From assembly GCF_009708175.1 (NCBI RefSeq), contig NZ_WMBB01000016.1:62001-126000 (forward strand): DNA of 64,000 nt, written 5' to 3'. The DNA comes from Nocardia aurantiaca (lineage in GTDB: Bacteria; Actinomycetota; Actinomycetes; Mycobacteriales; Mycobacteriaceae). This document shows, in pieces, positions 1-64,000 of the stretch; the first letter of the stretch is position 1, and every line of letters begins with the position of its first letter. The position numbers and the translations under genes were made by a program. The notes under the pieces are model-generated. The model worked only from the letters and a program-made list of their open reading frames with translations, had not been told where the DNA came from and ran no database searches.

Positions 1-2
1 TG

Positions 3-245
3 TTCGAGCTGAACGACGCCTTCGCGTCGGTGGTGCTGAAGTTCCAGAAGGACTTTCGTATCCCGGACGAGAAGCTGAACGTCAACGGCGGTGCGATCGC
101 CATGGGGCACCCGCTCGGGGCCACCGGGGCCATGCTCGTCGGCACGGTGAACGACGAACTGGAACGGCGTGGCGAGCTCCGGGCGCTGGTCACGCTGTGC
201 GTCGGCGTCGGCGGCCGCATCGCCACCATCATCGAACGACTCTGA
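3..245 (+). CDS. Thiolase (acetyl-CoA acetyltransferase family), C-terminal part
   Basis: This is the 3' end of a gene that begins upstream of the window; the reading frame is open from base 3. The product is the C-terminal catalytic domain of a thiolase, which cleaves 3-ketoacyl-CoA with CoA in the last step of beta-oxidation. The motif [15 protein letters not shown] carries the active-site His, and CVGVGGR near the end carries the active-site Cys. The usual form of the latter is CxGGGxG, so this copy has a slightly altered glycine loop but keeps the Cys. The stop lies 19 bases before the downstream fadB start, so the two are almost certainly one operon encoding the two halves of a trifunctional-type beta-oxidation complex. 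Confidence 0.9.
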
Positions 246-264
246 GCAAGAACGGAATTCGGCA

Positions 265-2427
265 ATGACGCAGACATCAATCATCGGCTGGGAGCGCGAC
301 GGCGACATCGTCGTGCTCACCATCGACGATCCCGCGGCCTCGGCCAACACGATGAGCGACGAGTTCTTCGGATCACTGACGGCGACGATCGACAGGCTGG
401 AGGAGGAGCGTGAATCCGTGCGCGGAGTCGTCCTGACCTCGGCCAAGAAGACCTTCTTCGCGGGTGGCAACCTCGACGACCTGATCGCCACTACACCCCA
501 GGACGGCCCCCGCTGGGTCGAATCCTGCAACAGCGTCAAACGGCAGTTGCGCAGGCTGGAGACGCTGGGAATACCCGTGGTCTCGGCGATCAACGGCGCC
601 GCGCTCGGAGGCGGGCTCGAGCTCGCACTGGCGACCCACCATCGCATCGCCTGCGCCCAGGGCGTGGTCGTCGGGCTGCCCGAGGTGGGCCTCGGCCTAC
701 TTCCCGCCGCCGGAGGAATCGTCCGGACGGTGCGGCTGCTCGGCCTGCAACGGGCGTTGAGCGATGTCCTGCTGAGCGGCAAGCGATTCCGTCCGCGCGA
801 AGCGCTCGAACTCGGTCTCGTGCACGAGGTTGTGCCCTCCGTCGAGGACCTCGTACCGACCGCCAAGGCATGGCTCGAGACCGATCCCGACCCCGTTCAG
901 CCTTGGGATGTCAAGGGCTACACCATTCCCGGCGGGACACCGGCCGATCCTGCAGTGGCGGCCCACCTTCCGCTGCTCACCGCTCAGTTGCGCGCCAAGT
1001 CCAAGGGCGCCCCGGCACCCGCGCCGCTGGCGATCCTGGCGGCGGCGGTCGAGGGCGCGCAGGTCGACTTCGATTCCGCCGGACTCATCGAGACGCGCTA
1101 TTTCGTGCCCCTGGTCACCGGCCAGATCGCCAAAAACATGATCCAGTCGGCCTTCTTCGATATCCAGACCGTGCAGAGCGGTGCGAGTCGTCCGGCCGTC
1201 GGTACGAAGTACAAGGCGAAGAAGGTCGGAATTCTGGGCGCGGGGATGATGGGCGCGGCCCTGGCCTACGTCTGCGCGCGCGCCGGGCTGGAGGTCGTTC
1301 TGAAGGACCTCACCCTCGCAGCCGCGGCCCGCGGCAAGGGCTATGCGGAGGCACTGGAGGCCAAGGCGGTAGCCCGTGGGGCGACCACCGCGGAGAAGTC
1401 CGCCCAGTTGCTGCATCGCATCACGGCGACGGCGTCGCGTGAGGACTTCGCGGGCGTGGACTTCGTGGTGGAGGCCGTGTTCGAGGACGCCGCGCTCAAA
1501 CAGCGAGTATTCCAAGAGATTCAGGACATCGTCGAGCCGAATGCAGTGCTCGGCTCCAACACCTCCACCTTGCCGATCACCGAGCTCGCCGAAGGCGTGC
1601 ACCGGCAGCAGGACTTCATCGGCATTCACTTCTTCTCGCCCGTCGACAAGATGCCGCTCGTGGAGATCATCACCGGAAAGAACACCGCGCCGGAGACGCT
1701 GGCCAAGGTCTTCGACTTCACCCAGCAGATCGGGAAGGTGCCGATCGTGGTCAACGACAGCCGAGGCTTCTTCACCAGCCGCGTGATCATGACCTTCCTC
1801 GACGAGGCGGTCGCAGCGGTCGGAGAAGGCGTCGACCCGGCGATCATCGAACAGGCCGGCGCCCAGGCCGGATACCCGGCACCCCCGCTGCAGCTGCTCG
1901 ACGAACTCACGCTGACCCTGCCCCGCAAGATTCGCCACGAGAAGCGCATCGCGCTCGAGGCCGCGGGTGGCGCCTGGACCGCGCACGGTTCGGAAGCGGT
2001 GGCTGACAAGATGATCGACGAGTTCGCCCGCCCTGGCCGATCCAGTGGGAGAGGGTTCTACGACTACGACAAGGCCGGTAAGCGGCTGGGTCTGTGGAGC
2101 GGGCTGCGCGACGCCTTCGCTGCCGGGTCCGCCACGATCCCATTCCGGGATCTGCAGGAGCGCATGCTGTTTGCGGAGGCGATCGAAACCGTGCGTTGTT
2201 TCGACGAAGGTGTTCTGACCTCCGTCGCCGACGCGAACATCGGGTCGCTCTACGGCATCGGGTTCCCCGCCTGGACCGGCGGCGTCATGCAGTACATCAA
2301 CGGCTATGACGGCGGCCTGCCAGGGTTCGTGGCTCGGGCGCGGGAACTCGAGGAGCGTTACGGCGCTCGCTTCACCCCGCCGGAGTCCCTGGTGGCCAAG
2401 GCCGCTCTTGGTGAGTCCTACCGCTAG
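265..2427 (+). CDS. fadB: Fatty acid oxidation complex alpha subunit (enoyl-CoA hydratase / 3-hydroxyacyl-CoA dehydrogenase)
   Basis: A 720-residue protein, the normal length for FadB. Residues about 1-190 form a crotonase domain with the oxyanion and catalytic region INGAALGGGLELAL (Glu119) and LPEVGLGLLP (Glu140). A Rossmann fold starts near residue 319 with GAGMMG and gives the NAD-binding 3-hydroxyacyl-CoA dehydrogenase. HFFSPVDKMPLVEII holds the catalytic His near residue 455, and the C-terminal dimerisation domain follows. It hydrates enoyl-CoA and oxidises 3-hydroxyacyl-CoA, passing product to the thiolase encoded just upstream. The ATG at 265 was chosen because the crotonase domain starts right after it; the frame is open further upstream, but that sequence overlaps the thiolase gene. 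A decayed copy of its last 22 codons lies at 2606-2671. Confidence 0.93.
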   Translation: MTQTSIIGWERDGDIVVLTIDDPAASANTMSDEFFGSLTATIDRLEEERESVRGVVLTSAKKTFFAGGNLDDLIATTPQDGPRWVESCNSVKRQLRRLETLGIPVVSAINGAALGGGLELALATHHRIACAQGVVVGLPEVGLGLLPAAGGIVRTVRLLGLQRALSDVLLSGKRFRPREALELGLVHEVVPSVEDLVPTAKAWLETDPDPVQPWDVKGYTIPGGTPADPAVAAHLPLLTAQLRAKSKGAPAPAPLAILAAAVEGAQVDFDSAGLIETRYFVPLVTGQIAKNMIQSAFFDIQTVQSGASRPAVGTKYKAKKVGILGAGMMGAALAYVCARAGLEVVLKDLTLAAAARGKGYAEALEAKAVARGATTAEKSAQLLHRITATASREDFAGVDFVVEAVFEDAALKQRVFQEIQDIVEPNAVLGSNTSTLPITELAEGVHRQQDFIGIHFFSPVDKMPLVEIITGKNTAPETLAKVFDFTQQIGKVPIVVNDSRGFFTSRVIMTFLDEAVAAVGEGVDPAIIEQAGAQAGYPAPPLQLLDELTLTLPRKIRHEKRIALEAAGGAWTAHGSEAVADKMIDEFARPGRSSGRGFYDYDKAGKRLGLWSGLRDAFAAGSATIPFRDLQERMLFAEAIETVRCFDEGVLTSVADANIGSLYGIGFPAWTGGVMQYINGYDGGLPGFVARARELEERYGARFTPPESLVAKAALGESYR

Positions 2428-2446
2428 CGCAAGCCGCCCGCAAATC

Positions 2447-2513
2447 TTGACAACGCCTGTATCTCATATCACAATTATGGGATACGAGCGTTGTTGGATA
2501 CGAGCGTAGTCAA
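2447..2513. promoter_or_regulatory. Long dyad promoter/operator, copy 1 (expanded)
   Basis: First of six copies of a TTGAC-bounded inverted repeat. Arms ACAACGCCTGTATCTCATA (2450-2468) and TATGGGATACGAGCGTTGT (2476-2494) match at 16 of 19 positions. A second right half-site follows, so GGATACGAGCGT occurs twice (2480-2491 and 2496-2507), and the element ends in GTAGTCAA. It is 67 bp, against 54 bp in the commonest form. TTGACA at the left end could be a -35 hexamer. The gene it once served is lost; see the duplicated leader at 2531. Confidence 0.6.
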
Positions 2514-2530
2514 TATTGCAACATGCGCTC

Positions 2531-2582
2531 GCCTCCGCGATCAACGCCGATCATGGAGGTCCAGGACTCGTGGCAATGCCAG
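2531..2582 (+). repeat. Duplicated 5' leader of an NTF2-like gene, copy 1
   Basis: This stretch aligns with 3084-3135, the leader and first codons of the truncated NTF2-like gene, at roughly four of five positions. Shared blocks include CGCGATCAA, CGATCA, GGAG, TCC and TGGCAA. In copy 1 the ATG is GTG, and the coding sequence breaks off after a few codons. It marks a tandem duplication of a unit made of fadB tail, dyad operator and NTF2-like gene start. Confidence 0.55.
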
Positions 2583-2605
2583 GGTGGCGGGAGCTGGAAG
2601 TATGC

Positions 2606-2671
2606 TACGGCGCTTGCTTCGCCCCGTCGGAGTCCCTGGCCAAGCCCGCCCTAGGCGAGTCCTACGGCTAG
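2606..2671 (+). pseudogene. Duplicated remnant of the fadB 3' end
   Basis: Twenty-one codons plus a stop read YGACFAPSESLAKPALGESYG. The true FadB C-terminus (bases 2359-2427) reads YGARFTPPESLVAK followed by AALGESYR. One codon is missing and several bases differ, so this is an old diverged copy rather than a recent repeat. Nothing upstream in this frame continues the FadB sequence. Confidence 0.75.
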
Positions 2672-2721
2672 TGCGTCACCGGAAAGGTTGACACGATCAT
2701 GACTGAGGACGGCGACCGGCG

Positions 2722-2943
2722 ATGACCGCCGATGAATGGCTTCCGCCCGAAGGTGATGTTCATGTGCGAATCTGGCTGGCCGGCATCGTCTTCGATTACA
2801 CGGCCACTGCTGCGGCGGCGCGTAATTTGATTCACGATTGGCGTCAAAGGCGTTGGTGTGCAATCGAATTGATATGCGACACCATCGACGACCTGCGGCT
2901 GCTGCCGCGCCTGCCGTGTGAGCGGCTGTTCCTTGGTTCGTGA
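2722..2943 (+). CDS. Small hypothetical protein (73 aa)
   Basis: A small ORF starting ATGACCGCCGATGAATGG, sitting between the fadB remnant and the second dyad element. The product has a hydrophobic start (IWLAGIVFDYTA) followed by an Arg/Trp-rich middle. I recognise no family. The ribosome-binding site is weak (GGCGACCGGCG). Its residue composition looks like a real protein, but it lies inside a rearranged scar and could be a chance ORF or the tail of a broken gene. Confidence 0.3.
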   Translation: MTADEWLPPEGDVHVRIWLAGIVFDYTATAAAARNLIHDWRQRRWCAIELICDTIDDLRLLPRLPCERLFLGS

Positions 2944-2998
2944 CCGGTGTTGACCAGCTTTCTCGGGGGATGGCATCGATGTAAGTCTTCGGCCAGTC

Positions 2999-3048
2999 TT
3001 GACAACGCCCGTATCCTACTAGACGATTGTAGGGTGCAGGTGTTGTCA
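2999..3048. promoter_or_regulatory. Long dyad promoter/operator, copy 2
   Basis: Left arm 3000-3019 (TGACAACGCCCGTATCCTAC) and right arm 3029-3048 (mirror of TGACAACACCTGCACCCTAC) match at 16 of 20 positions around a 9-base centre. It has the same half-site as the elements at 27763, 34024, 37365 and 51212. It lies about 75 bases upstream of the truncated NTF2-like gene, the same arrangement seen at the intact paralogues. Confidence 0.65.
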
Positions 3049-3124
3049 GGTATGAGCGTTGTCGCGATGCGTTCCACTGTGACTGCCTGCGCGATCAATG
3101 TCGATCAAGGAGATCCGGGGCCTC

Positions 3125-3327
3125 ATGGCAACCAGGAAACAAGATCAGGTCAAACAGGACGAGACCGAGGCGAAGTTCCAGGCAGCGCCCGAGCGTCGAA
3201 CCCTCCGCAAGCCGGCGCCTGCCTTCATTCAGGGCAATCGATCCGAGCCCATTCGTGTGTACAACGAGGACGAACTTCAGCGCATGACGACGCGGTTCTT
3301 CGTTGAAATGGAGCAGCAGCTCCGTCG
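3125..3327 (+). pseudogene. Truncated NTF2-like protein gene (N-terminal remnant)
   Basis: From ATG 3125 the product matches the N-terminal 65-70 residues of the three intact NTF2-like proteins in this window. For example, LRKPAPAFIQGNRS and EDELQRMTTRFFVEMEEQ-like segments align with LRKPAPRFVQGNRS and EDELNRLTRQWFLELEEQ of the protein at 33201-33980. Homology stops at about 3327, exactly where the stem-loop that ends the opposite-strand TetR gene begins. The frame then stays open by chance to 3580, antisense to that TetR. About three quarters of the protein, including the whole NTF2 fold, is missing, so it is not functional as an NTF2-like protein. Confidence 0.8.
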
Positions 3328-3368
3328 GTGCCTCGTAGTCGTCGACGCCGACGGCGACTACGAGGCAC
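3328..3368. terminator. Perfect stem-loop, terminator of the TetR gene
   Basis: GTGCCTCGTAGTCG (3328-3341) pairs perfectly with CGACTACGAGGCAC (3355-3368), with a 13-base loop. It lies about 40 bases past the stop of the minus-strand TetR gene and has no U-tract, as is common in actinobacteria. Confidence 0.65.
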
Positions 3369-3407
3369 CCGGTTCCGCAATTGCAGCTTCGGCGAAAGAA
3401 GTTGCAG

Positions 3408-4046
3408 TCATTCGGCGTTCGCCGCGCGTCGTACGGCGGCCTCGATCATCGGAACGAAATACTTGCGCGCCAGTGCGCGGGCATAGACATCGGTTTCCAT
3501 GGGAAGATTTCCGGTCGGTGCGAAAAGCAGGGATGCGAACAGTCGCACCATTACTTCGGCGAGCCCGAGCATTTCGCTGAAGGGCAGGGATTCGGTGCTC
3601 AGCGTCGTCGCGATGGCTGTAACGACCATCTCCCGGTTGGTGCTGGTCGGATCGGTGAAAAGGTCTGCCAGCAGTTCCGGTTCGAGTTTCCGGAGGGACG
3701 CGAGCAGGTCGTTCTGATATGCGGCCCGAGCGGCGAGCACGAATGCTTCCTCGGTGCGTGCTCCCGGATCGTCGATCGCCAGAATGTCGGTGGTGATGCT
3801 CGAGAAGTAGCTGACAGCCTCGTTGCTGATCACGGCACGGAATATCGCGTCCTTGTCGCCGAAGCGGCGGTACAGCGTCGGCCGGGAGACACGGGCTCGC
3901 CTGCAGATGTTCCCTACGGCGGCCGTTCGGAAGCCGTGATCCACGAACTCGGTCCGTGCTGCGGCCAATATGCGCAATTGCTCTGGATCGGCCTGGCCTC
4001 GCGGGTTGGGCTCTTGGTTTCCGCTCAGCAGTTTCGTCAGATCCAT
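3408..4046 (-). CDS. TetR/AcrR family transcriptional regulator
   Basis: A 212-residue TetR-type repressor. The N-terminal helix-turn-helix spans about residues 43-62 (AAVGNICRRARVSRPTLYRRFGD), followed by a C-terminal ligand-binding helical domain. The ATG at 4046 is the first start giving the complete DNA-binding domain. It lies between the scarred dyad promoters and the mce operon, is transcribed away from mce, and shares with it the 268-base region 4047-4314. It could therefore control the mce operon, or it could be the regulator of the dyad elements. The sequence alone does not decide. Confidence 0.9.
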   Translation of the reverse strand: MDLTKLLSGNQEPNPRGQADPEQLRILAAARTEFVDHGFRTAAVGNICRRARVSRPTLYRRFGDKDAIFRAVISNEAVSYFSSITTDILAIDDPGARTEEAFVLAARAAYQNDLLASLRKLEPELLADLFTDPTSTNREMVVTAIATTLSTESLPFSEMLGLAEVMVRLFASLLFAPTGNLPMETDVYARALARKYFVPMIEAAVRRAANAE

Positions 4047-4314
4047 GTGCGCATCCTAGCTGTCGGGCCATCATGGCCTGGCCCGCTGTCGCGTCCGTTC
4101 GGCGGTAACGCATACCGCTGCTGGGTAATTGAATTGGTCATTTGCCCACATTTCCTCTCCTGATCGGTGATGTACAACCGTCTGCCTGATGGACTAGCCA
4201 GAATCCTTTGCGGCAGCTAGTGTGACGAGCACCACCAATGAAACATCGGAACAATAGTTTTTCAACAGTTCAGATCAAACCAGCGTTGGGTCAGCCGCTG
4301 GATCCAGGGGAAAA
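4047..4314. promoter_or_regulatory. Divergent intergenic region, TetR gene / mce operon
   Basis: It must carry the promoters of both the minus-strand TetR gene and the plus-strand mce operon. The part from about 4120 to 4300 is clearly more AT-rich than its surroundings, as expected for a promoter. I see no convincing long dyad and no copy of the TTGAC element here. AGGGGA lies four bases before the first mce-operon ATG and serves as its ribosome-binding site. Confidence 0.5.
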
Positions 4315-5181
4315 ATGTCCACAGGCACAGAAGTAATGCTGCCGGCGGCCGAATTCGTCGAACGGCCCTCGGTCAGGCGCGTCATCCGGAAGAACGTCTC
4401 CGACACCGCTGTGTCTGCGTTGCGGACCTTCGGCCGAGCGGTCGAACTGGGGTGTCATTCCGCAATAGGCGCGGTCGGCGATATCGCGCGCCGACGCTTC
4501 CAGTGGCGTGAAACCCTTTTTCAGGGTTGGTATTTCGTCTCGGTCACCGCTTTGCCCGCCATTCTCATGGCGATTCCGTTCGGTGTCATCGTGTCGGTCC
4601 AGGTGGGCAATCTGATCCATCAGCTGGGTGCGGATTCGCTCATCGGCGCGGCCGGCGGACTCGGGGTGATCAAGCAGGGTGCGCCGGTCGCGACCGGTCT
4701 ACTGCTCGGCGGAGCCGGTGCGGCGGCGATCGGGGCGGACCTCGGGGCCCGGACCATTCGGGAGGAGATCGACGCGCTGCGGGTGATGGGCGTCGATCCG
4801 GTGCACCGGCTGGTCATTCCACGTGTCGTGGCGATGGTGCTGATCGCGCCGCTGCTCAATATCTTGATCATCTTCGTGGGCGTCACCGCCGGGTATCTCG
4901 TCGCGGTGACCGCCCAGGGGGTGACCTCCGGCAGCTACTGGCTGACCTTCGGCTCGTTCACCGTTGTCGCGGATGTCTTTGTGTCACTGGCGAAATCAGC
5001 GCTGTTCGGCCTACTTGTCGCCGTCATCGCCTGCCAGCGCGGCCTGGAAGCCAAGGGCGGTCCGCGCGGCGTCGCCGACGGTGTGAACGCCGCGGTGGTG
5101 CTGTCGGTCGTCGCGCTGGTCCTGGTGAACTTGGCCATCACACAGCTCACCGCGATGTTCCTCCCCGTGAGGCTGGCGTGA
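4315..5181 (+). CDS. YrbE/MlaE-type ABC transporter permease (YrbEA of an mce operon)
   Basis: 288 residues with several hydrophobic segments and the MlaE signature near residues 144-162 (REEIDALRVMGVDP), which in this family forms the coupling helix to the ATPase. It is the first of two permeases that, with Mce substrate-binding proteins and an Mkl-type ATPase encoded elsewhere, import lipids or steroids across the envelope. About 65 residues precede the membrane domain. The ATG at 4315 has an AGGGGA ribosome-binding site, and the stop overlaps the next start by one base, so translation is coupled. Confidence 0.93.
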   Translation: MSTGTEVMLPAAEFVERPSVRRVIRKNVSDTAVSALRTFGRAVELGCHSAIGAVGDIARRRFQWRETLFQGWYFVSVTALPAILMAIPFGVIVSVQVGNLIHQLGADSLIGAAGGLGVIKQGAPVATGLLLGGAGAAAIGADLGARTIREEIDALRVMGVDPVHRLVIPRVVAMVLIAPLLNILIIFVGVTAGYLVAVTAQGVTSGSYWLTFGSFTVVADVFVSLAKSALFGLLVAVIACQRGLEAKGGPRGVADGVNAAVVLSVVALVLVNLAITQLTAMFLPVRLA

Positions 5182-6044
5182 TGGCCGCGGCTCCCTACAC
5201 GCCCAAGGGCCTCCGCCACCTCGCGCGGTTCATGCGATCGCACAACGTGGCGTCCCCGGTCGAGAATCTCGGGTTCGCCGCCGAATTCGCATGGCAGGTA
5301 CTCACGTCGATTCCGTTGGCGGCGCGCCATTATCGGGCCCAGACCATCCGGGCCATCACCGATATGACGTGGGGGAACGGCTCGATCATTGTCGGCGGCG
5401 GCACCGTCCCGATGCTCATCGTGCTCGGTCTGGCGATGGGCGCCGGTACGGGCATCGAGTCCTTCGCCACGCTCGACATGCTGGGTATGGGCCCGCTGAC
5501 CGGCATCATCTCCTCGTTCGCCAACACCCGGGAGCTGGCCCCGATCGCCGCCGGTATCGGGTTCGCCGCACAGGCCGGTTGCCGGATGACCGCGGAGATC
5601 GGCGCGATGCGGATCTCGGAGGAGATCGATGCGCTGGAATCACTTGGGCTGCGATCGATTCCATTCGTGGTCAGCACGCGGGTGATCGCGGGCGCGGTGG
5701 CAGTGGTGCCGACCTTCCTGGTCGCGCTGATTCTCGGCTACCTGTCGTGCCAGACGATGATCGTGGCCCTGCACGGCCAAGCCGCCGGAGTGTACGACCA
5801 CTACTTCTTCCAGTTCGTCAGCGGATGGGACGTCATAGCCGCGACCATCAAGGTGCTGGTGTTCGCCACCGCGGTCATCCTGATCCATTGCTATCAAGGT
5901 TTTTTCGCCAGCGGCGGCCCCGAGGGCGTGGGTATTGCCTCCGGGCGGGCGGTGCGGGCGAGTTTCGTCGCGGTGATCGCGCTGGACATGGTGCTGAGCA
6001 TCGTGCTGTGGGGCGTGCACTCGTCGATCGAGTTCACGGGGTAG
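5181..6044 (+). CDS. YrbE/MlaE-type ABC transporter permease (YrbEB)
   Basis: 287-residue partner permease. It shows the same MlaE features as YrbEA, including EEIDALESLGLRSIP near residues 145-160 and about five hydrophobic segments. The ATG at 5181 shares its first base with the YrbEA stop. Five bases separate its stop from mceA. YrbEA and YrbEB together form the membrane channel of the Mce importer. Confidence 0.93.
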   Translation: MAAAPYTPKGLRHLARFMRSHNVASPVENLGFAAEFAWQVLTSIPLAARHYRAQTIRAITDMTWGNGSIIVGGGTVPMLIVLGLAMGAGTGIESFATLDMLGMGPLTGIISSFANTRELAPIAAGIGFAAQAGCRMTAEIGAMRISEEIDALESLGLRSIPFVVSTRVIAGAVAVVPTFLVALILGYLSCQTMIVALHGQAAGVYDHYFFQFVSGWDVIAATIKVLVFATAVILIHCYQGFFASGGPEGVGIASGRAVRASFVAVIALDMVLSIVLWGVHSSIEFTG

Positions 6045-6049
6045 AGCAG

Positions 6050-7093
6050 ATGCCGAATTACACCATTCCCGGAATATCGACCTCACGGCGCCGGGTGCTC
6101 GCGATCGGTTCCGCGGTGGCCGCGGTGATCGTGGGGGTCGGTCTGACCTGGGTCGGCTGGCCCAGAGACGACGGGCACATGCGCGTGGAACTGCTGACCG
6201 AGCAGATCGGCGACGGCATCGTCGTCGGCTCCGGAGTCCGGATCGACGGCGTGGTAGTCGGAACCGTCGACAACATCTCCGACGCGGGCTCGGGTCGACA
6301 ACGGATCACCCTGGCGTTCAACGACTCCGGGATTCCTGGACTCACCGATCAGCTCGCGGTCGACTATGTCCCCAGCAACCTGTTCGGAATCAGCGAGCTC
6401 GAGTTGTCGCGCGGACAGGGCGGTACCCCCGTGCACGGCGGGTCGGTCGTGGATCTGACCCGCACGCACGCGAATCGAGTGCACGACGCCACCATGGGGG
6501 CGCTGTTGCGGTCGCTGTCGGACGTGCTCCCCAATGTGATGACGCCGCATCTGACCCAATTGCTGACCCAGGTCGCCGCCGATGTGACCGCCTTCGCCCC
6601 GATCCTGGAAGCGCTGATCACCACCACGCGTCTCGCCGCCGAAACACAGCGCCTGGTGCCCTCGGAGCTGGTCGGGAACTACGCCCAGGGCCTGTCGGGC
6701 TTCCCATCGCTGCTGTCCGGAAGCGTCGTGCAGCTGAGCAGCTTCGGGCATATCGAGGTATTGCGCAACGACCGCGAATGGTTCGACAACGGGGTGGACC
6801 TGGTGGCCAGTCAGCTCTTTCCCGCCATCGGCGCGACCGGCGCGGTCGCGAATCGGTACCTGGGGCCCTACACCGACATGCTCGCACCGTTGTTCACGGC
6901 CCTCGCGCATACCGTTCCGGATCCGCAGCGTTCCAGCGCGGAACTGCGACAGCTCCTCGATTCGATCGGCGGTGCCTTCCAGCAGTCTCCGGACGGGCCG
7001 GTATTGAATCTGGACGTGACGCTGCGCGGGATGCCTGGTCTGGCGCAACCCTTGCTCGGCGCCGTGTCGGGCGCGCCCGGAGGTGGACGATGA
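6050..7093 (+). CDS. MCE family protein, first in operon (MceA position)
   Basis: 347 residues with one N-terminal membrane anchor (about residues 13-33, AIGSAVAAVIVGVGLTWVG), then an MCE/MlaD beta-barrel domain (about 45-125) and a helical C-terminal region. Six such proteins form the hexameric lipid tunnel that delivers substrate to the YrbE permeases. The ATG at 6050 follows the YrbEB stop by five bases. The last bases overlap mceB in an ATGA junction. The substrate of this Mce copy cannot be told from sequence; its catabolic surroundings suggest a hydrophobic growth substrate. Confidence 0.92.
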   Translation: MPNYTIPGISTSRRRVLAIGSAVAAVIVGVGLTWVGWPRDDGHMRVELLTEQIGDGIVVGSGVRIDGVVVGTVDNISDAGSGRQRITLAFNDSGIPGLTDQLAVDYVPSNLFGISELELSRGQGGTPVHGGSVVDLTRTHANRVHDATMGALLRSLSDVLPNVMTPHLTQLLTQVAADVTAFAPILEALITTTRLAAETQRLVPSELVGNYAQGLSGFPSLLSGSVVQLSSFGHIEVLRNDREWFDNGVDLVASQLFPAIGATGAVANRYLGPYTDMLAPLFTALAHTVPDPQRSSAELRQLLDSIGGAFQQSPDGPVLNLDVTLRGMPGLAQPLLGAVSGAPGGGR

Positions 7094-8100
7094 AGTCACT
7101 GTCGGGTGTCATCTGGCGGTTGGCGCTGTTCGTGGCGGCGATGGCCGTGCTGGCGACGGTGATCGTGCAGGCCATCGAGCGTCCCGTGGCCGGTCGGGTC
7201 GACCACTACACGGCGTTGTTCACCGACGCCAACGGGCTCGAGTCCGGCGATGACGTGCGCATGTACGGGGTGCAGGTCGGCAAGGTGGATTCGCTCACTC
7301 TCGACGCCGGCAACAAAGCCCGTGTCCAGCTCACGGTGCGCGACGACCGGCCGGTGTACGACACGAGCACGCTGGCCATCCGCTACCAGAGTCTGACCGG
7401 ACAGCGTTATGTCGATGTGCGGCAACCGGATCGGCCGGGTATCCGGCTCGCCGCGGGCGCGACCGTCGGCGTCGACCACACCACGCCGTCATTCGACATC
7501 ACCAAGTTGTTCAACGGGCTCAAACCCGTCCTGGCCGAGTTCTCACCCGAGGCGCTGAACCAGTTCAGCACCAGCCTGCTGGCCGTCATCGAGGGCGACG
7601 GCAAGGGCATCGGCCCCGCACTCGACGCCATCGACAAGCTCAGCGGCTACGTCAGCGACCGGCAGGCGGTGATCTCGGTCTTGATCCACAACATGCGCGG
7701 CGTCGCCGACCAGCTCGGCGGCCGGTCACCGGAGACGGTCACGCTGCTCGGGGGACTGGTGCAGGTGTTCGTGGTGCTGCGGCAGGAGGTGGAGGGTGTC
7801 GTCGACCTCGCCGATACCGCCCCCTCGGTGCTGGAACCGCTCGATGAGCTGGCGGCGACGCTCGGGCTGACCCCGGGCGCCAATCCGGATCTCGACAGCC
7901 TGCTGCGGGCGGTGTTCCCGGATCCCCAGGCTGCCGTCGATCTGCTCGGCAGGCTGCCCGGACTGCTGGAGACCTTGAATGCACAACTGCCCGCGGCGAA
8001 TTCGGCCGCGACACCGCCCTGCTCGAAAGGAAACGCACCGGTGCCCACAGCGCTGCAGGTGCTCATCGCAGGACAAAGGATTTCGATATGCAACGGCTGA
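7090..8100 (+). CDS. MCE family protein (MceB position)
   Basis: 336 residues with an N-terminal anchor (about residues 9-29), an MCE domain opening with YTALFTDANGLESGDDVRMYGVQVG, and a helical part. The C-terminal tail has two Cys residues (TPPCSKGN and ISICNG), as is common in MceB-type proteins. It starts inside an ATGA overlap with mceA and itself overlaps mceC by 13 bases, so these genes are translated together. Confidence 0.92.
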   Translation: MKSLSGVIWRLALFVAAMAVLATVIVQAIERPVAGRVDHYTALFTDANGLESGDDVRMYGVQVGKVDSLTLDAGNKARVQLTVRDDRPVYDTSTLAIRYQSLTGQRYVDVRQPDRPGIRLAAGATVGVDHTTPSFDITKLFNGLKPVLAEFSPEALNQFSTSLLAVIEGDGKGIGPALDAIDKLSGYVSDRQAVISVLIHNMRGVADQLGGRSPETVTLLGGLVQVFVVLRQEVEGVVDLADTAPSVLEPLDELAATLGLTPGANPDLDSLLRAVFPDPQAAVDLLGRLPGLLETLNAQLPAANSAATPPCSKGNAPVPTALQVLIAGQRISICNG

Positions 8101-9128
8101 GCCGACTCTGGACGGGACGGATGCGACGCGGGCAATTCCCGGTCGATCACGCGGCGGCACGAGCGCATCGCGAGCTGCGGTTCGGGATTGTCGGCGCGGC
8201 CGTCGTGGTGGGGATCCTGATCGCCGCCGGTGTCGTTTACGTGGTGCCGCTCGGTAAATCGACCTATACGGCCGAGCTCGCCGAAGCGGGCTCGGTGAAG
8301 GTTGGTGACAGCGTGCGGATAGCGGGAGTCCCGGTGGGAGCGGTCACCGCGCTCGACCTGCTCGACGACCGGGTGCGCATGAAGTTCACCGTCGACTCGC
8401 ATGTCGCCGTCGGCGACCAGACCACTCTCGAAATCCGCATGCTCACCGTCGCCGGCGGGCACTATGTCGCCGTTCAGCCATCGGGGACCAAGGCGCTGGG
8501 GTCGAAATCTATCTCTGTCGACCGTGTTTCGCTGCCGTACAGCCTGGTACAGACCTTCAGGGACGCGGCCGCGCCCATCGGGAACATCGACGCGGGCACA
8601 CTGCGTGAGAACTTCACCGCTCTGCGAGACGCGCTGACCACCACACCCGACGGCATCCGCCAGATGGGCACCGCGCTGGACTCGATCGTCGCCATCCTGC
8701 AGCACCAGAACGCCGACATCTCGCGGACGCTGACCGTCGCCTCCGAATTCGCCACCACGCTCGACTCGGTGAAATCCCGGGTCGGTCAGCTGATCGGCAG
8801 CATCGGAGAGATCGAGACCGTCACGGCCGCCAAACGGTCGGAGATCCGTCGGGCGATGGTCATGACCGCCGACCTCACGTCGCGGCTCGCCGCACTGGAA
8901 CCCAGCTGGAACACCACGTTGAAGCCGATGTCCGATGCTTTCGTCGCTGCCCTGCCGCAGCTGCAGGAGCTGGGACAGCGTCTCGACGGAGTGATCACCT
9001 CACTGAGCGCCATGGGGCAGCATCTGCAATCGCTGATAAGCCCCACCGGAGACATTACGGTCGACCGGTCCGCGACGACGGTCTCGCTGCCCGCGGTATG
9101 CATTCCGCTTCCCGGACAGGGGTGCTGA
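8088..9128 (+). CDS. MCE family protein (MceC position)
   Basis: 346 residues. A basic cytoplasmic extension of about 37 residues (RMRRGQFPVDHAAARAHRELR) precedes the membrane anchor at about 38-58. The MCE domain follows (SVKVGDSVRIAGVPVGAVTAL) and then a long helical region. The C-terminus ends CIPLPGQGC, with paired Cys as in other MceC proteins. The start at 8088 overlaps mceB by 13 bases. Dropping this start would remove the N-terminal basic stretch. Confidence 0.91.
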   Translation: MQRLSRLWTGRMRRGQFPVDHAAARAHRELRFGIVGAAVVVGILIAAGVVYVVPLGKSTYTAELAEAGSVKVGDSVRIAGVPVGAVTALDLLDDRVRMKFTVDSHVAVGDQTTLEIRMLTVAGGHYVAVQPSGTKALGSKSISVDRVSLPYSLVQTFRDAAAPIGNIDAGTLRENFTALRDALTTTPDGIRQMGTALDSIVAILQHQNADISRTLTVASEFATTLDSVKSRVGQLIGSIGEIETVTAAKRSEIRRAMVMTADLTSRLAALEPSWNTTLKPMSDAFVAALPQLQELGQRLDGVITSLSAMGQHLQSLISPTGDITVDRSATTVSLPAVCIPLPGQGC

Positions 9129-10222
9129 TGCTGTACCGCTTCCTCGCCTCGCGCGGGTTCATCTCCATGCTCGGCGCACTGGTCCTGACCGCGGCCGCGA
9201 CCGCGGCGTACCTGACGGTCGTGACACCGCCTCGGGCAATGCAGAGCTATTGCGCGATCATGCCCGACGCCATCGGACTCTATCCGGGCAACCATGTGAC
9301 GATGCTCGGGATCACCGTGGGCTCCGTCACCGGCATCCGACCCGAGAACGGCACGGTACGAGTCGATTTCGCGGTCGAACGGGCTCATCCGCTGAGGGGC
9401 GCGGTGAGCGCGACGACCGTGTCCGACACGCTCGCCGCCGATCGCAACCTTGCTGTGCTGTCCGACGGGAAGGCCGCGAATCGCTGGAATCCCGGTGAGT
9501 GCATCACCAAGACCCTGACGCCCAAGAGCATGACGAGGACCCTCGCCGCTATTACCGATCTGTCCAAACAGCTCAACGCCGATGGCGGTGGCGCGGTCGC
9601 GGGGGGAATGAACGCCCTGAACGACGCGACGTCGGGCACTGGACCGCGGATGAACGAAATGATCCGCACGCTCGGTGCGGCCTTGAATTCCCCGGATGCC
9701 GCGATCGGCCACATCGGCGAACTCATCGACGCGCTGGCGTCGCTTTCGTCCAGCGCGCTGGCCAACTGGCCCGAGATCAAGGCGACCCTGGCGGGATTCG
9801 GTCCGCTCTTCGACCTGACCGACAACGATATTCTCATGCAGGGCTGGGAAATCGGAGAATCGCTGCGCTTTTTGGTGCCGTGGCTCAACGGCCTCGCCCG
9901 GCAGTACGGTGGGCCGCTGCTCGGTGGAATCGATGCCGCCGCACCGTATCTGCACCTGCTGGCCGCGCATATCGGCAGCGTCCGTCAACTGATCGGCATG
10001 GTACCGACTCTCATCTCGGCATTTCAGCAATCGACGGATCAGGCGACCGGCATGCCCAAACTGATCTACGCGGCCCCGCACGTGGCCATGCCGCAATCCG
10101 ACGCGGATCAGATCTGCGCGGCGTTGAACGCGGTCATGCCGGGCAGATGCGCGGACGCGGGCGGGGGACTGGCGGGTATGAATCTGGCGGGAATCGTGCT
10201 CGGAATGGCGGGTGCCCGATGA
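9128..10222 (+). CDS. MCE family protein (MceD position)
   Basis: 364 residues: membrane anchor about 13-33 (MLGALVLTAAATAAYLTVV), MCE domain starting GLYPGNHVTMLGITVGSV, then helical repeats. The ATG at 9128 shares its first base with the mceC stop; the frame runs further upstream inside mceC, but that start would add residues ahead of the anchor. It is part of the hexameric Mce tunnel. Confidence 0.91.
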   Translation: MLYRFLASRGFISMLGALVLTAAATAAYLTVVTPPRAMQSYCAIMPDAIGLYPGNHVTMLGITVGSVTGIRPENGTVRVDFAVERAHPLRGAVSATTVSDTLAADRNLAVLSDGKAANRWNPGECITKTLTPKSMTRTLAAITDLSKQLNADGGGAVAGGMNALNDATSGTGPRMNEMIRTLGAALNSPDAAIGHIGELIDALASLSSSALANWPEIKATLAGFGPLFDLTDNDILMQGWEIGESLRFLVPWLNGLARQYGGPLLGGIDAAAPYLHLLAAHIGSVRQLIGMVPTLISAFQQSTDQATGMPKLIYAAPHVAMPQSDADQICAALNAVMPGRCADAGGGLAGMNLAGIVLGMAGAR

Positions 10223-11289
10223 AGAGCAGCAAAACTCTTGCAGCAGTGCGTTTTTCGGCGCTCGCCGTGGCGGTGAGCGTGGGTTCGGCTCTGGCAGGCT
10301 GCGGCTTCGATCCCACGTCGATCCCGGTGCCGGGCAGCACTGTCTCCGGCCCGACCTACCGGGTGCACATCGAGTTCTCGAGTGCGCTCAACTTGCCGGC
10401 GCATGCCAAGGTCACCGCCAACGGGCGCACCATCGGCAGCCTCGACAGCGTCCGCGTGATCGACCCGTCCGCGAACGGCAAGGGGTATGTCATTGCCGAC
10501 GTGGACATCTCGCGGGGAGTCCGGCTACCGGCCTCGACCACCGCGCAACTGCGCCAGAACACGGTCCTGGGTGACATCTACCTCGCGTTGACCACGCCCC
10601 CGGACGGATTCGGCGCGACGATACCCGACAACGGTCTCATCCCGCTCGACCGAACTCGCCCGCCGCTGCAGATCGAGGACCTGCTCAGTGGCTTGGCGAC
10701 CTTCGTCGGCGGGGGAGCGGTCACGCAGTTCCAGGACATCGTCAATCGGCTCAATGCCGGCCTGCCCGCCGACCCGCGTGAGACCGCCAGCCTGTCGAGT
10801 CTGCTGGGGACCGATTTCACCGACCTCGCGACCCATCTGGATCAGGTATCGGCGTTGGGCCGCACACTGGAGGCCGATGTGGATTCGATCGCGCAGGTGC
10901 GCGACGGTCTGGCCGAGCTGCTGTCGAAGGACGGCGCGACGCAGGTCACGGTCGCCACCACCTCGATCGCGCGCATGCTGGGCCTGCTGGGGGCGATCGG
11001 CACCATCCTCCACGGCGTCGATTGGCTCCACTCGATCGTCGTCTCGGGTGACGCCGCCGCTGAAGCGCTTGTCCCGCTGCTGTTCACGGGACGGCCGCTG
11101 GACCTGAACGCGCCCTCCAACCTCAATCGCCTGACCTCGCTGCTGCGCGATGTGGTGATTCCGTTCGTCGAGAAGGGCCCCAAGGTGAACATCACCGGCT
11201 TGCATATCGCGGACGCCGCGCCGATCCCCGGCGATGACCAGGTGGATCGAATCCTGGCCACCCTGCGCATGATCGGAGCCGTGCGGTGA
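10219..11289 (+). CDS. MCE family lipoprotein (MceE / LprK position)
   Basis: 356 residues with a lipoprotein signal peptide. A basic N-terminus and a hydrophobic stretch lead to the lipobox ALAGC with the acylated Cys at residue 28. The MCE domain follows (NLPAHAKVTANGRTIGSL). In known mce operons the fifth member is the lipoprotein, and this gene keeps that order. The ATGA overlap with mceD and the TGA/GTG overlap with mceF show tight coupling. Confidence 0.92.
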   Translation: MKSSKTLAAVRFSALAVAVSVGSALAGCGFDPTSIPVPGSTVSGPTYRVHIEFSSALNLPAHAKVTANGRTIGSLDSVRVIDPSANGKGYVIADVDISRGVRLPASTTAQLRQNTVLGDIYLALTTPPDGFGATIPDNGLIPLDRTRPPLQIEDLLSGLATFVGGGAVTQFQDIVNRLNAGLPADPRETASLSSLLGTDFTDLATHLDQVSALGRTLEADVDSIAQVRDGLAELLSKDGATQVTVATTSIARMLGLLGAIGTILHGVDWLHSIVVSGDAAAEALVPLLFTGRPLDLNAPSNLNRLTSLLRDVVIPFVEKGPKVNITGLHIADAAPIPGDDQVDRILATLRMIGAVR

Positions 11290-12245
11290 AACCGAGTTCG
11301 TTGCTGTCTCTGGGAGCGATCACAGCCGTCTTCGTGGTCGGCGTGTCCTACATGAGCTTCGGCGTCGTCCGAGTCGACTGGCTCACCCGATACGACACCT
11401 TCACCATGGCGCTGCCGGATTCGGCCGGGCTGGTTCAGCATTCCGCCGTGCTGCTATCGGGCGTGAAGATCGGCGAGATCACAGCGGTGTCGGTGGTAAG
11501 CACCGGCGCGCAGGTTCAGCTGCGCGTCCGCGACGAATACCGCGTTCCCGCGGCGAGTTCGGTGTCCATCGAGCAGCTGTCCGCGCTGGGTGAGCCGTAC
11601 GTGGAGTTCGCACCGAAAGGTGCGGGCGGTCCCTACCTCCGCGACGGACAGCGCATCGACACCGCGAAACTGACCGCACCGCCTTCCATCCCGGAGATGG
11701 CGCGTGCCGTCACCGGTCTCCTGGCCCAGGTCGATCCGAAAGCCATTTCCTCACTTGTCGATACCTTCCTGCAGGGCTTGTCCGGCACCGAGCAGATCGT
11801 GCCCGAGCTCTCGCGGTCGACCGACCTTCTCGCCGCCACCCTGCTCAGCCGCACACCCCAACTGCGGGAGTTGATGAGCAATCTGCAGGCGCTCGGCGCC
11901 GATATCGACTGGATGGGACCGGACATGGACGCCGGCGGACCCTACTGGGGGCAATTCGGCGTGTGGGTGAAGCGGGTCGTGGACAAGGTCGAATCGGTCT
12001 TGCGTATCGGCAAGGTTCCCGACGACTACGTCACCGGCACCGGGCTGTTGCCTTTCCTGCAGCAGCTCGACGGTCGGCTGGAGAAGATCGGACCCGATCT
12101 GCTCGGGCTTGCTCCGGTGCTCCAGCCCGCTGTCACGGACGCGACCGCCGCCGCGGGGCGAATCGACCTCGGCAGCCTCATCAGTCAGGCGCTGCACGCC
12201 ACCGGCGATGGCCGGTCGTTGCAGTTGTCCATCGACGTCAAATGA
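11286..12245 (+). CDS. MCE family protein (MceF position)
   Basis: 319 residues starting at GTG 11286, which overlaps the mceE stop. It has a membrane anchor at about residues 5-25, then an MCE domain (GLVQHSAVLLSGVKIGEI) and a helical region. It is shorter than many MceF proteins, which often carry a long C-terminal tail. It is the last of the six tunnel subunits. Confidence 0.91.
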   Translation: MKPSSLLSLGAITAVFVVGVSYMSFGVVRVDWLTRYDTFTMALPDSAGLVQHSAVLLSGVKIGEITAVSVVSTGAQVQLRVRDEYRVPAASSVSIEQLSALGEPYVEFAPKGAGGPYLRDGQRIDTAKLTAPPSIPEMARAVTGLLAQVDPKAISSLVDTFLQGLSGTEQIVPELSRSTDLLAATLLSRTPQLRELMSNLQALGADIDWMGPDMDAGGPYWGQFGVWVKRVVDKVESVLRIGKVPDDYVTGTGLLPFLQQLDGRLEKIGPDLLGLAPVLQPAVTDATAAAGRIDLGSLISQALHATGDGRSLQLSIDVK

Positions 12246-12290
12246 TCCAGACGTCAGATGATCCATCGGTAACAGTAAGGCGGACAGATA

Positions 12291-12887
12291 ATGACTACCG
12301 AGACCCTCGAATCAGCGACCGACGCACACGAGGAAGCCCCCGCGGCACCACATTCCGGCGCGCGCTGGACCTTTTCACTGCGGTTGTCCACAGTGACGAC
12401 CGCGGCCGGGGCCCTGCTCGCCGTCGCCGCGATCGTGGTCCTCGCGGTGCTGCTGTGGTCGACCCGTGACGATCTCGCTGCGCGCGATGCTGTCGTCCGC
12501 GACAACGGAAGGGCCGAGCAGGTCGCGTCAGACTATGCGGTGGGCGCGTCGACGATCGACTACAAGGACGCCGCTGCATGGCTCGGCAAGTTGCAGGCGG
12601 GCACCTCGCCGCAGCTGGCCGACAGGTTCAAGAGCACCGCCCCGCAACTGCAGGCGATTCTCACTCCGCTGCAATGGAGTTCGACAGCGACTCCGATCAC
12701 CGCGAAGGTCATGTCGGAATCGAGCGGAATCTTCAAGGTCAACGTGTTCCTCAACGTCACCTCGACGAGTGCGCAGACACCCCAGAGCACCCAAACCACC
12801 GTCACTTACAGCGTCACCGTGGACCGGAACTCCGATTGGAAGATCACCGATGTGGGCGGCCTCGATGGTGCCTTGCCTGTGAAATGA
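12291..12887 (+). CDS. Mce-associated membrane protein
   Basis: 198 residues with a single membrane helix at about 37-60 (AAGALLAVAAIVVLAVLLW) after an acidic N-terminus. A soluble NTF2-like domain follows, typical of Mam proteins that accompany mce operons and stabilise the importer. It starts 45 bases after mceF and is followed by a strong stem-loop, so it is probably the last gene of the operon. No ATPase is encoded here, as usual for mce loci. Confidence 0.87.
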   Translation: MTTETLESATDAHEEAPAAPHSGARWTFSLRLSTVTTAAGALLAVAAIVVLAVLLWSTRDDLAARDAVVRDNGRAEQVASDYAVGASTIDYKDAAAWLGKLQAGTSPQLADRFKSTAPQLQAILTPLQWSSTATPITAKVMSESSGIFKVNVFLNVTSTSAQTPQSTQTTVTYSVTVDRNSDWKITDVGGLDGALPVK

Positions 12888-12962
12888 CGGACGGGAAAGA
12901 GCTGCGGGCCTCGGGACTCGACTACGTGAGCATTGCCAGCGCGACCGATGGCCCACTGGCAT

Positions 12963-13007
12963 CCCAGGATTCGTGCCCCGGCTCGGATACCGGGCACGAA
13001 TCCTGGG
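12963..13007. terminator. Stem-loop terminator of the mce operon
   Basis: CCCAGGATTCGTGCCC (12963-12978) pairs perfectly over 16 bases with GGGCACGAATCCTGGG (12992-13007), with a 13-base loop. It lies 75 bases past the Mce-associated protein stop and has no U-run. Confidence 0.75.
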
Positions 13008-13083
13008 TGTGCGGTGCCTTGGGCGGAGAGCACACCCGATTCGAGTCCACCGGCTGAGATCTTCTGTCTGCGGTGGTGGGGGA

Positions 13084-13123
13084 GGTCTCGCGGGCGCGAA
13101 CGAGAGGTCGCGCCCGCGAGACC
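13084..13123. terminator. Second perfect stem-loop after the mce operon
   Basis: GGTCTCGCGGGCGCGA (13084-13099) and TCGCGCCCGCGAGACC (13108-13123) are exact inverted repeats around an 8-base loop. Two strong hairpins within 160 bases suggest a tandem terminator. A processing or other structural role cannot be excluded. Confidence 0.6.
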
Positions 13124-13530
13124 GGGGCACTGCCGTTGCCGGGGGTGCGTCGTTGCAGTGACCCATGCGCAGTGTGTGACCCGAGTATCGCGTTGCTCGG
13201 ATTGGTCGATTGTGTTGTACACAGGCAGGATTCGTTTTCGGGATAGGACTGTTCGCGAAGTGGCTGGCGTCGGTCCGAATACGTGGCGGCAAACCGGTAG
13301 GGGAAGTGACGAGAATGCTGGCTCGAGGTGGAAAATCCATTGGCGGACGGGCGATGGTACCCGTCTCGCGGACCCGGTCACAGGTCAGCGAGACGGATTC
13401 CGGCGTCGCCTTGGTGAAGAGTCTGGTGATCGATCATCGCCTCGTAACGTGCGATCCGCCGCGGGTCGTCCTCGACGTGGGCACGGTCGAAGTCGGGGGC
13501 TTCGACGGTTGGCGAGGACCGGAGGTGGCG

Positions 13531-13560
13531 CCGATCCGACCCTGAACAGGGTCGGATCGG
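13531..13560. terminator. Stem-loop terminator of the dienoyl-CoA reductase operon
   Basis: CCGATCCGACCCTG and CAGGGTCGGATCGG form an exact inverted repeat with only AA between; in practice this is a 12-bp stem with a 6-base loop. It starts eight bases past the stop of the minus-strand reductase gene. Confidence 0.7.
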
Positions 13561-13568
13561 CGTATCGG

Positions 13569-15614
13569 TCAGATCGCGCTCGCCAGGCGGGTGGCCTCGT
13601 CGATGGCGCCGACGGCGTCCAGTTCGGCGGCGATATTGGCGCCGCCGATCAGCCGGGTTTCGATGCCGCGCTCGGCGAGCGCATGGTGAAGCGCGCGATT
13701 GCTCTCCTGGCCCGCGCACACGATGATCGTGTCGCACTCGTGAACATGGGTCTGGCCGGCCACGGTGTAGTGCAGGCCCTCGTCGTCGATGCGGTCGTAC
13801 TGCGCGCCGGTCACCTCGGCGACGCCCGCTTTGCGTAGTCGACTGCGCAGGATCCAGCCAGTGGTCTTGCCCAAGCCGCGGCCCATCGCTTCGGGTTTCC
13901 GCTGGAACATGGTGATGTCGTGGGCGGGCCGGGTCTCCGTCGACGACTCGGCCAGGTCCCCGCGCCGACCCGAATCCGGCTCGGCCACACCCCATTCGCG
14001 GAGGAACAGCTGGGAGTCGAGCGACGATCGTGGATTGCCGACGAGGAATTCGGCGGTGTCGAATCCGATGCCGCCGGCGCCGATAACGGCCACTCGTGGC
14101 CCGGGCGTGACGCGACCGGACAGGACCTCGACGTAGGACACCACCTTCGGGTGGTCGATGCCGGGCACCTCTGGTCGCCGCGGTGTCACACCCGTGGCCA
14201 GAACGATCTCGTCGTATTCCTCGGCGGCCAGTTCATCGGCGTCCACCGGCTTGCCCAGCCGCACGTCGACACCGACGCGTTGCAGACGGACACGGTGGTA
14301 GCGGATGGACTGGTCGAATTCGGATTTGCCGGGAACGACTTTGGCCAGGTTCCATTGTCCGCCGAGCTCGTCCGCCGCATCGTAGAGGGTCACGGCATGG
14401 CCGCGCTCGGCGGCGGTGAGCGCGAACGCCATACCGGCCGGTCCGCCCCCGACGACTCCGATGCGCTTGCGAACGGCGGCCGATTCGGTGAGGAACTCGA
14501 GCTCCCGCCCAGCCCGCGGGTTGACCATGCACGAGGCCGTGCGATCGGTGAAGATGCGATCCAGGCACGCCTGGTTGCAGGCGATGCATGTATTGATCTC
14601 GTCGGCGCGGCCGGTGCGCACCTTGAGCGCGAAGTCGGGATCGGCCAGCAACGGGCGCGCCATGGAAACCAGATCCGCGGTCCCGTCCTCGAGCAGCGCC
14701 TCGCCGACGTCCGGATCGTTGATTCGGTTGGAGGCGATCACGGGAACGGAGACCGCCGCCTTGATACGACGGACGGCGAAGGCCCACGCCGCGCGCGGAA
14801 CGCTCGCCGCGATGGTGGGCACGGCCGACTCGTGCCAGCCGATGCCGGTATTGATGGCGTCGGCGCCGGCCGCCTCGACCCGGCGGGCGAGTTCGGTGAT
14901 CTCGTCGCCGGTCATGCCGTCCTCGACGAGCTCGGTCGAGGAGATGCGATAGATGAGAAGGAAATCGGGACCGAGGCGCTCGCGAATCCGGCGCACGATC
15001 TCCACCGGCAACCGGAGCCGGCCGTCGAGATCGCCGCCGAATTCGTCGGTGCGATCGTTGGTTCGCGGGGAGACGAACTCATTGATGAGGTAGCCCTCGG
15101 AGCCCATGATTTCGACGCCGTCATAGCCGACCCCTCGCGCCAGCTCCGCGGCGTGGACGTACTGATCGATGATCTCCCAGATCTCGGCGGTGTCGAGTAC
15201 CCGCGGCGCGTACCGGTTGATGCTGGCGCGTTGCGCGGACGGGCCAACGCACTCGGGCACTTTGGCGTAACGACCGCCGTGCAGTAGCTGCAGCACGATC
15301 GAAGACCCAGCCTCGTGCACCGCCTCGCACATCGCGCGGTGTGTGTCGAGCTCGTGCGTGTCGTCCATGACACCGGAGTCGTGGGCGTCGAAGCGGCCGT
15401 CGGGATGAGGCGAGTAGGCGCCGGTGATGATGAGCCCGACTCCGCCGCGGGCTCGTTCGCCGTAGAAGGCGGCCAATCGCTCCGCCGGTCGGTCGAGGGT
15501 TTCCAGGCGGGTGTGGATCGCGCCCATCACCATGCGGTTGGGCAGCGTGACCGGGCCCAGGCGCAGCGGGGCCAGCAGGCGCGGATGTGAAACGGTTGAC
15601 AGCGGTCGCGTCAC
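13569..15614 (-). CDS. NADH:flavin oxidoreductase, 2,4-dienoyl-CoA reductase (FadH-like)
   Basis: 681 residues, the usual size of FadH. Residues about 1-340 are an Old Yellow Enzyme FMN barrel. A Cys cluster near residues 343-362 (CIACNQAC, then 11 residues to the next Cys) binds a 4Fe-4S centre. An FAD Rossmann motif VVGGGPAGMAFAL lies near 388 and an NAD(P) motif VIGAGGIGFDTAEF near 508. These are the parts of an electron chain from NAD(P)H through FAD and Fe-S to FMN, used to reduce 2,4-dienoyl-CoA intermediates of unsaturated acids. GTG 15614 was chosen because GGAG lies just upstream and the barrel begins right after. It follows an acyl-CoA dehydrogenase by 67 bases, in one operon. Confidence 0.9.
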   Translation of the reverse strand: MTRPLSTVSHPRLLAPLRLGPVTLPNRMVMGAIHTRLETLDRPAERLAAFYGERARGGVGLIITGAYSPHPDGRFDAHDSGVMDDTHELDTHRAMCEAVHEAGSSIVLQLLHGGRYAKVPECVGPSAQRASINRYAPRVLDTAEIWEIIDQYVHAAELARGVGYDGVEIMGSEGYLINEFVSPRTNDRTDEFGGDLDGRLRLPVEIVRRIRERLGPDFLLIYRISSTELVEDGMTGDEITELARRVEAAGADAINTGIGWHESAVPTIAASVPRAAWAFAVRRIKAAVSVPVIASNRINDPDVGEALLEDGTADLVSMARPLLADPDFALKVRTGRADEINTCIACNQACLDRIFTDRTASCMVNPRAGRELEFLTESAAVRKRIGVVGGGPAGMAFALTAAERGHAVTLYDAADELGGQWNLAKVVPGKSEFDQSIRYHRVRLQRVGVDVRLGKPVDADELAAEEYDEIVLATGVTPRRPEVPGIDHPKVVSYVEVLSGRVTPGPRVAVIGAGGIGFDTAEFLVGNPRSSLDSQLFLREWGVAEPDSGRRGDLAESSTETRPAHDITMFQRKPEAMGRGLGKTTGWILRSRLRKAGVAEVTGAQYDRIDDEGLHYTVAGQTHVHECDTIIVCAGQESNRALHHALAERGIETRLIGGANIAAELDAVGAIDEATRLASAI

Positions 15615-15681
15615 GAGGACTCCAGGGTAGGGCTGGTCGGGCGTGGTTCGACTCGACGGCGGGGGTGAGCCGGGAGGTAGG

Positions 15682-16836
15682 TCAGTACGACTTCGGCAAG
15701 CCCAGGCTGTGCTGGGCAACGTAATTGAGGACCATCTCGCGATTCACGGGTGCGATGCGCAGCACGCGCGCGAGACCCCATAGGGGGATCAGGCCGTATT
15801 CGACAGACATCCCGTTGCCGCCGTGGGTCTGAATGGCCGCGTCCACGGCGGCGAGAGCGGCTTCCGCGGCGGCGTACTTGGCCATGTTCGCCGCTTCTCC
15901 CGCGTGCTCGCCCTGATCGTGCAGCCATGCCGCGCGGGCGGTCATCAGCGCCGCCGCCTCGACCTCGATCTTCGCCTTGGCCAACGCATGCGAGACACCC
16001 TGGTGCTTTGCGATGGGGCTGCCCCACACGGAACGTTCGCGGGCGTAATCCGCGGCTCGCTGCAACGCGTAGCGCCCGATGCCGACACACAGCGCCGCAC
16101 CGAGAATGCGTTCGGGGTTGAGCCCGTGGAAGACCTGGACGAAACCGTCCCCTTCGCTTCCGACGAGCCGGTCGGCGCCGACCCGGACGCCGTCGAAGAA
16201 GAGGGTGAACTGCTTCTCGGGCAACTGGGCGGCGACCGGCAACGGCTGGCGGACCAGGTTGGGCGCGTCGGAGTCCACGATGAACAGTGTCAGCTGTCCC
16301 CGTCCGGTATCCGGATCGATTCCGGTTCGGGTCACCACCAGCACCGCGTCGGCTTCGTCCACGCCCGAGATGTAGTACTTGGTGCCGCGCAGGATCCACT
16401 CGTCGCCGTCGCGTTCGGCGGTTGTCGAGAGCTTGTGTGAGTTGGATCCGGCGTCCGGTTCGGTGATCGCGAAAGCCATCTTCGTGCGGCCGGAGGCGAG
16501 CGGCGGCAGCCAGCGCGCACGCTGTTCCTCGGTGCCGTAGTGGGCGATCACCTCACCGCAGATCGCGCCGGACACCAGGAGCAACAACAGCGGACAGCCC
16601 GCGCTGGCCGACGCTTCGGTGACGATCGTGAGTTCGGCGAGTCCGGCGCCGCCGCCGCCGCAGTCCTCCGGCAGATTGACCCCGATGAAGCCCGCATCAC
16701 CCAATGCCTGCCACAGCTCGGTGGTGGGCTCGCCCGCCATCGCCTTGGCGGCGTAGTAGTCGCCACCGAACTTGCGCACGACATTCGTCACCGCTTCGCG
16801 CAGTGCGCCTTCGTGTTCGGTCTCGATGAACTCCAT
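15682..16836 (-). CDS. Acyl-CoA dehydrogenase
   Basis: 384 residues, a full-length acyl-CoA dehydrogenase. FAD- and substrate-contact motifs are visible: FAITEPDAGSNSHK in the middle domain and IQTHGGNGMSVEYG near the C-terminus. It introduces the 2,3-double bond into an acyl-CoA. It is the first gene of the minus-strand operon, divergent from the broken carboxylase of locus A. In atu-like pathways an acyl-CoA dehydrogenase supplies the unsaturated substrate of the carboxylase, so this is the likely counterpart of the dehydrogenase at 40172-41314. Confidence 0.92.
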   Translation of the reverse strand: MEFIETEHEGALREAVTNVVRKFGGDYYAAKAMAGEPTTELWQALGDAGFIGVNLPEDCGGGGAGLAELTIVTEASASAGCPLLLLLVSGAICGEVIAHYGTEEQRARWLPPLASGRTKMAFAITEPDAGSNSHKLSTTAERDGDEWILRGTKYYISGVDEADAVLVVTRTGIDPDTGRGQLTLFIVDSDAPNLVRQPLPVAAQLPEKQFTLFFDGVRVGADRLVGSEGDGFVQVFHGLNPERILGAALCVGIGRYALQRAADYARERSVWGSPIAKHQGVSHALAKAKIEVEAAALMTARAAWLHDQGEHAGEAANMAKYAAAEAALAAVDAAIQTHGGNGMSVEYGLIPLWGLARVLRIAPVNREMVLNYVAQHSLGLPKSY

Positions 16837-16896
16837 CAGTACTCCTTCCCAAGGGGCACGCTGAACACAGTCGTATCCCGCTTCGTGCAGAACATA

Positions 16897-16914
16897 AGTT
16901 ACTTTAAATTCACT
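16897..16914. promoter_or_regulatory. Candidate TetR-type operator in the locus A divergent promoter
   Basis: AGTTACTTTAAATTCACT is a dyad matching its reverse complement at 14 of 18 positions around TTTAAA. It lies in the AT-rich divergent region between the acyl-CoA dehydrogenase and the carboxylase remnant. AGTGAATT, part of the same dyad on the other strand, recurs at 17036-17043. The TetR encoded at 21154-21747 at the end of locus A is the obvious candidate ligand (inference). Confidence 0.4.
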
Positions 16915-17026
16915 AAGACTGGTAGTCCTGACTGCGGCTCCCGTGTCGGAGCGGCCTCGGGTGGCGATCCCTTAACGATGTGATGCGAGCGCTGATCCTG
17001 GTTGTGAAGGCGATCGCATCGTGCTA

Positions 17027-17038
17027 ACTTCCGGAAGT
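17027..17038. promoter_or_regulatory. Perfect 12-bp palindrome ahead of the carboxylase remnant
   Basis: ACTTCCGGAAGT is an exact palindrome 66 bases before ATG 17104, followed by AGTGAATT-like sequence shared with the dyad at 16897. It could be an operator; no protein is known to bind it from this sequence alone. Confidence 0.35.
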
Positions 17039-17103
17039 GAATTGAGATTTACTAACTCGAAGAGGGCTGCTCGGCTTGCGGGTGTCCGGCGAGAAGGAGT
17101 CGT

Positions 17104-18407
17104 ATGAGCACGGCCATCCGGTCCGAGACGAGCCCCCTCCGCTCTCATCTCGATACGAGCTCGCAGAGCTACCGCACCAACGTGGAAGCCCAGCTGCGCA
17201 ATATCGCGGAACTGAACGAGCAGCTCGAGCTCGTGCTCGCGGGCGGTGGCGAGAAGTACGTGCGCCGGCACCACGAACGCGGACGGTTGCTCGCCCGCGA
17301 GCGCATCGAGTTGCTGCTGAATCGCGACGCGCATTTCCTCGAGCTGTCGAGTTTGGCGGCCTGGGGCACGGAGTTCGCGATCGGCGCGAGCGTCGTCACC
17401 GGAGTCGGAGTCGTCTCGGGCGTGGAAGTGGTTGTCATCGCCCACGATTCGACCGTGTGCAGCGGCGCCATGAACCCCTGGTCGCTGAAGAAGACCGTGC
17501 ATCGTTTCGAGGTCCCCGACCTGCCCGGCATTCGAGTCGACTCCGGTATCCGCTCCGGTTTGACGGTCGGCGTGCATTACGACCCGATGCTGGCCAAGGT
17601 CATCGCGCACGCCGCCGATCGTGAGCAGGCGGTGCGGCGCCTGGCGCGAGCGCTGTCCGAAACGGTCGTGCACGGTGTGACCACGAACCGTCAGCTGCTG
17701 GTCTCGATCCTGCGCGAACCCGAATTCCACTCGGGCGCAATTGATACGGGATATCTGGAGCGCCATGACCATGTTGCGATGAGCCGCAGCGGCAACCCGC
17801 GCACCGATGATGTGCACCTGATCGCGGCCACCCTCGCCGGCGCTGCGCGCAGGAGACACAACGCCACCGTGCTGCCTCAACTCACGGCTGGGTGGCGCAA
17901 TGTCCCGAGTTGCGCGGCGTGGGCGGCGTTCCGGACCGAGGATGACGCCGAACATCGCATCGACTATGACCTGCGGCGCGGCGTTGCCACCGTCGACGAC
18001 ACCGACTACGCGGTGAAGGTCCACGAGTGCGATGCGAACGCATCGATCTCAGCATCGATGGCGTACGCGCTGTCGTGCGGTTGTGCCGTGTCGACGACAC
18101 CGAATTCGTCGACAGTGGGCTGGGTTCCTCGACACTGTTCGAATCACGACGCTTCACCGACCCCGCCGGGGTGCAGGAGCCGGGTTCGCTTCTCGCCCCG
18201 ATGCATTCGACCGTGAGCCGAGTGGCCGTCGAGGTGGGCGATTCGGTCAAGGCCGGCGATGTCGTCATCGTCCTGGAGGCCATGAAGATGGAGTACACCG
18301 TCACTTCGCCCTATGCCGGTGTGGTCACCGGTCTTCCGGCAGCGGAGGGATCCACCGTCGAAGGCGGCGCGATTCTGGCAGTGATCGAGGAGAAGGACGA
18401 GCAATGA
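17104..18407 (+). pseudogene. Deletion-fused acyl-CoA carboxylase (beta-subunit start joined to alpha-subunit end)
   Basis: Residues 1 to about 124 match the N-terminus of the carboxyltransferase beta subunit at 47043-48644 (RHHERGRLLARERIELLL, SLAAWGTEFAIGASVVTG). After NPWSLKK the sequence jumps in frame to the late part of the biotin carboxylase alpha subunit (HRFEVPDLPGIRVDSGIRSG, YDPMLAKVIAHAADREQA, HGVTTNRQLLVS), matching the protein at 45063-47030 from about residue 338. So most of the beta subunit and the ATP-grasp half of alpha are gone. A frameshift near 18020 separates the last part, which continues from GTG 18027 as an intact biotin-carrier domain with VLEAMKMEYTV. Catalysis is impossible without the missing domains. 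The biotin-carrier piece (126 residues) could still be made. Confidence 0.88.
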
Positions 18408-18479
18408 GTGGCGCGGTGAGATGTACACGCCGAGGCCCCGATTCGGCATCTGCGATGGTGCGCACCTTATGGAAGGGCC

Positions 18480-19286
18480 ATGATGGCTTTTGACATATCA
18501 GGTCTCTGCGATGATCTGCGCGTCGAAAGCGCAGGATTGATCGCCGTATTGGAGGGCCTCAGCCCGGATCAGTGGCGGTTGGATACACCGGCGGTCGGGT
18601 GGACGATCGCCGACCAGATCAGCCACCTCGCCTATTTCGACGACGCGGCCGCGCTGGCGCTGACCAGCCCGGAACGTTTCCGCGCGGCAGCGGCCGCGCT
18701 CGTCGCACGCGGTGACGATTTCACCGAATACGTTGCGGCCCAATACCGTGCGTGGACCGGATCCGACGTGCTGATCTGGTTCGCCGACGCGCGGGAGTCA
18801 CTGCTGACGACGTTCGGCGAGGTCGATCCCGCTCGGAAGCTCCCATGGTTCGGACCGCCGATGAGCGCCGCCAGCTCGCTGACCGCTCGGCTGATGGAGA
18901 CGTGGGCTCACGGCGTCGATGTTCGCGATGCTCTCGGTGTGACGCCTGTCGGCGGAGCGCATCTTCGGCACATAGCGCACCTCGGCTATGTGACAGTCGG
19001 ATGGAGCTTCGTCGTGCATGGCCGCCCGAAACCCGAACAGCCACTCCGGCTCGAACTCACCGGCCCGGACGGGGCCCAGTGGCAATGGGGACCGGTCGAA
19101 GCCGAGGATCGCATCTCTGGTTCCGCGCTCGACTTCTGTCTCCTGGTCACCCAGCGCCGGCATCGGGACGACCTCGACCTGATCGTTGATGGTCCTGTCG
19201 CCACCGAATACAGCGCCATCGCTCAGATATTCGCAGGCCCTCCGGGACCCGGCCGAGCGCCGTCCTCGGATGCGACACAAGGTTGA
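18480..19286 (+). CDS. TIGR03084-like DinB-fold metal-binding protein
   Basis: 268 residues with a DinB/maleylpyruvate-isomerase-type helical bundle. Probable metal ligands are the His of ADQISHLAYF and the His of METWAHGVDV, with an additional His-rich stretch GGAHLRHIAHLG. Function in this family is not established; members sit beside CoA-carboxylase genes. It is a clear paralogue of the protein at 48723-49520, and both lie next to a carboxylase and an AtuA-family gene. The start is MM; the second Met at 18483 is equally possible. Its stop is followed 11 bases later by the next ATG. Confidence 0.82.
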   Translation: MMAFDISGLCDDLRVESAGLIAVLEGLSPDQWRLDTPAVGWTIADQISHLAYFDDAAALALTSPERFRAAAAALVARGDDFTEYVAAQYRAWTGSDVLIWFADARESLLTTFGEVDPARKLPWFGPPMSAASSLTARLMETWAHGVDVRDALGVTPVGGAHLRHIAHLGYVTVGWSFVVHGRPKPEQPLRLELTGPDGAQWQWGPVEAEDRISGSALDFCLLVTQRRHRDDLDLIVDGPVATEYSAIAQIFAGPPGPGRAPSSDATQG

Positions 19287-19297
19287 TCAGGAGAGCA

Positions 19298-21157
19298 ATG
19301 AACCATACCCTCTCGACGAGAACCGAAGGTTCCCTCCACGAACCGCTGCGTCCGGTGCGCATCGCCAACTGTTCGGGCTTCTACGGCGACACACTCGCGG
19401 CGGCGCGAAACATGGTCGAGGGCGGGCCGATCGACGTTCTCACCGGCGACTATCTCGCCGAACTCACCATCTTCATCCTCTACCGGGCACGTCGCAAGGA
19501 TCCGGCGGCAGGCTATGCGAAAACGTTTCTGACACAAGTCGAGGACGTGCTGGGAACGTGCTTGGACCGTGGCGTTCGTATAGTCGCGAATGCGGGCGGC
19601 CTGGCTCCGGCGACATTGGCGGAAGAGATCGGCAAGCTTGCCGCGAACCTGGATCTCTCGCCGAAGATCGCCTACGTGGACGGCGACGACATCGTCGATC
19701 GGCTGGGCGAGATGCGTTCGGCCGGTGAGGAGTTCAGGCATCTGGATACCGGCAGACCGCTGTCGGATCGGACTGATTCGCCGGTGACGGCCAACGCCTA
19801 TCTCGGTGGTTGGGGGATCACGCAGGCACTGCGCGCCGGTGCGGATGTGGTGGTTACCGGACGGGTCGCCGACGCGGCGCTGGTTTCCGGCCCGGCGGCC
19901 TGGTGGCACGGCTGGGCGCACGACGACTTCGACAGACTCGCGGGCGCGATAGCCGCCGGACATGTGATCGAATGCGGTCCGCAGGCGTGCGGAGGCAACT
20001 ATCCGTTCCTCGATGAGATCACCGACCGGCGCTATCCCGGCTTCCCGCTCGCCGAGATCGCCGCCGACGGCTCGTCGGTGATCACCAAACACCCTGGCAC
20101 CGGCGGCATCGTGTCGACGGGTACGGTCACCGCCCAACTGCTCTACGAGATCGGCGATCCCGCCTATGCGGGCCCGGATGCGGTGTCGCATTTCGACACC
20201 CTCGAACTGACCCAGCAGGCGCCGAACCGCGTCGAGATCAGCGGGGTGCGCGGGTCGGCACCGCCGGACCGGCTGAAGGTCGCGATGAACTTCCTAGGGG
20301 GTTACCGGAACACGATGACCTTCGTGATCACCGGCCTTGACATCGAGGAGAAGGCGCGATGGGCGCGTCAGCAGATGTTCGAACTGCTCGGCGGCGAAGA
20401 GCGGTTCGACGAGGTCGATGTTCAGTTGCTGAGGTTCGACCACGCCGACGCCGACCGGAACGCGGAGGCCACCGCGCACCTCCGCGTTACCGTCAAAGGC
20501 TCCAACGAGCGCGTAGTAGGCCGCGAATTCTCCGGCGTGGCAACCGCTATGGCTGTCGGCGGCTACGCCGGCCTGCATACCACCACACCTCCCACCCCGG
20601 CCAGCGTCTTCGGGGTCTACTGGCCGACACTGCTCCAGCGGGACCTCGTCGATCACCGCGTCACCTTTCTGGACGGCAAGTGCCACCTGGTGCCGAATCC
20701 GCCCGCAGGAGGCTCTGATTCGGGCGGGAGGGCGTCCATCGACCTCCCGGAACCGCCTGACGGCCCCACACGCCGCGTGCCGCTGGGCACGGTGGTCGGT
20801 GCGCGCTCCGGCGACAAGGGCGGCAACGCCAACGTTGGGCTGTGGACGCGCGACGAGGTCTCGTATTCGTGGCTGCGATCGTGGCTGGATGTGGAGCGCT
20901 TCCGCGAACTCGTGCCCGAGGCGGCCGGCCTCGAGGTGCGCCGCTACGAGCTTCCGAACCTGCGCGCACTCAACTTCGTCATCGTCGGATTGCTCGGCGA
21001 CGGGGTCGCCGCCTCCACACGTCCCGACCCGCAGGCGAAGGGCCTGGGTGAATATGTTCGCTCGCGCTACGCCGAGATTCCTGAGTCCCTGCTGGACACC
21101 GGTCCTGACCGGCACCGGCCCGGCACGCCGACGCGGCCCGATATCGTGGGGCCATGA
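19298..21157 (+). CDS. AtuA family protein (acyclic terpene utilisation), locus A copy
   Basis: 619 residues. The N-terminal AtuA domain (about 1-450) has the conserved opening IANCSGFYGD, VANAGGLAP, VTGRVADAAL and ECGPQACGG. A smaller C-terminal domain contains GARSGDKGGNANVG. AtuA is required for growth of pseudomonads on citronellol and geraniol, but its reaction is unknown. ATG 19298 is preceded by AGGAG; an upstream TTG would overlap the previous stop. It is paralogous to 41311-43167. The end overlaps the following TetR start by four bases. Confidence 0.88.
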   Translation: MNHTLSTRTEGSLHEPLRPVRIANCSGFYGDTLAAARNMVEGGPIDVLTGDYLAELTIFILYRARRKDPAAGYAKTFLTQVEDVLGTCLDRGVRIVANAGGLAPATLAEEIGKLAANLDLSPKIAYVDGDDIVDRLGEMRSAGEEFRHLDTGRPLSDRTDSPVTANAYLGGWGITQALRAGADVVVTGRVADAALVSGPAAWWHGWAHDDFDRLAGAIAAGHVIECGPQACGGNYPFLDEITDRRYPGFPLAEIAADGSSVITKHPGTGGIVSTGTVTAQLLYEIGDPAYAGPDAVSHFDTLELTQQAPNRVEISGVRGSAPPDRLKVAMNFLGGYRNTMTFVITGLDIEEKARWARQQMFELLGGEERFDEVDVQLLRFDHADADRNAEATAHLRVTVKGSNERVVGREFSGVATAMAVGGYAGLHTTTPPTPASVFGVYWPTLLQRDLVDHRVTFLDGKCHLVPNPPAGGSDSGGRASIDLPEPPDGPTRRVPLGTVVGARSGDKGGNANVGLWTRDEVSYSWLRSWLDVERFRELVPEAAGLEVRRYELPNLRALNFVIVGLLGDGVAASTRPDPQAKGLGEYVRSRYAEIPESLLDTGPDRHRPGTPTRPDIVGP

Positions 21158-21747
21158 GCGTCGACAACGAGCCCGCGACTCGGGTGCGCGATCCTGAACG
21201 GGCCTCGAAGATCCTCGACGCGGCCGCGGAACTCTTCGCGGCCAAGAGCTTCCACACCGTCAGCCTGGCCGAAATCGGCCAGGCCGCCGGCATCGTCGGA
21301 TCCGGGATATACCGCCACTTCTCCAGCAAGTACGCAGTCCTCGTCGCACTGCTGGACGATGCGATGACCCGGTTGGCGGCCGACGCCGACGCCATCCTGT
21401 CCGACGGCTCCGACAGCGCGGTCACCATGCGTCGGTTGATCGACAGCCAGATCGAGTTCTGTCTGAATCGCCGCCGCCACGTGCAGTTGTACCGCAACGA
21501 GGCCAACGCGTTGCAGCCCGAGGACGGGCGCCGCTTGCGCAGAATGCAGCGGCGGTACAACGAGGACTGGACCACGACGCTGCTGGAATTGCGGCCCCAG
21601 CTGAGCGAGACCGCGGCCCGTGCGCTGGTCTACGCCGCGATCGCCGCCATCCAATCGTCGGTGACCTACGACAGCGGATTGAGCACGCAAGAGCAGAAGG
21701 TGATCCTCGCCGCCGTCGCCGAGACCTGTCTGCAAACGGCCTGGTAG
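21154..21747 (+). CDS. TetR family transcriptional regulator, locus A
   Basis: 197 residues; helix-turn-helix at about residues 36-56 (VSLAEIGQAAGIVGSGIYRHFSS), typical of the AtuR/FadR-like group. It overlaps the AtuA gene by ATGA, so it is co-transcribed with locus A and probably represses it in a feedback loop, responding to an acyl-CoA (inference from the family and the context). Confidence 0.9.
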   Translation: MSVDNEPATRVRDPERASKILDAAAELFAAKSFHTVSLAEIGQAAGIVGSGIYRHFSSKYAVLVALLDDAMTRLAADADAILSDGSDSAVTMRRLIDSQIEFCLNRRRHVQLYRNEANALQPEDGRRLRRMQRRYNEDWTTTLLELRPQLSETAARALVYAAIAAIQSSVTYDSGLSTQEQKVILAAVAETCLQTAW

Positions 21748-21782
21748 TTGCTCGGTCGCCCCGGGCACGCTGCTGAGATTGG

Positions 21783-21813
21783 TTGACACCCTTGATGGAC
21801 AAGTGTCTAGACT
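21783..21813 (+). promoter_or_regulatory. Promoter and short dyad ahead of the LLM oxidoreductase
   Basis: TTGACA (21783-21788) and TAGACT (21808-21813) are good -35 and -10 hexamers with a 19-base spacer. Between them GACAC...GTGTC (21785-21807) and CTTG...CAAG form inverted repeats, suggesting an operator laid over the promoter. The gene start is 63 bases downstream. Confidence 0.5.
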
Positions 21814-21876
21814 CATGATCGCTTTGTGTTCGGATGGCGCTGTGTTTCGGCACGCCCGGAAAGAAGGACATCTCCG

Positions 21877-22872
21877 ATGGTGGTCACAGCGCTGAGGTTG
21901 ACGATGACCAATACCCCTGGCGCCGATGATATGTCGCGCTATCGCGCGGCTCTCGACATGGCCGAGTACGCCGACGAGCACGGATTCACCGCCGTGGCAT
22001 GCGAAGAGCATCATCTCGCGCGCAATGGGTGGCTGCCCTCGCCGTTGATCCTGGCGGCCGCCGTGGCCGGGCGTACGCATCGGGTGCGCATCACTGTGTC
22101 GGCCTTGCTGGTTCCGCTCTACGATCCGGTGCGGCTGGCCGAAGACATCGCGGTGTTGGACAACCTCAGCGGCGGGCGATTCAGTTTCGTCGCCGGCCTG
22201 GGCTACCGGGAAGCGGAGTACCGGGCCCTGGATCGGCAGTGGTCGCAGCGCGGCAAGAGCATGGACGACTGTCTGGGCATTCTGATGAAGGCATGGAGCG
22301 GCGACCCGTTCGAACGCAATGGGCAGACTGTGCGGATCACCCCGCTGCCCTATACGAAACCGCATCCGATGATGTTCATCGGCGGGATGAGCGCCGCCGC
22401 GGCGCGCCGCGCGGCCCGCTACGGGCTGCCATTCTACCCGCCCATGGCCATGCCCGAGATCGAACAGCTCTATCACGACGAACTCGCCCGCCACGGCACC
22501 AGCGGCTTCGTCTACCGTCCTTCCCGCGGCAACACCAGCACCCTGGTCCACCCCGATCCGGAGACCGCCTGGCACGAACTCGGTCCGTACCTGCTGACCG
22601 AAACCGCCGAGTATGCCTCCTGGAAGACCGACGGCGTCCCCCGACCCAACGAAGATGCGCTGACCCTCGACGAATTGCGCCGCGGCAGCGCCATTGAAAT
22701 CGTCACGCCCGACCAATGTCTGGCCGCCATCACCGCCGGCGTCGATCAGATCGTCATCAACCCGCTGGCGGGCGGGATCCCGCTGGACGAAGGCTGGAAA
22801 ATGTTGCGGCTCTTCACCGAACACGTCCTTCCGGCAGCGGGCTCGGTTGTGGCCACCACCCGCGACTCCTGA
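21877..22872 (+). CDS. LLM class flavin-dependent oxidoreductase
   Basis: 331 residues of the luciferase-like monooxygenase fold: EEHHLARNGWLPSP near residue 45, FVAGLGYREAEYRALD, and FIGGMSAAAARRAARYG. Such enzymes use FMN or F420 to oxidise or reduce small organic substrates. ATG 21877 follows GAAGGA. It has its own promoter and is convergent with the acyl-CoA synthetase gene. The substrate is unknown; its position next to an AtuA/TetR unit mirrors the LLM gene of locus B (43274-44308), though the two are not close in sequence. Confidence 0.88.
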   Translation: MVVTALRLTMTNTPGADDMSRYRAALDMAEYADEHGFTAVACEEHHLARNGWLPSPLILAAAVAGRTHRVRITVSALLVPLYDPVRLAEDIAVLDNLSGGRFSFVAGLGYREAEYRALDRQWSQRGKSMDDCLGILMKAWSGDPFERNGQTVRITPLPYTKPHPMMFIGGMSAAAARRAARYGLPFYPPMAMPEIEQLYHDELARHGTSGFVYRPSRGNTSTLVHPDPETAWHELGPYLLTETAEYASWKTDGVPRPNEDALTLDELRRGSAIEIVTPDQCLAAITAGVDQIVINPLAGGIPLDEGWKMLRLFTEHVLPAAGSVVATTRDS

Positions 22873-22997
22873 CCACGCGCACAGTGTCGCGGCGTCTCTC
22901 TGGACCGGAACGAAATGCTCGCTGATGCCGCATGTCGATACTCGCATCGCCGAGGGTACGGCCGACCGGGGAAGGGAGTACCCGGCCGGCCGCGATG

Positions 22998-23059
22998 TCC
23001 GGCGGTTGCAGGTTCGCCGGATGTTCTGTCCCGCAGTAGGAGTGCGTGATCGCTACTGC
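22998..23059. terminator. Pair of short hairpins between convergent genes
   Basis: TCCGGCG/CGCCGGA (22998-23004 and 23015-23021) and GCAGTAG/CTACTGC (23033-23039 and 23053-23059) are perfect 7-bp stems in the gap between the LLM gene and the synthetase gene. They are weak compared with the other terminators in the window. Confidence 0.35.
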
Positions 23060-24879
23060 CGGAGCGAGGCGTTCGAACCGGTGGCCGGTTCACGGACGTG
23101 GGTCGGGGGATCGCTCTCGTAGAGCTCGTCGATCTCGATCGCGTACTTCGACGCGATGACCTTGCGCTTGAGTTTCATGGTGAGGGTGATCTCATCGCCG
23201 CCCACCTCCCAGAAGGTCGGCAGTATGCGGAAGCGCTTGACCTGCTCCACCCGCGAAAGCTGTTCGTTCCCGGTCGCTACTCCGACTTCGATCGCTCGGA
23301 TGATCGTGGGGTCGGCTGCCAGGGTCGCCGCGGATGAATCCGCCAGTTCACGCTGCTGCGCGTAGCGCTCGACGGTCTCCGCGTCGAGGACGATCAGGGC
23401 CGTGTTGTAGGCACGTCCGTCGCCGATGACGGTCATCGCGCCGATCAACGGGGTGGTGGCCTTGATGGTGTTCTCGATGTGGGACGGCGACATGTTCTTG
23501 CCCGCGGCGTTGATGATCAGTTCCTTCTTGCGGTCCACGACCGCGAGGTACCCGTCGTCGTCGATGGTGAAGACGTCACCGGTCGCCAGCCATCCGTCGG
23601 CGTCGATCGCTTCCCGCGTCTGGTCGGGCAGTCCCCGGTAGCCTTTCATCACCAACGGCCCGCGCACGTGCATTTCGCCGTCGGGACCGAGGCGGCATTC
23701 CAACCCGGGCAACAGCTTTCCGACAGTGCCCAATCTGGCGTGGTCGGGGTGGGAGACGGTGCCGACGCACGACAGCTCCGACATGCCCCAGCCCTCGGCG
23801 ATCGGAACTCCCAGTCCGGCGAAGAATCCCAGCGTTTGCGGAGGTATGGGAGCCGCCCCCGACAGCGCCCACCGCAGGCGGTCGAAGCCGAGCACCGCTC
23901 GCAGGTTCCGTAGTACCCGCTCGTCGGCGAGCTTCCAATCGGCGGTGACGTCGGCGGGTTCGGGTTCGCCGGCGAGCCGGTAGCGGCCGCGGATCGCCGC
24001 CACGGACAGCGCCCATTCCATCACCGCACGGCGCTCGGGGTCGGTTTCGTTGGCCACCTTGAATTCGATTGCCGCCTTGAGTTTCTCCCAGATCCGCGGC
24101 ACGGCTCCCCAGATGGTCGGGTGCAGGTCGACCACCGCCGCCGCGATGTCCTTGGCGTCGCGGACGCAGGTCACCTGGGTACCGAAGACCTCTTGCGCAT
24201 AGAGAGCGCTGAACCGGTCGGCGATGTGCGCGGAGGGAAGAAACGACGTGATGGTGTCGCCGAACTCGAAGCCGAGCACGTCGGCGACGGCGTACATCTG
24301 GAACATCAGGTTGGCGTGGGTGGTTTCCACGCCCTTCGGATTGCCGGTGGTGCCCGAGGTGTAGATGAGCGTGGCTATGTCCTCGGGCTGGACCGCGCGC
24401 CATGCGGCGTCGAAATCGAAGTCGGCCGTCCCCGCCGCGATGAGATCCGCTACCGACAGGGTTCCTTCGGGCACGCCGTCGAGGCAGACGATGTGGTCGA
24501 GGACGATGTCGCCGGCGCGCAGGCGCGCCACGTACTGCGATTCGCAGATCACCACGCGCACACCGGCATTGCCGAGCACATAGGCCAGTTGTTCGGCCGG
24601 CATCGTGTTGTACACCGAGAACGAGGTCGCGCCCAGATGCTGCGCACCGACCTCGAGCGGATAGAACTCGATCCGGTTGCTCATCATCAACGCGATGGTG
24701 TCGCCGCGGCGGACGCCGATGCCGGCGAGCCCGGCCGCGACCGCGCGCACCTGGCTCGCGTATTCGCGCCAGGTCATCGTCTGGGCGTCGCCGGGGGTGC
24801 GCAGCGCGACCGCGTCGGGGGAGATCGCCGCGGTGTGCTGGAATGCCGCGGGCAGAGTTTCGAAGCGAGATGCGGGCAT
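23053..24879 (-). CDS. Long-chain acyl-CoA synthetase (AMP-forming, FadD15-like)
   Basis: 608 residues with the AMP-binding P-loop LIYTSGTTGNPKG at about 170-182, the A5-type motif GWGMSELSCVG, and TGDVFTIDDDGYLAVVDRKKELIINAAGKN with the hinge and adenylation Lys region. The length and a long C-terminal domain fit the long-chain/bubblegum group. It converts a free acid to acyl-CoA, feeding beta-oxidation. ATG 24879 overlaps the aldehyde dehydrogenase stop by one base, so alcohol or aldehyde to acid to CoA ester conversion is encoded in one operon. Confidence 0.92.
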   Translation of the reverse strand: MPASRFETLPAAFQHTAAISPDAVALRTPGDAQTMTWREYASQVRAVAAGLAGIGVRRGDTIALMMSNRIEFYPLEVGAQHLGATSFSVYNTMPAEQLAYVLGNAGVRVVICESQYVARLRAGDIVLDHIVCLDGVPEGTLSVADLIAAGTADFDFDAAWRAVQPEDIATLIYTSGTTGNPKGVETTHANLMFQMYAVADVLGFEFGDTITSFLPSAHIADRFSALYAQEVFGTQVTCVRDAKDIAAAVVDLHPTIWGAVPRIWEKLKAAIEFKVANETDPERRAVMEWALSVAAIRGRYRLAGEPEPADVTADWKLADERVLRNLRAVLGFDRLRWALSGAAPIPPQTLGFFAGLGVPIAEGWGMSELSCVGTVSHPDHARLGTVGKLLPGLECRLGPDGEMHVRGPLVMKGYRGLPDQTREAIDADGWLATGDVFTIDDDGYLAVVDRKKELIINAAGKNMSPSHIENTIKATTPLIGAMTVIGDGRAYNTALIVLDAETVERYAQQRELADSSAATLAADPTIIRAIEVGVATGNEQLSRVEQVKRFRILPTFWEVGGDEITLTMKLKRKVIASKYAIEIDELYESDPPTHVREPATGSNASLRQ

Positions 24880-26357
24880 CAGCGGATCCTTCCGTGCAAC
24901 GCGGAGACCAAACGGTCGACAATGGCGTCGGTGAGGGGTTTGCGGGCGAACGTCGTGAGCGCCAGCGGCAAGGGGAAGCGTTGCCACGTGGTCGATTTGG
25001 AGTAGGTGAATTCGCGGAGCCCGTCGGGGCCGTGCACGCGCCCGAATCCGGAAGCGCCGACACCTCCCAACGGCAGGTTCGGTACGGTGGCGTGCGCGAC
25101 GAACGCGTTGATCGAGGTGCCGCCGGTGTGGATCCGGTCCGCGATCTCCCGTCCGTGGCGTCGGGCGAAAACGGTTGCGCCGAGGCCGTACTCACTGGCA
25201 TTGACCAGTTCGACCGCTTCGTCCATGTCGGCCACCCGGGTCACGGTCAGCGTCGGCCCGAACGTCTCCTCGGTGACCGCCGAACAGTCTTCGGGCACGT
25301 TCACGAGGATGGTGGGCTGCACGAACTGGCCGTCGATGGCATCCGGCCCGCCGATCAGCGCACTCCCGCCCCGTGCCAGGGCGTCGCCGAGATGACGCCG
25401 GATGACGTCGAGCTGCTTCGGCATGGTGATCGGGCCGATCTTCGCCGGCTCGTCGCCCGCACGCAGGTCATCGGTCAGCGCCAGGAGCTTGGTCAGGAAT
25501 TCGTCGTAGACCTCGGTGTGCACGTAGACGCGCTCGACACCCAGGCACGTCTGCCCGGCGTTGGACATTCCGCCCCAGATCGCAGCGTCGGCCGCCGCGG
25601 TCAGATCGGCATCCGCGTCGACGAGGAGCGCGTCCTTGCCGCCGCATTCCATCAGCACGGGGGTGAGATTCTCGGCGCACGCGGACATCACGCGTTTCCC
25701 GGTCTCGGTCGATCCGGTGAAGCCGATCTTGCCGACCCCGCTGCGGCACAGTGCCGCCCCGGTCTCGCCCGCCCCGGTGATGACCTGCAGGACAGGAACT
25801 TCCGGCACAGCCCGCCCGAAAGCCTCACCGAGCCATACGCCGACGCCTGGGGAGTATTCGCTGGGCTTGAACACGACCGCGTTTCCGGCGGCGAGTGCGA
25901 ACGATATCGAGCTCAACGGTGTGAAGACCGGGTAATTCCAGGGGCCGATGACGCCGACAACCCCGAAGGGACGGTATTCGACGCTGCAACCCTGATTGAT
26001 CGTGAGCAGGCTCGCACCCACCGTCCGGCGGGCCAGCACCCCGCGTGCGTTGTGCGCCGCCCACTTCAAGTGCTCGAGGGCCATGACTATCTCGAGTTTG
26101 GCGTCGGAGATCGGTTTACCCATCTCTTCGTGCATCAGGTGTGCGAGATCGTCGCGTCCCCGGGTGATCTCGGCGCGCCACCGGTCCAGGTGCCGACGGC
26201 GCTCCTCGAAATCCAGAGCGGCCCACCAGGTCCCGGCCGACCGGCCGCGTGCGACGGCGGCCGTGACGTGGTCGGCGGTGTGGACCGGATACTCGCCCAC
26301 CGCGATGCCGGTTGCCGGATTGCGCACCTCGAACGAGGTCGTTGTGCGAGTAGTCAT
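24879..26357 (-). CDS. Aldehyde dehydrogenase (NAD(P)-dependent)
   Basis: 492 residues. The catalytic Glu lies in MECGGKDALL (about residue 237), the catalytic Cys in NAGQTCLGVERVY (about 270), and the coenzyme-binding GFTGSTETGKRV is present. WNYPVFTPLSS is the usual N-terminal proline/asparagine region. It oxidises an aldehyde to the acid used by the adjacent synthetase. ATG 26357 overlaps the SRPBCC gene stop by four bases. The upstream frame stays open, but that part overlaps the SRPBCC gene and is not aldehyde dehydrogenase sequence. Confidence 0.93.
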   Translation of the reverse strand: MTTRTTTSFEVRNPATGIAVGEYPVHTADHVTAAVARGRSAGTWWAALDFEERRRHLDRWRAEITRGRDDLAHLMHEEMGKPISDAKLEIVMALEHLKWAAHNARGVLARRTVGASLLTINQGCSVEYRPFGVVGVIGPWNYPVFTPLSSISFALAAGNAVVFKPSEYSPGVGVWLGEAFGRAVPEVPVLQVITGAGETGAALCRSGVGKIGFTGSTETGKRVMSACAENLTPVLMECGGKDALLVDADADLTAAADAAIWGGMSNAGQTCLGVERVYVHTEVYDEFLTKLLALTDDLRAGDEPAKIGPITMPKQLDVIRRHLGDALARGGSALIGGPDAIDGQFVQPTILVNVPEDCSAVTEETFGPTLTVTRVADMDEAVELVNASEYGLGATVFARRHGREIADRIHTGGTSINAFVAHATVPNLPLGGVGASGFGRVHGPDGLREFTYSKSTTWQRFPLPLALTTFARKPLTDAIVDRLVSALHGRIR

Positions 26358-26863
26358 CGACCGGCCTCTCGTGTCTCCCACTGTGCCCCGTCGGCGAGGC
26401 CCTTCGCGATCGCCTTGGTGACGGACCGGGCCACCGGACTTGCCGTGGCCAGCAGCGGCCGCAGCACCGCCTTTCCCTCGAGGGCGAATGTCCAGGTCAA
26501 CCGAGTCCCCGTCGAGATCTGCTCGAGCTGAATGTCCTCGGCGAACCGATTCAGTCCCGGGATCGACGCGGACTTGACCGCGAATGTCATTCGGGACCCG
26601 TCCTGCCAGCGGTAGAACCGCTCCTCGAGCCGGATGAAGCGCCCCACGGTAACGACACGGGTGGTGCCGATGCCGAACGGGCGCGTGGAGGTCCACCGCA
26701 CCGCGGTGATGACCGGGGACCAGGACACCAAGGCGTCGTCCGCGGTCAATCGGTTCCACACCGCCCGGGAGTTCTGGGGGAGGTCGACGACATGCCGGTA
26801 GCGGTGGTCGGCGTCGCGCAGGAAGGTATCGCCGGCTGAAGCGAGTGCGAAGCGCTCGGTCAT
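26354..26863 (-). CDS. SRPBCC family protein
   Basis: 169 residues with a START/polyketide-cyclase-like helix-grip pattern: VVDLPQNSRAVWNRLTADDALVSW at the start, and alternating strands. Such proteins bind a hydrophobic ligand in a deep pocket. It lies between an NTF2-like gene and the aldehyde dehydrogenase in the same minus-strand operon, so a role in holding or presenting the hydrophobic substrate is plausible (inference). No catalytic residues can be named. Confidence 0.8.
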   Translation of the reverse strand: MTERFALASAGDTFLRDADHRYRHVVDLPQNSRAVWNRLTADDALVSWSPVITAVRWTSTRPFGIGTTRVVTVGRFIRLEERFYRWQDGSRMTFAVKSASIPGLNRFAEDIQLEQISTGTRLTWTFALEGKAVLRPLLATASPVARSVTKAIAKGLADGAQWETREAGR

Positions 26864-26939
26864 AGGTGAGATGGCCTTTCATTGGCAGGGATCCAGGAGA
26901 GAACAGGTGGCGAGCACACCGCTTCGCCTGCCTTCGGGT

Positions 26940-27722
26940 TCACTGACCGATGCCGAACCGGCCCAACAGCTTTCGTGTAGACGCCCCCACGGCGGTGGCA
27001 CGCATCAGGGCGTGGAACTGCCGACTGTCATCGCGGGGCAACAGCATCGACGACTGCAACCCATCGAGAATGTCGAACAGGGTTTCGCCTTCGCACATGC
27101 GACCGGAGCTGTCGAAGTGGTAGCGGTCCACCGCCGAGACCTGCACGAATCGACCCGTGCCCGGGATCGCCGGTGCCGAGTCGTCGTACGGGTACAGGCG
27201 GAGTGGCCCGTCCCAGTGGCCGCTGCCGACGTAGCGGACCGCGAAACTCACCCGTCCCTCGGGTGTGACATCGAGGTACACCTGACCCGGCAGCGGGTCG
27301 TAGCGCCAATCCGGGATGGCGTCGAAGAAGCAGTAGTTGTACTTCACGAACTCGGGGATCCCGACCATCGTCCGGCCGAACGAGGATACGTCCTTCCAGC
27401 GCACGTCCGGCGTGTACAGCTCGTCGGCGACGCTCATGTCCCGTTCGAGCCAGCTCCACCAGTACTTCTTGGTCCACTCCAGCAGCCAGCTCAGTTCGAC
27501 CCCGAGCTTCTCGTAGAACGCGAGCTTCGCTTCGAACTCGGCGAACCACTGCAACGCGTTGGCGGTCAGCTGGTCTTCGGACATCGAGCGCACCGGAGCG
27601 CCGCGATTGCCCGTCACGAATTCCGGTGCCGGCTGCCGGTACCGGCGCTTCAGCAGCGCCTGTTGAAACTTCTCTTCCGAGTAGTTCGAAGCGGGCTGCG
27701 GGGGAGTGGTCTTTCGTGCCAT
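26940..27722 (-). CDS. NTF2/SnoaL-like protein, paralogue 1
   Basis: 260 residues. A conserved N-terminal arm (PAPEFVTGNRG) precedes an NTF2-like core with Trp-rich WTKKYWWSWLERDM and the family signature PDWRYDPLPGQ near residue 140. GHWDGPLRLYPYDD and SAVDRYHF follow. Two full paralogues (33201-33980 and 36539-37321) and one truncated copy (3125) occur in the window, each behind the same long dyad. I cannot assign a reaction; the fold can be a hydratase, an isomerase or a binding protein. ATG 27722 was chosen to match the paralogues (all start MA) and has GGAGACGG upstream. It is the first gene of the operon running through SRPBCC, aldehyde dehydrogenase and acyl-CoA synthetase. Confidence 0.85.
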   Translation of the reverse strand: MARKTTPPQPASNYSEEKFQQALLKRRYRQPAPEFVTGNRGAPVRSMSEDQLTANALQWFAEFEAKLAFYEKLGVELSWLLEWTKKYWWSWLERDMSVADELYTPDVRWKDVSSFGRTMVGIPEFVKYNYCFFDAIPDWRYDPLPGQVYLDVTPEGRVSFAVRYVGSGHWDGPLRLYPYDDSAPAIPGTGRFVQVSAVDRYHFDSSGRMCEGETLFDILDGLQSSMLLPRDDSRQFHALMRATAVGASTRKLLGRFGIGQ

Positions 27723-27762
27723 CGATTCCGTCTCCATTGATCGGCTGGGGCACCGCACGGTG

Positions 27763-27816
27763 TTGACAACGATTGTGTCCTACAGTGATCCTGATACAGG
27801 AGACGGTTGTAGTCAA
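27763..27816. promoter_or_regulatory. Long dyad promoter/operator, copy 3 (divergent)
   Basis: 54-bp element between the NTF2-like gene (minus) and the P450 gene (plus). Half-sites TTGACAACGATTGTGTCC and the mirror of TTGACTACAACCGTCTCC match at 14 of 21 positions. On each strand the TTGAC end can act as a -35 (TTGACA or TTGACT). A -10-like hexamer follows, GATCCT on plus (spacer 18) and CAGGAT on minus (spacer 17), so the two promoters would face each other and overlap within the operator. Confidence 0.75.
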
Positions 27817-27833
27817 GATGAAGGAGGTTCTCG

Positions 27834-29300
27834 ATGAGCGCGGAGCCGACAACGAAGTCGCTGGTGTGCCCAGTCGATCACGGCGGGGGTACGGCGCAAC
27901 CGACCGAGCGACGCGCAGTACCCGCGACACGCTTCAGCACCCGCACGATGACCAGCGAGGTTCTGCGCAGAGGGTTCGGGCGCGAAGACGGCATGGTCGC
28001 TCGCCTCGAAGGACACGACTTCGCCCGCTGGCGCATCGGGCAGCGGCGCTGGGTGTCCATCCAGCACCCCGACGACATCGACCACGTTCTGCACAAGCAC
28101 CGGGAGAATTACCCCAAATCTCCGGACTACGAGCCCTTGCGGGGAGTGCTGGGGCTCAGTCTCTTCACCGACGACGACCCGTCGTGGTCGCGGCACCGCA
28201 AGATGCTCAATCCCAAGTTCCAGAAGCGTCATGTTGATGCGTTGTTGCCGCTGATGGTGGGGACGGTGCTCGAATTCCGCGAAACGCTCGACAACCTCCC
28301 CGATGGGAGCGAGGTCGAAATGGTCGGGCTGATGACCGATCTGACGCTGGAGGTCGCGGGCCATTCACTGTTCAGCCAGAGCTTCCGCGGCTACTTCGGC
28401 GACGACACCGCGGAGTTGATCACCGAAGGGTTGCGCAAGGGAACCTGGCTGTCGCGGATCTTCTTCCTGGTCGACCCGCCGCGCTGGATGTCCAGCGCCG
28501 TGTGGAAGGTGATGCACAGCCGGAAGATCCCGACACCACCGCCGTTCAATCGATTCCAAAAGGTCGCCCGGGTGATCGATGGCGCGGCGGACAAGGTACT
28601 GCGCGAGCGCCTGGCGCACCCCTCGGACTCACCGGACCTGCTCAACCTGCTGCTGGAAGTGGCCGACGACGACGGCCCGCTGACGCCCGATCGCACTCGG
28701 GCCGAGGCGATCTCATTCATGCTCACCGGCTACGAGACCACCGCGAACGCGATGTGCTGGCTGTGGTATCTGCTGGCGTTGAATCCGGATGCGCGCCAGC
28801 GGATGCTCGACGAGATCGATTCCGTGCTGCAAGGTCGGGTGGTCACCCTCGAGGACGTACCCAAGCTGCAGTGGACCACGGCCTGCCTGGAGGAGTCGAT
28901 GCGAATCTTCCCGCCGGTGTGGATGATCACTCGCGAAGCGGTCGAGGACGACGTCATCGGCGGGCACCCGGTCAAGGCGGGCGAGACGGTCGCCATCGTG
29001 ATCGAGCACGTCCACCGCGACCCTCGATTCTGGCCAGATCCAGGGCGTTTCGACCCGTCACGATTCCTGCCGGGTGCCGATCGCGACCGTCCGCGTTCGT
29101 CGTATCTCCCCTTCGGCGGCGGTAAGCGCATCTGCATCGGACGCAACTTCGCGCTGCTCGAGGCGGTCATGCTCACCGCGACGCTCAGCCAGAACCATGT
29201 CTTCGACCTCGTTCCGGGGCATCAGGTGGAGGCGGAGACGACCTTCACCCTGCGTCCCCGGCAGGGAATCCAGATGATTGCGAGGCGTCGTGACCAGTGA
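27834..29300 (+). CDS. Cytochrome P450
   Basis: 488 residues. The haem-binding loop FGGGKRICIGRNFA places the axial Cys at about residue 434. The ExxR pair is in EESMR at about 353-356, and the oxygen-activating I-helix is LTGYETTAN near 298. The sequence style (PPVWMITREA, HRDPRFWPDP) resembles the CYP4/CYP102-like bacterial group, which often hydroxylates fatty acids, alkanes or terpenoids. Start ATG 27834 has a strong AAGGAGG seven bases upstream. It overlaps the reductase gene by 11 bases, and a rubredoxin follows: an apparent three-component oxygenase operon driven from the divergent dyad. Confidence 0.94.
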   Translation: MSAEPTTKSLVCPVDHGGGTAQPTERRAVPATRFSTRTMTSEVLRRGFGREDGMVARLEGHDFARWRIGQRRWVSIQHPDDIDHVLHKHRENYPKSPDYEPLRGVLGLSLFTDDDPSWSRHRKMLNPKFQKRHVDALLPLMVGTVLEFRETLDNLPDGSEVEMVGLMTDLTLEVAGHSLFSQSFRGYFGDDTAELITEGLRKGTWLSRIFFLVDPPRWMSSAVWKVMHSRKIPTPPPFNRFQKVARVIDGAADKVLRERLAHPSDSPDLLNLLLEVADDDGPLTPDRTRAEAISFMLTGYETTANAMCWLWYLLALNPDARQRMLDEIDSVLQGRVVTLEDVPKLQWTTACLEESMRIFPPVWMITREAVEDDVIGGHPVKAGETVAIVIEHVHRDPRFWPDPGRFDPSRFLPGADRDRPRSSYLPFGGGKRICIGRNFALLEAVMLTATLSQNHVFDLVPGHQVEAETTFTLRPRQGIQMIARRRDQ

Positions 29301-30627
29301 ACGACTCCGTGTCGCGATCGTGGGTGCCGGCCCGGCCGGTATCTACGCCGCCGACCGGCTCATCAAGGAAATCCCGGATGTGCGCATCGATCTGCTCGAG
29401 CGGCTACCCGCGCCGTTCGGTCTGATCCGGTACGGCGTCGCTCCCGACCATCCACGCATCAAGGGCATCATCCGCACGTTGCATCGTGTCCTCGACCAGC
29501 CGCAGGTCCGGTTTCTGGGAAACGTGGACTACGGCATCGACGTGGACCTGGAAACGCTGCGCAGCAACTACCACGCGGTCGTCTTCGCCACCGGAGCTCT
29601 GAAGGACCGTCCCCTGCGGGTGGCCGGAAACGACCTGGATGGCTCGTACAGCACGGCGGAGTTCGTCTCCTGGTACGACGGGCATCCCGACGGCCCGCGG
29701 ACCTGGCCCCTGCACGCCCGGAAAGTGGCCGTGATCGGCATGGGCAACGTGGCTCTCGACGCGGCCCGGATGCTGGCCAAGACCGCGGATGAGTTGGCGC
29801 ACACCGAGATTCCTGACAATGTCTACGATGGGCTGGCCGCGAACGCCGCGACCGAGATCCATGTCTTCGGCAGGCGCGGTCCGGCCCAGGCCAAGTTCAG
29901 CCCGATGGAACTGCGAGAGCTCGACGAGTCGCCGAACATCGATGTCATCGTCGACCCGAACGACATCGCCTATGACGATGCGTCGATCGCGGCGCGCACG
30001 TCCTCGAAGATCACCGATCAGGTTGCCGCCATCATCGAGGACTACGCGGCGCGCGGCAGTCAGGGGCGAGCGCACAAGCTGGTGCTGCACTTCTTCGAAG
30101 AGCCGATCGAGATCCTCGGAAACGACGGGGCCGTAACCGCGCTGCGCACTGAGCGCACCAAGCTGGACGGGACCGGAAACGCGGTGCGCACAGGTCAATT
30201 CACCGATTGGCCGGTGGAGGCCGTGTACCGCGCCATCGGCTACCTCTCCGATGAGCTCCCCGAATTGCCGTTCGATACACACCGTGGCGTCATACCCAAC
30301 GATGAGGGCCGGATCGAAGGCTTGCCCGGCGTCTATGTCACCGGCTGGGTTCGCCGCGGTCCGGTCGGCCTGATCGGCCACACCCGCAGTGACTCGGCCG
30401 AAGTCATCGCCGGGCTGCTCGCCGACTACAAAGCCGGGAAGTTCTCCGATGAGGTCGGCCCCGACATCGTGGAGATCCTCGACGCCCGTGGCCATCTCTA
30501 CACCACCTGGGATGGCTGGCACCGGCTCGACGCCCATGAACGCGGCCTCGGTGCCCAACGCGGGCGCGAACGCACCAAAGTCGTCGAGCGCGCCGACATG
30601 ATCGCGGCTGCCCAGGCTCTCGACTGA
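29290..30627 (+). CDS. Ferredoxin-NADP+ reductase (FprA / adrenodoxin reductase type)
   Basis: 445 residues. The FAD motif [17 protein letters not shown] is at the N-terminus, followed by the family signature [17 protein letters not shown]; the NADPH motif [15 protein letters not shown] is near residue 150, and [16 protein letters not shown] near the C-terminus. It transfers electrons from NADPH to a small iron protein. GTG 29290 lies inside the end of the P450 gene; the first upstream alternative would add only four residues. With P450 upstream and rubredoxin 33 bases downstream, it probably feeds the P450 through the rubredoxin. Confidence 0.93.
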
Positions 30628-30659
30628 CCATTCCGCAACGATCGCGAAAGGAGATCACG

Positions 30660-30842
30660 ATGAACGACTACAAGGTGTACGTGTGTACGCAATGTGGCTT
30701 CGAGTACGACGAGGCCAAGGGCTGGCCGGAGGAGGACATCGCCCCCGGCACGCGCTGGGCGGACATCCCCGACGATTGGAGCTGCCCGGACTGCGGTGCC
30801 GCCAAGGCCGACTTCGACATGGTCGAGGTCGAACGAGCCTGA
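30660..30842 (+). CDS. Rubredoxin, copy 1
   Basis: 60 residues with two CxxCG knuckles ([10 protein letters not shown] and [11 protein letters not shown]) that hold one iron atom. It shares 54 of 60 residues with the rubredoxin at 39942-40124. Strong ribosome-binding site AAAGGAGATC before ATG. In alkane hydroxylases rubredoxin is the electron donor; here it is coupled to a P450 and an FprA-type reductase, an uncommon pairing. A perfect terminator follows eight bases after the stop. Confidence 0.95.
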
Positions 30843-30849
30843 ACCCGTT

Positions 30850-30884
30850 GAGGGAGCCCGGATGCTGAGCATCCGGGCTCCCTC
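30850..30884. terminator. Perfect stem-loop terminator after the P450 operon
   Basis: GAGGGAGCCCGGATGC (30850-30865) and GCATCCGGGCTCCCTC (30869-30884) pair perfectly over 16 bases around TGA. It is followed by TCGTTG rather than a U-tract. A smaller perfect hairpin, CCGAATCG/CGATTCGG, lies at 30904-30928. Confidence 0.8.
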
Positions 30885-30940
30885 TCGTTGTCTCCCTGCT
30901 GTTCCGAATCGCTTCCGCTGCGATTCGGTTGGTATGCAAT

Positions 30941-30977
30941 GCCATTCGACCCCGCGCGGGCGGCGGGGTCGAATGGC
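30941..30977. terminator. Perfect stem-loop terminator of the molybdopterin oxidoreductase gene
   Basis: GCCATTCGACCCCGC (30941-30955) and GCGGGGTCGAATGGC (30963-30977) are exact inverted repeats with a 7-base loop. They end five bases past the stop of the minus-strand gene, so the convergent transcripts each have their own terminator. Confidence 0.75.
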
Positions 30978-30981
30978 CGTG

Positions 30982-33138
30982 TCAGGCTTCGGCCTCGCAC
31001 GCCTCCAGGGTCACCGGGACACCGTTGAGGTGGGCCATGCCTCCGAGCCGCTCGATGTCCTCGAAGGCCGTCGACATCAGCTGATTGACGTTGGCGCCGC
31101 CGGACTTGTTGGCAAGCTCCCAGGACCCGCCCGCATGTCCCCATCCGTGAGGTACGGCGACGGTGCCCGGGCCGACATCGTCGGTGAGCAGCGCGATCGT
31201 CTGGATCTGTCCGTGGCGGGAGCGGATGCGCACGGGTGCGCCGTCGGCGATGCCGGCTGCCGCGGCGTCGGCCGGGTTGATGCGGGCGGAGTGGCGACGA
31301 TTGCCCTTCATCAGGCTGGGGGCGTTGTGGTGCCAGGAGTTGTGGGAGCGCAACTCGCGCAAGCCGATCAGCTTGAGCGGGAAGTCGGCGTCGGCGTACG
31401 GTGCGAGCCGGGCGAGTTCGTCGGCGATCTCGGGTGGGTCGAGCCGCACCTTGCCGCCGCGGTGGCGCAACACCTGATCGAGGCGACCGGTCGCGGCGTG
31501 CTCGCTCAACACGATGCCGTGGGGGTTCTCTCGTAGTTTCCGGGGGTTGAGTCCACCACGGCGCAGGCCGAACAGGTCTCCGTGCGGCCCCAGGCGCAGG
31601 AGCGCCTCCATCATCGGTCGCGGCGTGAGCCGGGCTGGGATCTTGGTGGTCAGACCGGCGAGGTGACGCAGCGGACCGAGGTGGAACATGCCGATGCCGG
31701 CGCGGCGGGCGATGTCGTCGATGATCTGCCATTCGGGCCGGGCCTCGCCGTACGCCGGTAGGACGGCCTCGGTGGCCTGGATGAACGGTGTGGGCGAGGC
31801 GGAGGTGACGCCGATGGGGTAGTCCTCGCGTTCCAGCCACGTGGTGGCAGGGAGGACGTAGTCGGCGTGCCGATTGGTCTCGTTCACATAGAGATCGATC
31901 GACACCAGGAGATCGAGTCGGCCGAACGCCTCGGCGAGGGCTTTGCCGTTGGGCACCGAGAGGACAGGATTGCCGGCGGTCACGAAAAGCGCGCGCAGTC
32001 GGCCCTTTCCGGGTGTGGTGATCTCGTCGGCCATGAGAGCGGCCGGGTACGCGCCGAGCACCTCGGGGAAGCCGCCCAGCCGCGATTTCGAGTGGGCGTA
32101 GGTCGCGATGCCGACGCGCTCGGCGATCTCCTCGGCGGGAATCACGCCGCGGGAGAACAACGTGCCGCCCGCTCGGTCGAGATTGCCGGTGACCAGCGTG
32201 AGGACGTCGATCAGGAAGCCCACCAGGGTCGCGTAGCGCCCGAGGCACGAGCCCGTGCGCCCATATGCCGTGGCGCTGGGAGCGGCAGCGAAATCGCGAG
32301 CCAAGCGGCGGACGTCGTCGGCGGGCACGCCGGTGATCGTCTCGGTCTTCTCGGGCGGGTGCGCGGCCGCGGCACGACGGATCAGGGCGACGCCGATGGA
32401 CTGGCGGGCGATGGCAGCCTTGTCGACCAAGCCCTCGGAGAACAACACGTGTAGCAGCGAGAGCAGCAGCCAGGCGTCCCCGTCGGGGCGGATGGCCACA
32501 TGCTCGTAGGCGCGCGCGGTTTCGGTCCGTCGCGGATCGACCACGACGACTCTTCCGCCGCGTCGCACGATCGCGGAGAGCTGATCCTTGATGCGCGGGG
32601 CGCTGATGGCGCTGCCGTGGGAGACGAGCGGGTTGGCTCCCAGCATCAGCACGAAGTCGGTGCGGGGCAGATCCGGGAACGGCAATTGGGCCACGCTGCC
32701 GTACAGCAGGCTGCTGGCCACGAACCGGCTGTTGATGTCCTGGGAGCCGGGGCCGTAAATGTGTTTGGTACCAAGTCCGTTGGCGAAACCGAATACCCAC
32801 AGCGCATGGGAGTAGGAAAAGGCCGACGGATTCCCGAAGTAGATCCCGACCTCGTCGTGTGGGATCGTGCGCAGTCGAGAGGCGATGTCCTCGAGCGCTT
32901 GGTCCCAGGTGACCTGTTCGAACTCGCCCGCCGCGTTGCGCCTGAGTGGGTGCAGCACCCGGCCGGGGTCGTTCTGGATCTCGGTGAAGGCAATGCCTTT
33001 GGGGCAGGCCTGTCCCCGGGAGAGCGGATGTTGCGGGTCGGGCCGCAGTGACTGGAGCCGACCGTTCTCGACGGTGGCGACCAGGCCGCAGAGGGGCTCG
33101 CAGATCCGGCAGTAGGTCACATGCTTCTCGATCGGCAT
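30982..33138 (-). CDS. Molybdopterin-dependent oxidoreductase (DMSO reductase superfamily)
   Basis: 718 residues. The N-terminal 4Fe-4S motif has Cys10, Cys13, Cys17 and Cys45 (YCRICEPLCG ... GQACPKG). The molybdopterin-binding core contains YGRTGSCLGRYATLVGFL and TGNLDRAGGTLF, and the C-terminal aspartate-decarboxylase-like barrel ends with VPHGWGHAGGSWELANKSGGANVNQL. This is the cytoplasmic single-subunit type related to formate dehydrogenase H and assimilatory nitrate reductase. The substrate is unknown. ATG 33138 was chosen because the Fe-S domain starts at once. It lies 62 bases after an NTF2-like gene, so it is probably driven from the dyad at 34024. Confidence 0.9.
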   Translation of the reverse strand: MPIEKHVTYCRICEPLCGLVATVENGRLQSLRPDPQHPLSRGQACPKGIAFTEIQNDPGRVLHPLRRNAAGEFEQVTWDQALEDIASRLRTIPHDEVGIYFGNPSAFSYSHALWVFGFANGLGTKHIYGPGSQDINSRFVASSLLYGSVAQLPFPDLPRTDFVLMLGANPLVSHGSAISAPRIKDQLSAIVRRGGRVVVVDPRRTETARAYEHVAIRPDGDAWLLLSLLHVLFSEGLVDKAAIARQSIGVALIRRAAAAHPPEKTETITGVPADDVRRLARDFAAAPSATAYGRTGSCLGRYATLVGFLIDVLTLVTGNLDRAGGTLFSRGVIPAEEIAERVGIATYAHSKSRLGGFPEVLGAYPAALMADEITTPGKGRLRALFVTAGNPVLSVPNGKALAEAFGRLDLLVSIDLYVNETNRHADYVLPATTWLEREDYPIGVTSASPTPFIQATEAVLPAYGEARPEWQIIDDIARRAGIGMFHLGPLRHLAGLTTKIPARLTPRPMMEALLRLGPHGDLFGLRRGGLNPRKLRENPHGIVLSEHAATGRLDQVLRHRGGKVRLDPPEIADELARLAPYADADFPLKLIGLRELRSHNSWHHNAPSLMKGNRRHSARINPADAAAAGIADGAPVRIRSRHGQIQTIALLTDDVGPGTVAVPHGWGHAGGSWELANKSGGANVNQLMSTAFEDIERLGGMAHLNGVPVTLEACEAEA

Positions 33139-33200
33139 GCTTTGTCTCGCTTTCACTTTGGATATTGACACTGCTGCGACCGGCTCCGCGAAGTCGGCAG

Positions 33201-33980
33201 CTATCGCCGCCGGATCAGCCGCTGCGCGGCCGCGCCGACACTGCCCGCCCCGACCAGCGCCCGGAACACGGGACTCCTGTCGCTCGGTAGCAGATTCGAC
33301 ATCTGCATCGCTTCGAACGCGTCCCACATCGTCTCGCCCCGTTGCAGCTGACGGTCGGTGTTGAAGTGGTATCGATCGACGGCGGGAGCCTGCATGAACG
33401 CGCCGGTCGCGGGCATCGCCGGCGCGGACTTGTCGAACGGGTACATCCGCAACGGCTTCTCCCAGAAGCCGGTCCCGACGTAGCGGCCCATGAGCCGCAC
33501 CTCGCCGTCGCGCGTGACGTTGATGAAGAACTGGCCGGGCAGCAGGTCATAGCGCCAGTCCGGGATCGCGTCGAAGAACGCCTGGTTGTAGTCGATGAAC
33601 GCCTGGATCCCGACCATCGGCCGACCGAAGGACACCGGATCCTTGTACTCCACATCCGGTGCCAAGAGCTCCGGAAGCGCTTGCTCGTCGACGCCTTGGT
33701 CCCACGCCATCCAGTACTTCTTGAACCAATCGTTGAGCCACATGATGTCGTGGCCGAGCTTCTCCGAATAGAAGCTGGTTTGCTCTTCCAGTTCGAGGAA
33801 CCACTGCCGTGTGAGGCGGTTCAACTCGTCCTCGCCTAGCGCGCGCTGTCCGTATGACCTGTTGCCCTGGACGAACCGCGGGGCCGGTTTCCTGAGCCGT
33901 CTGCGGTCGAGTGCGCGCTGGAGCCTGGCTTCGAATTCCTCTGTGCCGCTCGCTGATTCGGAGGCTCCCTGGCCTGCCAT
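33201..33980 (-). CDS. NTF2/SnoaL-like protein, paralogue 2
   Basis: 259 residues, same architecture as the proteins at 26940 and 36539: LRKPAPRFVQGNRS arm, WLNDWFKKYWMAWDQG, PDWRYDLLPGQFF, then GTGFWEKPLRMYPFD and AVDRYHFN. The Lys/Trp-rich and PDWRYD motifs are the best conserved. ATG 33980 has GGAGACG six bases before it. It precedes the molybdopterin oxidoreductase on the same strand. Function unknown. Confidence 0.85.
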   Translation of the reverse strand: MAGQGASESASGTEEFEARLQRALDRRRLRKPAPRFVQGNRSYGQRALGEDELNRLTRQWFLELEEQTSFYSEKLGHDIMWLNDWFKKYWMAWDQGVDEQALPELLAPDVEYKDPVSFGRPMVGIQAFIDYNQAFFDAIPDWRYDLLPGQFFINVTRDGEVRLMGRYVGTGFWEKPLRMYPFDKSAPAMPATGAFMQAPAVDRYHFNTDRQLQRGETMWDAFEAMQMSNLLPSDRSPVFRALVGAGSVGAAAQRLIRRR

Positions 33981-34023
33981 CGTCTCGTCTCCATTGATCG
34001 GGCGGGGTGCGCTCCACGCTTTA

Positions 34024-34077
34024 TTGACAACGCTTGTGTCCAACAGTGATAGTGATGCAGGAGACGCTCGTAGTCAA
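34024..34077. promoter_or_regulatory. Long dyad promoter/operator, copy 4 (divergent)
   Basis: 54 bp, between the NTF2-like gene (minus) and the leader ORF plus SDR (plus). Left half TTGACAACGCTTGTGTCC and right half mirror of TTGACTACGAGCGTCTCC. Possible -10 hexamers are GATAGT on plus and CACTAT on minus. The sequence continuing to the right (AGTCAAGATG, TCTCGATGAGC, GCCGACAACGA) is shared with the leader of the P450 gene, showing that the whole promoter cassette was duplicated. Confidence 0.75.
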
Positions 34078-34093
34078 GATGTTCGGGGTCTCG

Positions 34094-34144
34094 ATGAGCT
34101 GTGCCGACAACGAGTCCGAGAATCACGAAATGAGCCGATCATGA
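34094..34144 (+). CDS. 16-codon leader ORF coupled to the SDR gene
   Basis: ATG 34094 starts MSCADNESENHEMSRS and ends in a TGA that overlaps the SDR ATG (ATGA). Its first bases align with the start of the P450 gene (ATGAGC..., GCCGACAACGA), so it may be a vestige of a P450-like start after promoter duplication. It could be translated and couple ribosomes to the SDR, since no better Shine-Dalgarno lies right before the SDR ATG. Confidence 0.35.
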   Translation: MSCADNESENHEMSRS

Positions 34145-35043
34145 ACGCTCTGACCCTGCTGTCCCAGGTGGTTACCCCGTGGACACGCGATTCCGATCGT
34201 GTCGATCTCAAGGGTCGGGTCGCGTTCGTGACCGGGGCCGCGCAAGGCATCGGGTTCGCTACGGCCGAGGCACTGGTCGCCCGGGGCGCGCGCGTCGTCG
34301 TGGTCGATGTGGAGGGCGATGCACTGGAGAAGGCCGTCACCGCGCTCGGTTCGCAGGCAGCCCACGGCGTGACCGCAGACGTGCGCGACCGGCACGCGAT
34401 GGCCGACGCGGTGGCCGAAGCCGTTTCACGGTTCGGCCGGATCGACGTGGTCGTCGCCAACGCCGGTGTCACGCCGCCGCCGGCTACCTTGCGCTGCGTC
34501 GACCTGGACGACTTCGATCGGGTGATAGCGATCAATCTGACCGGTGTGGTCAACACGGTGAAACCGGCACTGGAGCAGGTGATCGAGCACGGGGGGCATG
34601 TCGTTGTGGTTTCCTCGGTGGCCGCCTTCGCCCCGGGCTTCGGAGGTGCGTCCTATGCGGCCAGCAAGGCGGGTGTCGAACAAGTCGGCCGAGCGCTGCG
34701 GATCGAGCTCGGCAGCACAGGGGCGACTGCGGGCGTGGCGTATTTCGGCGTGGTCGACACCGCGCTGGTGAAGCACGCGCTCGACGATGACCCGCTCGGA
34801 CACCGGGTGGACAGGCTGATGCCGGCGCCGATCCGCCATCGAATCACGGCCGCCCGAGCGGCGGAGGTGCTCGTCGACGGCATCGTCAACCGATCCGCCC
34901 GCACGATCGCGCCTTCAGCCTGGGAGCCGTACTCGTTGTTCCGCGAGGTCCTGAATCGTCAGCTGGACAACCTGTTTCGATCCGATCCTCGTGTGCAGGA
35001 CATCGTTCAGGCGGTCGAGCGCCGCCGCCGTGCGATGCGCTGA
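34141..35043 (+). CDS. Short-chain dehydrogenase/reductase
   Basis: 300 residues. NAD(P) motif TGAAQGIG at about 30-37, NAGV near 110, and active-site Ser (VVSSVAAF) with Tyr-x3-Lys in SYAASKAGVEQ at about 171-175. It probably oxidises a secondary alcohol, such as a product of the oxygenases in the region, to a ketone or the reverse. It is a paralogue of 54039-54902: the two share TPPPAT/APAPAT, the long C-terminal extension and the PxAWEPYSLFR/PAGWQQYGWLR segment. Transcribed from the dyad at 34024. Confidence 0.92.
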   Translation: MNALTLLSQVVTPWTRDSDRVDLKGRVAFVTGAAQGIGFATAEALVARGARVVVVDVEGDALEKAVTALGSQAAHGVTADVRDRHAMADAVAEAVSRFGRIDVVVANAGVTPPPATLRCVDLDDFDRVIAINLTGVVNTVKPALEQVIEHGGHVVVVSSVAAFAPGFGGASYAASKAGVEQVGRALRIELGSTGATAGVAYFGVVDTALVKHALDDDPLGHRVDRLMPAPIRHRITAARAAEVLVDGIVNRSARTIAPSAWEPYSLFREVLNRQLDNLFRSDPRVQDIVQAVERRRRAMR

Positions 35044-35270
35044 GCCGAAGCGGTGGTCGCGTGGCCACGCTGATGAATCCCCTTCTGAAGTAGGTCGACC
35101 CGAGGGTGATCGGCTCCCGGATCACCATGTCCGACAGTGATTCGTCGGAACGGCGGCGCAGCTGCCGTGGATCGAGCGCGCACTACCACGTTGCCGACGT
35201 CGCTGCCCGCGGGATCGCGGCTGTCCGGAGCGGGGTGGCTATTACATTACATGAGAAGGATGGGGCGGAG

Positions 35271-36503
35271 ATGGACTGGTCCGGGATCGTGGCGGACCTT
35301 CGTGAGGACTGGTACCTCTACGCGGTCATGCCGGTCTTCGCGGCCGTCATCGGATGGTTCACCAAATTGGCGGCGGTCGAAATGCTGTTTCGGCCATTGG
35401 AATTCAAGGGTATTCCGCCCTACCTCGGCTGGCAGGGGATCATTCCTCGCTATTCGGCGAGGATGGCCACGGTCGCGGTGGACCTGATGATGTCACGGCT
35501 GTTGGATCCGCAGGAGATCATCGACCGCATCGATCCGGCCGAATTGGCCGAGCACGTCCAGGAGCCGATGCTCGAGACCGTCGAGGGCATCGTGCACGAG
35601 CTGATGATGCGGTACCAGCCTGGACTGTGGGAGCGGCTTCCAGAACCGGTGCGGCGTATTATCGTTCGCCGCATCCAACATGACGCGCCGGCGCTCATCG
35701 GGCGCATGATGGACGACCTGAAGAACAATGTGGACGTCGTCTTCGACATGCGCACGATGTGTATCGACGCGTTGTTGCGCGACAAGGCGCTCACGGTGCG
35801 TTTGATCCGCGATATCGCGACTCCGGAGCTGCGGTTCATCGTCCGCTCCGGTCTGATCTTCGGATTCATCCTGGGCATCGTGCAAGCCGCGGTGTGGGCG
35901 CTCACGCACTCGACCATCGTCATGCCGCTGTTCGGTGCGTTCGTGGGGTACTCCACCGATTGGCTCGCGCTGCAGATGATCTTCCGACCCATTCATGAGA
36001 AACGCTACTTCGGCGTCTTCCGTTGGCACGGCTCGTTTCACAAGCGACGCAAGCAGGTGGCCGTCGACTACGGCACTCTCATGGCCACCGAAATCCTCAC
36101 CCCGGCCAACATCATTCATGCCATGCTGACCGGAGCCCAGTCCGACCGTCTTTTCTCCCTCATCGAATACGACATCCAGCGTGTCATGGATCAGCAGATG
36201 GGCCTTGCCAAACCGGTCGTCGAGCTCGCTTTCGGGCGCGGCACTCTCGCGGCCATGAAGCACGATATCGTTGCCATGGTCCGCGAGCAGGTGCCCCGAA
36301 GTTCCGCGCAGATCGAGCATTACACGATGCGGGCCCTCGATGTCCCCGGGCTGATCATCGAGAAGATGGGGATGCTCACCAACGAGGAATACGAGAATCT
36401 GCTGCGTCCCGCCTTCAAACAGGACGAGTGGAAGATCGTGACGGTAGGCGCCGTCCTGGGCTTCCTCGTCGGTGAACTCCAAGTGCATCTGCTGCTGCAC
36501 TGA
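35271..36503 (+). CDS. DUF445 family membrane protein
   Basis: 410 residues with a hydrophobic start (YAVMPVFAAVIGWFTK), a central pair of segments (FGFILGIVQAAVWALTHSTIVMPLFGAFVGY) and a short hydrophobic C-terminus (VGAVLGFLVGELQVHLLL). The repeated GWFTKLAAVEMLFRPLEF and DWLALQMIFRPIHEKRYFG are the hallmark of DUF445, a family of unknown function. ATG 35271 was chosen for the GGCGGAG just upstream. A role in membrane organisation or transport can be guessed but is not shown. Confidence 0.83.
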   Translation: MDWSGIVADLREDWYLYAVMPVFAAVIGWFTKLAAVEMLFRPLEFKGIPPYLGWQGIIPRYSARMATVAVDLMMSRLLDPQEIIDRIDPAELAEHVQEPMLETVEGIVHELMMRYQPGLWERLPEPVRRIIVRRIQHDAPALIGRMMDDLKNNVDVVFDMRTMCIDALLRDKALTVRLIRDIATPELRFIVRSGLIFGFILGIVQAAVWALTHSTIVMPLFGAFVGYSTDWLALQMIFRPIHEKRYFGVFRWHGSFHKRRKQVAVDYGTLMATEILTPANIIHAMLTGAQSDRLFSLIEYDIQRVMDQQMGLAKPVVELAFGRGTLAAMKHDIVAMVREQVPRSSAQIEHYTMRALDVPGLIIEKMGMLTNEEYENLLRPAFKQDEWKIVTVGAVLGFLVGELQVHLLLH

Positions 36504-36538
36504 CCGCCAACCTCAGCGAAGTGGGGGACCCAGGTCGA

Positions 36539-37321
36539 TCACTGAATTCCGGTGAGACTGCGACGTAGTCGGGCGGCCGTGTTGGGGACCTCGAGGACCT
36601 TCATGAGCAGTTTGAACTGCAGCGAGCCGGCCTTCGGGAAGACCCCGGCCCCTTGGAGGCCTTCGAAAGCGTCCCAGATGGTTTCACCGCGGTACAGCAT
36701 GCCGTCGGCGTTCCAGTAGTAGCGGTCCACCGCTGAGCACTGCATGAATGCTCCATTGCCGGGCAGTGATTCGGCGGTCTCGTCGAAGGGGTACACCTTC
36801 AACGGGCCGTCCCAGTGGCCGGTGCCGAGGTAACGAACCATCATCTGCACGGTGCCGTCAGGGTTGATCTGGAGGAAGGACTGGCCGGGCAGCGGGTCGT
36901 AGCGCCAGTCGGGGATCGCGTCGAAGAACGCGATGTTGTAGTCGATGAACTCCTGCAGGCCGACCATGGTCTTGCCGAAGGAGACCGGATCCTTGTAGGT
37001 CACGTCCTGGGTGCAGAGCTCCGCGACGGCGTCCAGGTCTCGGACCAGCCACGCCCACCACCACTTCTTGGTCCAGTCGAGTACCCAGTGCACATCGTGG
37101 CCGAGCTTCTCGTAGAAGCCGATCTGCTCCTCGAACTCGCGGAACCAGATGCGCGCATTTTCGTTGAGCTCGTCCTCGGTGAAGACTCGCTCTTCCTGGG
37201 ACCTGTTGCCGCAGAAGAACTTCGGTGGGGCTTTCTTCAGCATCCTGCGGTCCAGGGCCTGCGCGAACTTCGCTTCGGAGTAGTTCGAAGCCGGCTGTTG
37301 GGAAGTGATTCTCCGTGCCAT
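36539..37321 (-). CDS. NTF2/SnoaL-like protein, paralogue 3
   Basis: 260 residues, closest to paralogue 1: both begin MAR and contain QPASNYSE. Motifs WTKKWWWAWLVRDLD, PDWRYDPLPGQ near residue 140, GHWDGPLKVYPFDE and CSAVDRYYWNADG. It stands alone behind its dyad (37365), downstream of the locus B operon on the same strand, and is convergent with DUF445. The fact that it is expressed as a single gene suggests it acts by itself or with products made elsewhere in the regulon. Confidence 0.85.
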   Translation of the reverse strand: MARRITSQQPASNYSEAKFAQALDRRMLKKAPPKFFCGNRSQEERVFTEDELNENARIWFREFEEQIGFYEKLGHDVHWVLDWTKKWWWAWLVRDLDAVAELCTQDVTYKDPVSFGKTMVGLQEFIDYNIAFFDAIPDWRYDPLPGQSFLQINPDGTVQMMVRYLGTGHWDGPLKVYPFDETAESLPGNGAFMQCSAVDRYYWNADGMLYRGETIWDAFEGLQGAGVFPKAGSLQFKLLMKVLEVPNTAARLRRSLTGIQ

Positions 37322-37364
37322 CGTTCCGTCTCCATTGATCGGCGGGGGGTGTGCCCACATCGTG

Positions 37365-37418
37365 TTGACAACGGTTGTGTCCAATAGCGATGGTGATACA
37401 GGAGACGGTCGTAGTCAA
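37365..37418. promoter_or_regulatory. Long dyad promoter/operator, copy 5
   Basis: 54 bp with halves TTGACAACGGTTGTGTCC and mirror of TTGACTACGACCGTCTCC; -10-like CACCAT on the minus strand. Here the only gene served is the minus-strand NTF2-like gene, because the other flank is the 3' end of the flavin monooxygenase gene. Its right edge ends eight bases before that stop codon. Confidence 0.72.
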
Positions 37419-37425
37419 TATCGGA

Positions 37426-39912
37426 TCAGCGTCCGAACCGCAGTGACACCTCGTCCGAGACGGGCCGCGCCCGGCAGGTCAGCACATAGCCCGCGTCGAT
37501 CTGATCGCGGGTGATCGCCAAGAGGGGATCCGGCGCCATCTCCACATTCCCGCGTTCGACCATGGCCAGGCAGGTTCCGCACGAGCCGCCCAGGCACGAG
37601 TACGGGAGATCCGGGCGCAGTTCGAGTGCGGCGTCGAGAATCGGTGTGCCCTGTGGCATTTCGAAGACGAGATCATCGCCGTGTCCGGTGAGCGCGACGC
37701 GGCAACGAGTCTGTGCTGCGGCGGGCGGGGCGCTGATCTCCCGTGTTTCGAACAGTTCGATCAGGATCCGAGATCTGTCGATGCCGCGTTCCCTGAGCGC
37801 CTGGTGCATATCGGTGACGAGTCCTCGCGGTCCGCACAGCATCCATAGGTCGGCGTCGTGCGCGGCGATCTGTGTCGCGGAGATGCGCCCATGGCGATAG
37901 TCGATGGCTGAGCCCTTCCGCGGTCGGCGAATGGTCGACTGGCGGGATAAGTGGTGAACGACGCGGAGGCGATCTCCGAACCGTCGTGTCAGGGCGACGA
38001 TTTCGGTTGTGAGCATGGTGTCGTCGAGGTCGCGGCTGCCGTAATGGAGGACGAAGGTGCTCGCGGGCTCGGCCTCGAGCGTTGTCGCGATGATCGAGAC
38101 GACCGGAGTGATGCCGCTCCCGCCCACGACGGCACAGTATGTGCGGGTCGAGTGGGCGCCCGGCGGAGTGAACACGCCTGTCGGTTCCGAGACGTACAGG
38201 TCCGTGTCCGAGGGGAAATGATCGACAGCGTAGGGCGAGAACGCGCCGCCGTCCCGGCGTTTGACGGCGATCCGCAGCCGCCCGGACCCGGCGGCGTCGC
38301 ACAGCGAATAGCTGCGGCGAACCGGCCGGCCGTCTCGCGTTCCGTGGATGACGACATGCTGGCCCGCCGAGAAGCGATATCGGGGTGCCAGCCGGGCGGG
38401 CACATCGAATTCGATCACAACGCTGTCCGGGGTGTCCGCCTCGATCGAGCGAACTCGCAGACGGTGGACACCTCCGACTCGAACGCATGGCAGCGGGTCG
38501 AATTCGGTGCTGGAATCCCTTGTCGCCAAGGACAGTCCGGCAAGAATGCTCTGCGCTCCTGCGAGGCCGAGGCTGCCCATCGCGGCGGTGGCACGCCCGA
38601 GCATCGCGGGACGCAGCGCCGCGGACGGGCGGTCGAGCAGTGCGGCGATGCGCGAGAACTGTTGTCCGACAGCCGCATCCCGTTCACCGAGCGCCATCGC
38701 GAGCTGGGTGAGCGGACCCAGGACCCGGATGTGCTGCCCGCCCCGGGTGCTCACATGCGGCATGGCGAGGTCGAACAGCCTGGTCATCGCCCACGCGTTG
38801 TCGATTGCCCGCGCGTTCGCGCCGAAGAAGCGCCGAGACAGGTCGTGGTCGCCGCCCGCGAGGGCACGCCGCAGTTCGACGGCCTGCATCGCCGACACCG
38901 ACATGCCCTGCCCGAACGCCGGGCTGAAACTGCAGACCGCGTCACCGAGAACCAACAGGCCCTGCGGGAATCGGGCCGAGCGCTCGTACCGGCGACGCTG
39001 ATTGGCCAGGTAACGATAGGTGGCGATGTCGGTGATCGGTTCGGCGTCGATGAGCGCCTCCCACACATCGCGGGGCGCGACCGAAGCCGCGAAACGCCAG
39101 AAACCGTCCTCGTCGCTCGGCGGATGATCGGCGCCATATCCGATCAAGGTCAAGGTGTGGCGCTGGCCCTCGATCGCGAACAAGGCGAGGCCGCGGGCGG
39201 GGTCCCGGTTCGCGATCACGATTTCCTTGTCCCCGCGAACCGATTCACCGCGCAGCCGCACATACCGGCTGGCGTACTTCATATCGATCCGCAAGCCCTC
39301 CTCGGCGGGCCGCTCGAAACCCAGATCCTCCAGCCATTGGTTCACCGGTCCGTGCCGACCCATGCAGCTGACTACCAGGTCGCCCTGGATCTCCTGTGTC
39401 CCATGGGAATCGGACGCGACACGCACGCCCGTGACGCGATCACCCGCATGATCGGTCATCAATGACAGGGCCTCGCAACAGTCGATGATCTCGACGTTCG
39501 CCAGCGAGCGAACGCGGGAGCGGACACGCCACTCCAGGAATGGGCGGCTCGCCTGCAACAGCGAGTATCCGGCATCGGATTGGTGCAGAGTGTGCCCGTA
39601 GATCGTCATTCGCAGCTCCGACATGGACCGGCACTCGATCGCGCCGTCGGTCAGCAATGCGGCGGTGATGCCGGGGAACAACTCCTCGAAGATCTGTTGC
39701 CCGCGGGCCAGCAGGGCGTGGACGTGTCGACCCTGTGGCACGCCCGGCCGGTCCCCGGGCATGGACAGATCATCGCGTTCGACAATCGTGACTTTGTCGA
39801 ACGTGTCGCTCAGCACCCGTGCCGAGAGCAGGCCCGCCATGCTCGCTCCGAGCACGATCGCATGGGTTCGCGATCCGACAGGTGCGGAGCGCGGTTGCCG
39901 GTGCTGTCTCAC
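37426..39912 (-). CDS. Fused FAD monooxygenase / ferredoxin-NAD(P) reductase / 2Fe-2S ferredoxin
   Basis: 828 residues with three modules. Residues about 15-450 are an aromatic-hydroxylase-type FAD monooxygenase (VLGASMAGLLSARVL; GDAVCSFSPAFGQGMSVSAMQ). Residues about 480-730 are a ferredoxin reductase: flavin motif RRSYSLCD, then GGSGITPVVSI and the CGPRG nucleotide site. The C-terminal 90 residues are a plant-type ferredoxin with CLGGSCGTC and a fourth Cys in LTCRARP. The reductase and ferredoxin halves alone resemble PaaE or Hmp-like reductases; fusion to an FAD hydroxylase would make a self-sufficient oxygenase. GTG 39912 has GGAGGA upstream. It is the last gene of the locus B operon, right after a rubredoxin. 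Confidence 0.88.
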   Translation of the reverse strand: MRQHRQPRSAPVGSRTHAIVLGASMAGLLSARVLSDTFDKVTIVERDDLSMPGDRPGVPQGRHVHALLARGQQIFEELFPGITAALLTDGAIECRSMSELRMTIYGHTLHQSDAGYSLLQASRPFLEWRVRSRVRSLANVEIIDCCEALSLMTDHAGDRVTGVRVASDSHGTQEIQGDLVVSCMGRHGPVNQWLEDLGFERPAEEGLRIDMKYASRYVRLRGESVRGDKEIVIANRDPARGLALFAIEGQRHTLTLIGYGADHPPSDEDGFWRFAASVAPRDVWEALIDAEPITDIATYRYLANQRRRYERSARFPQGLLVLGDAVCSFSPAFGQGMSVSAMQAVELRRALAGGDHDLSRRFFGANARAIDNAWAMTRLFDLAMPHVSTRGGQHIRVLGPLTQLAMALGERDAAVGQQFSRIAALLDRPSAALRPAMLGRATAAMGSLGLAGAQSILAGLSLATRDSSTEFDPLPCVRVGGVHRLRVRSIEADTPDSVVIEFDVPARLAPRYRFSAGQHVVIHGTRDGRPVRRSYSLCDAAGSGRLRIAVKRRDGGAFSPYAVDHFPSDTDLYVSEPTGVFTPPGAHSTRTYCAVVGGSGITPVVSIIATTLEAEPASTFVLHYGSRDLDDTMLTTEIVALTRRFGDRLRVVHHLSRQSTIRRPRKGSAIDYRHGRISATQIAAHDADLWMLCGPRGLVTDMHQALRERGIDRSRILIELFETREISAPPAAAQTRCRVALTGHGDDLVFEMPQGTPILDAALELRPDLPYSCLGGSCGTCLAMVERGNVEMAPDPLLAITRDQIDAGYVLTCRARPVSDEVSLRFGR

Positions 39913-39941
39913 TGGGGTCCTCCGAAACCAGGGAAATCTGT

Positions 39942-40124
39942 TCAGGCGCGTTCGATTTCGACCATGTCGAAGTCGGCCTTGGCCACGCCGCAATCCGGGC
40001 AGCACCAGTCGTCGGGGATGTCGTCCCATCGGGTGCCGGCGGCGATGTCCTCGTCGGGCCAGCCTTTGGCTTCGTCGTATTCGAAGCCGCACTGTGTGCA
40101 CACGTAGACCTTGTAGTCGTTCAT
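39942..40124 (-). CDS. Rubredoxin, copy 2
   Basis: 60 residues with CTQCG and CPDCG knuckles, 54 of 60 residues identical to the rubredoxin at 30660. A distinguishing change is Cys in place of Ser directly before the second knuckle (WCCPDCG). It lies between an acyl-CoA dehydrogenase and the flavin monooxygenase fusion, with AAAAGGAGGCCACC before ATG 40124. The two proteins may serve the same or different oxygenases. Confidence 0.95.
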
Positions 40125-40171
40125 GGTGGCCTCCTTTTCGCATTCGGTCCGGAATGGACAGCGGGGTCCGC

Positions 40172-41314
40172 TCAGGCGGTGAATCCATCCATACTCGACA
40201 GGACTCGGAGCATGACTTCGTCGGCGCCGCCGCCGATGCTGGGCAACCGCTGGTCGCGAACGAACCTCGAGGTCCAGGTCTCCTCCATGTAGCCGATGCC
40301 ACCGTGCACTTGCAGGCACCAGTCGCCGACCTGACGAATCAGGCGACAGGCTTTGAGCTTGGCGATGGTGGCCATGCGGGTGATGTTCTCCCCGGCCATG
40401 TGCGCGTCGACCATCGCATAGCCGTACTCGCGCAGCAGGTCGACTTCGGCGGCGAGCTCGGCATAGGTGTACTGCAGGTACTGGTTCGCCGCCAGCGGCG
40501 CGCCGAACACCTTACGTTGCAGCGCATAGGCTTTGGTGCGCTGCAACGCCTCGGTGCAGGCCACGTGGACGTTGTAGACACCCCAAGTGCGCTCGACGAC
40601 GAACTGCACCATCTGCTGCTGAAACCCACGGCCGATCTCGCCGATCGTGTTGGCGACGGGGACCCGCACGCCGTCGAAGGTCAGCAAGCCGGTGTCGGAT
40701 GCCCGCATGCCCAGCTTGTCGAGCTTCTCGGCGCAGAAACCGGGCGTGTCGGTGGGCACGATGATCTGGCTCATGCCCCGGTAGCCCCCCTCATCGGAGG
40801 TGCGTGCCAGCACACAGACCCAATCGGCCTGGATGCCGTTGGTGATGTACATCTTGGTGCCGTCGATCACCCAGTCGTCGCCGTCTCGGCGCGCACGGGT
40901 GCGGATTCCGGCCACGTCCGAGCCGGCGTCGGGCTCGGTGACCCCGATCGCGGCCACCATTTCCCCGCTCATCGCCGGCGCGAGATAGGCGGCCTTCAGC
41001 TCGTCGCTGCCGTGCGCGTGCAGCGACGGCGTGGCCATCGAGACCTGCACGCCCAACGCCAGGCCGAAGGCGCCGATCGCACACCGGCCCATCTCCTCGC
41101 CGAGCACGACGGTGTACGAGTGGTCGGCCCCTTGGCCGCCGTAGGCCGGGTCGTACTCCAGGCCGAGCATGCCGAGATCGGCCATCTCCTTGAAGATTTC
41201 GTGGAGCGGCATCATTCCGGCGCGTTCCCACTCGTCGGCGTGCGGGTTGATCCGCTCCTCGATGTACCTGCGGACGGTCGCGCGGAACGCGTCGTGTTCA
41301 GCGGTGAATTTCAT
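40172..41314 (-). CDS. Acyl-CoA dehydrogenase (citronellyl-CoA dehydrogenase, AtuD-like)
   Basis: 380 residues. ITEPDAGSD-type motif ([17 protein letters not shown]), [34 protein letters not shown] and [11 protein letters not shown] near the C-terminus. In the acyclic terpene pathway AtuD makes the alpha,beta-double bond of geranyl-CoA from citronellyl-CoA, and this gene sits directly downstream of the AtuA-family gene (four-base ATGA overlap). The exact substrate here is inferred from context. Confidence 0.9.
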
Positions 41315-43167
41315 TGTGATTCCTTGGGTGTCGTTGATCGTCGACTCCGCGCCGTGACGACTTCGGGAATGGGCGCGAGGGCCGGATGCGCCAGCATCGC
41401 GGCCGGAATGTTGATGTGCAGGTCGAGAAGCTGTTGGGCGGCTGCTTTGCCCTGCGGGTCGATGCGCAGCGAGGCAGCGCCGCCGCCACCGAGTCCGTTG
41501 TGCAGCAGGAAGTTCACGGAGTGACTGCCGGGCAGCATGAACCGTTCGATGTGCGTGGCGCCCAGGTGGTTCAGATACACACCGACCCTGCCGACGGTGA
41601 GCTGGGCGTGGATGAGGGGTTCGAAGTCGGGGTGCCGGGCGGCGATGCCGATGTTGACGTTGTCGCCTTTGTCGCCGCTGCGGCCGTACGCGATCGCGAT
41701 CAACGGCAGCTCGACACCCGCTTCGACGGGCAGGTCCGTATCGATATCGCTGCCACGGGGACCGTCCTGAACGCACAGCGATTCGGGCACGTCGCCCCAC
41801 TCGGAGTCCAGCAGTTGACCATCGACAGTGATCTCGGCAGCCACGAGGTCGCGAGGAACGAGGAACGATTCCAATCGCAGCACCGGTGACGGCTTGGGCA
41901 ACCCGCCACCCACCCCGCCCATCCCGCATGGGCCGCCCACTCCGATCGACGGGAATTCACGCACGAACGCCGTCAACGCGGCTGGGTTGTCGTGATGGAC
42001 CGCGATGCGCACCCACACCTCACGTGGCGTGAGTTCCTGGGCATTGGCGCCGTAGGTGTCCTCGGCGCCGACGACCTCGACGAGAGTGTCGCGAAAATCG
42101 GTGAAACCCCTGTCGGCGAACATCTTACGAGTGCGAGTCAGCAGATCCTGGGCAGCCCGGCGGCCGCGGCGTGCCGCATCGCGTCCACCGAGGAAAAACT
42201 GCACCTGAGTCCGGTGACCGTCGAACACCTGGGCACACGCCTTCAATGTCGCGGTCGGCGCGACACCACGCGCACCGCTCACCTCGACCCGATTGCGCCC
42301 GATCTCGCCGACCACCACCTGAGTCCAGTCACAGGTGACGTCGGGCAGCAGGTAGGCGGCCGGGTCGCCGATCTCGTAGAGCATCTGCTCGATGACCGTC
42401 CGCCGGTCGACCACCGCGTCGGTGCCGACGGGCGCGGTGATCTCGAAGCTCCCGTCGGCGCGCACCATCGCGATCGGGAACCCGCTGTTGACCCAACTGG
42501 GCGTGTCTTCCCAGTCGGTGAGCAGGCCACCGGTGGCCTGGGGGCCGCATTCGATCAGATGCCCGGCCAGGCTGCCGCCGGAAAGCACATCGAATTCCTC
42601 TGGACCCCAACCATATTCATGGATCAGCGGACCAAGTGTCAATGCGCTGTCGACGCAGCGGCCGGTGATCACCACCTCTGCTCCGGCGGCCAGCGCGGCC
42701 GCGATCGGCCTAGCCCCCAGATACGCGTTCATGCTGATCGGGCGGTCCGGGATCGCGGTGCCGCGACCCATCTCGCGAATGTCGAGTTCCCGCAACCGGT
42801 CCAGCCGCGGCATCAGGTCATCGCCATCGACGGCGGCGACGCGGACCTCGACACCGGACTCGGCCGCGAGCGCGCGCAGCCGCGCGGCGGCGGCCCGCGG
42901 GTTGACGCCGCCCGCGTTCGTGACGACCTTGACACCCGAGTCCCGCATCTGACGCAGGTTCGCGCCGATGGTCGAGATGATGTCGTGCGCGTACCCCTGG
43001 TCCGGATCCCTCATGCGTGCCTTGGTCAGGATGGCCATCGTGATCTCGGCCAGCGCGTCGTAGATCAGGTAGTCGCAGCGGCCGTCGGCCAGCAACTGGG
43101 GGGTCGCCAGATACGAATCACCCCACATACCGGCCGCGCCGCCGATGTTCACGCTCCAGTCGTTCAT
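41311..43167 (-). CDS. atuA: AtuA family protein (acyclic terpene utilisation), locus B copy
   Basis: 618 residues. AtuA domain: VNIGGAAGMWGDS start, VTNAGGVNPRA, VVITGRCVDSALTLGPL and ECGPQATGG. The C-terminal AtuA-associated domain includes AYGRSGDKGDNVNIG. It is required for citronellol and geraniol use in Pseudomonas, with unknown reaction. GGAG six bases before ATG 43167. Paralogue of 19298-21157. Its presence with dehydrogenase, carboxylase and hydratase genes is the main reason to call this an atu-like operon. Confidence 0.9.
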   Translation of the reverse strand: MNDWSVNIGGAAGMWGDSYLATPQLLADGRCDYLIYDALAEITMAILTKARMRDPDQGYAHDIISTIGANLRQMRDSGVKVVTNAGGVNPRAAAARLRALAAESGVEVRVAAVDGDDLMPRLDRLRELDIREMGRGTAIPDRPISMNAYLGARPIAAALAAGAEVVITGRCVDSALTLGPLIHEYGWGPEEFDVLSGGSLAGHLIECGPQATGGLLTDWEDTPSWVNSGFPIAMVRADGSFEITAPVGTDAVVDRRTVIEQMLYEIGDPAAYLLPDVTCDWTQVVVGEIGRNRVEVSGARGVAPTATLKACAQVFDGHRTQVQFFLGGRDAARRGRRAAQDLLTRTRKMFADRGFTDFRDTLVEVVGAEDTYGANAQELTPREVWVRIAVHHDNPAALTAFVREFPSIGVGGPCGMGGVGGGLPKPSPVLRLESFLVPRDLVAAEITVDGQLLDSEWGDVPESLCVQDGPRGSDIDTDLPVEAGVELPLIAIAYGRSGDKGDNVNIGIAARHPDFEPLIHAQLTVGRVGVYLNHLGATHIERFMLPGSHSVNFLLHNGLGGGGAASLRIDPQGKAAAQQLLDLHINIPAAMLAHPALAPIPEVVTARSRRSTTPKESQ

Positions 43168-43273
43168 GTCGGCTCCTTCCGAGTCGGATCTATCGGGCCG
43201 CAACGGGAACCACCACGGCTGACTGTGTGCGTAGTGAGTCATTGGGCCTCGGTTGCCTTTCGAGTTCCGGCGA

Positions 43274-44308
43274 TCAAGCCAGGCATTCGACGACGGTGCG
43301 CAGCGCGCGCAGGTCCCCTTGGACGACGAGGGTGGTGGTGAGGGTGTCCTGACGGGCCCGCAGATCATCGCGGATCTTGGCGGGTGGACCGACGAGAGCG
43401 ATCTCTTCGACCATCGCGGTGGGGATCGCCGCGGCGGCCTCGTTCTTGTGACCGTCCAGATACAGCGATTGGACCTTGTGCGCGATGTCTTCGTAACCCA
43501 TCCGCGCCATCACATCGAAGTGGAAGTTCTTGCCCTTGGCGCCCATCCCGCCGACGTAGAGGGCCAGAAACTCGCGCACCGGGTCCGCCGCCGCCTCGAC
43601 GTCGTCGTCCACGACCACCGGGACGGGGTTGATGACCTCGAACTCCGCGGCGGGTCGGCGAGCGCTGCGTCGCGCGAACCCCTCCTCGAGAGCGGCCCGG
43701 TAGAAGGGCTCGTTGCGCGGTCCGAGCAGCATCGCGATCCACCCGTCGGCGATTTCGGCGGCGAGCGCGACATTCTTGGGTCCCTCGGCCGCCAGCAACA
43801 CCGGCAGATCGGGGCGCAACGGGTGCGCGATGCTTTTGAGCGCCTTGCCAAGTCCCGTGCCGCCGGGCAGGGGGTGCTGATAGAACTCGCCCGCGTACCG
43901 CAGCGGCTGCTCGCGGGCGATCACCGCGCGCACGATGTCGACGTACTCGCGGGTGCGCGCCAGTGGCCGCTCGTAGGGCTGGCCGTACCAGCCCTCGACC
44001 ACCTGCGGTCCGGATGCGCCCAGGCCCAAGGCGAACCTGCCGCCGGACAGGTGGTCGAGAGTCATCGCGGCCATAGCGGTGGCGGTGGGTGTGCGCGCGG
44101 CCATCTGCACGATCGAGGTCCCCAGGCGGAGTCGACTGGAGGTGGCCCCGAACCATGCCAGCGGTGTCAGGCAATCGAATCCGTAGGCTTCCGGCACCCA
44201 AATGGACTCCACGCCCATCGCTTCGATCTCGGCGATGGTCGCAGGGGTGATGAGTGCCGGATCGGGGATCGAGAACCCGATGTTCATGTCGACTCGCTTC
44301 TTGTTCAT
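43274..44308 (-). CDS. LLM class F420-dependent oxidoreductase
   Basis: 344 residues with the luciferase-like fold: IGFSIPDPALIT start, WVPEAYGFDCLTPLAW, GTSIVQMAARTP and LSGGRFALGLGASGPQVVEGWYG, which is characteristic of actinobacterial F420-dependent enzymes. ATG 44308 overlaps the hydratase stop (ATGA); other starts are possible at 44317 (GTG) and 44287. It is not found in pseudomonad atu clusters, so it is an actinobacterial addition that may do a redox step on the terpenoid chain (inference). Confidence 0.87.
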   Translation of the reverse strand: MNKKRVDMNIGFSIPDPALITPATIAEIEAMGVESIWVPEAYGFDCLTPLAWFGATSSRLRLGTSIVQMAARTPTATAMAAMTLDHLSGGRFALGLGASGPQVVEGWYGQPYERPLARTREYVDIVRAVIAREQPLRYAGEFYQHPLPGGTGLGKALKSIAHPLRPDLPVLLAAEGPKNVALAAEIADGWIAMLLGPRNEPFYRAALEEGFARRSARRPAAEFEVINPVPVVVDDDVEAAADPVREFLALYVGGMGAKGKNFHFDVMARMGYEDIAHKVQSLYLDGHKNEAAAAIPTAMVEEIALVGPPAKIRDDLRARQDTLTTTLVVQGDLRALRTVVECLA

Positions 44309-45066
44309 TTCGCCCACGGTGGCGCGGTCTTGCGCAGGAAGGCGTGCATGCCCGCGCGTGCTTCCTCCCCGGTGAAGAGTTGCGTCGACAGCGTCACCAT
44401 CTCCGGGCCGTAGGCGTCGAGGTCGGCGCGCAGCGCGCGGTTCAGCAGCCGTTTGGTCGCGGCCACCGCTCTGGGCGCTGTCCGGCGGAAGCCTGCGAGC
44501 ATCTCCGCGAGGCGCGTGTCGACATCGGATTCCGGTACGGCCTCGGTGATGAGCCCGATCCGGACGGCCTCGTCGGCATCGAAGCGCGCGGCCGACAGGA
44601 AATAGCGGGCTGCGGCGCGGGCATCGATCTTGGCCAGCAACGGAATCGAGATGATCGCCGGCGCCACCCCGATCGCGACCTCCGCGAAGGCGAAGTCGAC
44701 GTGATCGGCGACCAGCGCGACGTCGGCGGCGGCGACCAGTCCGGTTCCGCCCGCCCGCACGGGCCCCCGCAGCACCGCGATGACGGGCTGCGGGGCGTCG
44801 ATGATCTGGTGGAACAGGCCCAGCGCGGCCCGGGTCCCGGTCGAGGCGTCACCGTTGGATGATTCGGACAGGTCGGCGCCCGAGCAGAACACGGTACCGG
44901 TGTGCGTGAGCACCACGAACCGGGTCGTGTCGTCGCCGGTGGCTGTCGCCAAGTGAGCGGACAGCTCCTCGGTGAGCTGACGACTCAACGCGTTTCGATT
45001 GTGCGGCGAGTCCAAAGTGATCGTGGCTACGCCTTTTTCGATACTCAGATGGACGAGCTCGGTCAT
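44305..45066 (-). CDS. Enoyl-CoA hydratase, methylglutaconyl/isohexenylglutaconyl type (AtuE/LiuC-like)
   Basis: 253 residues of the crotonase family. The first catalytic Glu position is occupied by Val in AGGTGLVAAADV, and the second is kept in FAEVAIGVAPAIIS. This pattern (GGxxLVAAxD plus SEVxxGxxPAxIS) is that of methylglutaconyl-CoA and isohexenylglutaconyl-CoA hydratases, which act directly after the carboxylase step. It overlaps the carboxylase alpha gene by four bases, as expected for AtuE beside AtuF. Confidence 0.88.
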   Translation of the reverse strand: MTELVHLSIEKGVATITLDSPHNRNALSRQLTEELSAHLATATGDDTTRFVVLTHTGTVFCSGADLSESSNGDASTGTRAALGLFHQIIDAPQPVIAVLRGPVRAGGTGLVAAADVALVADHVDFAFAEVAIGVAPAIISIPLLAKIDARAAARYFLSAARFDADEAVRIGLITEAVPESDVDTRLAEMLAGFRRTAPRAVAATKRLLNRALRADLDAYGPEMVTLSTQLFTGEEARAGMHAFLRKTAPPWAK

Positions 45067-47030
45067 GACTCATCCGTCCTCTCGGCGACGATGGCGAGGA
45101 TGGCGCCGGCGTCGACCTGCTGGCCCACCACCACCTTGATCTCGGCGATGCCGTCGTCGGAGGCGGAGATGGTGTGGTGCATCTTCATCGCTTCCAGCGT
45201 GATGAGCGGATCGCCGTTGCTGACGGCATCGCCATCGGCGGCGTGCAGCGCGGTGACGGTGCCGGGCATCGGCGCGAGCAGGGTGCCCGCGGCGTGCTGT
45301 TCGGCCGGATCGGGGAATCGGTTGATGCGCTCGAGCGTCACCGCACCGGCAGAGCAGTCCACGCAGACCCGGTCGGGGTAGGTCGCCACCGTGAAAGTGG
45401 TTCGCAGACCGTCGACTTCGAGAGTGACCAGCGCGGGGCCGAAATCGACGACCCGTAGCCTGTCGAATCCCTCGAGCTGTATGCCGCCACGGGTCCACTG
45501 GTACTCGATGGCGATGGTGGTCGCGCCGACGGCATATTCCTTGCGCTGGGGGACCGCGGGCACATTGCGCCACGCTGATGGCAACCCGGCCAGATCCGCG
45601 ACCTTCGTGCGGTTGACCGCGGCGTCGGAGAGCGCGGCGGCTGCGGCGCACAGGCGCTGCACCTCGGGCGTGGCCAGTGGGCTCGCGAGTGTCTCCAGGC
45701 CGTGGCGGCCGAAGAAGGAGGTGTCGAAATCACCTGCGCGGAACTCCTCGTGGTGCAGCAGCCGCACCAGCAGGTCCCGGTTGGTGGTGACACCGTGCAG
45801 GTGGGCTTCCCCCAGAGCTCCGGCCAGCCTCGCGATGGCTTCACCGCGATTGGGCGCCCAGGTGATCACCTTGGCCAGCATGGCGTCGTAATGGGTGCTG
45901 ACGGTGTCGCCGCTGCGATACCCGGCATCGACGCGCAGTCCGTAACGCTGCGGACGGTCGAAACACGCAGCGGGGCTAGGGAATTCGAAACGGTGGAGAT
46001 GGCCGGCGGTGGGCTGCCAGTCGTGCGCGGGATCCTCGGCATACAGCCGGGCCTCGATCGAGTGGCCGTCGAACGGCGGTGGGCCGTCCTGGGGGAGGGG
46101 CTCGCCGAGGGCGATCCGCAGCTGCCAGGCCACCAGATCCAGTCCGGTGACGCATTCGGTGACCGGATGCTCCACCTGCAGGCGGGTGTTCATCTCGAGG
46201 AAGTAGAACCGGCCCGCCTCGGTGGCCAGGAATTCCACGGTGCCCGCGCCGACGTAGCCGACCGCTTCGGCCGCGGCTACCGCTGCGCCGCAGAGCCTTT
46301 CGCGCATCTCGGGGTCGACCATCGGCGACGGCGTCTCCTCGATGATCTTCTGGTGGCGGCGTTGGATGGAACACTCCCGCTCGCCCAGCGCCCAGGTGGT
46401 GCCGTGCTCGTCGGCGAGGATCTGCACCTCGATGTGGCGACCGCGCTCCAGATACGGCTCGCAGAACACAGTGGGGTCGCCGAACGCGGAGGCGGCCTCG
46501 GAACTGGCTGCGGCCACCGTGTCGGGCAGCTCGGCCAGCGAGCGGGCGACCCGCATGCCGCGCCCGCCGCCGCCCGCGGATGCCTTGACGAGCACCGGCA
46601 GTTGGTCGTCGGTGACCGCGGCGGGCTCGAGTTCGGTCAGCACGGGAACCCCGGCGTCGTCCATGAGCTTCTTGGAGCGGATCTTCGAGCCCATCGTCTC
46701 GATCGCCGCTGGCGGCGGACCGACCCAGGTCAGCCCGGCATCGATCACCGCCTGCGCGAATTCGGCGTTCTCGGAGAGGAATCCGTATCCGGGATGGATG
46801 GCGTCGGCGTCGGTGCGCCGAGCGGCTTCGATGAGAAGGTCGGCGCGCAGATAGGTCTCGGCCGGCGTGTTGCCGGGAAGCCATACGGCGGTATCGGCCT
46901 GTTCCACATGCGCGGCGGCGGCGTCGGCGTCGGAGAACACCGCGACGGTCGAGATGCCGAGGTCGCGGCAGGTCCGGAAGATCCGGCAGGCGATCTCGCC
47001 CCGGTTGGCGACCAGAAGTCGGCGAATCAT
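45063..47030 (-). CDS. Acyl-CoA carboxylase alpha subunit: biotin carboxylase plus carrier domain (AtuF-like)
   Basis: 655 residues. The N-terminal biotin carboxylase includes the ATP-grasp loop KASAGGGGRGMRVARS and EMNTRLQVEHPVTE. A middle domain and a C-terminal biotinyl domain follow, with EAMKM and the biotinylated Lys at about residue 616. Methylcrotonyl- and geranyl-CoA carboxylase alpha subunits have this layout. It carboxylates biotin with ATP and bicarbonate; the beta subunit transfers the carboxylate to a beta-methyl branched enoyl-CoA. Twelve bases separate it from the beta gene. Confidence 0.92.
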   Translation of the reverse strand: MIRRLLVANRGEIACRIFRTCRDLGISTVAVFSDADAAAAHVEQADTAVWLPGNTPAETYLRADLLIEAARRTDADAIHPGYGFLSENAEFAQAVIDAGLTWVGPPPAAIETMGSKIRSKKLMDDAGVPVLTELEPAAVTDDQLPVLVKASAGGGGRGMRVARSLAELPDTVAAASSEAASAFGDPTVFCEPYLERGRHIEVQILADEHGTTWALGERECSIQRRHQKIIEETPSPMVDPEMRERLCGAAVAAAEAVGYVGAGTVEFLATEAGRFYFLEMNTRLQVEHPVTECVTGLDLVAWQLRIALGEPLPQDGPPPFDGHSIEARLYAEDPAHDWQPTAGHLHRFEFPSPAACFDRPQRYGLRVDAGYRSGDTVSTHYDAMLAKVITWAPNRGEAIARLAGALGEAHLHGVTTNRDLLVRLLHHEEFRAGDFDTSFFGRHGLETLASPLATPEVQRLCAAAAALSDAAVNRTKVADLAGLPSAWRNVPAVPQRKEYAVGATTIAIEYQWTRGGIQLEGFDRLRVVDFGPALVTLEVDGLRTTFTVATYPDRVCVDCSAGAVTLERINRFPDPAEQHAAGTLLAPMPGTVTALHAADGDAVSNGDPLITLEAMKMHHTISASDDGIAEIKVVVGQQVDAGAILAIVAERTDES

Positions 47031-47042
47031 ATTTTCACTACC

Positions 47043-48644
47043 TCACATTCGGAACACGCCGAAGCCGTCTTTGACGCCGGCGACGGGGGCGTTGTGGGCT
47101 ACCGACAGGCACAGTCCGAGGACGGTGCGGGTGTCGCGGGGGTCGATGATGCCGTCGTCGAACAGGCGCGCGGACAGGAACGGGGCCAGCGATTCGCGCT
47201 CGATCTGTTCCTCGATGTTCTTGCGCATCGCAGCATCCGCGGCCTCGTCGAACTCCAAGCCCTTGGCGGCGGCGGCCTGACGCGCCACGATGGACAGCAC
47301 CCCGGCGAGTTGTTCACCGCCCATCACCGCGGACTTGGAATTGGGCCAGTTGAACAGGAAGCGCGGATCGTAGGAGCGCCCGCACATGCCGTAGGTGCCC
47401 GCGCCGTAGGACGAGCCCATGTTGATGGTGATGTGGGGGACGCGGCTGTTGGAGACGGCGTTGATCATCATCGCCCCGTGCTTGATGATGCCGTCGCGCT
47501 CGTATTCCGCGCCGACCATGAATCCGGTGGTGTTCTGCAGGAACAGCAGCGGGGTGTCGGTCTGGTTGCACAGCTGGATGAACTGGGATCCCTTGTGTGC
47601 TTCCTGGCTGAACAGGATGCCGCGGGCGTTGGCCAGGATCCCGATCGGATAGCCGTGTACAGACGCCCAACCGGTGACCAGGCTGCTGCCGTAGAGGGGC
47701 TTGAACTCGTCGAACCGGGACCCGTCGACGATGCGGGCGATCACGTCCTTCGGGTCGAACGGCCGCTTGAGATCGGTCGGGATCAGCCCCAGCAGCTCCT
47801 CGGGATCGTGCAGCGGCTCCTCGGCCGGGCGCGACGGTCCCGGACCGGCCTTGCGCCAGTTGAGATTCGCTATGATCTGGCGACCGCGACGGATGGCGTC
47901 GATCTCGTCGTTGGCCAGGTAGTCGGCCAAACCGGAATAGCGGGCGTGCATTTCGGCGCCGCCGAGGGTCTCGTCGTCGGACTCCTCTCCGGTCGCCATC
48001 TTCACCAGTGGAGGCCCGGCCAGGAACACCTTGGCGCGTTCCTTGACCATCACCACGTAGTCGCTCATACCGGGCACGTAGGCACCACCGGCGGTGGCGT
48101 TGCCGAACACCAACGAGATCACCGGACGATGCGCGGCCGAAGCCCGCGTCATGTTACGGAACGTGGCACCGGCGGGGGTGAAGATATCGGCCTGGGTGGG
48201 CAGATCAGCACCGCCGGACTCGACGAGATTGATTGTCGGCAGCCCGTTCTCGGCGGCGATCTGCTGCAGCCGAAGACCCTTCTTCAGCGTGTAGGGGTTC
48301 TGGGTGCCGCCCTTGATGCTCGGCTCATGCGACATGATCGCGCATTCGACGCCCTCGACGATGCCGATGCCGGTGACCATGCTCGCACCGACGTGGAACT
48401 GTGTGCCCCACGCCGCCAACGGCGACAACTCCAGGAACGGGGTATCCGGATCCAGCAGCAACTGGATCCGCTCCCTGGGCAGCAGCTTGCCCCGATCACG
48501 GTGGCGCTTCACGTAACTCGGGCCGCCGCCGTCGATGGTCTTGGCGTGCTCGGCGTCGATCTCGGCGATCTTGTCCAGCATCGCCGCGCGCAGTGACGCA
48601 TAGTCGTCGGAATTGGTGTCAATGGTGCTGCGTAGTACCGTCAT
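47043..48644 (-). CDS. Acyl-CoA carboxylase beta subunit, carboxyltransferase (AtuC-like)
   Basis: 533 residues with two carboxyltransferase halves. The N-half has KRHRDRGKLLPRERIQLLLD, SPLAAWGTQFHVGAS and NPYTLKKGLRLQQIA; the C-half has LFLQNTTGFMVGAEYE and GRSYDPRFLFNWPN. Size and motifs fit methylcrotonyl/geranyl-CoA carboxylase beta rather than the longer acetyl-CoA type. It carboxylates the methyl branch that blocks beta-oxidation. The N-half is the piece preserved in the fused pseudogene at 17104. Confidence 0.92.
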   Translation of the reverse strand: MTVLRSTIDTNSDDYASLRAAMLDKIAEIDAEHAKTIDGGGPSYVKRHRDRGKLLPRERIQLLLDPDTPFLELSPLAAWGTQFHVGASMVTGIGIVEGVECAIMSHEPSIKGGTQNPYTLKKGLRLQQIAAENGLPTINLVESGGADLPTQADIFTPAGATFRNMTRASAAHRPVISLVFGNATAGGAYVPGMSDYVVMVKERAKVFLAGPPLVKMATGEESDDETLGGAEMHARYSGLADYLANDEIDAIRRGRQIIANLNWRKAGPGPSRPAEEPLHDPEELLGLIPTDLKRPFDPKDVIARIVDGSRFDEFKPLYGSSLVTGWASVHGYPIGILANARGILFSQEAHKGSQFIQLCNQTDTPLLFLQNTTGFMVGAEYERDGIIKHGAMMINAVSNSRVPHITINMGSSYGAGTYGMCGRSYDPRFLFNWPNSKSAVMGGEQLAGVLSIVARQAAAAKGLEFDEAADAAMRKNIEEQIERESLAPFLSARLFDDGIIDPRDTRTVLGLCLSVAHNAPVAGVKDGFGVFRM

Positions 48645-48722
48645 TGGAATCCCAATCGTCTGGCCGGCAGGCCGGTCATGAATGTGTGCTCTCGCCGATT
48701 CGGATCGGTCGGGCTATCGGCT

Positions 48723-49520
48723 TCACGCGAACTGCCCCGGTGTGCGTCCGGCTCCGGGCGGGCCCGCGAAGGCTTGGGCGATGTTCAGCCACTCGTCGGC
48801 GATCGGACCCTCGGCGACCAGCGCGAGGTCTTCGCGGTGGCGGCGCTGGGTCGCCAACAGGCAGAAGTCCAGCGCCGGACCGGTCACCCTGTTGAGCGCG
48901 TCCGGCTCGCCCCAGCTCCAGATGTCCCCGTCGGGTCCCTTCAGCTCGACGCGCACCGGACTCTCGGGCGGATACTTGTCGTTGGCGGTGAACGCGTAAG
49001 GCATTGCGCGCACACCGATGTGAGCGACATGGCGCAGACGCGCGGTCGGTGTCCGCACGACACCCAAGGCATCGGCGACATCCTGGCCGTGCGCCCAGGT
49101 CTCCATCAAGCGCGCCGTCGTCATCGATGCCGGGCTCATCGACGGACCCAGCCACGGCAACTTCGATTCCGGTGCCACCGCGGCCAGCGCCGCGGCCAAA
49201 CGCTCGCGGCCCGCGCGCCAGCGCGCCAGCAGCATCGCCGGAGCTTGGCGCGCCCCGAATTCGGTGCCCGCGTTGACGAATTCGTCGACACCCGCGCCGG
49301 CCAACCCTCTGCCCAGCTCCGACCGGAACTTGTCGGCGTCGGTCGCGGCCAGTGCCGCGAAGTCGTCCGCCCATGCCAGGTGTGCGATCTGGTGCGCGAT
49401 CGTCCAGCCTTCGGCCGGTGTCGCGGTCCGCCACCCGGACGGATCGAGCCCGGCGACCAGATTATCGAGGTCCGCGCTCTCCGCGGCCAGGTCACGCAAC
49501 ACAGCTATCAGATCGGCCAT
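48723..49520 (-). CDS. TIGR03084-like DinB-fold metal-binding protein, locus B copy
   Basis: 265 residues, paralogous to 18480-19286 (shared GWTIAHQIAHLAW/GWTIADQISHLAY, KLPWLGPSMS/KLPWFGPPMS, ARLMETWAHGQDV and LDFCLLATQRRHREDL). Probable metal ligands are the His of HQIAHL and TWAHG. First gene of the 12-kb minus-strand locus B operon, starting 82 bases from the divergent TetR. The family function is unknown; the repeated link with carboxylase and AtuA genes suggests a dedicated step. Confidence 0.82.
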   Translation of the reverse strand: MADLIAVLRDLAAESADLDNLVAGLDPSGWRTATPAEGWTIAHQIAHLAWADDFAALAATDADKFRSELGRGLAGAGVDEFVNAGTEFGARQAPAMLLARWRAGRERLAAALAAVAPESKLPWLGPSMSPASMTTARLMETWAHGQDVADALGVVRTPTARLRHVAHIGVRAMPYAFTANDKYPPESPVRVELKGPDGDIWSWGEPDALNRVTGPALDFCLLATQRRHREDLALVAEGPIADEWLNIAQAFAGPPGAGRTPGQFA

Positions 49521-49602
49521 CTCCGCCTCCGAGTTAAATTAATGAGCGCTAATATACATAGTGATAGTATGCCCGGCAATACCCTCACGACCCAGGAGAG
49601 CC
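49521..49602. promoter_or_regulatory. Divergent promoter/operator of locus B and its TetR gene
   Basis: An 82-base AT-rich gap between the TIGR03084-like gene and the TetR gene. ATGAGCGCTAAT (49542-49553) is a dyad around AGCGCT with one mismatched pair, and ATAC...GTAT (49554-49570) is a second dyad. These are the natural binding sites for the adjacent repressor. CCAGGAGA precedes the TetR ATG. Confidence 0.5.
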
Positions 49603-50307
49603 ATGGCAGCCACTCGACCGCGACTACGTCCGGATTCGCCGCTGCGCGGACCAGGACGCCCCAAGGCGGCAGACGGTCTCGACACTCGTGAGGTCCTGTT
49701 GCGGGTCGGGCTGCGGCTCTTCGCGACGAAGGGCTTCGCGGGCGTCTCGGTGAACGAGATCGCCGAGGCCGCAAAGGTTTCCGCGCCGGTGATCTACCAG
49801 CGCTTCGGGAGCAAGGCGGGCCTGTTCGTGGCCGTCGCCGAGGACGTGTACGCGCGCGGACTGGGGCACCTGGAGTCGAGCATGGCGGGCGTCGAAAGGT
49901 TCGACGAGGCGATCGACCTTGTGTTGCAAGGGTTCGCCGAGCTCTATCGGATGGACCGTGAGCTGACCGCCATGGTGCTGACCGTGCTCGTGGAGGTGAG
50001 TCGCGACGACGTGCTGGCCGACGAGCTACAGCCGACGCTGCGTACGTTCCGGGCGTTCTTCGACGGCATTGCCGCGCTGGCCCCGCCCACGATCGCATCG
50101 GACGCGCGTTCCCGGCGCGACCTGTCCCGCGCCCTGGTCGCCATGTGCAGTGGTCTGACCAGCGCAGCCGTCATGACCACCAACGCCGCCGATTACGAGA
50201 GCATGGTGGAGATCATGCGGACCATCATCACGGTGCGTACACGTGAGGTGACCGGTGTCCAGGATCTGTCGGCGACCGAGAATTGCCAAGCGGCTCAGTA
50301 TGAATGA
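49603..50307 (+). CDS. TetR family transcriptional regulator, locus B (AtuR-like position)
   Basis: 234 residues: a basic N-terminal tail (RPRLRPDSPLRGPGRPK), then the helix-turn-helix at about 48-68 (VSVNEIAEAAKVSAPVIYQRF) and a ligand domain. ATG 49603 has AGGAG eight bases upstream; the frame is open further back but without a better start. Divergent from the atu-like operon, as AtuR is in Pseudomonas, so autoregulated repression relieved by an acyl-CoA is likely (inference). Confidence 0.9.
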   Translation: MAATRPRLRPDSPLRGPGRPKAADGLDTREVLLRVGLRLFATKGFAGVSVNEIAEAAKVSAPVIYQRFGSKAGLFVAVAEDVYARGLGHLESSMAGVERFDEAIDLVLQGFAELYRMDRELTAMVLTVLVEVSRDDVLADELQPTLRTFRAFFDGIAALAPPTIASDARSRRDLSRALVAMCSGLTSAAVMTTNAADYESMVEIMRTIITVRTREVTGVQDLSATENCQAAQYE

Positions 50308-50308
50308 T

Positions 50309-50358
50309 CCGGGCGCTCATCCCGCTGTTTTCGGGGTCGGCGGGGCGAGCGCCCGGAC
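50309..50358. terminator. Bidirectional stem-loop between convergent TetR genes
   Basis: TCCGGGCGCTC (50309-50319) pairs exactly with GAGCGCCCGGA (50348-50358); inner CCCGC/GCGGG extends the stem and TTTT lies in the loop. It starts one base past one stop and ends two bases before the other. Confidence 0.7.
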
Positions 50359-50360
50359 GC

Positions 50361-51005
50361 TCAGCCGATGCGATCCGATGCGGCGGTCGAAATCGCGCCG
50401 TAGGTGAGCCGTGCTATCTTCTCGACGAGTTCGGCACGGCTGACCTGGAGATCGCCGGAGAGGTAGGCGATGCAGAGCTGGACGAGCCCGCCGGCGATGA
50501 AGAGCGCGCTGGTGCGGTCGACACCGATGTCCGCGGCATTCACGTCGCTGGTTATCGCGGTGGTGACGATATAGACGAGCTGCTGCAATTCTTGGCGCAC
50601 GCGTGGACTGCCCGCGGAGACCGCGACGATGAGGTCGGCCTTTCGCGGGTCATCCACGAGTGCGCCCAGGACCGTATCCAGACCTTGCCGCAAGCGGTCG
50701 AGTATCTCTTCCGCGGATGCCGTTCTCGGGTCGGGCAGCTGTTTCGCGTGCAGGGCGGCCATACCGGTCTCGAGCAGCTCGGTCACGACCTCGCGCAACG
50801 CCTCGACCAGCAGATCGTCGATGCTGGTGAAGCTTTCGTAGAAGTATCGGCTGGACAGCTTCGCCTGCGCGGTGACGCTGCGGACGCCGAGTGCGGGCAG
50901 GCCACCGGTGTGGGCGAGGGTCAACGCGGCGTCGATCAGCGCTTCCTTACGGCGTTGGCGTCGCTCATCGGGAGTCTCGCCGAGAAAGTTTCGTGATTCG
51001 ACCAT
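50361..51005 (-). CDS. TetR family transcriptional regulator
   Basis: 214 residues. The helix-turn-helix lies at about 39-58 (LGVRSVTAQAKLSSRYFYESF), after the characteristic TPDERRQRRKEALIDAALTL. ATG 51005 has GGAAG upstream. Its promoter region faces the sixth dyad element and the hydrolase/Baeyer-Villiger operon. Of the four TetR genes here, this one and the one at 3408 are the only ones next to a TTGAC dyad, so they are the two best candidates for the regulon's repressor. Confidence 0.9.
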   Translation of the reverse strand: MVESRNFLGETPDERRQRRKEALIDAALTLAHTGGLPALGVRSVTAQAKLSSRYFYESFTSIDDLLVEALREVVTELLETGMAALHAKQLPDPRTASAEEILDRLRQGLDTVLGALVDDPRKADLIVAVSAGSPRVRQELQQLVYIVTTAITSDVNAADIGVDRTSALFIAGGLVQLCIAYLSGDLQVSRAELVEKIARLTYGAISTAASDRIG

Positions 51006-51211
51006 GTCTTCCAGCTTTCCATGGGTGGGGTGCGGCCGCGCCGAGGGTGCCCGCATTTGATGGGGCGCCGTGGCCTGTCCGGTAACGGCGGACGCGTGCT
51101 GTCGCCTGTTTGCCAGAGCTTCGCGTCGATGAACTCCGAGGTCGGGCTGTTGTCGTCTCGGGGAGGTGTGCCGATCCTGCCTCGTTGCTGGGCGTTCGTC
51201 GCCGACTGATG

Positions 51212-51256
51212 TTGACAACGATAGTCTCCTACTATGTAGGATACTGTCGTATTCAA
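51212..51256. promoter_or_regulatory. Long dyad promoter/operator, copy 6 (most symmetric core)
   Basis: 45 bp. Left half TTGACAACGATAGTCTCCTAC and right half mirror of TTGAATACGACAGTATCCTAC match at 17 of 21 positions around only TAT. Compared with the 54-bp copies, nine bases are missing from the centre. TTGACA and TAGGAT (19-base spacer) form a plausible promoter. Fifteen bases after its end comes a small ORF with a strong ribosome-binding site. Confidence 0.75.
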
Positions 51257-51271
51257 CATTGGAGGAGTGCA

Positions 51272-51457
51272 ATGACGCACACACCCGCGATCGATGAACG
51301 GCCGTCGCGCATACGGTGCTCCGACGCATCGTCCTCCCGTGTCAGCGGCCGGAGGATGATCTCCGCTCAGGCGATCGGCCCGGGGCGGCATTGGATTCGG
51401 ATCGGTCGCCGCCCCTGCGATGACCTGGTCCCGAGCCGGGAAGGGGGATCGCGATGA
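51272..51457 (+). CDS. Small Arg-rich ORF (61 aa) coupled to the hydrolase gene
   Basis: ATG 51272 follows GGAGGAG six bases upstream, the best ribosome-binding site in this operon. The product (MTHTPAIDERPSRIRCSD...) is basic and Ser/Arg-rich, with no family I recognise. Its TGA overlaps the ATG of the alpha/beta hydrolase (ATGA), so the two are translationally coupled. It could be a leader peptide, a small protein or a spacer. Its composition is less protein-like than its neighbours. Confidence 0.45.
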   Translation: MTHTPAIDERPSRIRCSDASSSRVSGRRMISAQAIGPGRHWIRIGRRPCDDLVPSREGGSR

Positions 51458-52395
51458 GATCCCGTGCATCACGACGGTCGCGTACATTGCGAGCGGTGGC
51501 GGCGGCGACGATTCAACCGATCGCGGCCGCGGCGCCTGTCGAAGAGCGCACGCTGCCGGTTGCTCGCCGAATTGTCGACCAGGTCATGTGTTCGGTGGCT
51601 CCGGTGCTCGACGGCACGACGGTCGAACGTATCCGCGACGGGGTGGACGGGGAGCTCGTGTGTGCCGAGCTGGTGCGTGCCGCCAACGTCGGTGATCCTT
51701 CGGCGGCAATCTTGTACGTGCACGGCGGCGGTTTCGTGGCCGGTTCGGCCCGCGGTTATCGCGGGTTCGCGTCTCGTCTGTCGATGGCGACGCGGTTGCC
51801 GGTGCTCGTCGTCGACTACAGGCTGGCCCCCGAATATCCGAGCCCGGCGGCGCAAATGGATGTCGTGGCTGCCCACCAGTGGTTGCTGAACCGGGGGTAC
51901 GACCCCGACCGCGTCATCATCTCGGGCGATTCGGCCGGAGGATTTCTCGCGACCGACTTCGCTCTCACGAACGCGCGAATCGGCGCGCTGGCTCCGCTGG
52001 GGATGGTCTTGTTCTCCCCGATGGCGGATCTGAGGCTCGGGCTGGCGAGTGCCGCACAGCGACGCAGCCGGGACGCATTTCTGTCTCATGCCTTGTCGGC
52101 GAAAGCGATTCGCCACTTCACCGCTCACCCCGCCGAGTTGCGCATCGAGCCCGGCCTGGCGCTGCCGCCGACGCTGATCCAATACGGCGGCGCCGAGTTC
52201 TTCGCGCCTGACGCGGTGGCGCTGGCCGAGCGGCTGCACGCCGCCGGTGCCTACTGCGAGCTGCAGGAGTGGCCGGATCAGACACATGTATTCCAGATGA
52301 TGCCGGCACTGGTGCCCGAGGCGCGGTTCGCCTTCGGCGCGGTAGGCCGGTTCACCGACGCGGTTCTGGCCTCTGCCGAGGCGTCCGCAAGCTGA
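51454..52395 (+). CDS. Alpha/beta hydrolase, HSL-type esterase/lipase
   Basis: 313 residues. The oxyanion-hole motif HGGGF is at about 90-94, nucleophile motif GDSAGG at about 158-163, and the His of DQTHVF near 278; an acidic residue lies near 252. This is the hormone-sensitive-lipase family. Placed directly before a Baeyer-Villiger monooxygenase gene, it probably hydrolyses the ester or lactone that enzyme makes (inference from many such pairs). ATG 51454 is coupled to the small ORF upstream. Confidence 0.9.
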   Translation: MRSRASRRSRTLRAVAAATIQPIAAAAPVEERTLPVARRIVDQVMCSVAPVLDGTTVERIRDGVDGELVCAELVRAANVGDPSAAILYVHGGGFVAGSARGYRGFASRLSMATRLPVLVVDYRLAPEYPSPAAQMDVVAAHQWLLNRGYDPDRVIISGDSAGGFLATDFALTNARIGALAPLGMVLFSPMADLRLGLASAAQRRSRDAFLSHALSAKAIRHFTAHPAELRIEPGLALPPTLIQYGGAEFFAPDAVALAERLHAAGAYCELQEWPDQTHVFQMMPALVPEARFAFGAVGRFTDAVLASAEASAS

Positions 52396-52474
52396 CATCG
52401 AAGCCGCTATCACGTTGGGAAGCAACGATTCCCGAGTTCGTGGTAGCGGAGCTAACGAAGGATGGAGCAAGAGA

Positions 52475-54004
52475 ATGACCAGTGCGGACGCAAGTGCTCG
52501 CCAGCGGGCCGAAGGATTGCCCGAGCGGGTGCGAGTGCTGGTGATCGGCGCGGGGTTCGGGGGGCTCGGCGCGGCGATCAAGCTGCGGGAGAACGGGATC
52601 ACCGATTTCGTCGTGCTCGCCCGTGAATCGGACGTCGGCGGCACCTGGCAGGTCAATACCTATCCCGGCGCGCAGGTCGATGTCCCGTCGCTGCTGTATT
52701 CGTATTCGTTCGCGCCGAATCCGTATTGGACCCGACTGTATCCGCTGCAAGCCGAAATCCAAGCGTATCTGCGCCGGACCGCTGAGCGATTCGGGGTGCT
52801 GCCCCACATCCGCTTCGGATGCGAGATCGAGCAGTGCGTCTGGGACGAGGACGCTCAGCACTGGATCGTGCGGACCGATGCCGGGGTCGTGCACGCGCAG
52901 TTCGTGATCGCAGGATTCGGTCCGTTCAGCGCCCCATCGATTCCGAAATTCCCTGGTATCGAGACTTTCACCGGGACCGCATTCCATTCCGCCCATTGGG
53001 ATCACGGCCACGATCTGACCGGCCGCCGAGTCGCGGTGATCGGCACCGGAGCATCGGCCGTTCAGTTCGTCCCGCAAATCCAGCCCCGAGTGGAGCACCT
53101 GTCCGTTTTTCAGCGCACTCCGATCTGGGTCATGCCGCATCCGGACCGCCCCACCAATCCGGTGACGCGCGGGCTGTGGCGACGCGTCCCGGGGGCGCAG
53201 CGAAGTGCCCGGCAAGCGTTGGCGGTGCTGTTCGAATCGCTGGTGCCGCCATTCACGAAGCATCCGGATCTGCTTGTGGGACTGGAGAAATCGGCACGAT
53301 GGAACATTCAGCGCAGCATCGAGGACCCGCGTCTGCGGGAGGCGTTGACACCGCGGTACCGGCTCGGCTGTAAGCGGCCGACCTTCTCCAACACCTACTA
53401 CCCGGCCTTGGCCGCGGCGAACGCGGAGGTGGTCACCTCGGGCATAGAGCGCATCGACGCCACCGGGATCATCACCAAGGACGGTGAACACCATCCTGTC
53501 GATACGATCATCTACGGCACCGGATTCCGGATCAACGACCACCCGATCGCGGAGCGGCTCATCGGCCGCAACGGCGTGAGCATGGCGCAGCTGTGGGCCG
53601 AAGATCCCAAAGCTTATCTGGGCACGACGGTGAGCGGGTTGCCGAATATGTTCATCGTTCTCGGTCCCAACTCCGCTCCCTATACCTCGGCGGTGGTGAC
53701 GATCGAGGCGCAACTGGCGTACATCATCGATGCACTGCGAACGGCCGAAAAAGCTGGTATCAGCAGCATCGACGTCCAGCCGGGGGTCCAGCGGGAATTC
53801 AATGATCGACTCGATCGACAATTGAGCAGATCGGTGTGGGCCACCGGCGGGTGCGACAGCTACTACATCGGTCAGGGCGGCCGCATCGTCGCGTTCTGGC
53901 CCGGCTTCGCAGCGCAGTTCGCGCACCGGACTCGAAAGCTGAATCTCGACGACTACCAAGTGGTTTCGCGCCCAGCGGCGATGACCACCGGGGCGTCGCA
54001 GTGA
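52475..54004 (+). CDS. Baeyer-Villiger-type flavin monooxygenase
   Basis: 509 residues. First Rossmann motif VIGAGFGGLGAA at about 25-36, then the Baeyer-Villiger fingerprint FTGTAFHSAHW (FxGxxxHxxxW) at about 165-175 and a second nucleotide motif VIGTGASAVQFV near 188. GGTWQVNTYPGAQVDVPS is typical of the family. It inserts oxygen next to a ketone, giving an ester or lactone. ATG 52475 was preferred because it is preceded by AAGAG and the FAD motif follows closely. Neighbours (hydrolase before, SDR after) fit a ketone-cleavage cassette. Confidence 0.93.
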   Translation: MTSADASARQRAEGLPERVRVLVIGAGFGGLGAAIKLRENGITDFVVLARESDVGGTWQVNTYPGAQVDVPSLLYSYSFAPNPYWTRLYPLQAEIQAYLRRTAERFGVLPHIRFGCEIEQCVWDEDAQHWIVRTDAGVVHAQFVIAGFGPFSAPSIPKFPGIETFTGTAFHSAHWDHGHDLTGRRVAVIGTGASAVQFVPQIQPRVEHLSVFQRTPIWVMPHPDRPTNPVTRGLWRRVPGAQRSARQALAVLFESLVPPFTKHPDLLVGLEKSARWNIQRSIEDPRLREALTPRYRLGCKRPTFSNTYYPALAAANAEVVTSGIERIDATGIITKDGEHHPVDTIIYGTGFRINDHPIAERLIGRNGVSMAQLWAEDPKAYLGTTVSGLPNMFIVLGPNSAPYTSAVVTIEAQLAYIIDALRTAEKAGISSIDVQPGVQREFNDRLDRQLSRSVWATGGCDSYYIGQGGRIVAFWPGFAAQFAHRTRKLNLDDYQVVSRPAAMTTGASQ

Positions 54005-54038
54005 GCGCGTCCGCATCGACCAGTTCCCAGGAGCTCGC

Positions 54039-54902
54039 ATGATCTCGTTCCCGCCTCGCTCGAATGGCTTCGCGCTGAGCGGAAAGTCGGCCCTCGTCAC
54101 CGGTGCGGCGCAGGGCATCGGCCTGGAAGTGGCACGCCTGCTGCACCAACGCGGCGCATCGGTGGTGCTGGTGGACATCGACGCCGAGAAGACACGGGCG
54201 GCGGCCGAATCGGTCGGCTCCCGCGCACTGGGTGTGGCCGCAGACGTGCGTGATCGCGCGGCATTGCGCGCGGCGGTCGACCACGGGCTGGACCGATTCG
54301 GCGGATTGGATGTCGTGGTCGCGAACGCCGGTGTCGCTCCGGCCCCGGCGACCATCCGGACGATGGACGACGCGGATTTCGACCGCGTGCTCGGCATCAA
54401 TCTGACCGGGGTCTACAACACCGTCCGCGCCGGCATCGCACCGATCGTCGCCAGCAAGGGGCACATCGTCGTGGTGTCGTCGGCCGCGGCCTTCTCGCCA
54501 GGAGCGGGCGGCTCTCCATACATGATCAGCAAGGCCGGTGTCGAACAGCTCGGGCGTGCGTTGCGCATCGAATTGGCGCTGCACGGCGCCACGGCGCAGA
54601 TCGCCTACTTCGGTGTGGTGCAGACCGCCATGACGCACGACACCCTCGACGCTGACGAACTCGGACGCGGCCTGGACGCGAAACTGCCGTGGCCGCTCAA
54701 CCGCCGGATCACTCCGCAAAAGGCCGCGCGCTCGCTCGTCGACGGCATCGTCTCCCGGGCTCCGGCGACGATCGCCCCCGCCGGCTGGCAGCAGTACGGA
54801 TGGTTACGGGGAGCCGTCAACCCCCTTTTGGACTCACAGCTGTTGCGCGACCGGGGCCTACAGCGGCTGTTGCGTGACCTGGAGAAGCGCGGCGAACAGT
54901 AG
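54039..54902 (+). CDS. Short-chain dehydrogenase/reductase
   Basis: 287 residues. TGAAQGIG at about 20-27, NAGVAPAP, Ser in VVSSAAAF, Tyr-x3-Lys in PYMISKAGVEQ (about 160-164). Paralogue of 34141-35043, including the extra C-terminal segment after residue 240. It would supply the ketone substrate of the Baeyer-Villiger enzyme from an alcohol. It begins 34 bases after that gene with CAGGAG upstream of ATG. Confidence 0.92.
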   Translation: MISFPPRSNGFALSGKSALVTGAAQGIGLEVARLLHQRGASVVLVDIDAEKTRAAAESVGSRALGVAADVRDRAALRAAVDHGLDRFGGLDVVVANAGVAPAPATIRTMDDADFDRVLGINLTGVYNTVRAGIAPIVASKGHIVVVSSAAAFSPGAGGSPYMISKAGVEQLGRALRIELALHGATAQIAYFGVVQTAMTHDTLDADELGRGLDAKLPWPLNRRITPQKAARSLVDGIVSRAPATIAPAGWQQYGWLRGAVNPLLDSQLLRDRGLQRLLRDLEKRGEQ

Positions 54903-55034
54903 GCCACGGCCGAAGTTACTGAACTGTGTGCGAAACAAGCTGTGCACATGACGCATTCATCTCAGCGGGGGTGACGGGTCGCTGCGTGCCACCTGAGCTT
55001 TCCGCTCACACTGACAATTCATCGAAAGGCGGAG

Positions 55035-58000
55035 GTGATCGGCTTGGGACAGAACACCACGGGTACCGCGGTGGCGCGACTCGCGCGGCGCCTTGCCGAA
55101 TCGCGCGGTAAACGCCACGGCGAATACAGTCGGCGTCTCGCCGCATTGGGCCGATTCGCCATGCGACACCGACTGCTGGTGATCGGCGGGTGGCTCGGCG
55201 TCGCGGTGGTGCTCGCCGTCGTGTTCCCACAGCTGGAAACCGTTGTGCGGCAACAATCGGTACACCTGGTGCCCAGCGATGTGCCGTCGTTCCAGGCCTC
55301 CGATCAGATGGCGACGGCGTTCGACGAACAGGGCGCCAAGACCTCGATCGTTGTCGCCATGGAAGACGGGTCCGGGCTGACCCCTTCCGCGAGGCAACAT
55401 TACGACGCGCTCGTCGCCGCGCTGCGCGCCGACAAGACTCACGTCTTGCTCGTGCAAGACCTGCTGGCCGACGCCGCGACGAGCGCGCAGACAGTCAGCC
55501 GGGACGGTAAGGCATGGTTCCTGCCGGTCGGAATCGTCGGCACGTTCGGCGATCCCACAGCGGCACAATCCGTCGATGCCGTTCGTGCGACCGTCGAGTC
55601 AGTGTTCGAGGGGTCGTCGACCACCGCCTATGTCACCGGTCCGACCGCGACCTACGCCGACGGTGTCGCCACCGGTGATCACGACCTGGTCCTCATCACG
55701 GTGGCGACCTCCGCACTCATCGGCATCATCTTGCTCCTGGTCTACCGATCGGTGTTCACCGCACTGCTGCCCGTGGTGGTCGTCGGCGTGAGTGTCGCGG
55801 TCGGCCGCGGCGTACTGTCAGCGCTGGGGGAGATCGGGCTGCCGGTCTCCCAGTTCACCATCGCGTTCATGACTGCCGTCCTCTTGGGTGCGGGCACGGA
55901 CTACACGGTCTTCCTGGTCAGCCGGTATCACGAACAAAGGCGGCGGGGCGTCGCTCCGGAGCTGGCCATCGTGCATGCCACCGGCAGCATCGGACGCGTC
56001 ATCCTCGCCTCGGCCGCCACGGTCGCCTTGGCCTTCGCGGCGATGGTGTTCGCTCGCCTCGTCACGTTCGCCGCGCTGGGGCCCGCCTGCGCCATCTCGG
56101 TGCTGATCGGATTCCTGGCCACCATCACACTGCTACCGCCGATTCTCGCGATGGCCGCCCGGCGCGGCATCGCCGAGCCCCGTGCCGATATGTCCCGCAA
56201 GCATTGGAACCGAGTCGCGGTGGCCGTGGTGCGACGACCGGTGCCATTGCTGGTCGCGAGCCTCGTTGTCCTGCTCGCTCTCGCCGGGGTCTCGGCCACC
56301 ATGACGATCAGCTACGACGACCGCACGAGCCAACCCGCCGACACATCGAGCAACCAGGGTTATCAACTGCTGGATCGCCACTTTCCCAAGGACAGCGTTC
56401 TCGGCGAATTCCTGCTCATCCGATCCCGCACCGACATGCGCACCGCCCAAGGACTCGCGGACCTCGACGAAGCGGCGTCCCGCATCGCCCAGCTGCCCGG
56501 CGTCACAAGCGTTTCCGGTGTCACCCGTCCCTCCGGCAAGCGGCTCGATCAAGCCCAGCTGTCCTGGCAGAACGGGCAGGTCGGCGACAAAATGTCGGAC
56601 GCTGTCGACCAAGGCCAGAGTCACGAAGCGGACCTCACCAGGCTCACGGAGGGGGCCGATCAACTGTCCGGTGCCCTCGGTCAGCTCGACGCCGACCTGC
56701 ACGGCGCGCTCGCCCCGTTGATCGGCCTGCTGGATCGGGCACAAACCACGGGTCGGCAATTGCAGAATTCCCAGCCGCTGCTGCAACAGCTCGAAGACGC
56801 CGCCCCCACCGTGGACGAAATCCTGCGCTCCGATTCGGGACTGCGCCCCTTGGCGCAACAAGCCGCGACCGCCATCGCCGTCATATCGCCACTCACTGAC
56901 GCGCTCACCAGCTCATCGTGGTGCGCCTCGACACCGCAGTGTGCTCAGTTGCGCGATGAGATCCAGGTGCTGGTCACGTTGCACAAGGGCGGCTTCTTCG
57001 ACAAGATCGCCGATCTCGGCGATCAGGTCGGTCACGATGCCTCTTTGTCCGCGATGCTCGCCGCCATCCACAACGCGGCCACCAACATGCAGCAGGCGAT
57101 CGGTGCGATCGGTGATCCCGCAGATCTCGTCGGGGACATCCAACGCCTGCAGGATGGCGTCCGCCGAATGGCCTCCGGTGCACAATCATTGGCCGCGGGC
57201 GTGCATGCTCTCGCCGACAGCAATCTCCAATTGCTCAGTGGCATGGGCCGAATCGCGGCCCAGCTGAAAGACTCCGCACGAGCCACCGCCGGATCCGACG
57301 CCGCCACCGGCTTCTTCCTGCCGCCCAGCGCATTCGACGATCGCCAATTCGGTGAGCTCGCACGGCGGTTCATCTCACCCGACGGACTCACCGCCCGGTT
57401 CGCCATCACAACCTCCTACGACCCCTATTCCGCTGACGCGCTGGCCCTCGACCGCATGATCATCGCGACGGCTGACGCCGCCCGGCCCAACACCTCGCTG
57501 GCCGATGCCACCATGTCCATCGTCGGCTTCTCGGCCGTTCAATCCGATCTGCAGCACCTGATGTCGGCCGACTTCACCCACCTGGCGATTGCCACATTCG
57601 CCATCGTCGGCATCATCCTGATCCTGATGTTGCGTGCCGTGGTCGCTCCGCTCTACCTGCTGGGCACCGTCGCGTTGAACTATTTCGCCGCGCTCGGTCT
57701 GGGAGTCCTGGTGTTCCAGTACGGATTCGGCGTCGGCATCGCGTGGGGAGGTCCACTCGTGGTCCTCATCATTCTGGTCGCAGTCGGAGCCGACTACAAC
57801 ATGCTGCTGGTATCACGATTGCGCGAGGAATCGACACGCAATAGTCGTGTCGGCGTCCTGCGGACCGTCGCCAGCACGGGCTCGGTCATCACCTCGGCCG
57901 GCATCGTGTTCGCCGCCAGCATGTTCGGCCTGATGGTCGGATCGCTCGCCTTGATGGTCCAAACCGGGTTCATCGCCGGATGCGGATTGCTGCTCGACAC

Positions 58001-58100
58001 CTTCGTCGTCCGAACCCTGACCGTTCCCGCCATCGCGACTCTGCTGGGGCACAAGAGCTGGTGGCCGATGCCCCCGCCCAGCCGGCGCCGAATGATGTGA
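55035..58100 (+). CDS. MMPL/RND family transporter (MmpL-type)
   Basis: 1021 residues with two homologous halves. A first membrane helix lies near residues 45-65; a long outer domain and a bundle of five helices with GAGTDYTVFLVSRY near 285 follow. A second, mostly helical outer domain (about 400-820, GSGTSGA-like Gln/Asp-rich coiled stretches) precedes the second bundle with GADYNMLLVSRLREE near 918. These DY pairs are the proton-relay residues of MmpL proteins, which export lipids or efflux drugs. GTG 55035 with GAAAGG upstream. It follows the ketone-cleavage cassette by 132 bases and may export or tolerate the hydrophobic compounds. Confidence 0.9.
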   Translation: MIGLGQNTTGTAVARLARRLAESRGKRHGEYSRRLAALGRFAMRHRLLVIGGWLGVAVVLAVVFPQLETVVRQQSVHLVPSDVPSFQASDQMATAFDEQGAKTSIVVAMEDGSGLTPSARQHYDALVAALRADKTHVLLVQDLLADAATSAQTVSRDGKAWFLPVGIVGTFGDPTAAQSVDAVRATVESVFEGSSTTAYVTGPTATYADGVATGDHDLVLITVATSALIGIILLLVYRSVFTALLPVVVVGVSVAVGRGVLSALGEIGLPVSQFTIAFMTAVLLGAGTDYTVFLVSRYHEQRRRGVAPELAIVHATGSIGRVILASAATVALAFAAMVFARLVTFAALGPACAISVLIGFLATITLLPPILAMAARRGIAEPRADMSRKHWNRVAVAVVRRPVPLLVASLVVLLALAGVSATMTISYDDRTSQPADTSSNQGYQLLDRHFPKDSVLGEFLLIRSRTDMRTAQGLADLDEAASRIAQLPGVTSVSGVTRPSGKRLDQAQLSWQNGQVGDKMSDAVDQGQSHEADLTRLTEGADQLSGALGQLDADLHGALAPLIGLLDRAQTTGRQLQNSQPLLQQLEDAAPTVDEILRSDSGLRPLAQQAATAIAVISPLTDALTSSSWCASTPQCAQLRDEIQVLVTLHKGGFFDKIADLGDQVGHDASLSAMLAAIHNAATNMQQAIGAIGDPADLVGDIQRLQDGVRRMASGAQSLAAGVHALADSNLQLLSGMGRIAAQLKDSARATAGSDAATGFFLPPSAFDDRQFGELARRFISPDGLTARFAITTSYDPYSADALALDRMIIATADAARPNTSLADATMSIVGFSAVQSDLQHLMSADFTHLAIATFAIVGIILILMLRAVVAPLYLLGTVALNYFAALGLGVLVFQYGFGVGIAWGGPLVVLIILVAVGADYNMLLVSRLREESTRNSRVGVLRTVASTGSVITSAGIVFAASMFGLMVGSLALMVQTGFIAGCGLLLDTFVVRTLTVPAIATLLGHKSWWPMPPPSRRRMM

Positions 58101-58111
58101 GGACGCGGAAG

Positions 58112-58157
58112 GTGGCTGAATCGCCCGAACACGTGGATGTACTGATAGTCGGAAACG
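58112..58157 (+). pseudogene. N-terminal stub of a flavin monooxygenase gene
   Basis: GTG 58112, with GGACGCGGAAGG before it, opens VAESPEHVDVLIVGNG, the start of a Baeyer-Villiger-type monooxygenase (usual MxxxPEHVDVLIVGAGLSG). The frame loses all similarity after about 15 residues, where the rearranged region begins. It directly follows the MmpL gene, so an MmpL-monooxygenase operon was cut here. Confidence 0.6.
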
Positions 58158-58219
58158 GACGAGCCTCTCGATCCCGGTTTCCGCGGCCGTCCGCCGGAGG
58201 TATTCGAGCACGGATCAGG

Positions 58220-59197
58220 AGGCAACGCGCGTAGAGCAACTGTGCTCGGACCAGCGCGCGAGGATGGCGCTCGGTCTCGAGTTCAGTGACCAGTTTCTCC
58301 GCACGGACGAGGGCTAGCTCATGCGCGGCGGGAGAGCCCTCACCGAGCAGCAGGCGAATCGCCGAATCCTGCTCGAGTTCGGCGATCTGGCCGTCGATCT
58401 TGTTGTCCTGCTTGCGATATGGAGATAGTCCGAGCAGCTGCTCACGGAGGCTGTCCGCGATCGGGAGACCGAGACGGATCCGCTCGTTGGCGATCCGGGT
58501 CGCCAGCCGCGGGAGGGACCGCTGTTCGGCCAGTCGCTGGCCGCGGGCGAGCCGCTCCTCGGCGGCCGCGACATTACCGCGGAGAGCGAGTACCCGCGCC
58601 CACGTGCAGTAGGTTTCGAGCGCGAAGTCCATGGGGCCACCGTTGTGTGTCAGCCCGGCCGCGGCGTCGAGAAGTTCCTGGGCCTCGGCGAGGCGTCCCT
58701 GCTCGTAGCGCAGCCCGCCCAGCATCGAACCGGCCAATTTCGATGAGTACGTGGGCTTTCCGGAACGCTGCGCAACAGTGATCGCGGCGGTGAAGTACTC
58801 TTCGGCGCGGCCGATGTCGAGCCGGTCCCAGGCGGCCAATCCAGCGAGGCAATGGCTGAATGTGACCGTGAACGGGCCGTGATGACGGCTGTGGCTCGCG
58901 GCGACAGTGGACCACCGCTCGGCCGCGTCGAAATACGGTGCAGGGCGTCGATCATCGCCAAGTTGGTCCGGCCCATGGCGAACGATGTCGGCGCATTCTC
59001 TAAATGACCGGTCACCAGATCGGGTATTCCGGTGAAACGGTCGTCCAAATAGTCCTGGATGGCAGTGACCACAGCTGATTCGACCTGTAACTGTGTGGCG
59101 TCCGGCTCGGAGAGCCTCTCGGCTTCCACCGCGGTGGCGACTTTGAGCACGGCGGTATTCATCGCTTCCCGGCGCTGCAGTCCGACGTTCGCCCAGG
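58220..59197 (-). pseudogene. LAL/MalT-like regulator fragment (TPR region), frameshifted
   Basis: Two frames join to one protein-like stretch on the minus strand. From about 59197, ANVGLQRREAMNTAVLKVATAVEAERL runs to SFAMGRTNLAMIDALHR; after a shift near 58935 it goes on with FDAAERWSTVAASHSRHHGPF, GRAEEYFTAAITVAQRSGKP, RLAEAQELLDAAAGL and AAAEERLARGQRLAEQ, ending near HPRALVRAQLLYAR. These repeats resemble the helical sensor region of large ATP-binding LuxR regulators. The ATPase part and the HTH are absent, and an IS30 fragment abuts the upstream end. Confidence 0.7.
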
Positions 59198-59580
59198 CGA
59201 CACACCGGTACCTGACGATCGTGCAGCTCGCCGACCGGCGCGCCGAGACCCTCGCCGCTGCCCTGACCCAGCGCTACACCTTCATGCCCGCCGCGATGAA
59301 ACGCACCCTGACCTGAGACCGGGGCATGGAAATGGCCGAGCATCAGAAGTTCGCCACAGCGGTCGGCGTCGAGGTCTTTTTCGCCGCCCCGCGCAGTCCC
59401 TGGCAATGGGGAACGAACGAGAACACCAACAAGTTGTTACGCCAATACCTTCCCAAGAAGACTGATCTCGCGACCTTCACGCAGGCCGAGCTCGACGCCA
59501 TCGCCGAGCGACTCAACAACCGCCCGCGCAAATGCCTCGGCTACCGCACCCCCGCCGAATGCGTTGCCTTGACCCGTTGA
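59198..59580 (+). mobile_element. IS30-family transposase remnant (N-terminally truncated, internal stop)
   Basis: In one frame: HRYLTIVQLADRRAETLAAALTQ, AMKRTLT, stop (TGA 59314-59316), DRGMEMAEHQKF, SPWQWGTNENTNKLLRQYLPK and LNNRPRKCLGYRTPAECVALTR. This is the C-terminal catalytic part of an IS30 transposase. The expected residue at the stop is Trp of TLTWDRG, so a TGG to TGA change. The N-terminal half is missing at the junction with the regulator fragment. The 3' end CGTTGACCCG-like sequence (around 59566-59590) may be the remaining terminal repeat. Confidence 0.85.
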
Positions 59581-59592
59581 ATCTAAGACCGA

Positions 59593-59736
59593 TTTTCCCA
59601 AGAAGCGATTCTCCTCTTCCAGCTCCCGAACCCGCCGCTCCAATTCCTTCAATCGGGCACGTTCCGGCATCGACAAACCGGTATCCGCTGCAGAGTTCAT
59701 TCGCTGGAACTGTTTGACCCAGTCGCCGCAGGTCAT
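59593..59736 (-). mobile_element. IS3-family orfA fragment
   Basis: On the minus strand: WVKQFQRMNSAADTGLSMPER then ARLKELERRVRELEEENRFLGK, the coiled-coil C-terminus of an IS3-family OrfA. The normal continuation (KAAAFFA) is replaced by IS30 sequence, so one insertion sequence has cut the other. No orfB is present. Confidence 0.7.
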
Positions 59737-59959
59737 CGACCTGCGGCTCCTTTGCTGTCTGTGATCGGCCGTACGCGGTGGGGATGGGGGCGGCTTGTTC
59801 GAAATGCCGCTGAACGGGGTGCGCGGGTGCGGATCAGTGGCCGTAGTGATCTCGGGTATCGGCGACCTTAACCCATTGCGGGAGTGGCGAATCGGGCATA
59901 GTACGTGGGATCGATGGATCGGTCCTCGGCGAGGGATGCCGGTAGTAGATTGCTCGAAT

Positions 59960-60922
59960 ATGGCTGAGCAGCCGAAGAATCCACACGATGCCTACTTTCG
60001 GCATGTCATGTCGGAGGCGACCGCCGCGGCGGGTGAGTTGCGGACGGTGCTACCGGAAGCCGCTGCGGCGCATCTGGATTGGGATGGCATGGAGTTGCAG
60101 TCGTGCAGTTTCGTGCCGAAGGAGTTGCGGTCACGCTACACCGACGTGCTGTTTCGGACCCGCTGGGATGATCGTGATGCCCTCGTGTTCATGTTGATCG
60201 AGCATCAGAGCAGCATGGACGAGTTGATGGCGTTCCGGATGCTCGAATACATGGTGGCGATCTGGAACCGTTACCTGCGGCACAACCCACACGCGCGGCG
60301 GCTGCCGGTGGTGATTCCGGTAGTGGTGCACTGCGATCCACGCGGGCATCGCTGGAGCGCGCCCACCGAGCTGTCCGATCTGCTCGATATCGACCCGGCC
60401 ATGCGGTTGGCCTTGGGTGAGTGTCTGCCGCGGCTCCGGTTCCTGCTCGACGACTTGAGCGCGGCTGACGTGGCGGCCCTGCGGGCGCGGAAGCTGAGCG
60501 TGATGGCGAAGGTGCTGTTCGTGTCGCTGAAGATCGGGCCCGGCAATTCCCGGCTGGGGCAGGATCTGTTGCCGCTCGAGGGTGAGTTGCGTGTGTTGAT
60601 CGAGGATTACCCAGGCGAGTTCGACCAGGTGATGGCGTATCTTTGGAGTGTCGGTAAGACCGATGTCGCTGGCTTTGCACCGTTGATCGACCGGCTCGGT
60701 CCGCGAGCGAAGGAGATCATGATGACAACCGCTGAACAGTTCCGCACCGAAGGACGTACCGAAGGGCGGGCGGAGGCTTTGCTCGACCAGTTGGTGGTCA
60801 AGTTCGGGGCGGTGCCCGATCGAATCGTCGGTGCGGTGCGTGAGGCCGAGGCGGCGCGCTTACGGATATGGGGTGCGCGTGTACTCACCGCCGATACCCT
60901 CGACGAGGTATTCGCCGAGTAA
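59960..60922 (+). CDS. Rpn family recombination-promoting nuclease / putative transposase
   Basis: 320 residues starting MAEQPKNPHDAYFRHVM, the usual opening of the YhgA-like/Rpn family. RYTDVLFRTRWDD and LVFMLIEHQSSMDELMAFRMLEYM give the D ... ExQ core of the PD-(D/E)xK nuclease. The C-terminal tail (TTAEQFRTEGRTEGRAEALLDQL) carries the RTEG repeat typical of the family. Rpn proteins promote RecA-independent recombination in Escherichia coli. ATG 59960 is the first start at the conserved N-terminus; the weak upstream region has no clear ribosome-binding site. Confidence 0.85.
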   Translation: MAEQPKNPHDAYFRHVMSEATAAAGELRTVLPEAAAAHLDWDGMELQSCSFVPKELRSRYTDVLFRTRWDDRDALVFMLIEHQSSMDELMAFRMLEYMVAIWNRYLRHNPHARRLPVVIPVVVHCDPRGHRWSAPTELSDLLDIDPAMRLALGECLPRLRFLLDDLSAADVAALRARKLSVMAKVLFVSLKIGPGNSRLGQDLLPLEGELRVLIEDYPGEFDQVMAYLWSVGKTDVAGFAPLIDRLGPRAKEIMMTTAEQFRTEGRTEGRAEALLDQLVVKFGAVPDRIVGAVREAEAARLRIWGARVLTADTLDEVFAE

Positions 60923-60957
60923 GCGTCGCCGGTTCGATCCCAGCTAGAACCACTCCG

Positions 60958-60994
60958 AACGGCCGGTCCGCCGCAATGTGGCGGACCGGCCGTT
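60958..60994. terminator. Perfect stem-loop with T-run between Rpn and the sulfonate-protein remnant
   Basis: AACGGCCGGTCCGCC (60958-60972) and GGCGGACCGGCCGTT (60980-60994) pair exactly around a 7-base loop, with TT next. This is the most canonical intrinsic terminator in the window and serves both converging genes. Confidence 0.8.
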
Positions 60995-61012
60995 TTCGGT
61001 TTCAGGGCGAGA

Positions 61013-61918
61013 TTACTTTGGGGGCAAGGCTCGGACGATCTCGTCGATTTCGGGCACGATCGCGTCGGCGACCGGGATCTGCCGGTCGATGAGGCCGTTG
61101 GTGAAGAACAGGTCGGCGGCGTGCTGTTGCTCGGCGGTGAAATCGTCGTCCACGGGTAGCAGGCCTCAGGGGCGTGTCGCGAGAGCGTGTTCCCACTCCG
61201 CGATCGGGCGGCCGTCGTCGGCGGTGAACAGGGCGGCGGCCTCGGAGAGGTGGCAGCGAATCCAGGAGTCGGCGGCGTTCAGGGCGGTGAGGATCGCGGC
61301 GAGTTCGGTGGGGTGGTTGGTGGCGAAGGCGCGGCTGGTGAACCAGAGCGAGCGGTGGCTGAACAGGCCGTCGGTGGGGATCAGTTCGCGTAGTTCGGTT
61401 TGTTGTTCCATTGCGGTGAGGAAGGGGTAGGAGCCCACCCAGGCGTCGAATTCGCGGGCCAGAAAGCGGTCGGCGGCGTCGTTGTAGACGTCGACCGGGA
61501 TGATGTCGCTCCAGGTCAGACCTGCTTTCTCGAGGGCCGGCAGCAACAGGGTGGTCTGCCAGGAACCGTGGCCGAGGCCAACCCGCTTGCCCTTCAGATC
61601 GGCGGGCTCGTGAATGCCGGAGTCGGCGTGCACGACCAGTCGGCCGTTCTCGACGCGGGGCCCGGAGGCCGCGAGGTAGACGATGTCGTGCCCCTTGGCC
61701 TGCGCTGTCACCGGCGGCGTCGAGCCGGTGCCGATGAAGTCGTAGCCGCCGTCGAACAGGTGATCGCCGTGCGCCGAGGGCAGTGTCCGACGCGGGGACT
61801 GGTGAGGGTGCGCAGATCAACCCACTCGACCTCGGGCAGCGACTGCTCGAGGATGCCGAGGTGGCGCCAGCACCCACAGGGTGTTGTTCTGTGGGAAGTA
61901 TCCGACGCGAATGGTCAT
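61013..61918 (-). pseudogene. Sulfonate-type ABC transporter substrate-binding protein (SsuA-like), broken
   Basis: From ATG 61918: MTIRVGYFPQNNTLWVLA, frameshift, HLGILEQSLPEVEWVDLRTL, frameshift, GDHLFDGGYDFIGTGSTPPV, then a clean run (AQAKGHDIVYLAASGP, LKGKRVGLGHGSWQTTLLLPALE, FDAWVGSYPFLTAME) up to an in-frame TGA at 61166-61168. A further 50 codons (LLPVDDDFTAEQQHAADLFF ... EIVRALPPK) run to TAA 61013. At least two shifts and one nonsense codon make it non-functional. No export signal is visible at this start. Confidence 0.8.
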
Positions 61919-62170
61919 GCGGTGTAAGCCTTTCCGGAACGATCGTGCAGTAGTGGCAGGACGTGGCGGCCGACTCGGCGCGCCTCCTCGAGATGCGGGA
62001 CGCCGGCCAGGATGAACGCGTCCACGCCGAGTTCGATCAATTCGTTGAGCCGGTCGGCGACCTGGCGATAGGACCTGACCAGCCCGAAGGGCGGCCCGGG
62101 GCGCAGCCGATGGAATCCACCCCACACGTTGGATTGCACCTCCAGCGCCCGGAAGTCGGCACCGCCGACC
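61915..62170 (-). pseudogene. Alkanesulfonate monooxygenase-like (SsuD) C-terminal fragment
   Basis: Only the last 85 or so codons remain: FRALEVQSNVWGGFHRLRPG, GLVRSYRQVADRLNELIELG and VDAFILAGVPHLEEARRVG. This matches the C-terminus of SsuD-type flavin monooxygenases. TGA overlaps the start of the substrate-binding protein gene (ATGA), proving they were one operon. The N-terminal three quarters are deleted near 62175. Confidence 0.75.
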
Positions 62171-62186
62171 TGGGATGATCCAGCGG

Positions 62187-62405
62187 TCAGGGCAGCAGAC
62201 CGAGGGCGAAGCGGCCGATGACGTCGAGGACCGCGTCGGTGTTGGGTGGATACAGCTGGCCGGTGCGCACATCGCGATAGAGGCGCTCGAGTTCGGTGCT
62301 GCGGCTCACCGCCGAGGCGCTCGCCACCTGCACGGCGGTGTCGACCACCGACTTGGCGGTCGCGGTGGTGAATTCCTTGGCCGCGAACAGGCGCGTACGG
62401 CCCAA
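62187..62405 (-). pseudogene. Acyl-CoA dehydrogenase-like (SfnB/DszC type) C-terminal fragment
   Basis: Residues AAKEFTTATAKSVVDTAVQV, SAVSRSTELERLYRDVRTG and YPPNTDAVLDVIGRFALG are the C-terminal helix bundle of the dehydrogenase-like sulfur monooxygenases that work with FMNH2. It lies directly before the SsuD fragment in the order expected of a sulfone/sulfonate operon. The rest is missing beyond about 62405. Bases 62406-62583 hold nothing I recognise. Confidence 0.7.
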
Positions 62406-62583
62406 TTCCCGTGCTCGACAACGGCATCGGCGTCGCGGGCTTGGCGGCGTGGCCGTCCAGCCCCGGGTGTCGACTCCAATCGGGTTGGGCCGGAAGGGAC
62501 AGTGGTGTCGGCATCTGGTCGGCAGCCGACCTGACCACCAGCATTATCGATGGTCTCGACGTCGATGTGACCGACACAGTGGG

Positions 62584-63009
62584 TCAGGTGTTCCTGCTGT
62601 GGGCTGATTCGGTTGTGCCGGTGCGGTTTCGGTGAATCTCCTCGTGATGGTTGGAAGCCCAGGCGATCAGGGTGGTGACGGGGTCGAGAAGTCCTCGTGA
62701 CAGGGGTGTCAGGGCGTATTCGACGCGGGGTGGGACCTCCGGGTAAGAGGTTCTGGTGACCAGACCGTCGTGGGTGAGCTGGCGGAGGGTGACTGTCAGC
62801 ATGCGCTGGGAGATTCCGGCGACCGCGTGTTGCAGGTCCGTGTAACGAAGAGGTCCGTCGTCGAGGACCGCTATCACCAGCAAGCTCCATTTGTCACCGA
62901 TGCGGTCGAGGATCTGGCGGATGGAGGCCGTGTGCTCGGCCGGGATACCGGCGCATGGGCCGAAACCCGTGCTGGGCAGCGATTCCGGGTTGTCCTGCAT
63001 AGCGCACAT
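62584..63009 (-). CDS. HxlR family transcriptional regulator
   Basis: 141 residues; a winged-helix core with ILDRIGDKWSLLVIAVLDDGPLR-like start, FxxLQ region YTDLQHAVAGISQRMLTVTLRQLTHDGLVTRT and PRVEYALTPLSRGL, all diagnostic of HxlR/MarR-like regulators of redox or aldehyde stress. ATG 63009 lies three bases after GGAGG; ATG 63000 (MQDN) is an alternative at 12 bases. Divergent from the SDR gene, which it probably controls. Confidence 0.9.
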   Translation of the reverse strand: MCAMQDNPESLPSTGFGPCAGIPAEHTASIRQILDRIGDKWSLLVIAVLDDGPLRYTDLQHAVAGISQRMLTVTLRQLTHDGLVTRTSYPEVPPRVEYALTPLSRGLLDPVTTLIAWASNHHEEIHRNRTGTTESAHSRNT

Positions 63010-63018
63010 TTCCCTCCG

Positions 63019-63047
63019 GTACGGACATGGATGTGCCTTTTGTACGG
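63019..63047. promoter_or_regulatory. Candidate HxlR operator (GTACGG direct repeat)
   Basis: GTACGG occurs at 63019-63024 and 63042-63047, 23 bases apart, in the 95-base divergent gap between the HxlR and SDR genes. HxlR-type regulators are known to use paired direct repeats. The assignment rests on position and repeat only. Confidence 0.4.
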
Positions 63048-63104
63048 CCTTCGATCTTGGCTGATCCTGGGGTTTCGCACAAACGGTAGGAAGTGGAGAA
63101 GCTC

Positions 63105-63854
63105 ATGTCGAAGGTGATCGCGGTGTTCGGGGCAGGCACCGGACTGGGTGCGTCGGTCGCGCATCGTTTCGGGAGAGAAGGCTTCAGGGTCGCCCTGGTG
63201 GCGCGGCGCGAGAATCGGCTGAACGCGCTGGCCGAACAGTTGGCGGCGGCGGGAATCGAGGCGGCTGTTTTCGCCACTGATCTGTCCGAACCCGAACGGA
63301 TGCCGGAGCTGATCACCGCGATCCGAAACCGTTTCGGCCGCATCGATATCGCCGAGTACGGACCCATAGGAGGTGATCAAACCTTCATTCCGGCAGCTGA
63401 ACTCGATGCTGCCACCGTCGTCGGTCTGGTTCCGCTGTTGTTGCTCAGTCCCATCGAGATAGTCCGAGCGTTGCTTCCCGAGTGGACAGCGCGTGGTGAT
63501 GGCGCTTTTCTGCTGTCTCTCGGCCAACTGGCCGTGCAACCACGCCCGTACGTCAGCGGAGTCGGGCCGATCATGGCTGCGGCGCGAAATTATGCGCACT
63601 CACTGCACGGTGAACTACGCGACTCCGGGATTTACATCGGCACCCTTGCCGTAGCCGCGTACATCGCGCGCAGCGAAATCGCTGAATCGGCCTCCGCCAC
63701 CAATGAATCAGACCTACCGGTGGTCGACCCTGATGTACTGGCCGATCTCTATTGGACCATGTACACCACCCGCGACCGGGTCGAACGGATCCACCCCGAG
63801 AATCCGGGCCCGCATCCGCTTGCCCGGGGCGCCGATTTCGACATGGCACGATAA
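63105..63854 (+). CDS. SDR-like NAD(P)-binding oxidoreductase (no canonical Tyr-x3-Lys)
   Basis: 249 residues. Rossmann start VIAVFGAGTGLGASVA and the cofactor-specificity region VARRENRLNAL resemble NADP-using SDRs. The usual catalytic Tyr-x3-Lys is not visible: the matching place reads RPYVSGVGPIM, with Tyr but no Lys four residues on. It may be a non-catalytic or divergent member. ATG 63105 has GGAG six bases upstream; a GTG at 63093 is possible. Its partner is the divergent HxlR regulator. Confidence 0.85.
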   Translation: MSKVIAVFGAGTGLGASVAHRFGREGFRVALVARRENRLNALAEQLAAAGIEAAVFATDLSEPERMPELITAIRNRFGRIDIAEYGPIGGDQTFIPAAELDAATVVGLVPLLLLSPIEIVRALLPEWTARGDGAFLLSLGQLAVQPRPYVSGVGPIMAAARNYAHSLHGELRDSGIYIGTLAVAAYIARSEIAESASATNESDLPVVDPDVLADLYWTMYTTRDRVERIHPENPGPHPLARGADFDMAR

Positions 63855-64000
63855 TCGCCGATCCATGGTGCGAGGCGCCGTGCCGGGGACTCCGCGCGAC
63901 GTAGCTGGGCCGTGCGCTAGTGGTTCTCGTTGAGTTGATGTTCATACAGTCCTGCCGGGTTTGCGCGTGCCGACCATATTGATCAGGAGCTTCGGCCCCT
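63855..64000. other. Window end, no recognisable gene
   Basis: The last 146 bases follow the SDR stop. I see no ORF with family similarity, no terminator stem of note and no repeat of the dyad element. Confidence 0.5.

Follow-up and report, generated by a model that had tools for sequence, protein, structure and literature searches.

NTF2-like paralogues with shared operator-like sites in a Nocardia gene cluster that looks isoprenoid-catabolic

Three genes for paralogous NTF2-like proteins lie within about 10 kbp of one another in Nocardia aurantiaca, among genes for oxygenases, dehydrogenases and CoA enzymes, and they raise the question of what such proteins contribute to a catabolic cluster. 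The original prediction was that they form a dedicated enzyme or substrate-binding family, acting on oxygenated intermediates, each expressed behind the same operator. We have followed this up in the 64,000-nucleotide stretch that contains them (the window; Table 1), in the rest of the genome, and in relatives elsewhere, which include a related cluster with P450, SDR, molybdopterin and CoA genes and copies of the family in two Lac Pavin Propionibacteriales MAGs.

The paralogues and their gene cluster

The three genes are present where predicted, all on the minus strand, and two of the products are 51% and 54% identical to the third, that of 36539-37321. Pfam searches score them at 31.2, 35.4 and 31.9 bits against SnoaL_2 (PF12680), over the cut-off of 27, and this together with the NTF2 cone fold of the predicted model places them in the NTF2-like superfamily. 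The truncated copy reported at 3125 is also real; its first ~65 residues align with the family and homology stops after that, the best alignments being 56% over 54 aa to paralogue C (33201) and 49% over 61 aa to a copy outside the window, L005. There is a full copy 5.7–6.4 kb to the left of the window (C7:55597-56340) and a second on contig 10 (C10:54234-54965). The motifs KPxPxF..GNR, in the N-terminal arm, and VDRY are genuine, but PDWRYDxLPGQ, proposed as a further shared motif, is common to the three window copies and not universal in the family; in the C7:55597 copy, as in the three orthologues aligned with it, Ala and Tyr take the place of the motif's Arg and Asp. A search of a plasmid collection with copy A gave zero matches, and a search by sequence for a solved relative, using copy B only, gave nothing convincing; a profile match to 4cnl (E 1e-4) involves only short repeated stretches and was taken as chance.

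Table 1. Features of the window discussed in the text. Percentages refer to matches in the Lac Pavin MAGs.
Feature	Position	Strand	Remarks
Operator sites, three half-sites	2447..2513		no intact target gene recognised
Operator site	2999..3049		before truncated copy; one exact arm, the other with 4 mismatches
Truncated NTF2-like copy	3125..3325	+	N-terminal arm only
Mce-type importer genes	4315..12245	+	MlaE permease, four MlaD proteins
AtuA homologue 1	19283..21157	+	PF07287, E 4.1e-161
Aldehyde dehydrogenase	24879..26882	-	35-36% to Pavin dehydrogenases
SRPBCC gene	26354-26863		before aldehyde dehydrogenase, other frame
NTF2-like paralogue A	26940..27722	-	260 aa; divergent from P450-1
Operator pair, 36 bp spacing	27763..27816		between paralogue A and P450-1
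P450-1	27834..29300	+	PF00067; 77% in both MAGs
NAD(P)-binding flavoprotein	29278..30627	+	Pyr_redox_2; presumably an FprA-like ferredoxin reductase; 61% in one MAG
Molybdopterin oxidoreductase	30982..33327	-	66% and 53% in MAGs
NTF2-like paralogue C	33201..33980	-	259 aa; divergent from SDR gene
SDR dehydrogenase	33811..35043	+	start inside ORF; 65% in both MAGs
Operator pair, 36 bp spacing	34024..34077		between paralogue C and SDR gene
NTF2-like paralogue B	36539..37321	-	260 aa; model pLDDT 92
Operator pair, 36 bp spacing	37365..37418		before paralogue B
FAD oxygenase-like + ferredoxin reductase + 2Fe-2S fusion	37426..40302	-	52-54% in both MAGs
AtuA homologue 2	41311..43368	-	PF07287, E 1.9e-130
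F420-type LLM oxidoreductase (TIGR03559)	43274..44317	-	74-77% in both MAGs
Enoyl-CoA hydratase	44305..45066	-	
Acyl-CoA carboxylase biotin subunit	45063..47030	-	best 74-75% in MAGs
Acyl-CoA carboxyltransferase, geranyl-CoA-carboxylase-leaning	47043..48644	-	best 84-86% in MAGs
TetR-family protein, candidate regulator	50361..51329	-	TetR_N at ORF residues 131-176; true start well inside ORF
Operator pair, 27 bp spacing	51212..51256		between TetR gene 50361 and hydrolase/FMO/SDR run

With a geranyl-CoA-type carboxylase, two P450s, AtuA homologues and an Mce importer, the cluster looks isoprenoid-catabolic. The published criteria for the beta subunit of geranyl-CoA carboxylase (GCC) are an N-terminal helix region, the absence of a 3-residue insertion, and a Gly replacing a Phe. 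In our alignment the carboxyltransferase has neither the 3-residue insertion nor the Phe that mark methylcrotonyl-CoA carboxylase (MCC), it carries an Ala rather than a Gly at the GCC Gly162 column, and its overall score is higher for MCC (563.9) than for GCC (518.1); by the pocket criteria its sequence leans towards the geranyl-CoA-carboxylase type. The P450s are nearest to terpene-oxidising families, with scores far under the cut-offs of those families. Some of the gene calls for the neighbourhoods and the Pavin stretches, made with a plain GC-position score, are in error. The aldehyde dehydrogenase domain begins at residue 181, so that the true start lies inside the ORF. To our knowledge, the acyclic terpene pathway of Pseudomonas operates without P450s, an Mce importer, an F420-type oxidoreductase or NTF2-like paralogues. 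The likeness of the published pathway (PMC4673880) to Nocardia lies in AtuA, a geranyl-CoA-type carboxyltransferase, a hydratase and an acyl-CoA dehydrogenase in one region, to which Nocardia adds all of the components just listed, with four NTF2-like paralogues.

Shared operator-like sites and a candidate regulator

In line with the expected common operator, TTGACWACGNNNGTNTCC occurs as an inverted pair of 18-bp arms exactly 36 bp apart before all three window copies (27763/27799, 34024/34060 and 37365/37401), with 0–1 mismatch per arm. A pair with the same spacing precedes P450-2, the second P450 gene of Nocardia, and operator-like pairs also lie beside hydrolase/FMO/SDR, aldehyde dehydrogenase and flavin-fusion genes. 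A near-identical pattern, allowed no more than three mismatches, matches 28 times in the window against 8.9 expected, a total that none of 100 shuffled windows reached, and a scan of the 7.4-Mb genome places all nine exact matches, and 14 of the 17 with no more than one mismatch, within one 60.6-kb stretch of the same contig; for the good sites we therefore rule out chance. The second arm was absent by eye in the two sites inspected among the three off-contig one-mismatch sites, and the contig 10 copy has no such operator site. At two mismatches the genome-wide count (58) is near that of a reversed-pattern control (47), and sites of this kind elsewhere were thus left uncounted. Inverted operator-like pairs are also present in the related Pavin cluster, with 11 pairs at no more than four mismatches in 112.6 kb; because several are weak and chance yields 0–6 such pairs per shuffled 124 kb (10 shuffles), not all of these can be trusted.

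It seems likely that the shared sites act as operators, and the TetR-family protein at 50361 is a candidate regulator of the cluster by its position and similarity. It belongs to one sequence cluster with the TetR proteins adjoining solitary genes of the family, and its match in one Pavin MAG (PAVA:482629, 58%) has a weak operator pair, with 3 and 2 mismatches, in front; no pair was found ahead of the TetR gene of the second MAG, PAVB:21341.

Orthologues and neighbourhoods in other genomes

Phylogenetic comparison used an 82-row tree, from which rows under 200 aa were dropped, and a 34-row tree consisting of a hand-chosen subset with three added rows. Paralogue A has an orthologue in one Pavin MAG (bootstrap/SH-aLRT 100/98), paralogue B has orthologues in two (100/99), and copy D groups with Pavin orthologues (100/100). 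Paralogue C, whose branch lies beneath both Pavin groups C and D, has no strict orthologue, so that to speak of four orthologous pairs would overstate the case. The orthologues of A, B and D rule out a recent tandem duplication of one gene; the paralogues are thus old rather than recent redundant copies, and their being kept in Propionibacteriales argues for distinct retained roles. The Mce genes match their Pavin counterparts weakly (29–35%), as does the aldehyde dehydrogenase, and the pathways may therefore differ in part; no AtuA was found in the Pavin stretches examined.

A signature scan finds a P450 within 1 kb of six of the seven Pavin copies scanned, or of seven out of nine once two G151:C5 copies are added from the neighbourhood listing. 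Two of the pairings join C to P450-2, two join B to P450-1, two join D to P450-3 and one joins D to P450-1; C lies ~14 nt ahead of P450-2 in both MAGs, and in one the stop of P450-1 overlaps the start of D (TGATG). The P450-1 gene of Nocardia is faced by A and not by B, and the window copies B and C have no adjoining P450; these two and Pavin 2535 adjoin flavin, SDR, molybdopterin or LLM genes.

The same scan, which looks for a sequence signature on ORFs of at least 250 aa and can miss P450s, reports none within 3 kb of the 72 members outside the Pavin MAGs (a set that includes the short loci L004, L005, L043 and L072); L005, the Nocardia copy from outside the window, has a P450 ~1.3 kb upstream, beyond the edge of its 3.7-kb locus, so that one or more of the 72 do have such a neighbour. 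More often than any other gene it is a TetR gene that adjoins the family: a profile built from one TetR sequence cluster places such a gene within 0.5 kb of 48 of the 79 members, a few of these matches being weak; 40 of the 48 are upstream and divergent. Of the 71 members that belong neither to the window nor to Pavin, 35 carry a palindrome of the type TGAATC...GATTCA at the gene start, against three occurrences elsewhere in 1.22 Mb, for a pattern picked after viewing the sequences. SDR genes from a single loose sequence cluster accompany 29 of the 78 sequences compared, a raw count taken at any distance up to 10 kb with no background set against it. By this profile and neighbourhood comparison, the predicted repeated link to P450, SDR, molybdopterin and CoA genes holds for this cluster type and the two Pavin MAGs, but is not supported for the family at large; with P450s seldom found elsewhere by the scan and TetR genes the commonest neighbours, action on oxygenated intermediates can be suggested for the cluster paralogues only.

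Predicted fold and possible functions

The model of copy B has an NTF2 core (residues 68–230), an N-terminal arm, and a C-terminal helix (234–257). Its best match among solved structures is 3kkg (Z 15.2, rmsd 2.2, 140 residues), with other SnoaL-class proteins next, and Foldseek matches include the NTF2 domains of carotenoid proteins (OCP/CTDH). The paralogues share the core and a PD motif after the core helix with the SnoaL family (SnoaL, AknH, IdmH, SnoaL2; PF12680/PF07366), from which they differ in their length of ~260 aa, the conserved arm, the C-terminal helix and a longer loop at 171–190; PF07366 scores under its cut-off. Across 62 aligned members (near-duplicates, L082 and L083 having been dropped) 32 columns are invariant, in solitary and cluster copies alike, including Asp111, Asn129, Asp138, Arg163, Asp199, Arg200, Thr214 and Asp217. 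Most members were fetched by two peptide patterns containing Trp79, Trp83, Phe132 and Asp138, so the invariance of these four is partly selection. Conservation is highest in the core (0.74–0.79), lower in the arm (0.61) and lowest in the C-terminal helix (0.55).

In a weak alignment (hhalign probability 26%) the SnoaL aldol-cyclase residues Asp121, His107 and His119 correspond to Thr214, Asp199 and Gly212, invariant in the 62 members; the catalytic Asp/His of SnoaL thus appear to be replaced by Thr214/Asp199. Asp199 aligns with the SnoaL His107/IdmH Asn117 site and Thr214 with SnoaL Asp121/IdmH Thr131, both in published pockets, and these two residues may line the predicted pocket. The arm, the C-terminal helix and the apparent loss of the SnoaL catalytic pair agree with the earlier view that this is a distinct subfamily and not a generic SnoaL protein. 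Limonene-1,2-epoxide hydrolase (PF07858), which uses an Arg-Asp-Asp triad with Tyr and Asn, shares the NTF2 fold (5aif, Z 12.3, rmsd 2.5, 124 aligned), but the profile alignment is weak (E 0.038, 21 columns) and the triad is not traceable in it; it sets Asp111 against an Asn that the three aligned limonene-epoxide-hydrolase-like sequences all share. The ketosteroid isomerase-related TIGR02096 scores 22.1 bits with copy B against a cut-off of 97.1, and A and C were not listed. With the SnoaL acid-base pair lost and the limonene-epoxide hydrolase alignment this weak, no known reaction can be read from the sequence, and the best 5–15 open-licence literature matches per listing included no assay, ligand or structure for the subfamily, nothing on its biochemistry, and nothing on the family with P450s in actinobacteria.

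We tentatively favor, at a little short of an even chance, the interpretation that these are pocket enzymes, inducible and forming a new SnoaL-like subfamily, which act on a P450-oxidised isoprenoid; the substrate class, catalysis in the pocket and type of reaction are what we infer from the context and fold. The invariant columns, the predicted fold, the pairing with P450s, the isoprenoid setting and the retention of old paralogues speak for it. Against it count the lost SnoaL acid-base pair, the weak residue alignment, the solitary members for which the scan gave no P450, the window copies B and C, which adjoin none, and the importance of conserved polar pockets in the non-catalytic ActVI-ORFA. 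An isoprenoid compound would lift the TetR-family repressor, and the P450s and their NTF2-like partners would then be co-produced. Acting on a hydrophobic isoprenoid, the P450s would introduce a hydroxyl or epoxide group. Their product would enter the aromatic-rich cone of the partner and undergo acid-base chemistry there that needs no cofactor (hydrolysis, dehydration or isomerisation), with aldehyde oxidation, CoA activation and gamma-carboxylation to follow.

The chief alternative role, possible although on the unlikely side, is that of a dedicated P450 partner or flux director, which would bind the P450 through its arm or C-terminal helix and shield or receive the unstable oxidised isoprenoid with no chemistry of its own. 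The close gene pairings in Pavin, where gaps are short and one stop codon overlaps a start, and the carotenoid-protein domains among the Foldseek matches are consistent with this, as is the extra C-terminal helix: FoTO1, a plant NTF2-like partner of taxadiene 5-alpha-hydroxylase in Taxol biosynthesis, needs such a helix to bind its P450 (PMC12240809). However, the pairing varies, with A rather than B facing P450-1 in Nocardia, the helix is the least conserved part, the scan gave no P450 within 3 kb of the 72 other members, and FoTO1 cavity mutants keep function (PMC12240809), which contrasts with the strict conservation of the core columns in this family. FoTO1 thus resembles the paralogues in its NTF2 core, C-terminal helix and connection with terpenoid oxidation by a P450, and differs in serving plant biosynthesis rather than bacterial catabolism; on the Nocardia side there are invariant core columns, and it is gene pairing only that is seen. 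Its structure was in neither the Foldseek nor the VIA-align list, which says nothing against the likeness. That the paralogues represent an ancient, co-induced bacterial system for isoprenoid catabolism that binds P450s to capture or steer their unstable product, with FoTO1 a separately evolved counterpart, we regard as rather doubtful. ActVI-ORFA offers a bacterial comparison, as an NTF2-like protein without the catalytic residues of SnoaL; it is a proposed protector of an unstable actinorhodin intermediate and director of flux, and its polar pocket residues R76/H78 matter though non-catalytic, but it serves polyketide biosynthesis and has its own R76/H78 pocket (PMC11315284).

We think it quite unlikely that the paralogues are instead hydratases, dehydratases or isomerases of CoA-bound intermediates, with proximity to P450s reflecting a shared regulon only. 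The operator-like pairs beside other catabolic genes and the non-P450 neighbours of B, C and Pavin 2535 would fit, and there is a precedent in BaiE, an NTF2-fold dehydratase acting on CoA-linked steroids; most Pavin copies nevertheless adjoin a P450, and the SnoaL catalytic pair is missing. Very improbable is an induced binding or detoxification protein for a TetR-sensed compound, the solitary TetR units being inducible modules from which cluster copies were recruited, since old paralogues are retained in a catabolic cluster near P450 genes, for all that the divergent TetR genes and gene-start palindromes of the family speak for it.

If the paralogues are the new enzymes that we favor, they may supply a missing step in actinobacterial isoprenoid degradation via P450s and geranyl-CoA-type carboxylases. 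A bacterial, P450-tied set of proteins that are probably small and soluble would also allow an in vitro test of NTF2-like control over P450 products, recently discovered in Taxol biosynthesis (PMC12240809), and the operator sites and candidate regulator offer a simple route to the inducing compound.

Family copies and their descent

The original prediction placed three NTF2-like genes correctly; all of them lie on the minus strand. Its truncated fourth copy was recovered by a search of the organism's own genome beside five full copies; the 64-kb window lies on contig 7 of this 7.4-Mb genome. The genus is taken to be Nocardia because a congeneric genome (G138) has its family matches on the contigs and at the positions found in G152, which carries the Nocardia vaccinii locus L078. 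Identity to copy B is 51% for copy A and 54% for copy C. With a threshold of E 1e-20, a search of 150 genomes of the genus detects the family in 60, this one included; 55 of these 60 have a single match and this genome has five; in a phylum-wide sample it is present in 11/396 genomes, again counting its own. The subfamily is real and coherent and, as far as we could find, unstudied.

We compared two trees (82 rows, and a careful one of 34 rows). Copy A groups with one copy from the two Lac Pavin Propionibacteriales MAGs that carry a related cluster (support 100/98), copy B with two Pavin copies (100/99), and copy D with Pavin and Nocardia vaccinii copies (100/100); copy C branches beneath a group of Pavin C, D and 2535 copies (99/95). 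From these placements, the duplications predate the time when the cluster was exchanged between the two lineages or diverged in them.

Coordinates of features (window positions unless a contig or locus is named)
Feature	Position	Strand	Remark
Truncated copy	3125-3325
Copy A	26940-27722	-
Copy C	33201-33980	-
Copy B	36539-37321	-
Copy D (L005)	C7:55597-56340		left of window
Fifth full copy	C10:54234-54965
P450-1	27834-29300	+
TetR 50361	50361-51329	-
Operator-like half-sites	2447-2513		three, no recognised intact target gene; perhaps leftover of a lost gene
Thiolase fragment	about -318 to 245
Broken carboxylase piece	17104-18216
AtuA proteins	19283-21157; 41311-43368		33-34% alike
Flavin fusion	37426-40302	-	FAD monooxygenase-like domain, ferredoxin-NADP reductase module, 2Fe-2S domain
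YhgA-like transposase gene	59795-60922		near right end of region
769-aa ORF call	L120:5650-7959		Pavin genome G151, contig 27; directly downstream of Pavin copy A; no Pfam match; may be wrong-frame

Operator-like sites and candidate regulators

As had been claimed, the same operator-like site, an inverted pair of TTGACWACGNNNGTNTCC 36 bp apart, precedes copies A, B and C; at copy A it lies between the gene and the divergent P450-1, and it recurs ahead of P450-2, at 9.3 kb to the left of the window. A pair spaced by 27 bp separates TetR 50361 from a hydrolase/FMO/SDR run, and single or weaker sites stand before copy D and the truncated copy. All nine exact half-sites in the genome fall in this stretch of contig 7. 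In the Pavin clusters most pairs carry 1-3 mismatches per arm; their spacing is 37 and 38 bp before C/P450-2, 36 bp between B and P450-1 (both MAGs), 35 bp before a TetR gene (one MAG) and before an aldehyde dehydrogenase gene, and 34 bp by the flavin fusion. Because shuffled sequence yields 0-6 pairs at the same looseness, the weakest could be random matches; even so, that the pairs recur at the same genes indicates that the site belongs to the pathway, not to this one strain.

By matches to the profile of one TetR cluster, a few of them weak, a TetR gene lies within 0.5 kb of 48 of 79 members, Pavin included, and is upstream and divergent in 40 of the 48. A TGAATC-type palindrome, a pattern picked after inspecting the sequences, occurs at the gene start in 35/71 members outside the window and Pavin, and three times elsewhere in 1.22 Mb of flanking sequence (0.09 expected). 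At L012, L040, L055 and many other Nocardia loci, a solitary gene, a divergent TetR gene and a TGAATCATNTGATTCA-type palindrome form a two-gene unit. Since solitary genes carry this palindrome and the cluster carries the spaced pairs, the operators of the two forms seem to differ. TetR 50361, which shares a sequence cluster with the TetRs near family genes elsewhere, is a candidate regulator of the cluster; TetR 49561 and other TetR genes of the window are possible alternatives.

Cluster content and likely diet

Gene order is rearranged between Nocardia and Pavin. Best Pavin matches are 84-86% for the carboxyltransferase (two MAGs), 74-75% for the biotin subunit, 77% for P450-1, 73-74% for P450-2, 74-77% for the LLM protein, 72% for SDR 54039, 82 and 70% for the thiolase, 66 and 53% for the molybdopterin protein, 61% for the reductase (one MAG) and 55-58% for the TetR; similarity is weak for the aldehyde dehydrogenase (35-36%) and the Mce genes (29-35%). 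The flavin fusion, kept at 52-54% in both MAGs, may be a self-sufficient flavin oxygenase or a P450 electron donor. Remnants (carboxylase piece, truncated NTF2-like gene, thiolase fragment) suggest that part of the cluster was once duplicated on its left side and that this second copy has decayed.

The carboxyltransferase scores best overall against methylcrotonyl-CoA carboxylase. Published pocket criteria (PMC4673880) separate that enzyme from geranyl-CoA carboxylase by a 3-residue insertion and by Phe in place of Gly162; our protein has no such insertion and has Ala at that column, and so leans toward the geranyl-CoA type. This lean, two AtuA proteins, an Mce importer, and P450s that are nearest terpene-oxidising families, yet far below the cut-offs (the best solved match of P450-1 being carotene hydroxylases), make a long isoprenoid the likely diet. 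No AtuA was found in the Pavin stretches examined, although the carboxyltransferase is so similar.

Predicted fold, proposed role and the P450 link

The AlphaFold2 model (62 members; pLDDT 92, pTM 0.85) runs from an N-terminal arm through a long helix (49-72) and an NTF2 core to a terminal helix (234-257). Solved structures align chiefly over residues 68-228, which leaves the arm and terminal helix as predicted additions to the core. An alignment through SnoaL-like proteins of the same genome, their PDB alignments and the IdmH paper (PMC6830212) places Asp199 on SnoaL His107 and Thr214 on SnoaL Asp121, which makes a SnoaL-type aldol reaction unlikely; hhalign gave the same register (probability 26%).

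A P450 signature scan covered seven Pavin copies and 72 other members. A P450 lies within 1 kb of 6/7 Pavin copies; of two further copies, which lie on G151:C5 outside the scan, one stands about 118 nt from P450-3 and the other has no P450 near, which brings the count to 7/9. In both MAGs P450-2 starts about 14 nt after copy C, and one MAG has the stop codon of P450-1 overlapping the D start codon. Within the window, about 110 nt separate copy A from P450-1, and copies B and C adjoin no P450. The scan found none within 3 kb of the 72 (five P450s anywhere in 1.26 Mb); copy D, among them, has P450-2 about 1.3 kb upstream, past the end of its locus, so the figure is at least 1/72. A tie of the whole family to oxygenases is not supported; elsewhere the partner met most often is a TetR regulator.

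We prefer, at somewhat under even odds, to read the subfamily as a pocket enzyme acting on a P450 product. That it serves as a P450 partner ranks second and is rather improbable. A non-catalytic role keeps real weight, since ActVI-ORFA likewise fails to align with these SnoaL residues and is proposed to protect an intermediate (PMC11315284). Where the subfamily occurs in one type of isoprenoid cluster, its tie to P450s is strong and testable.
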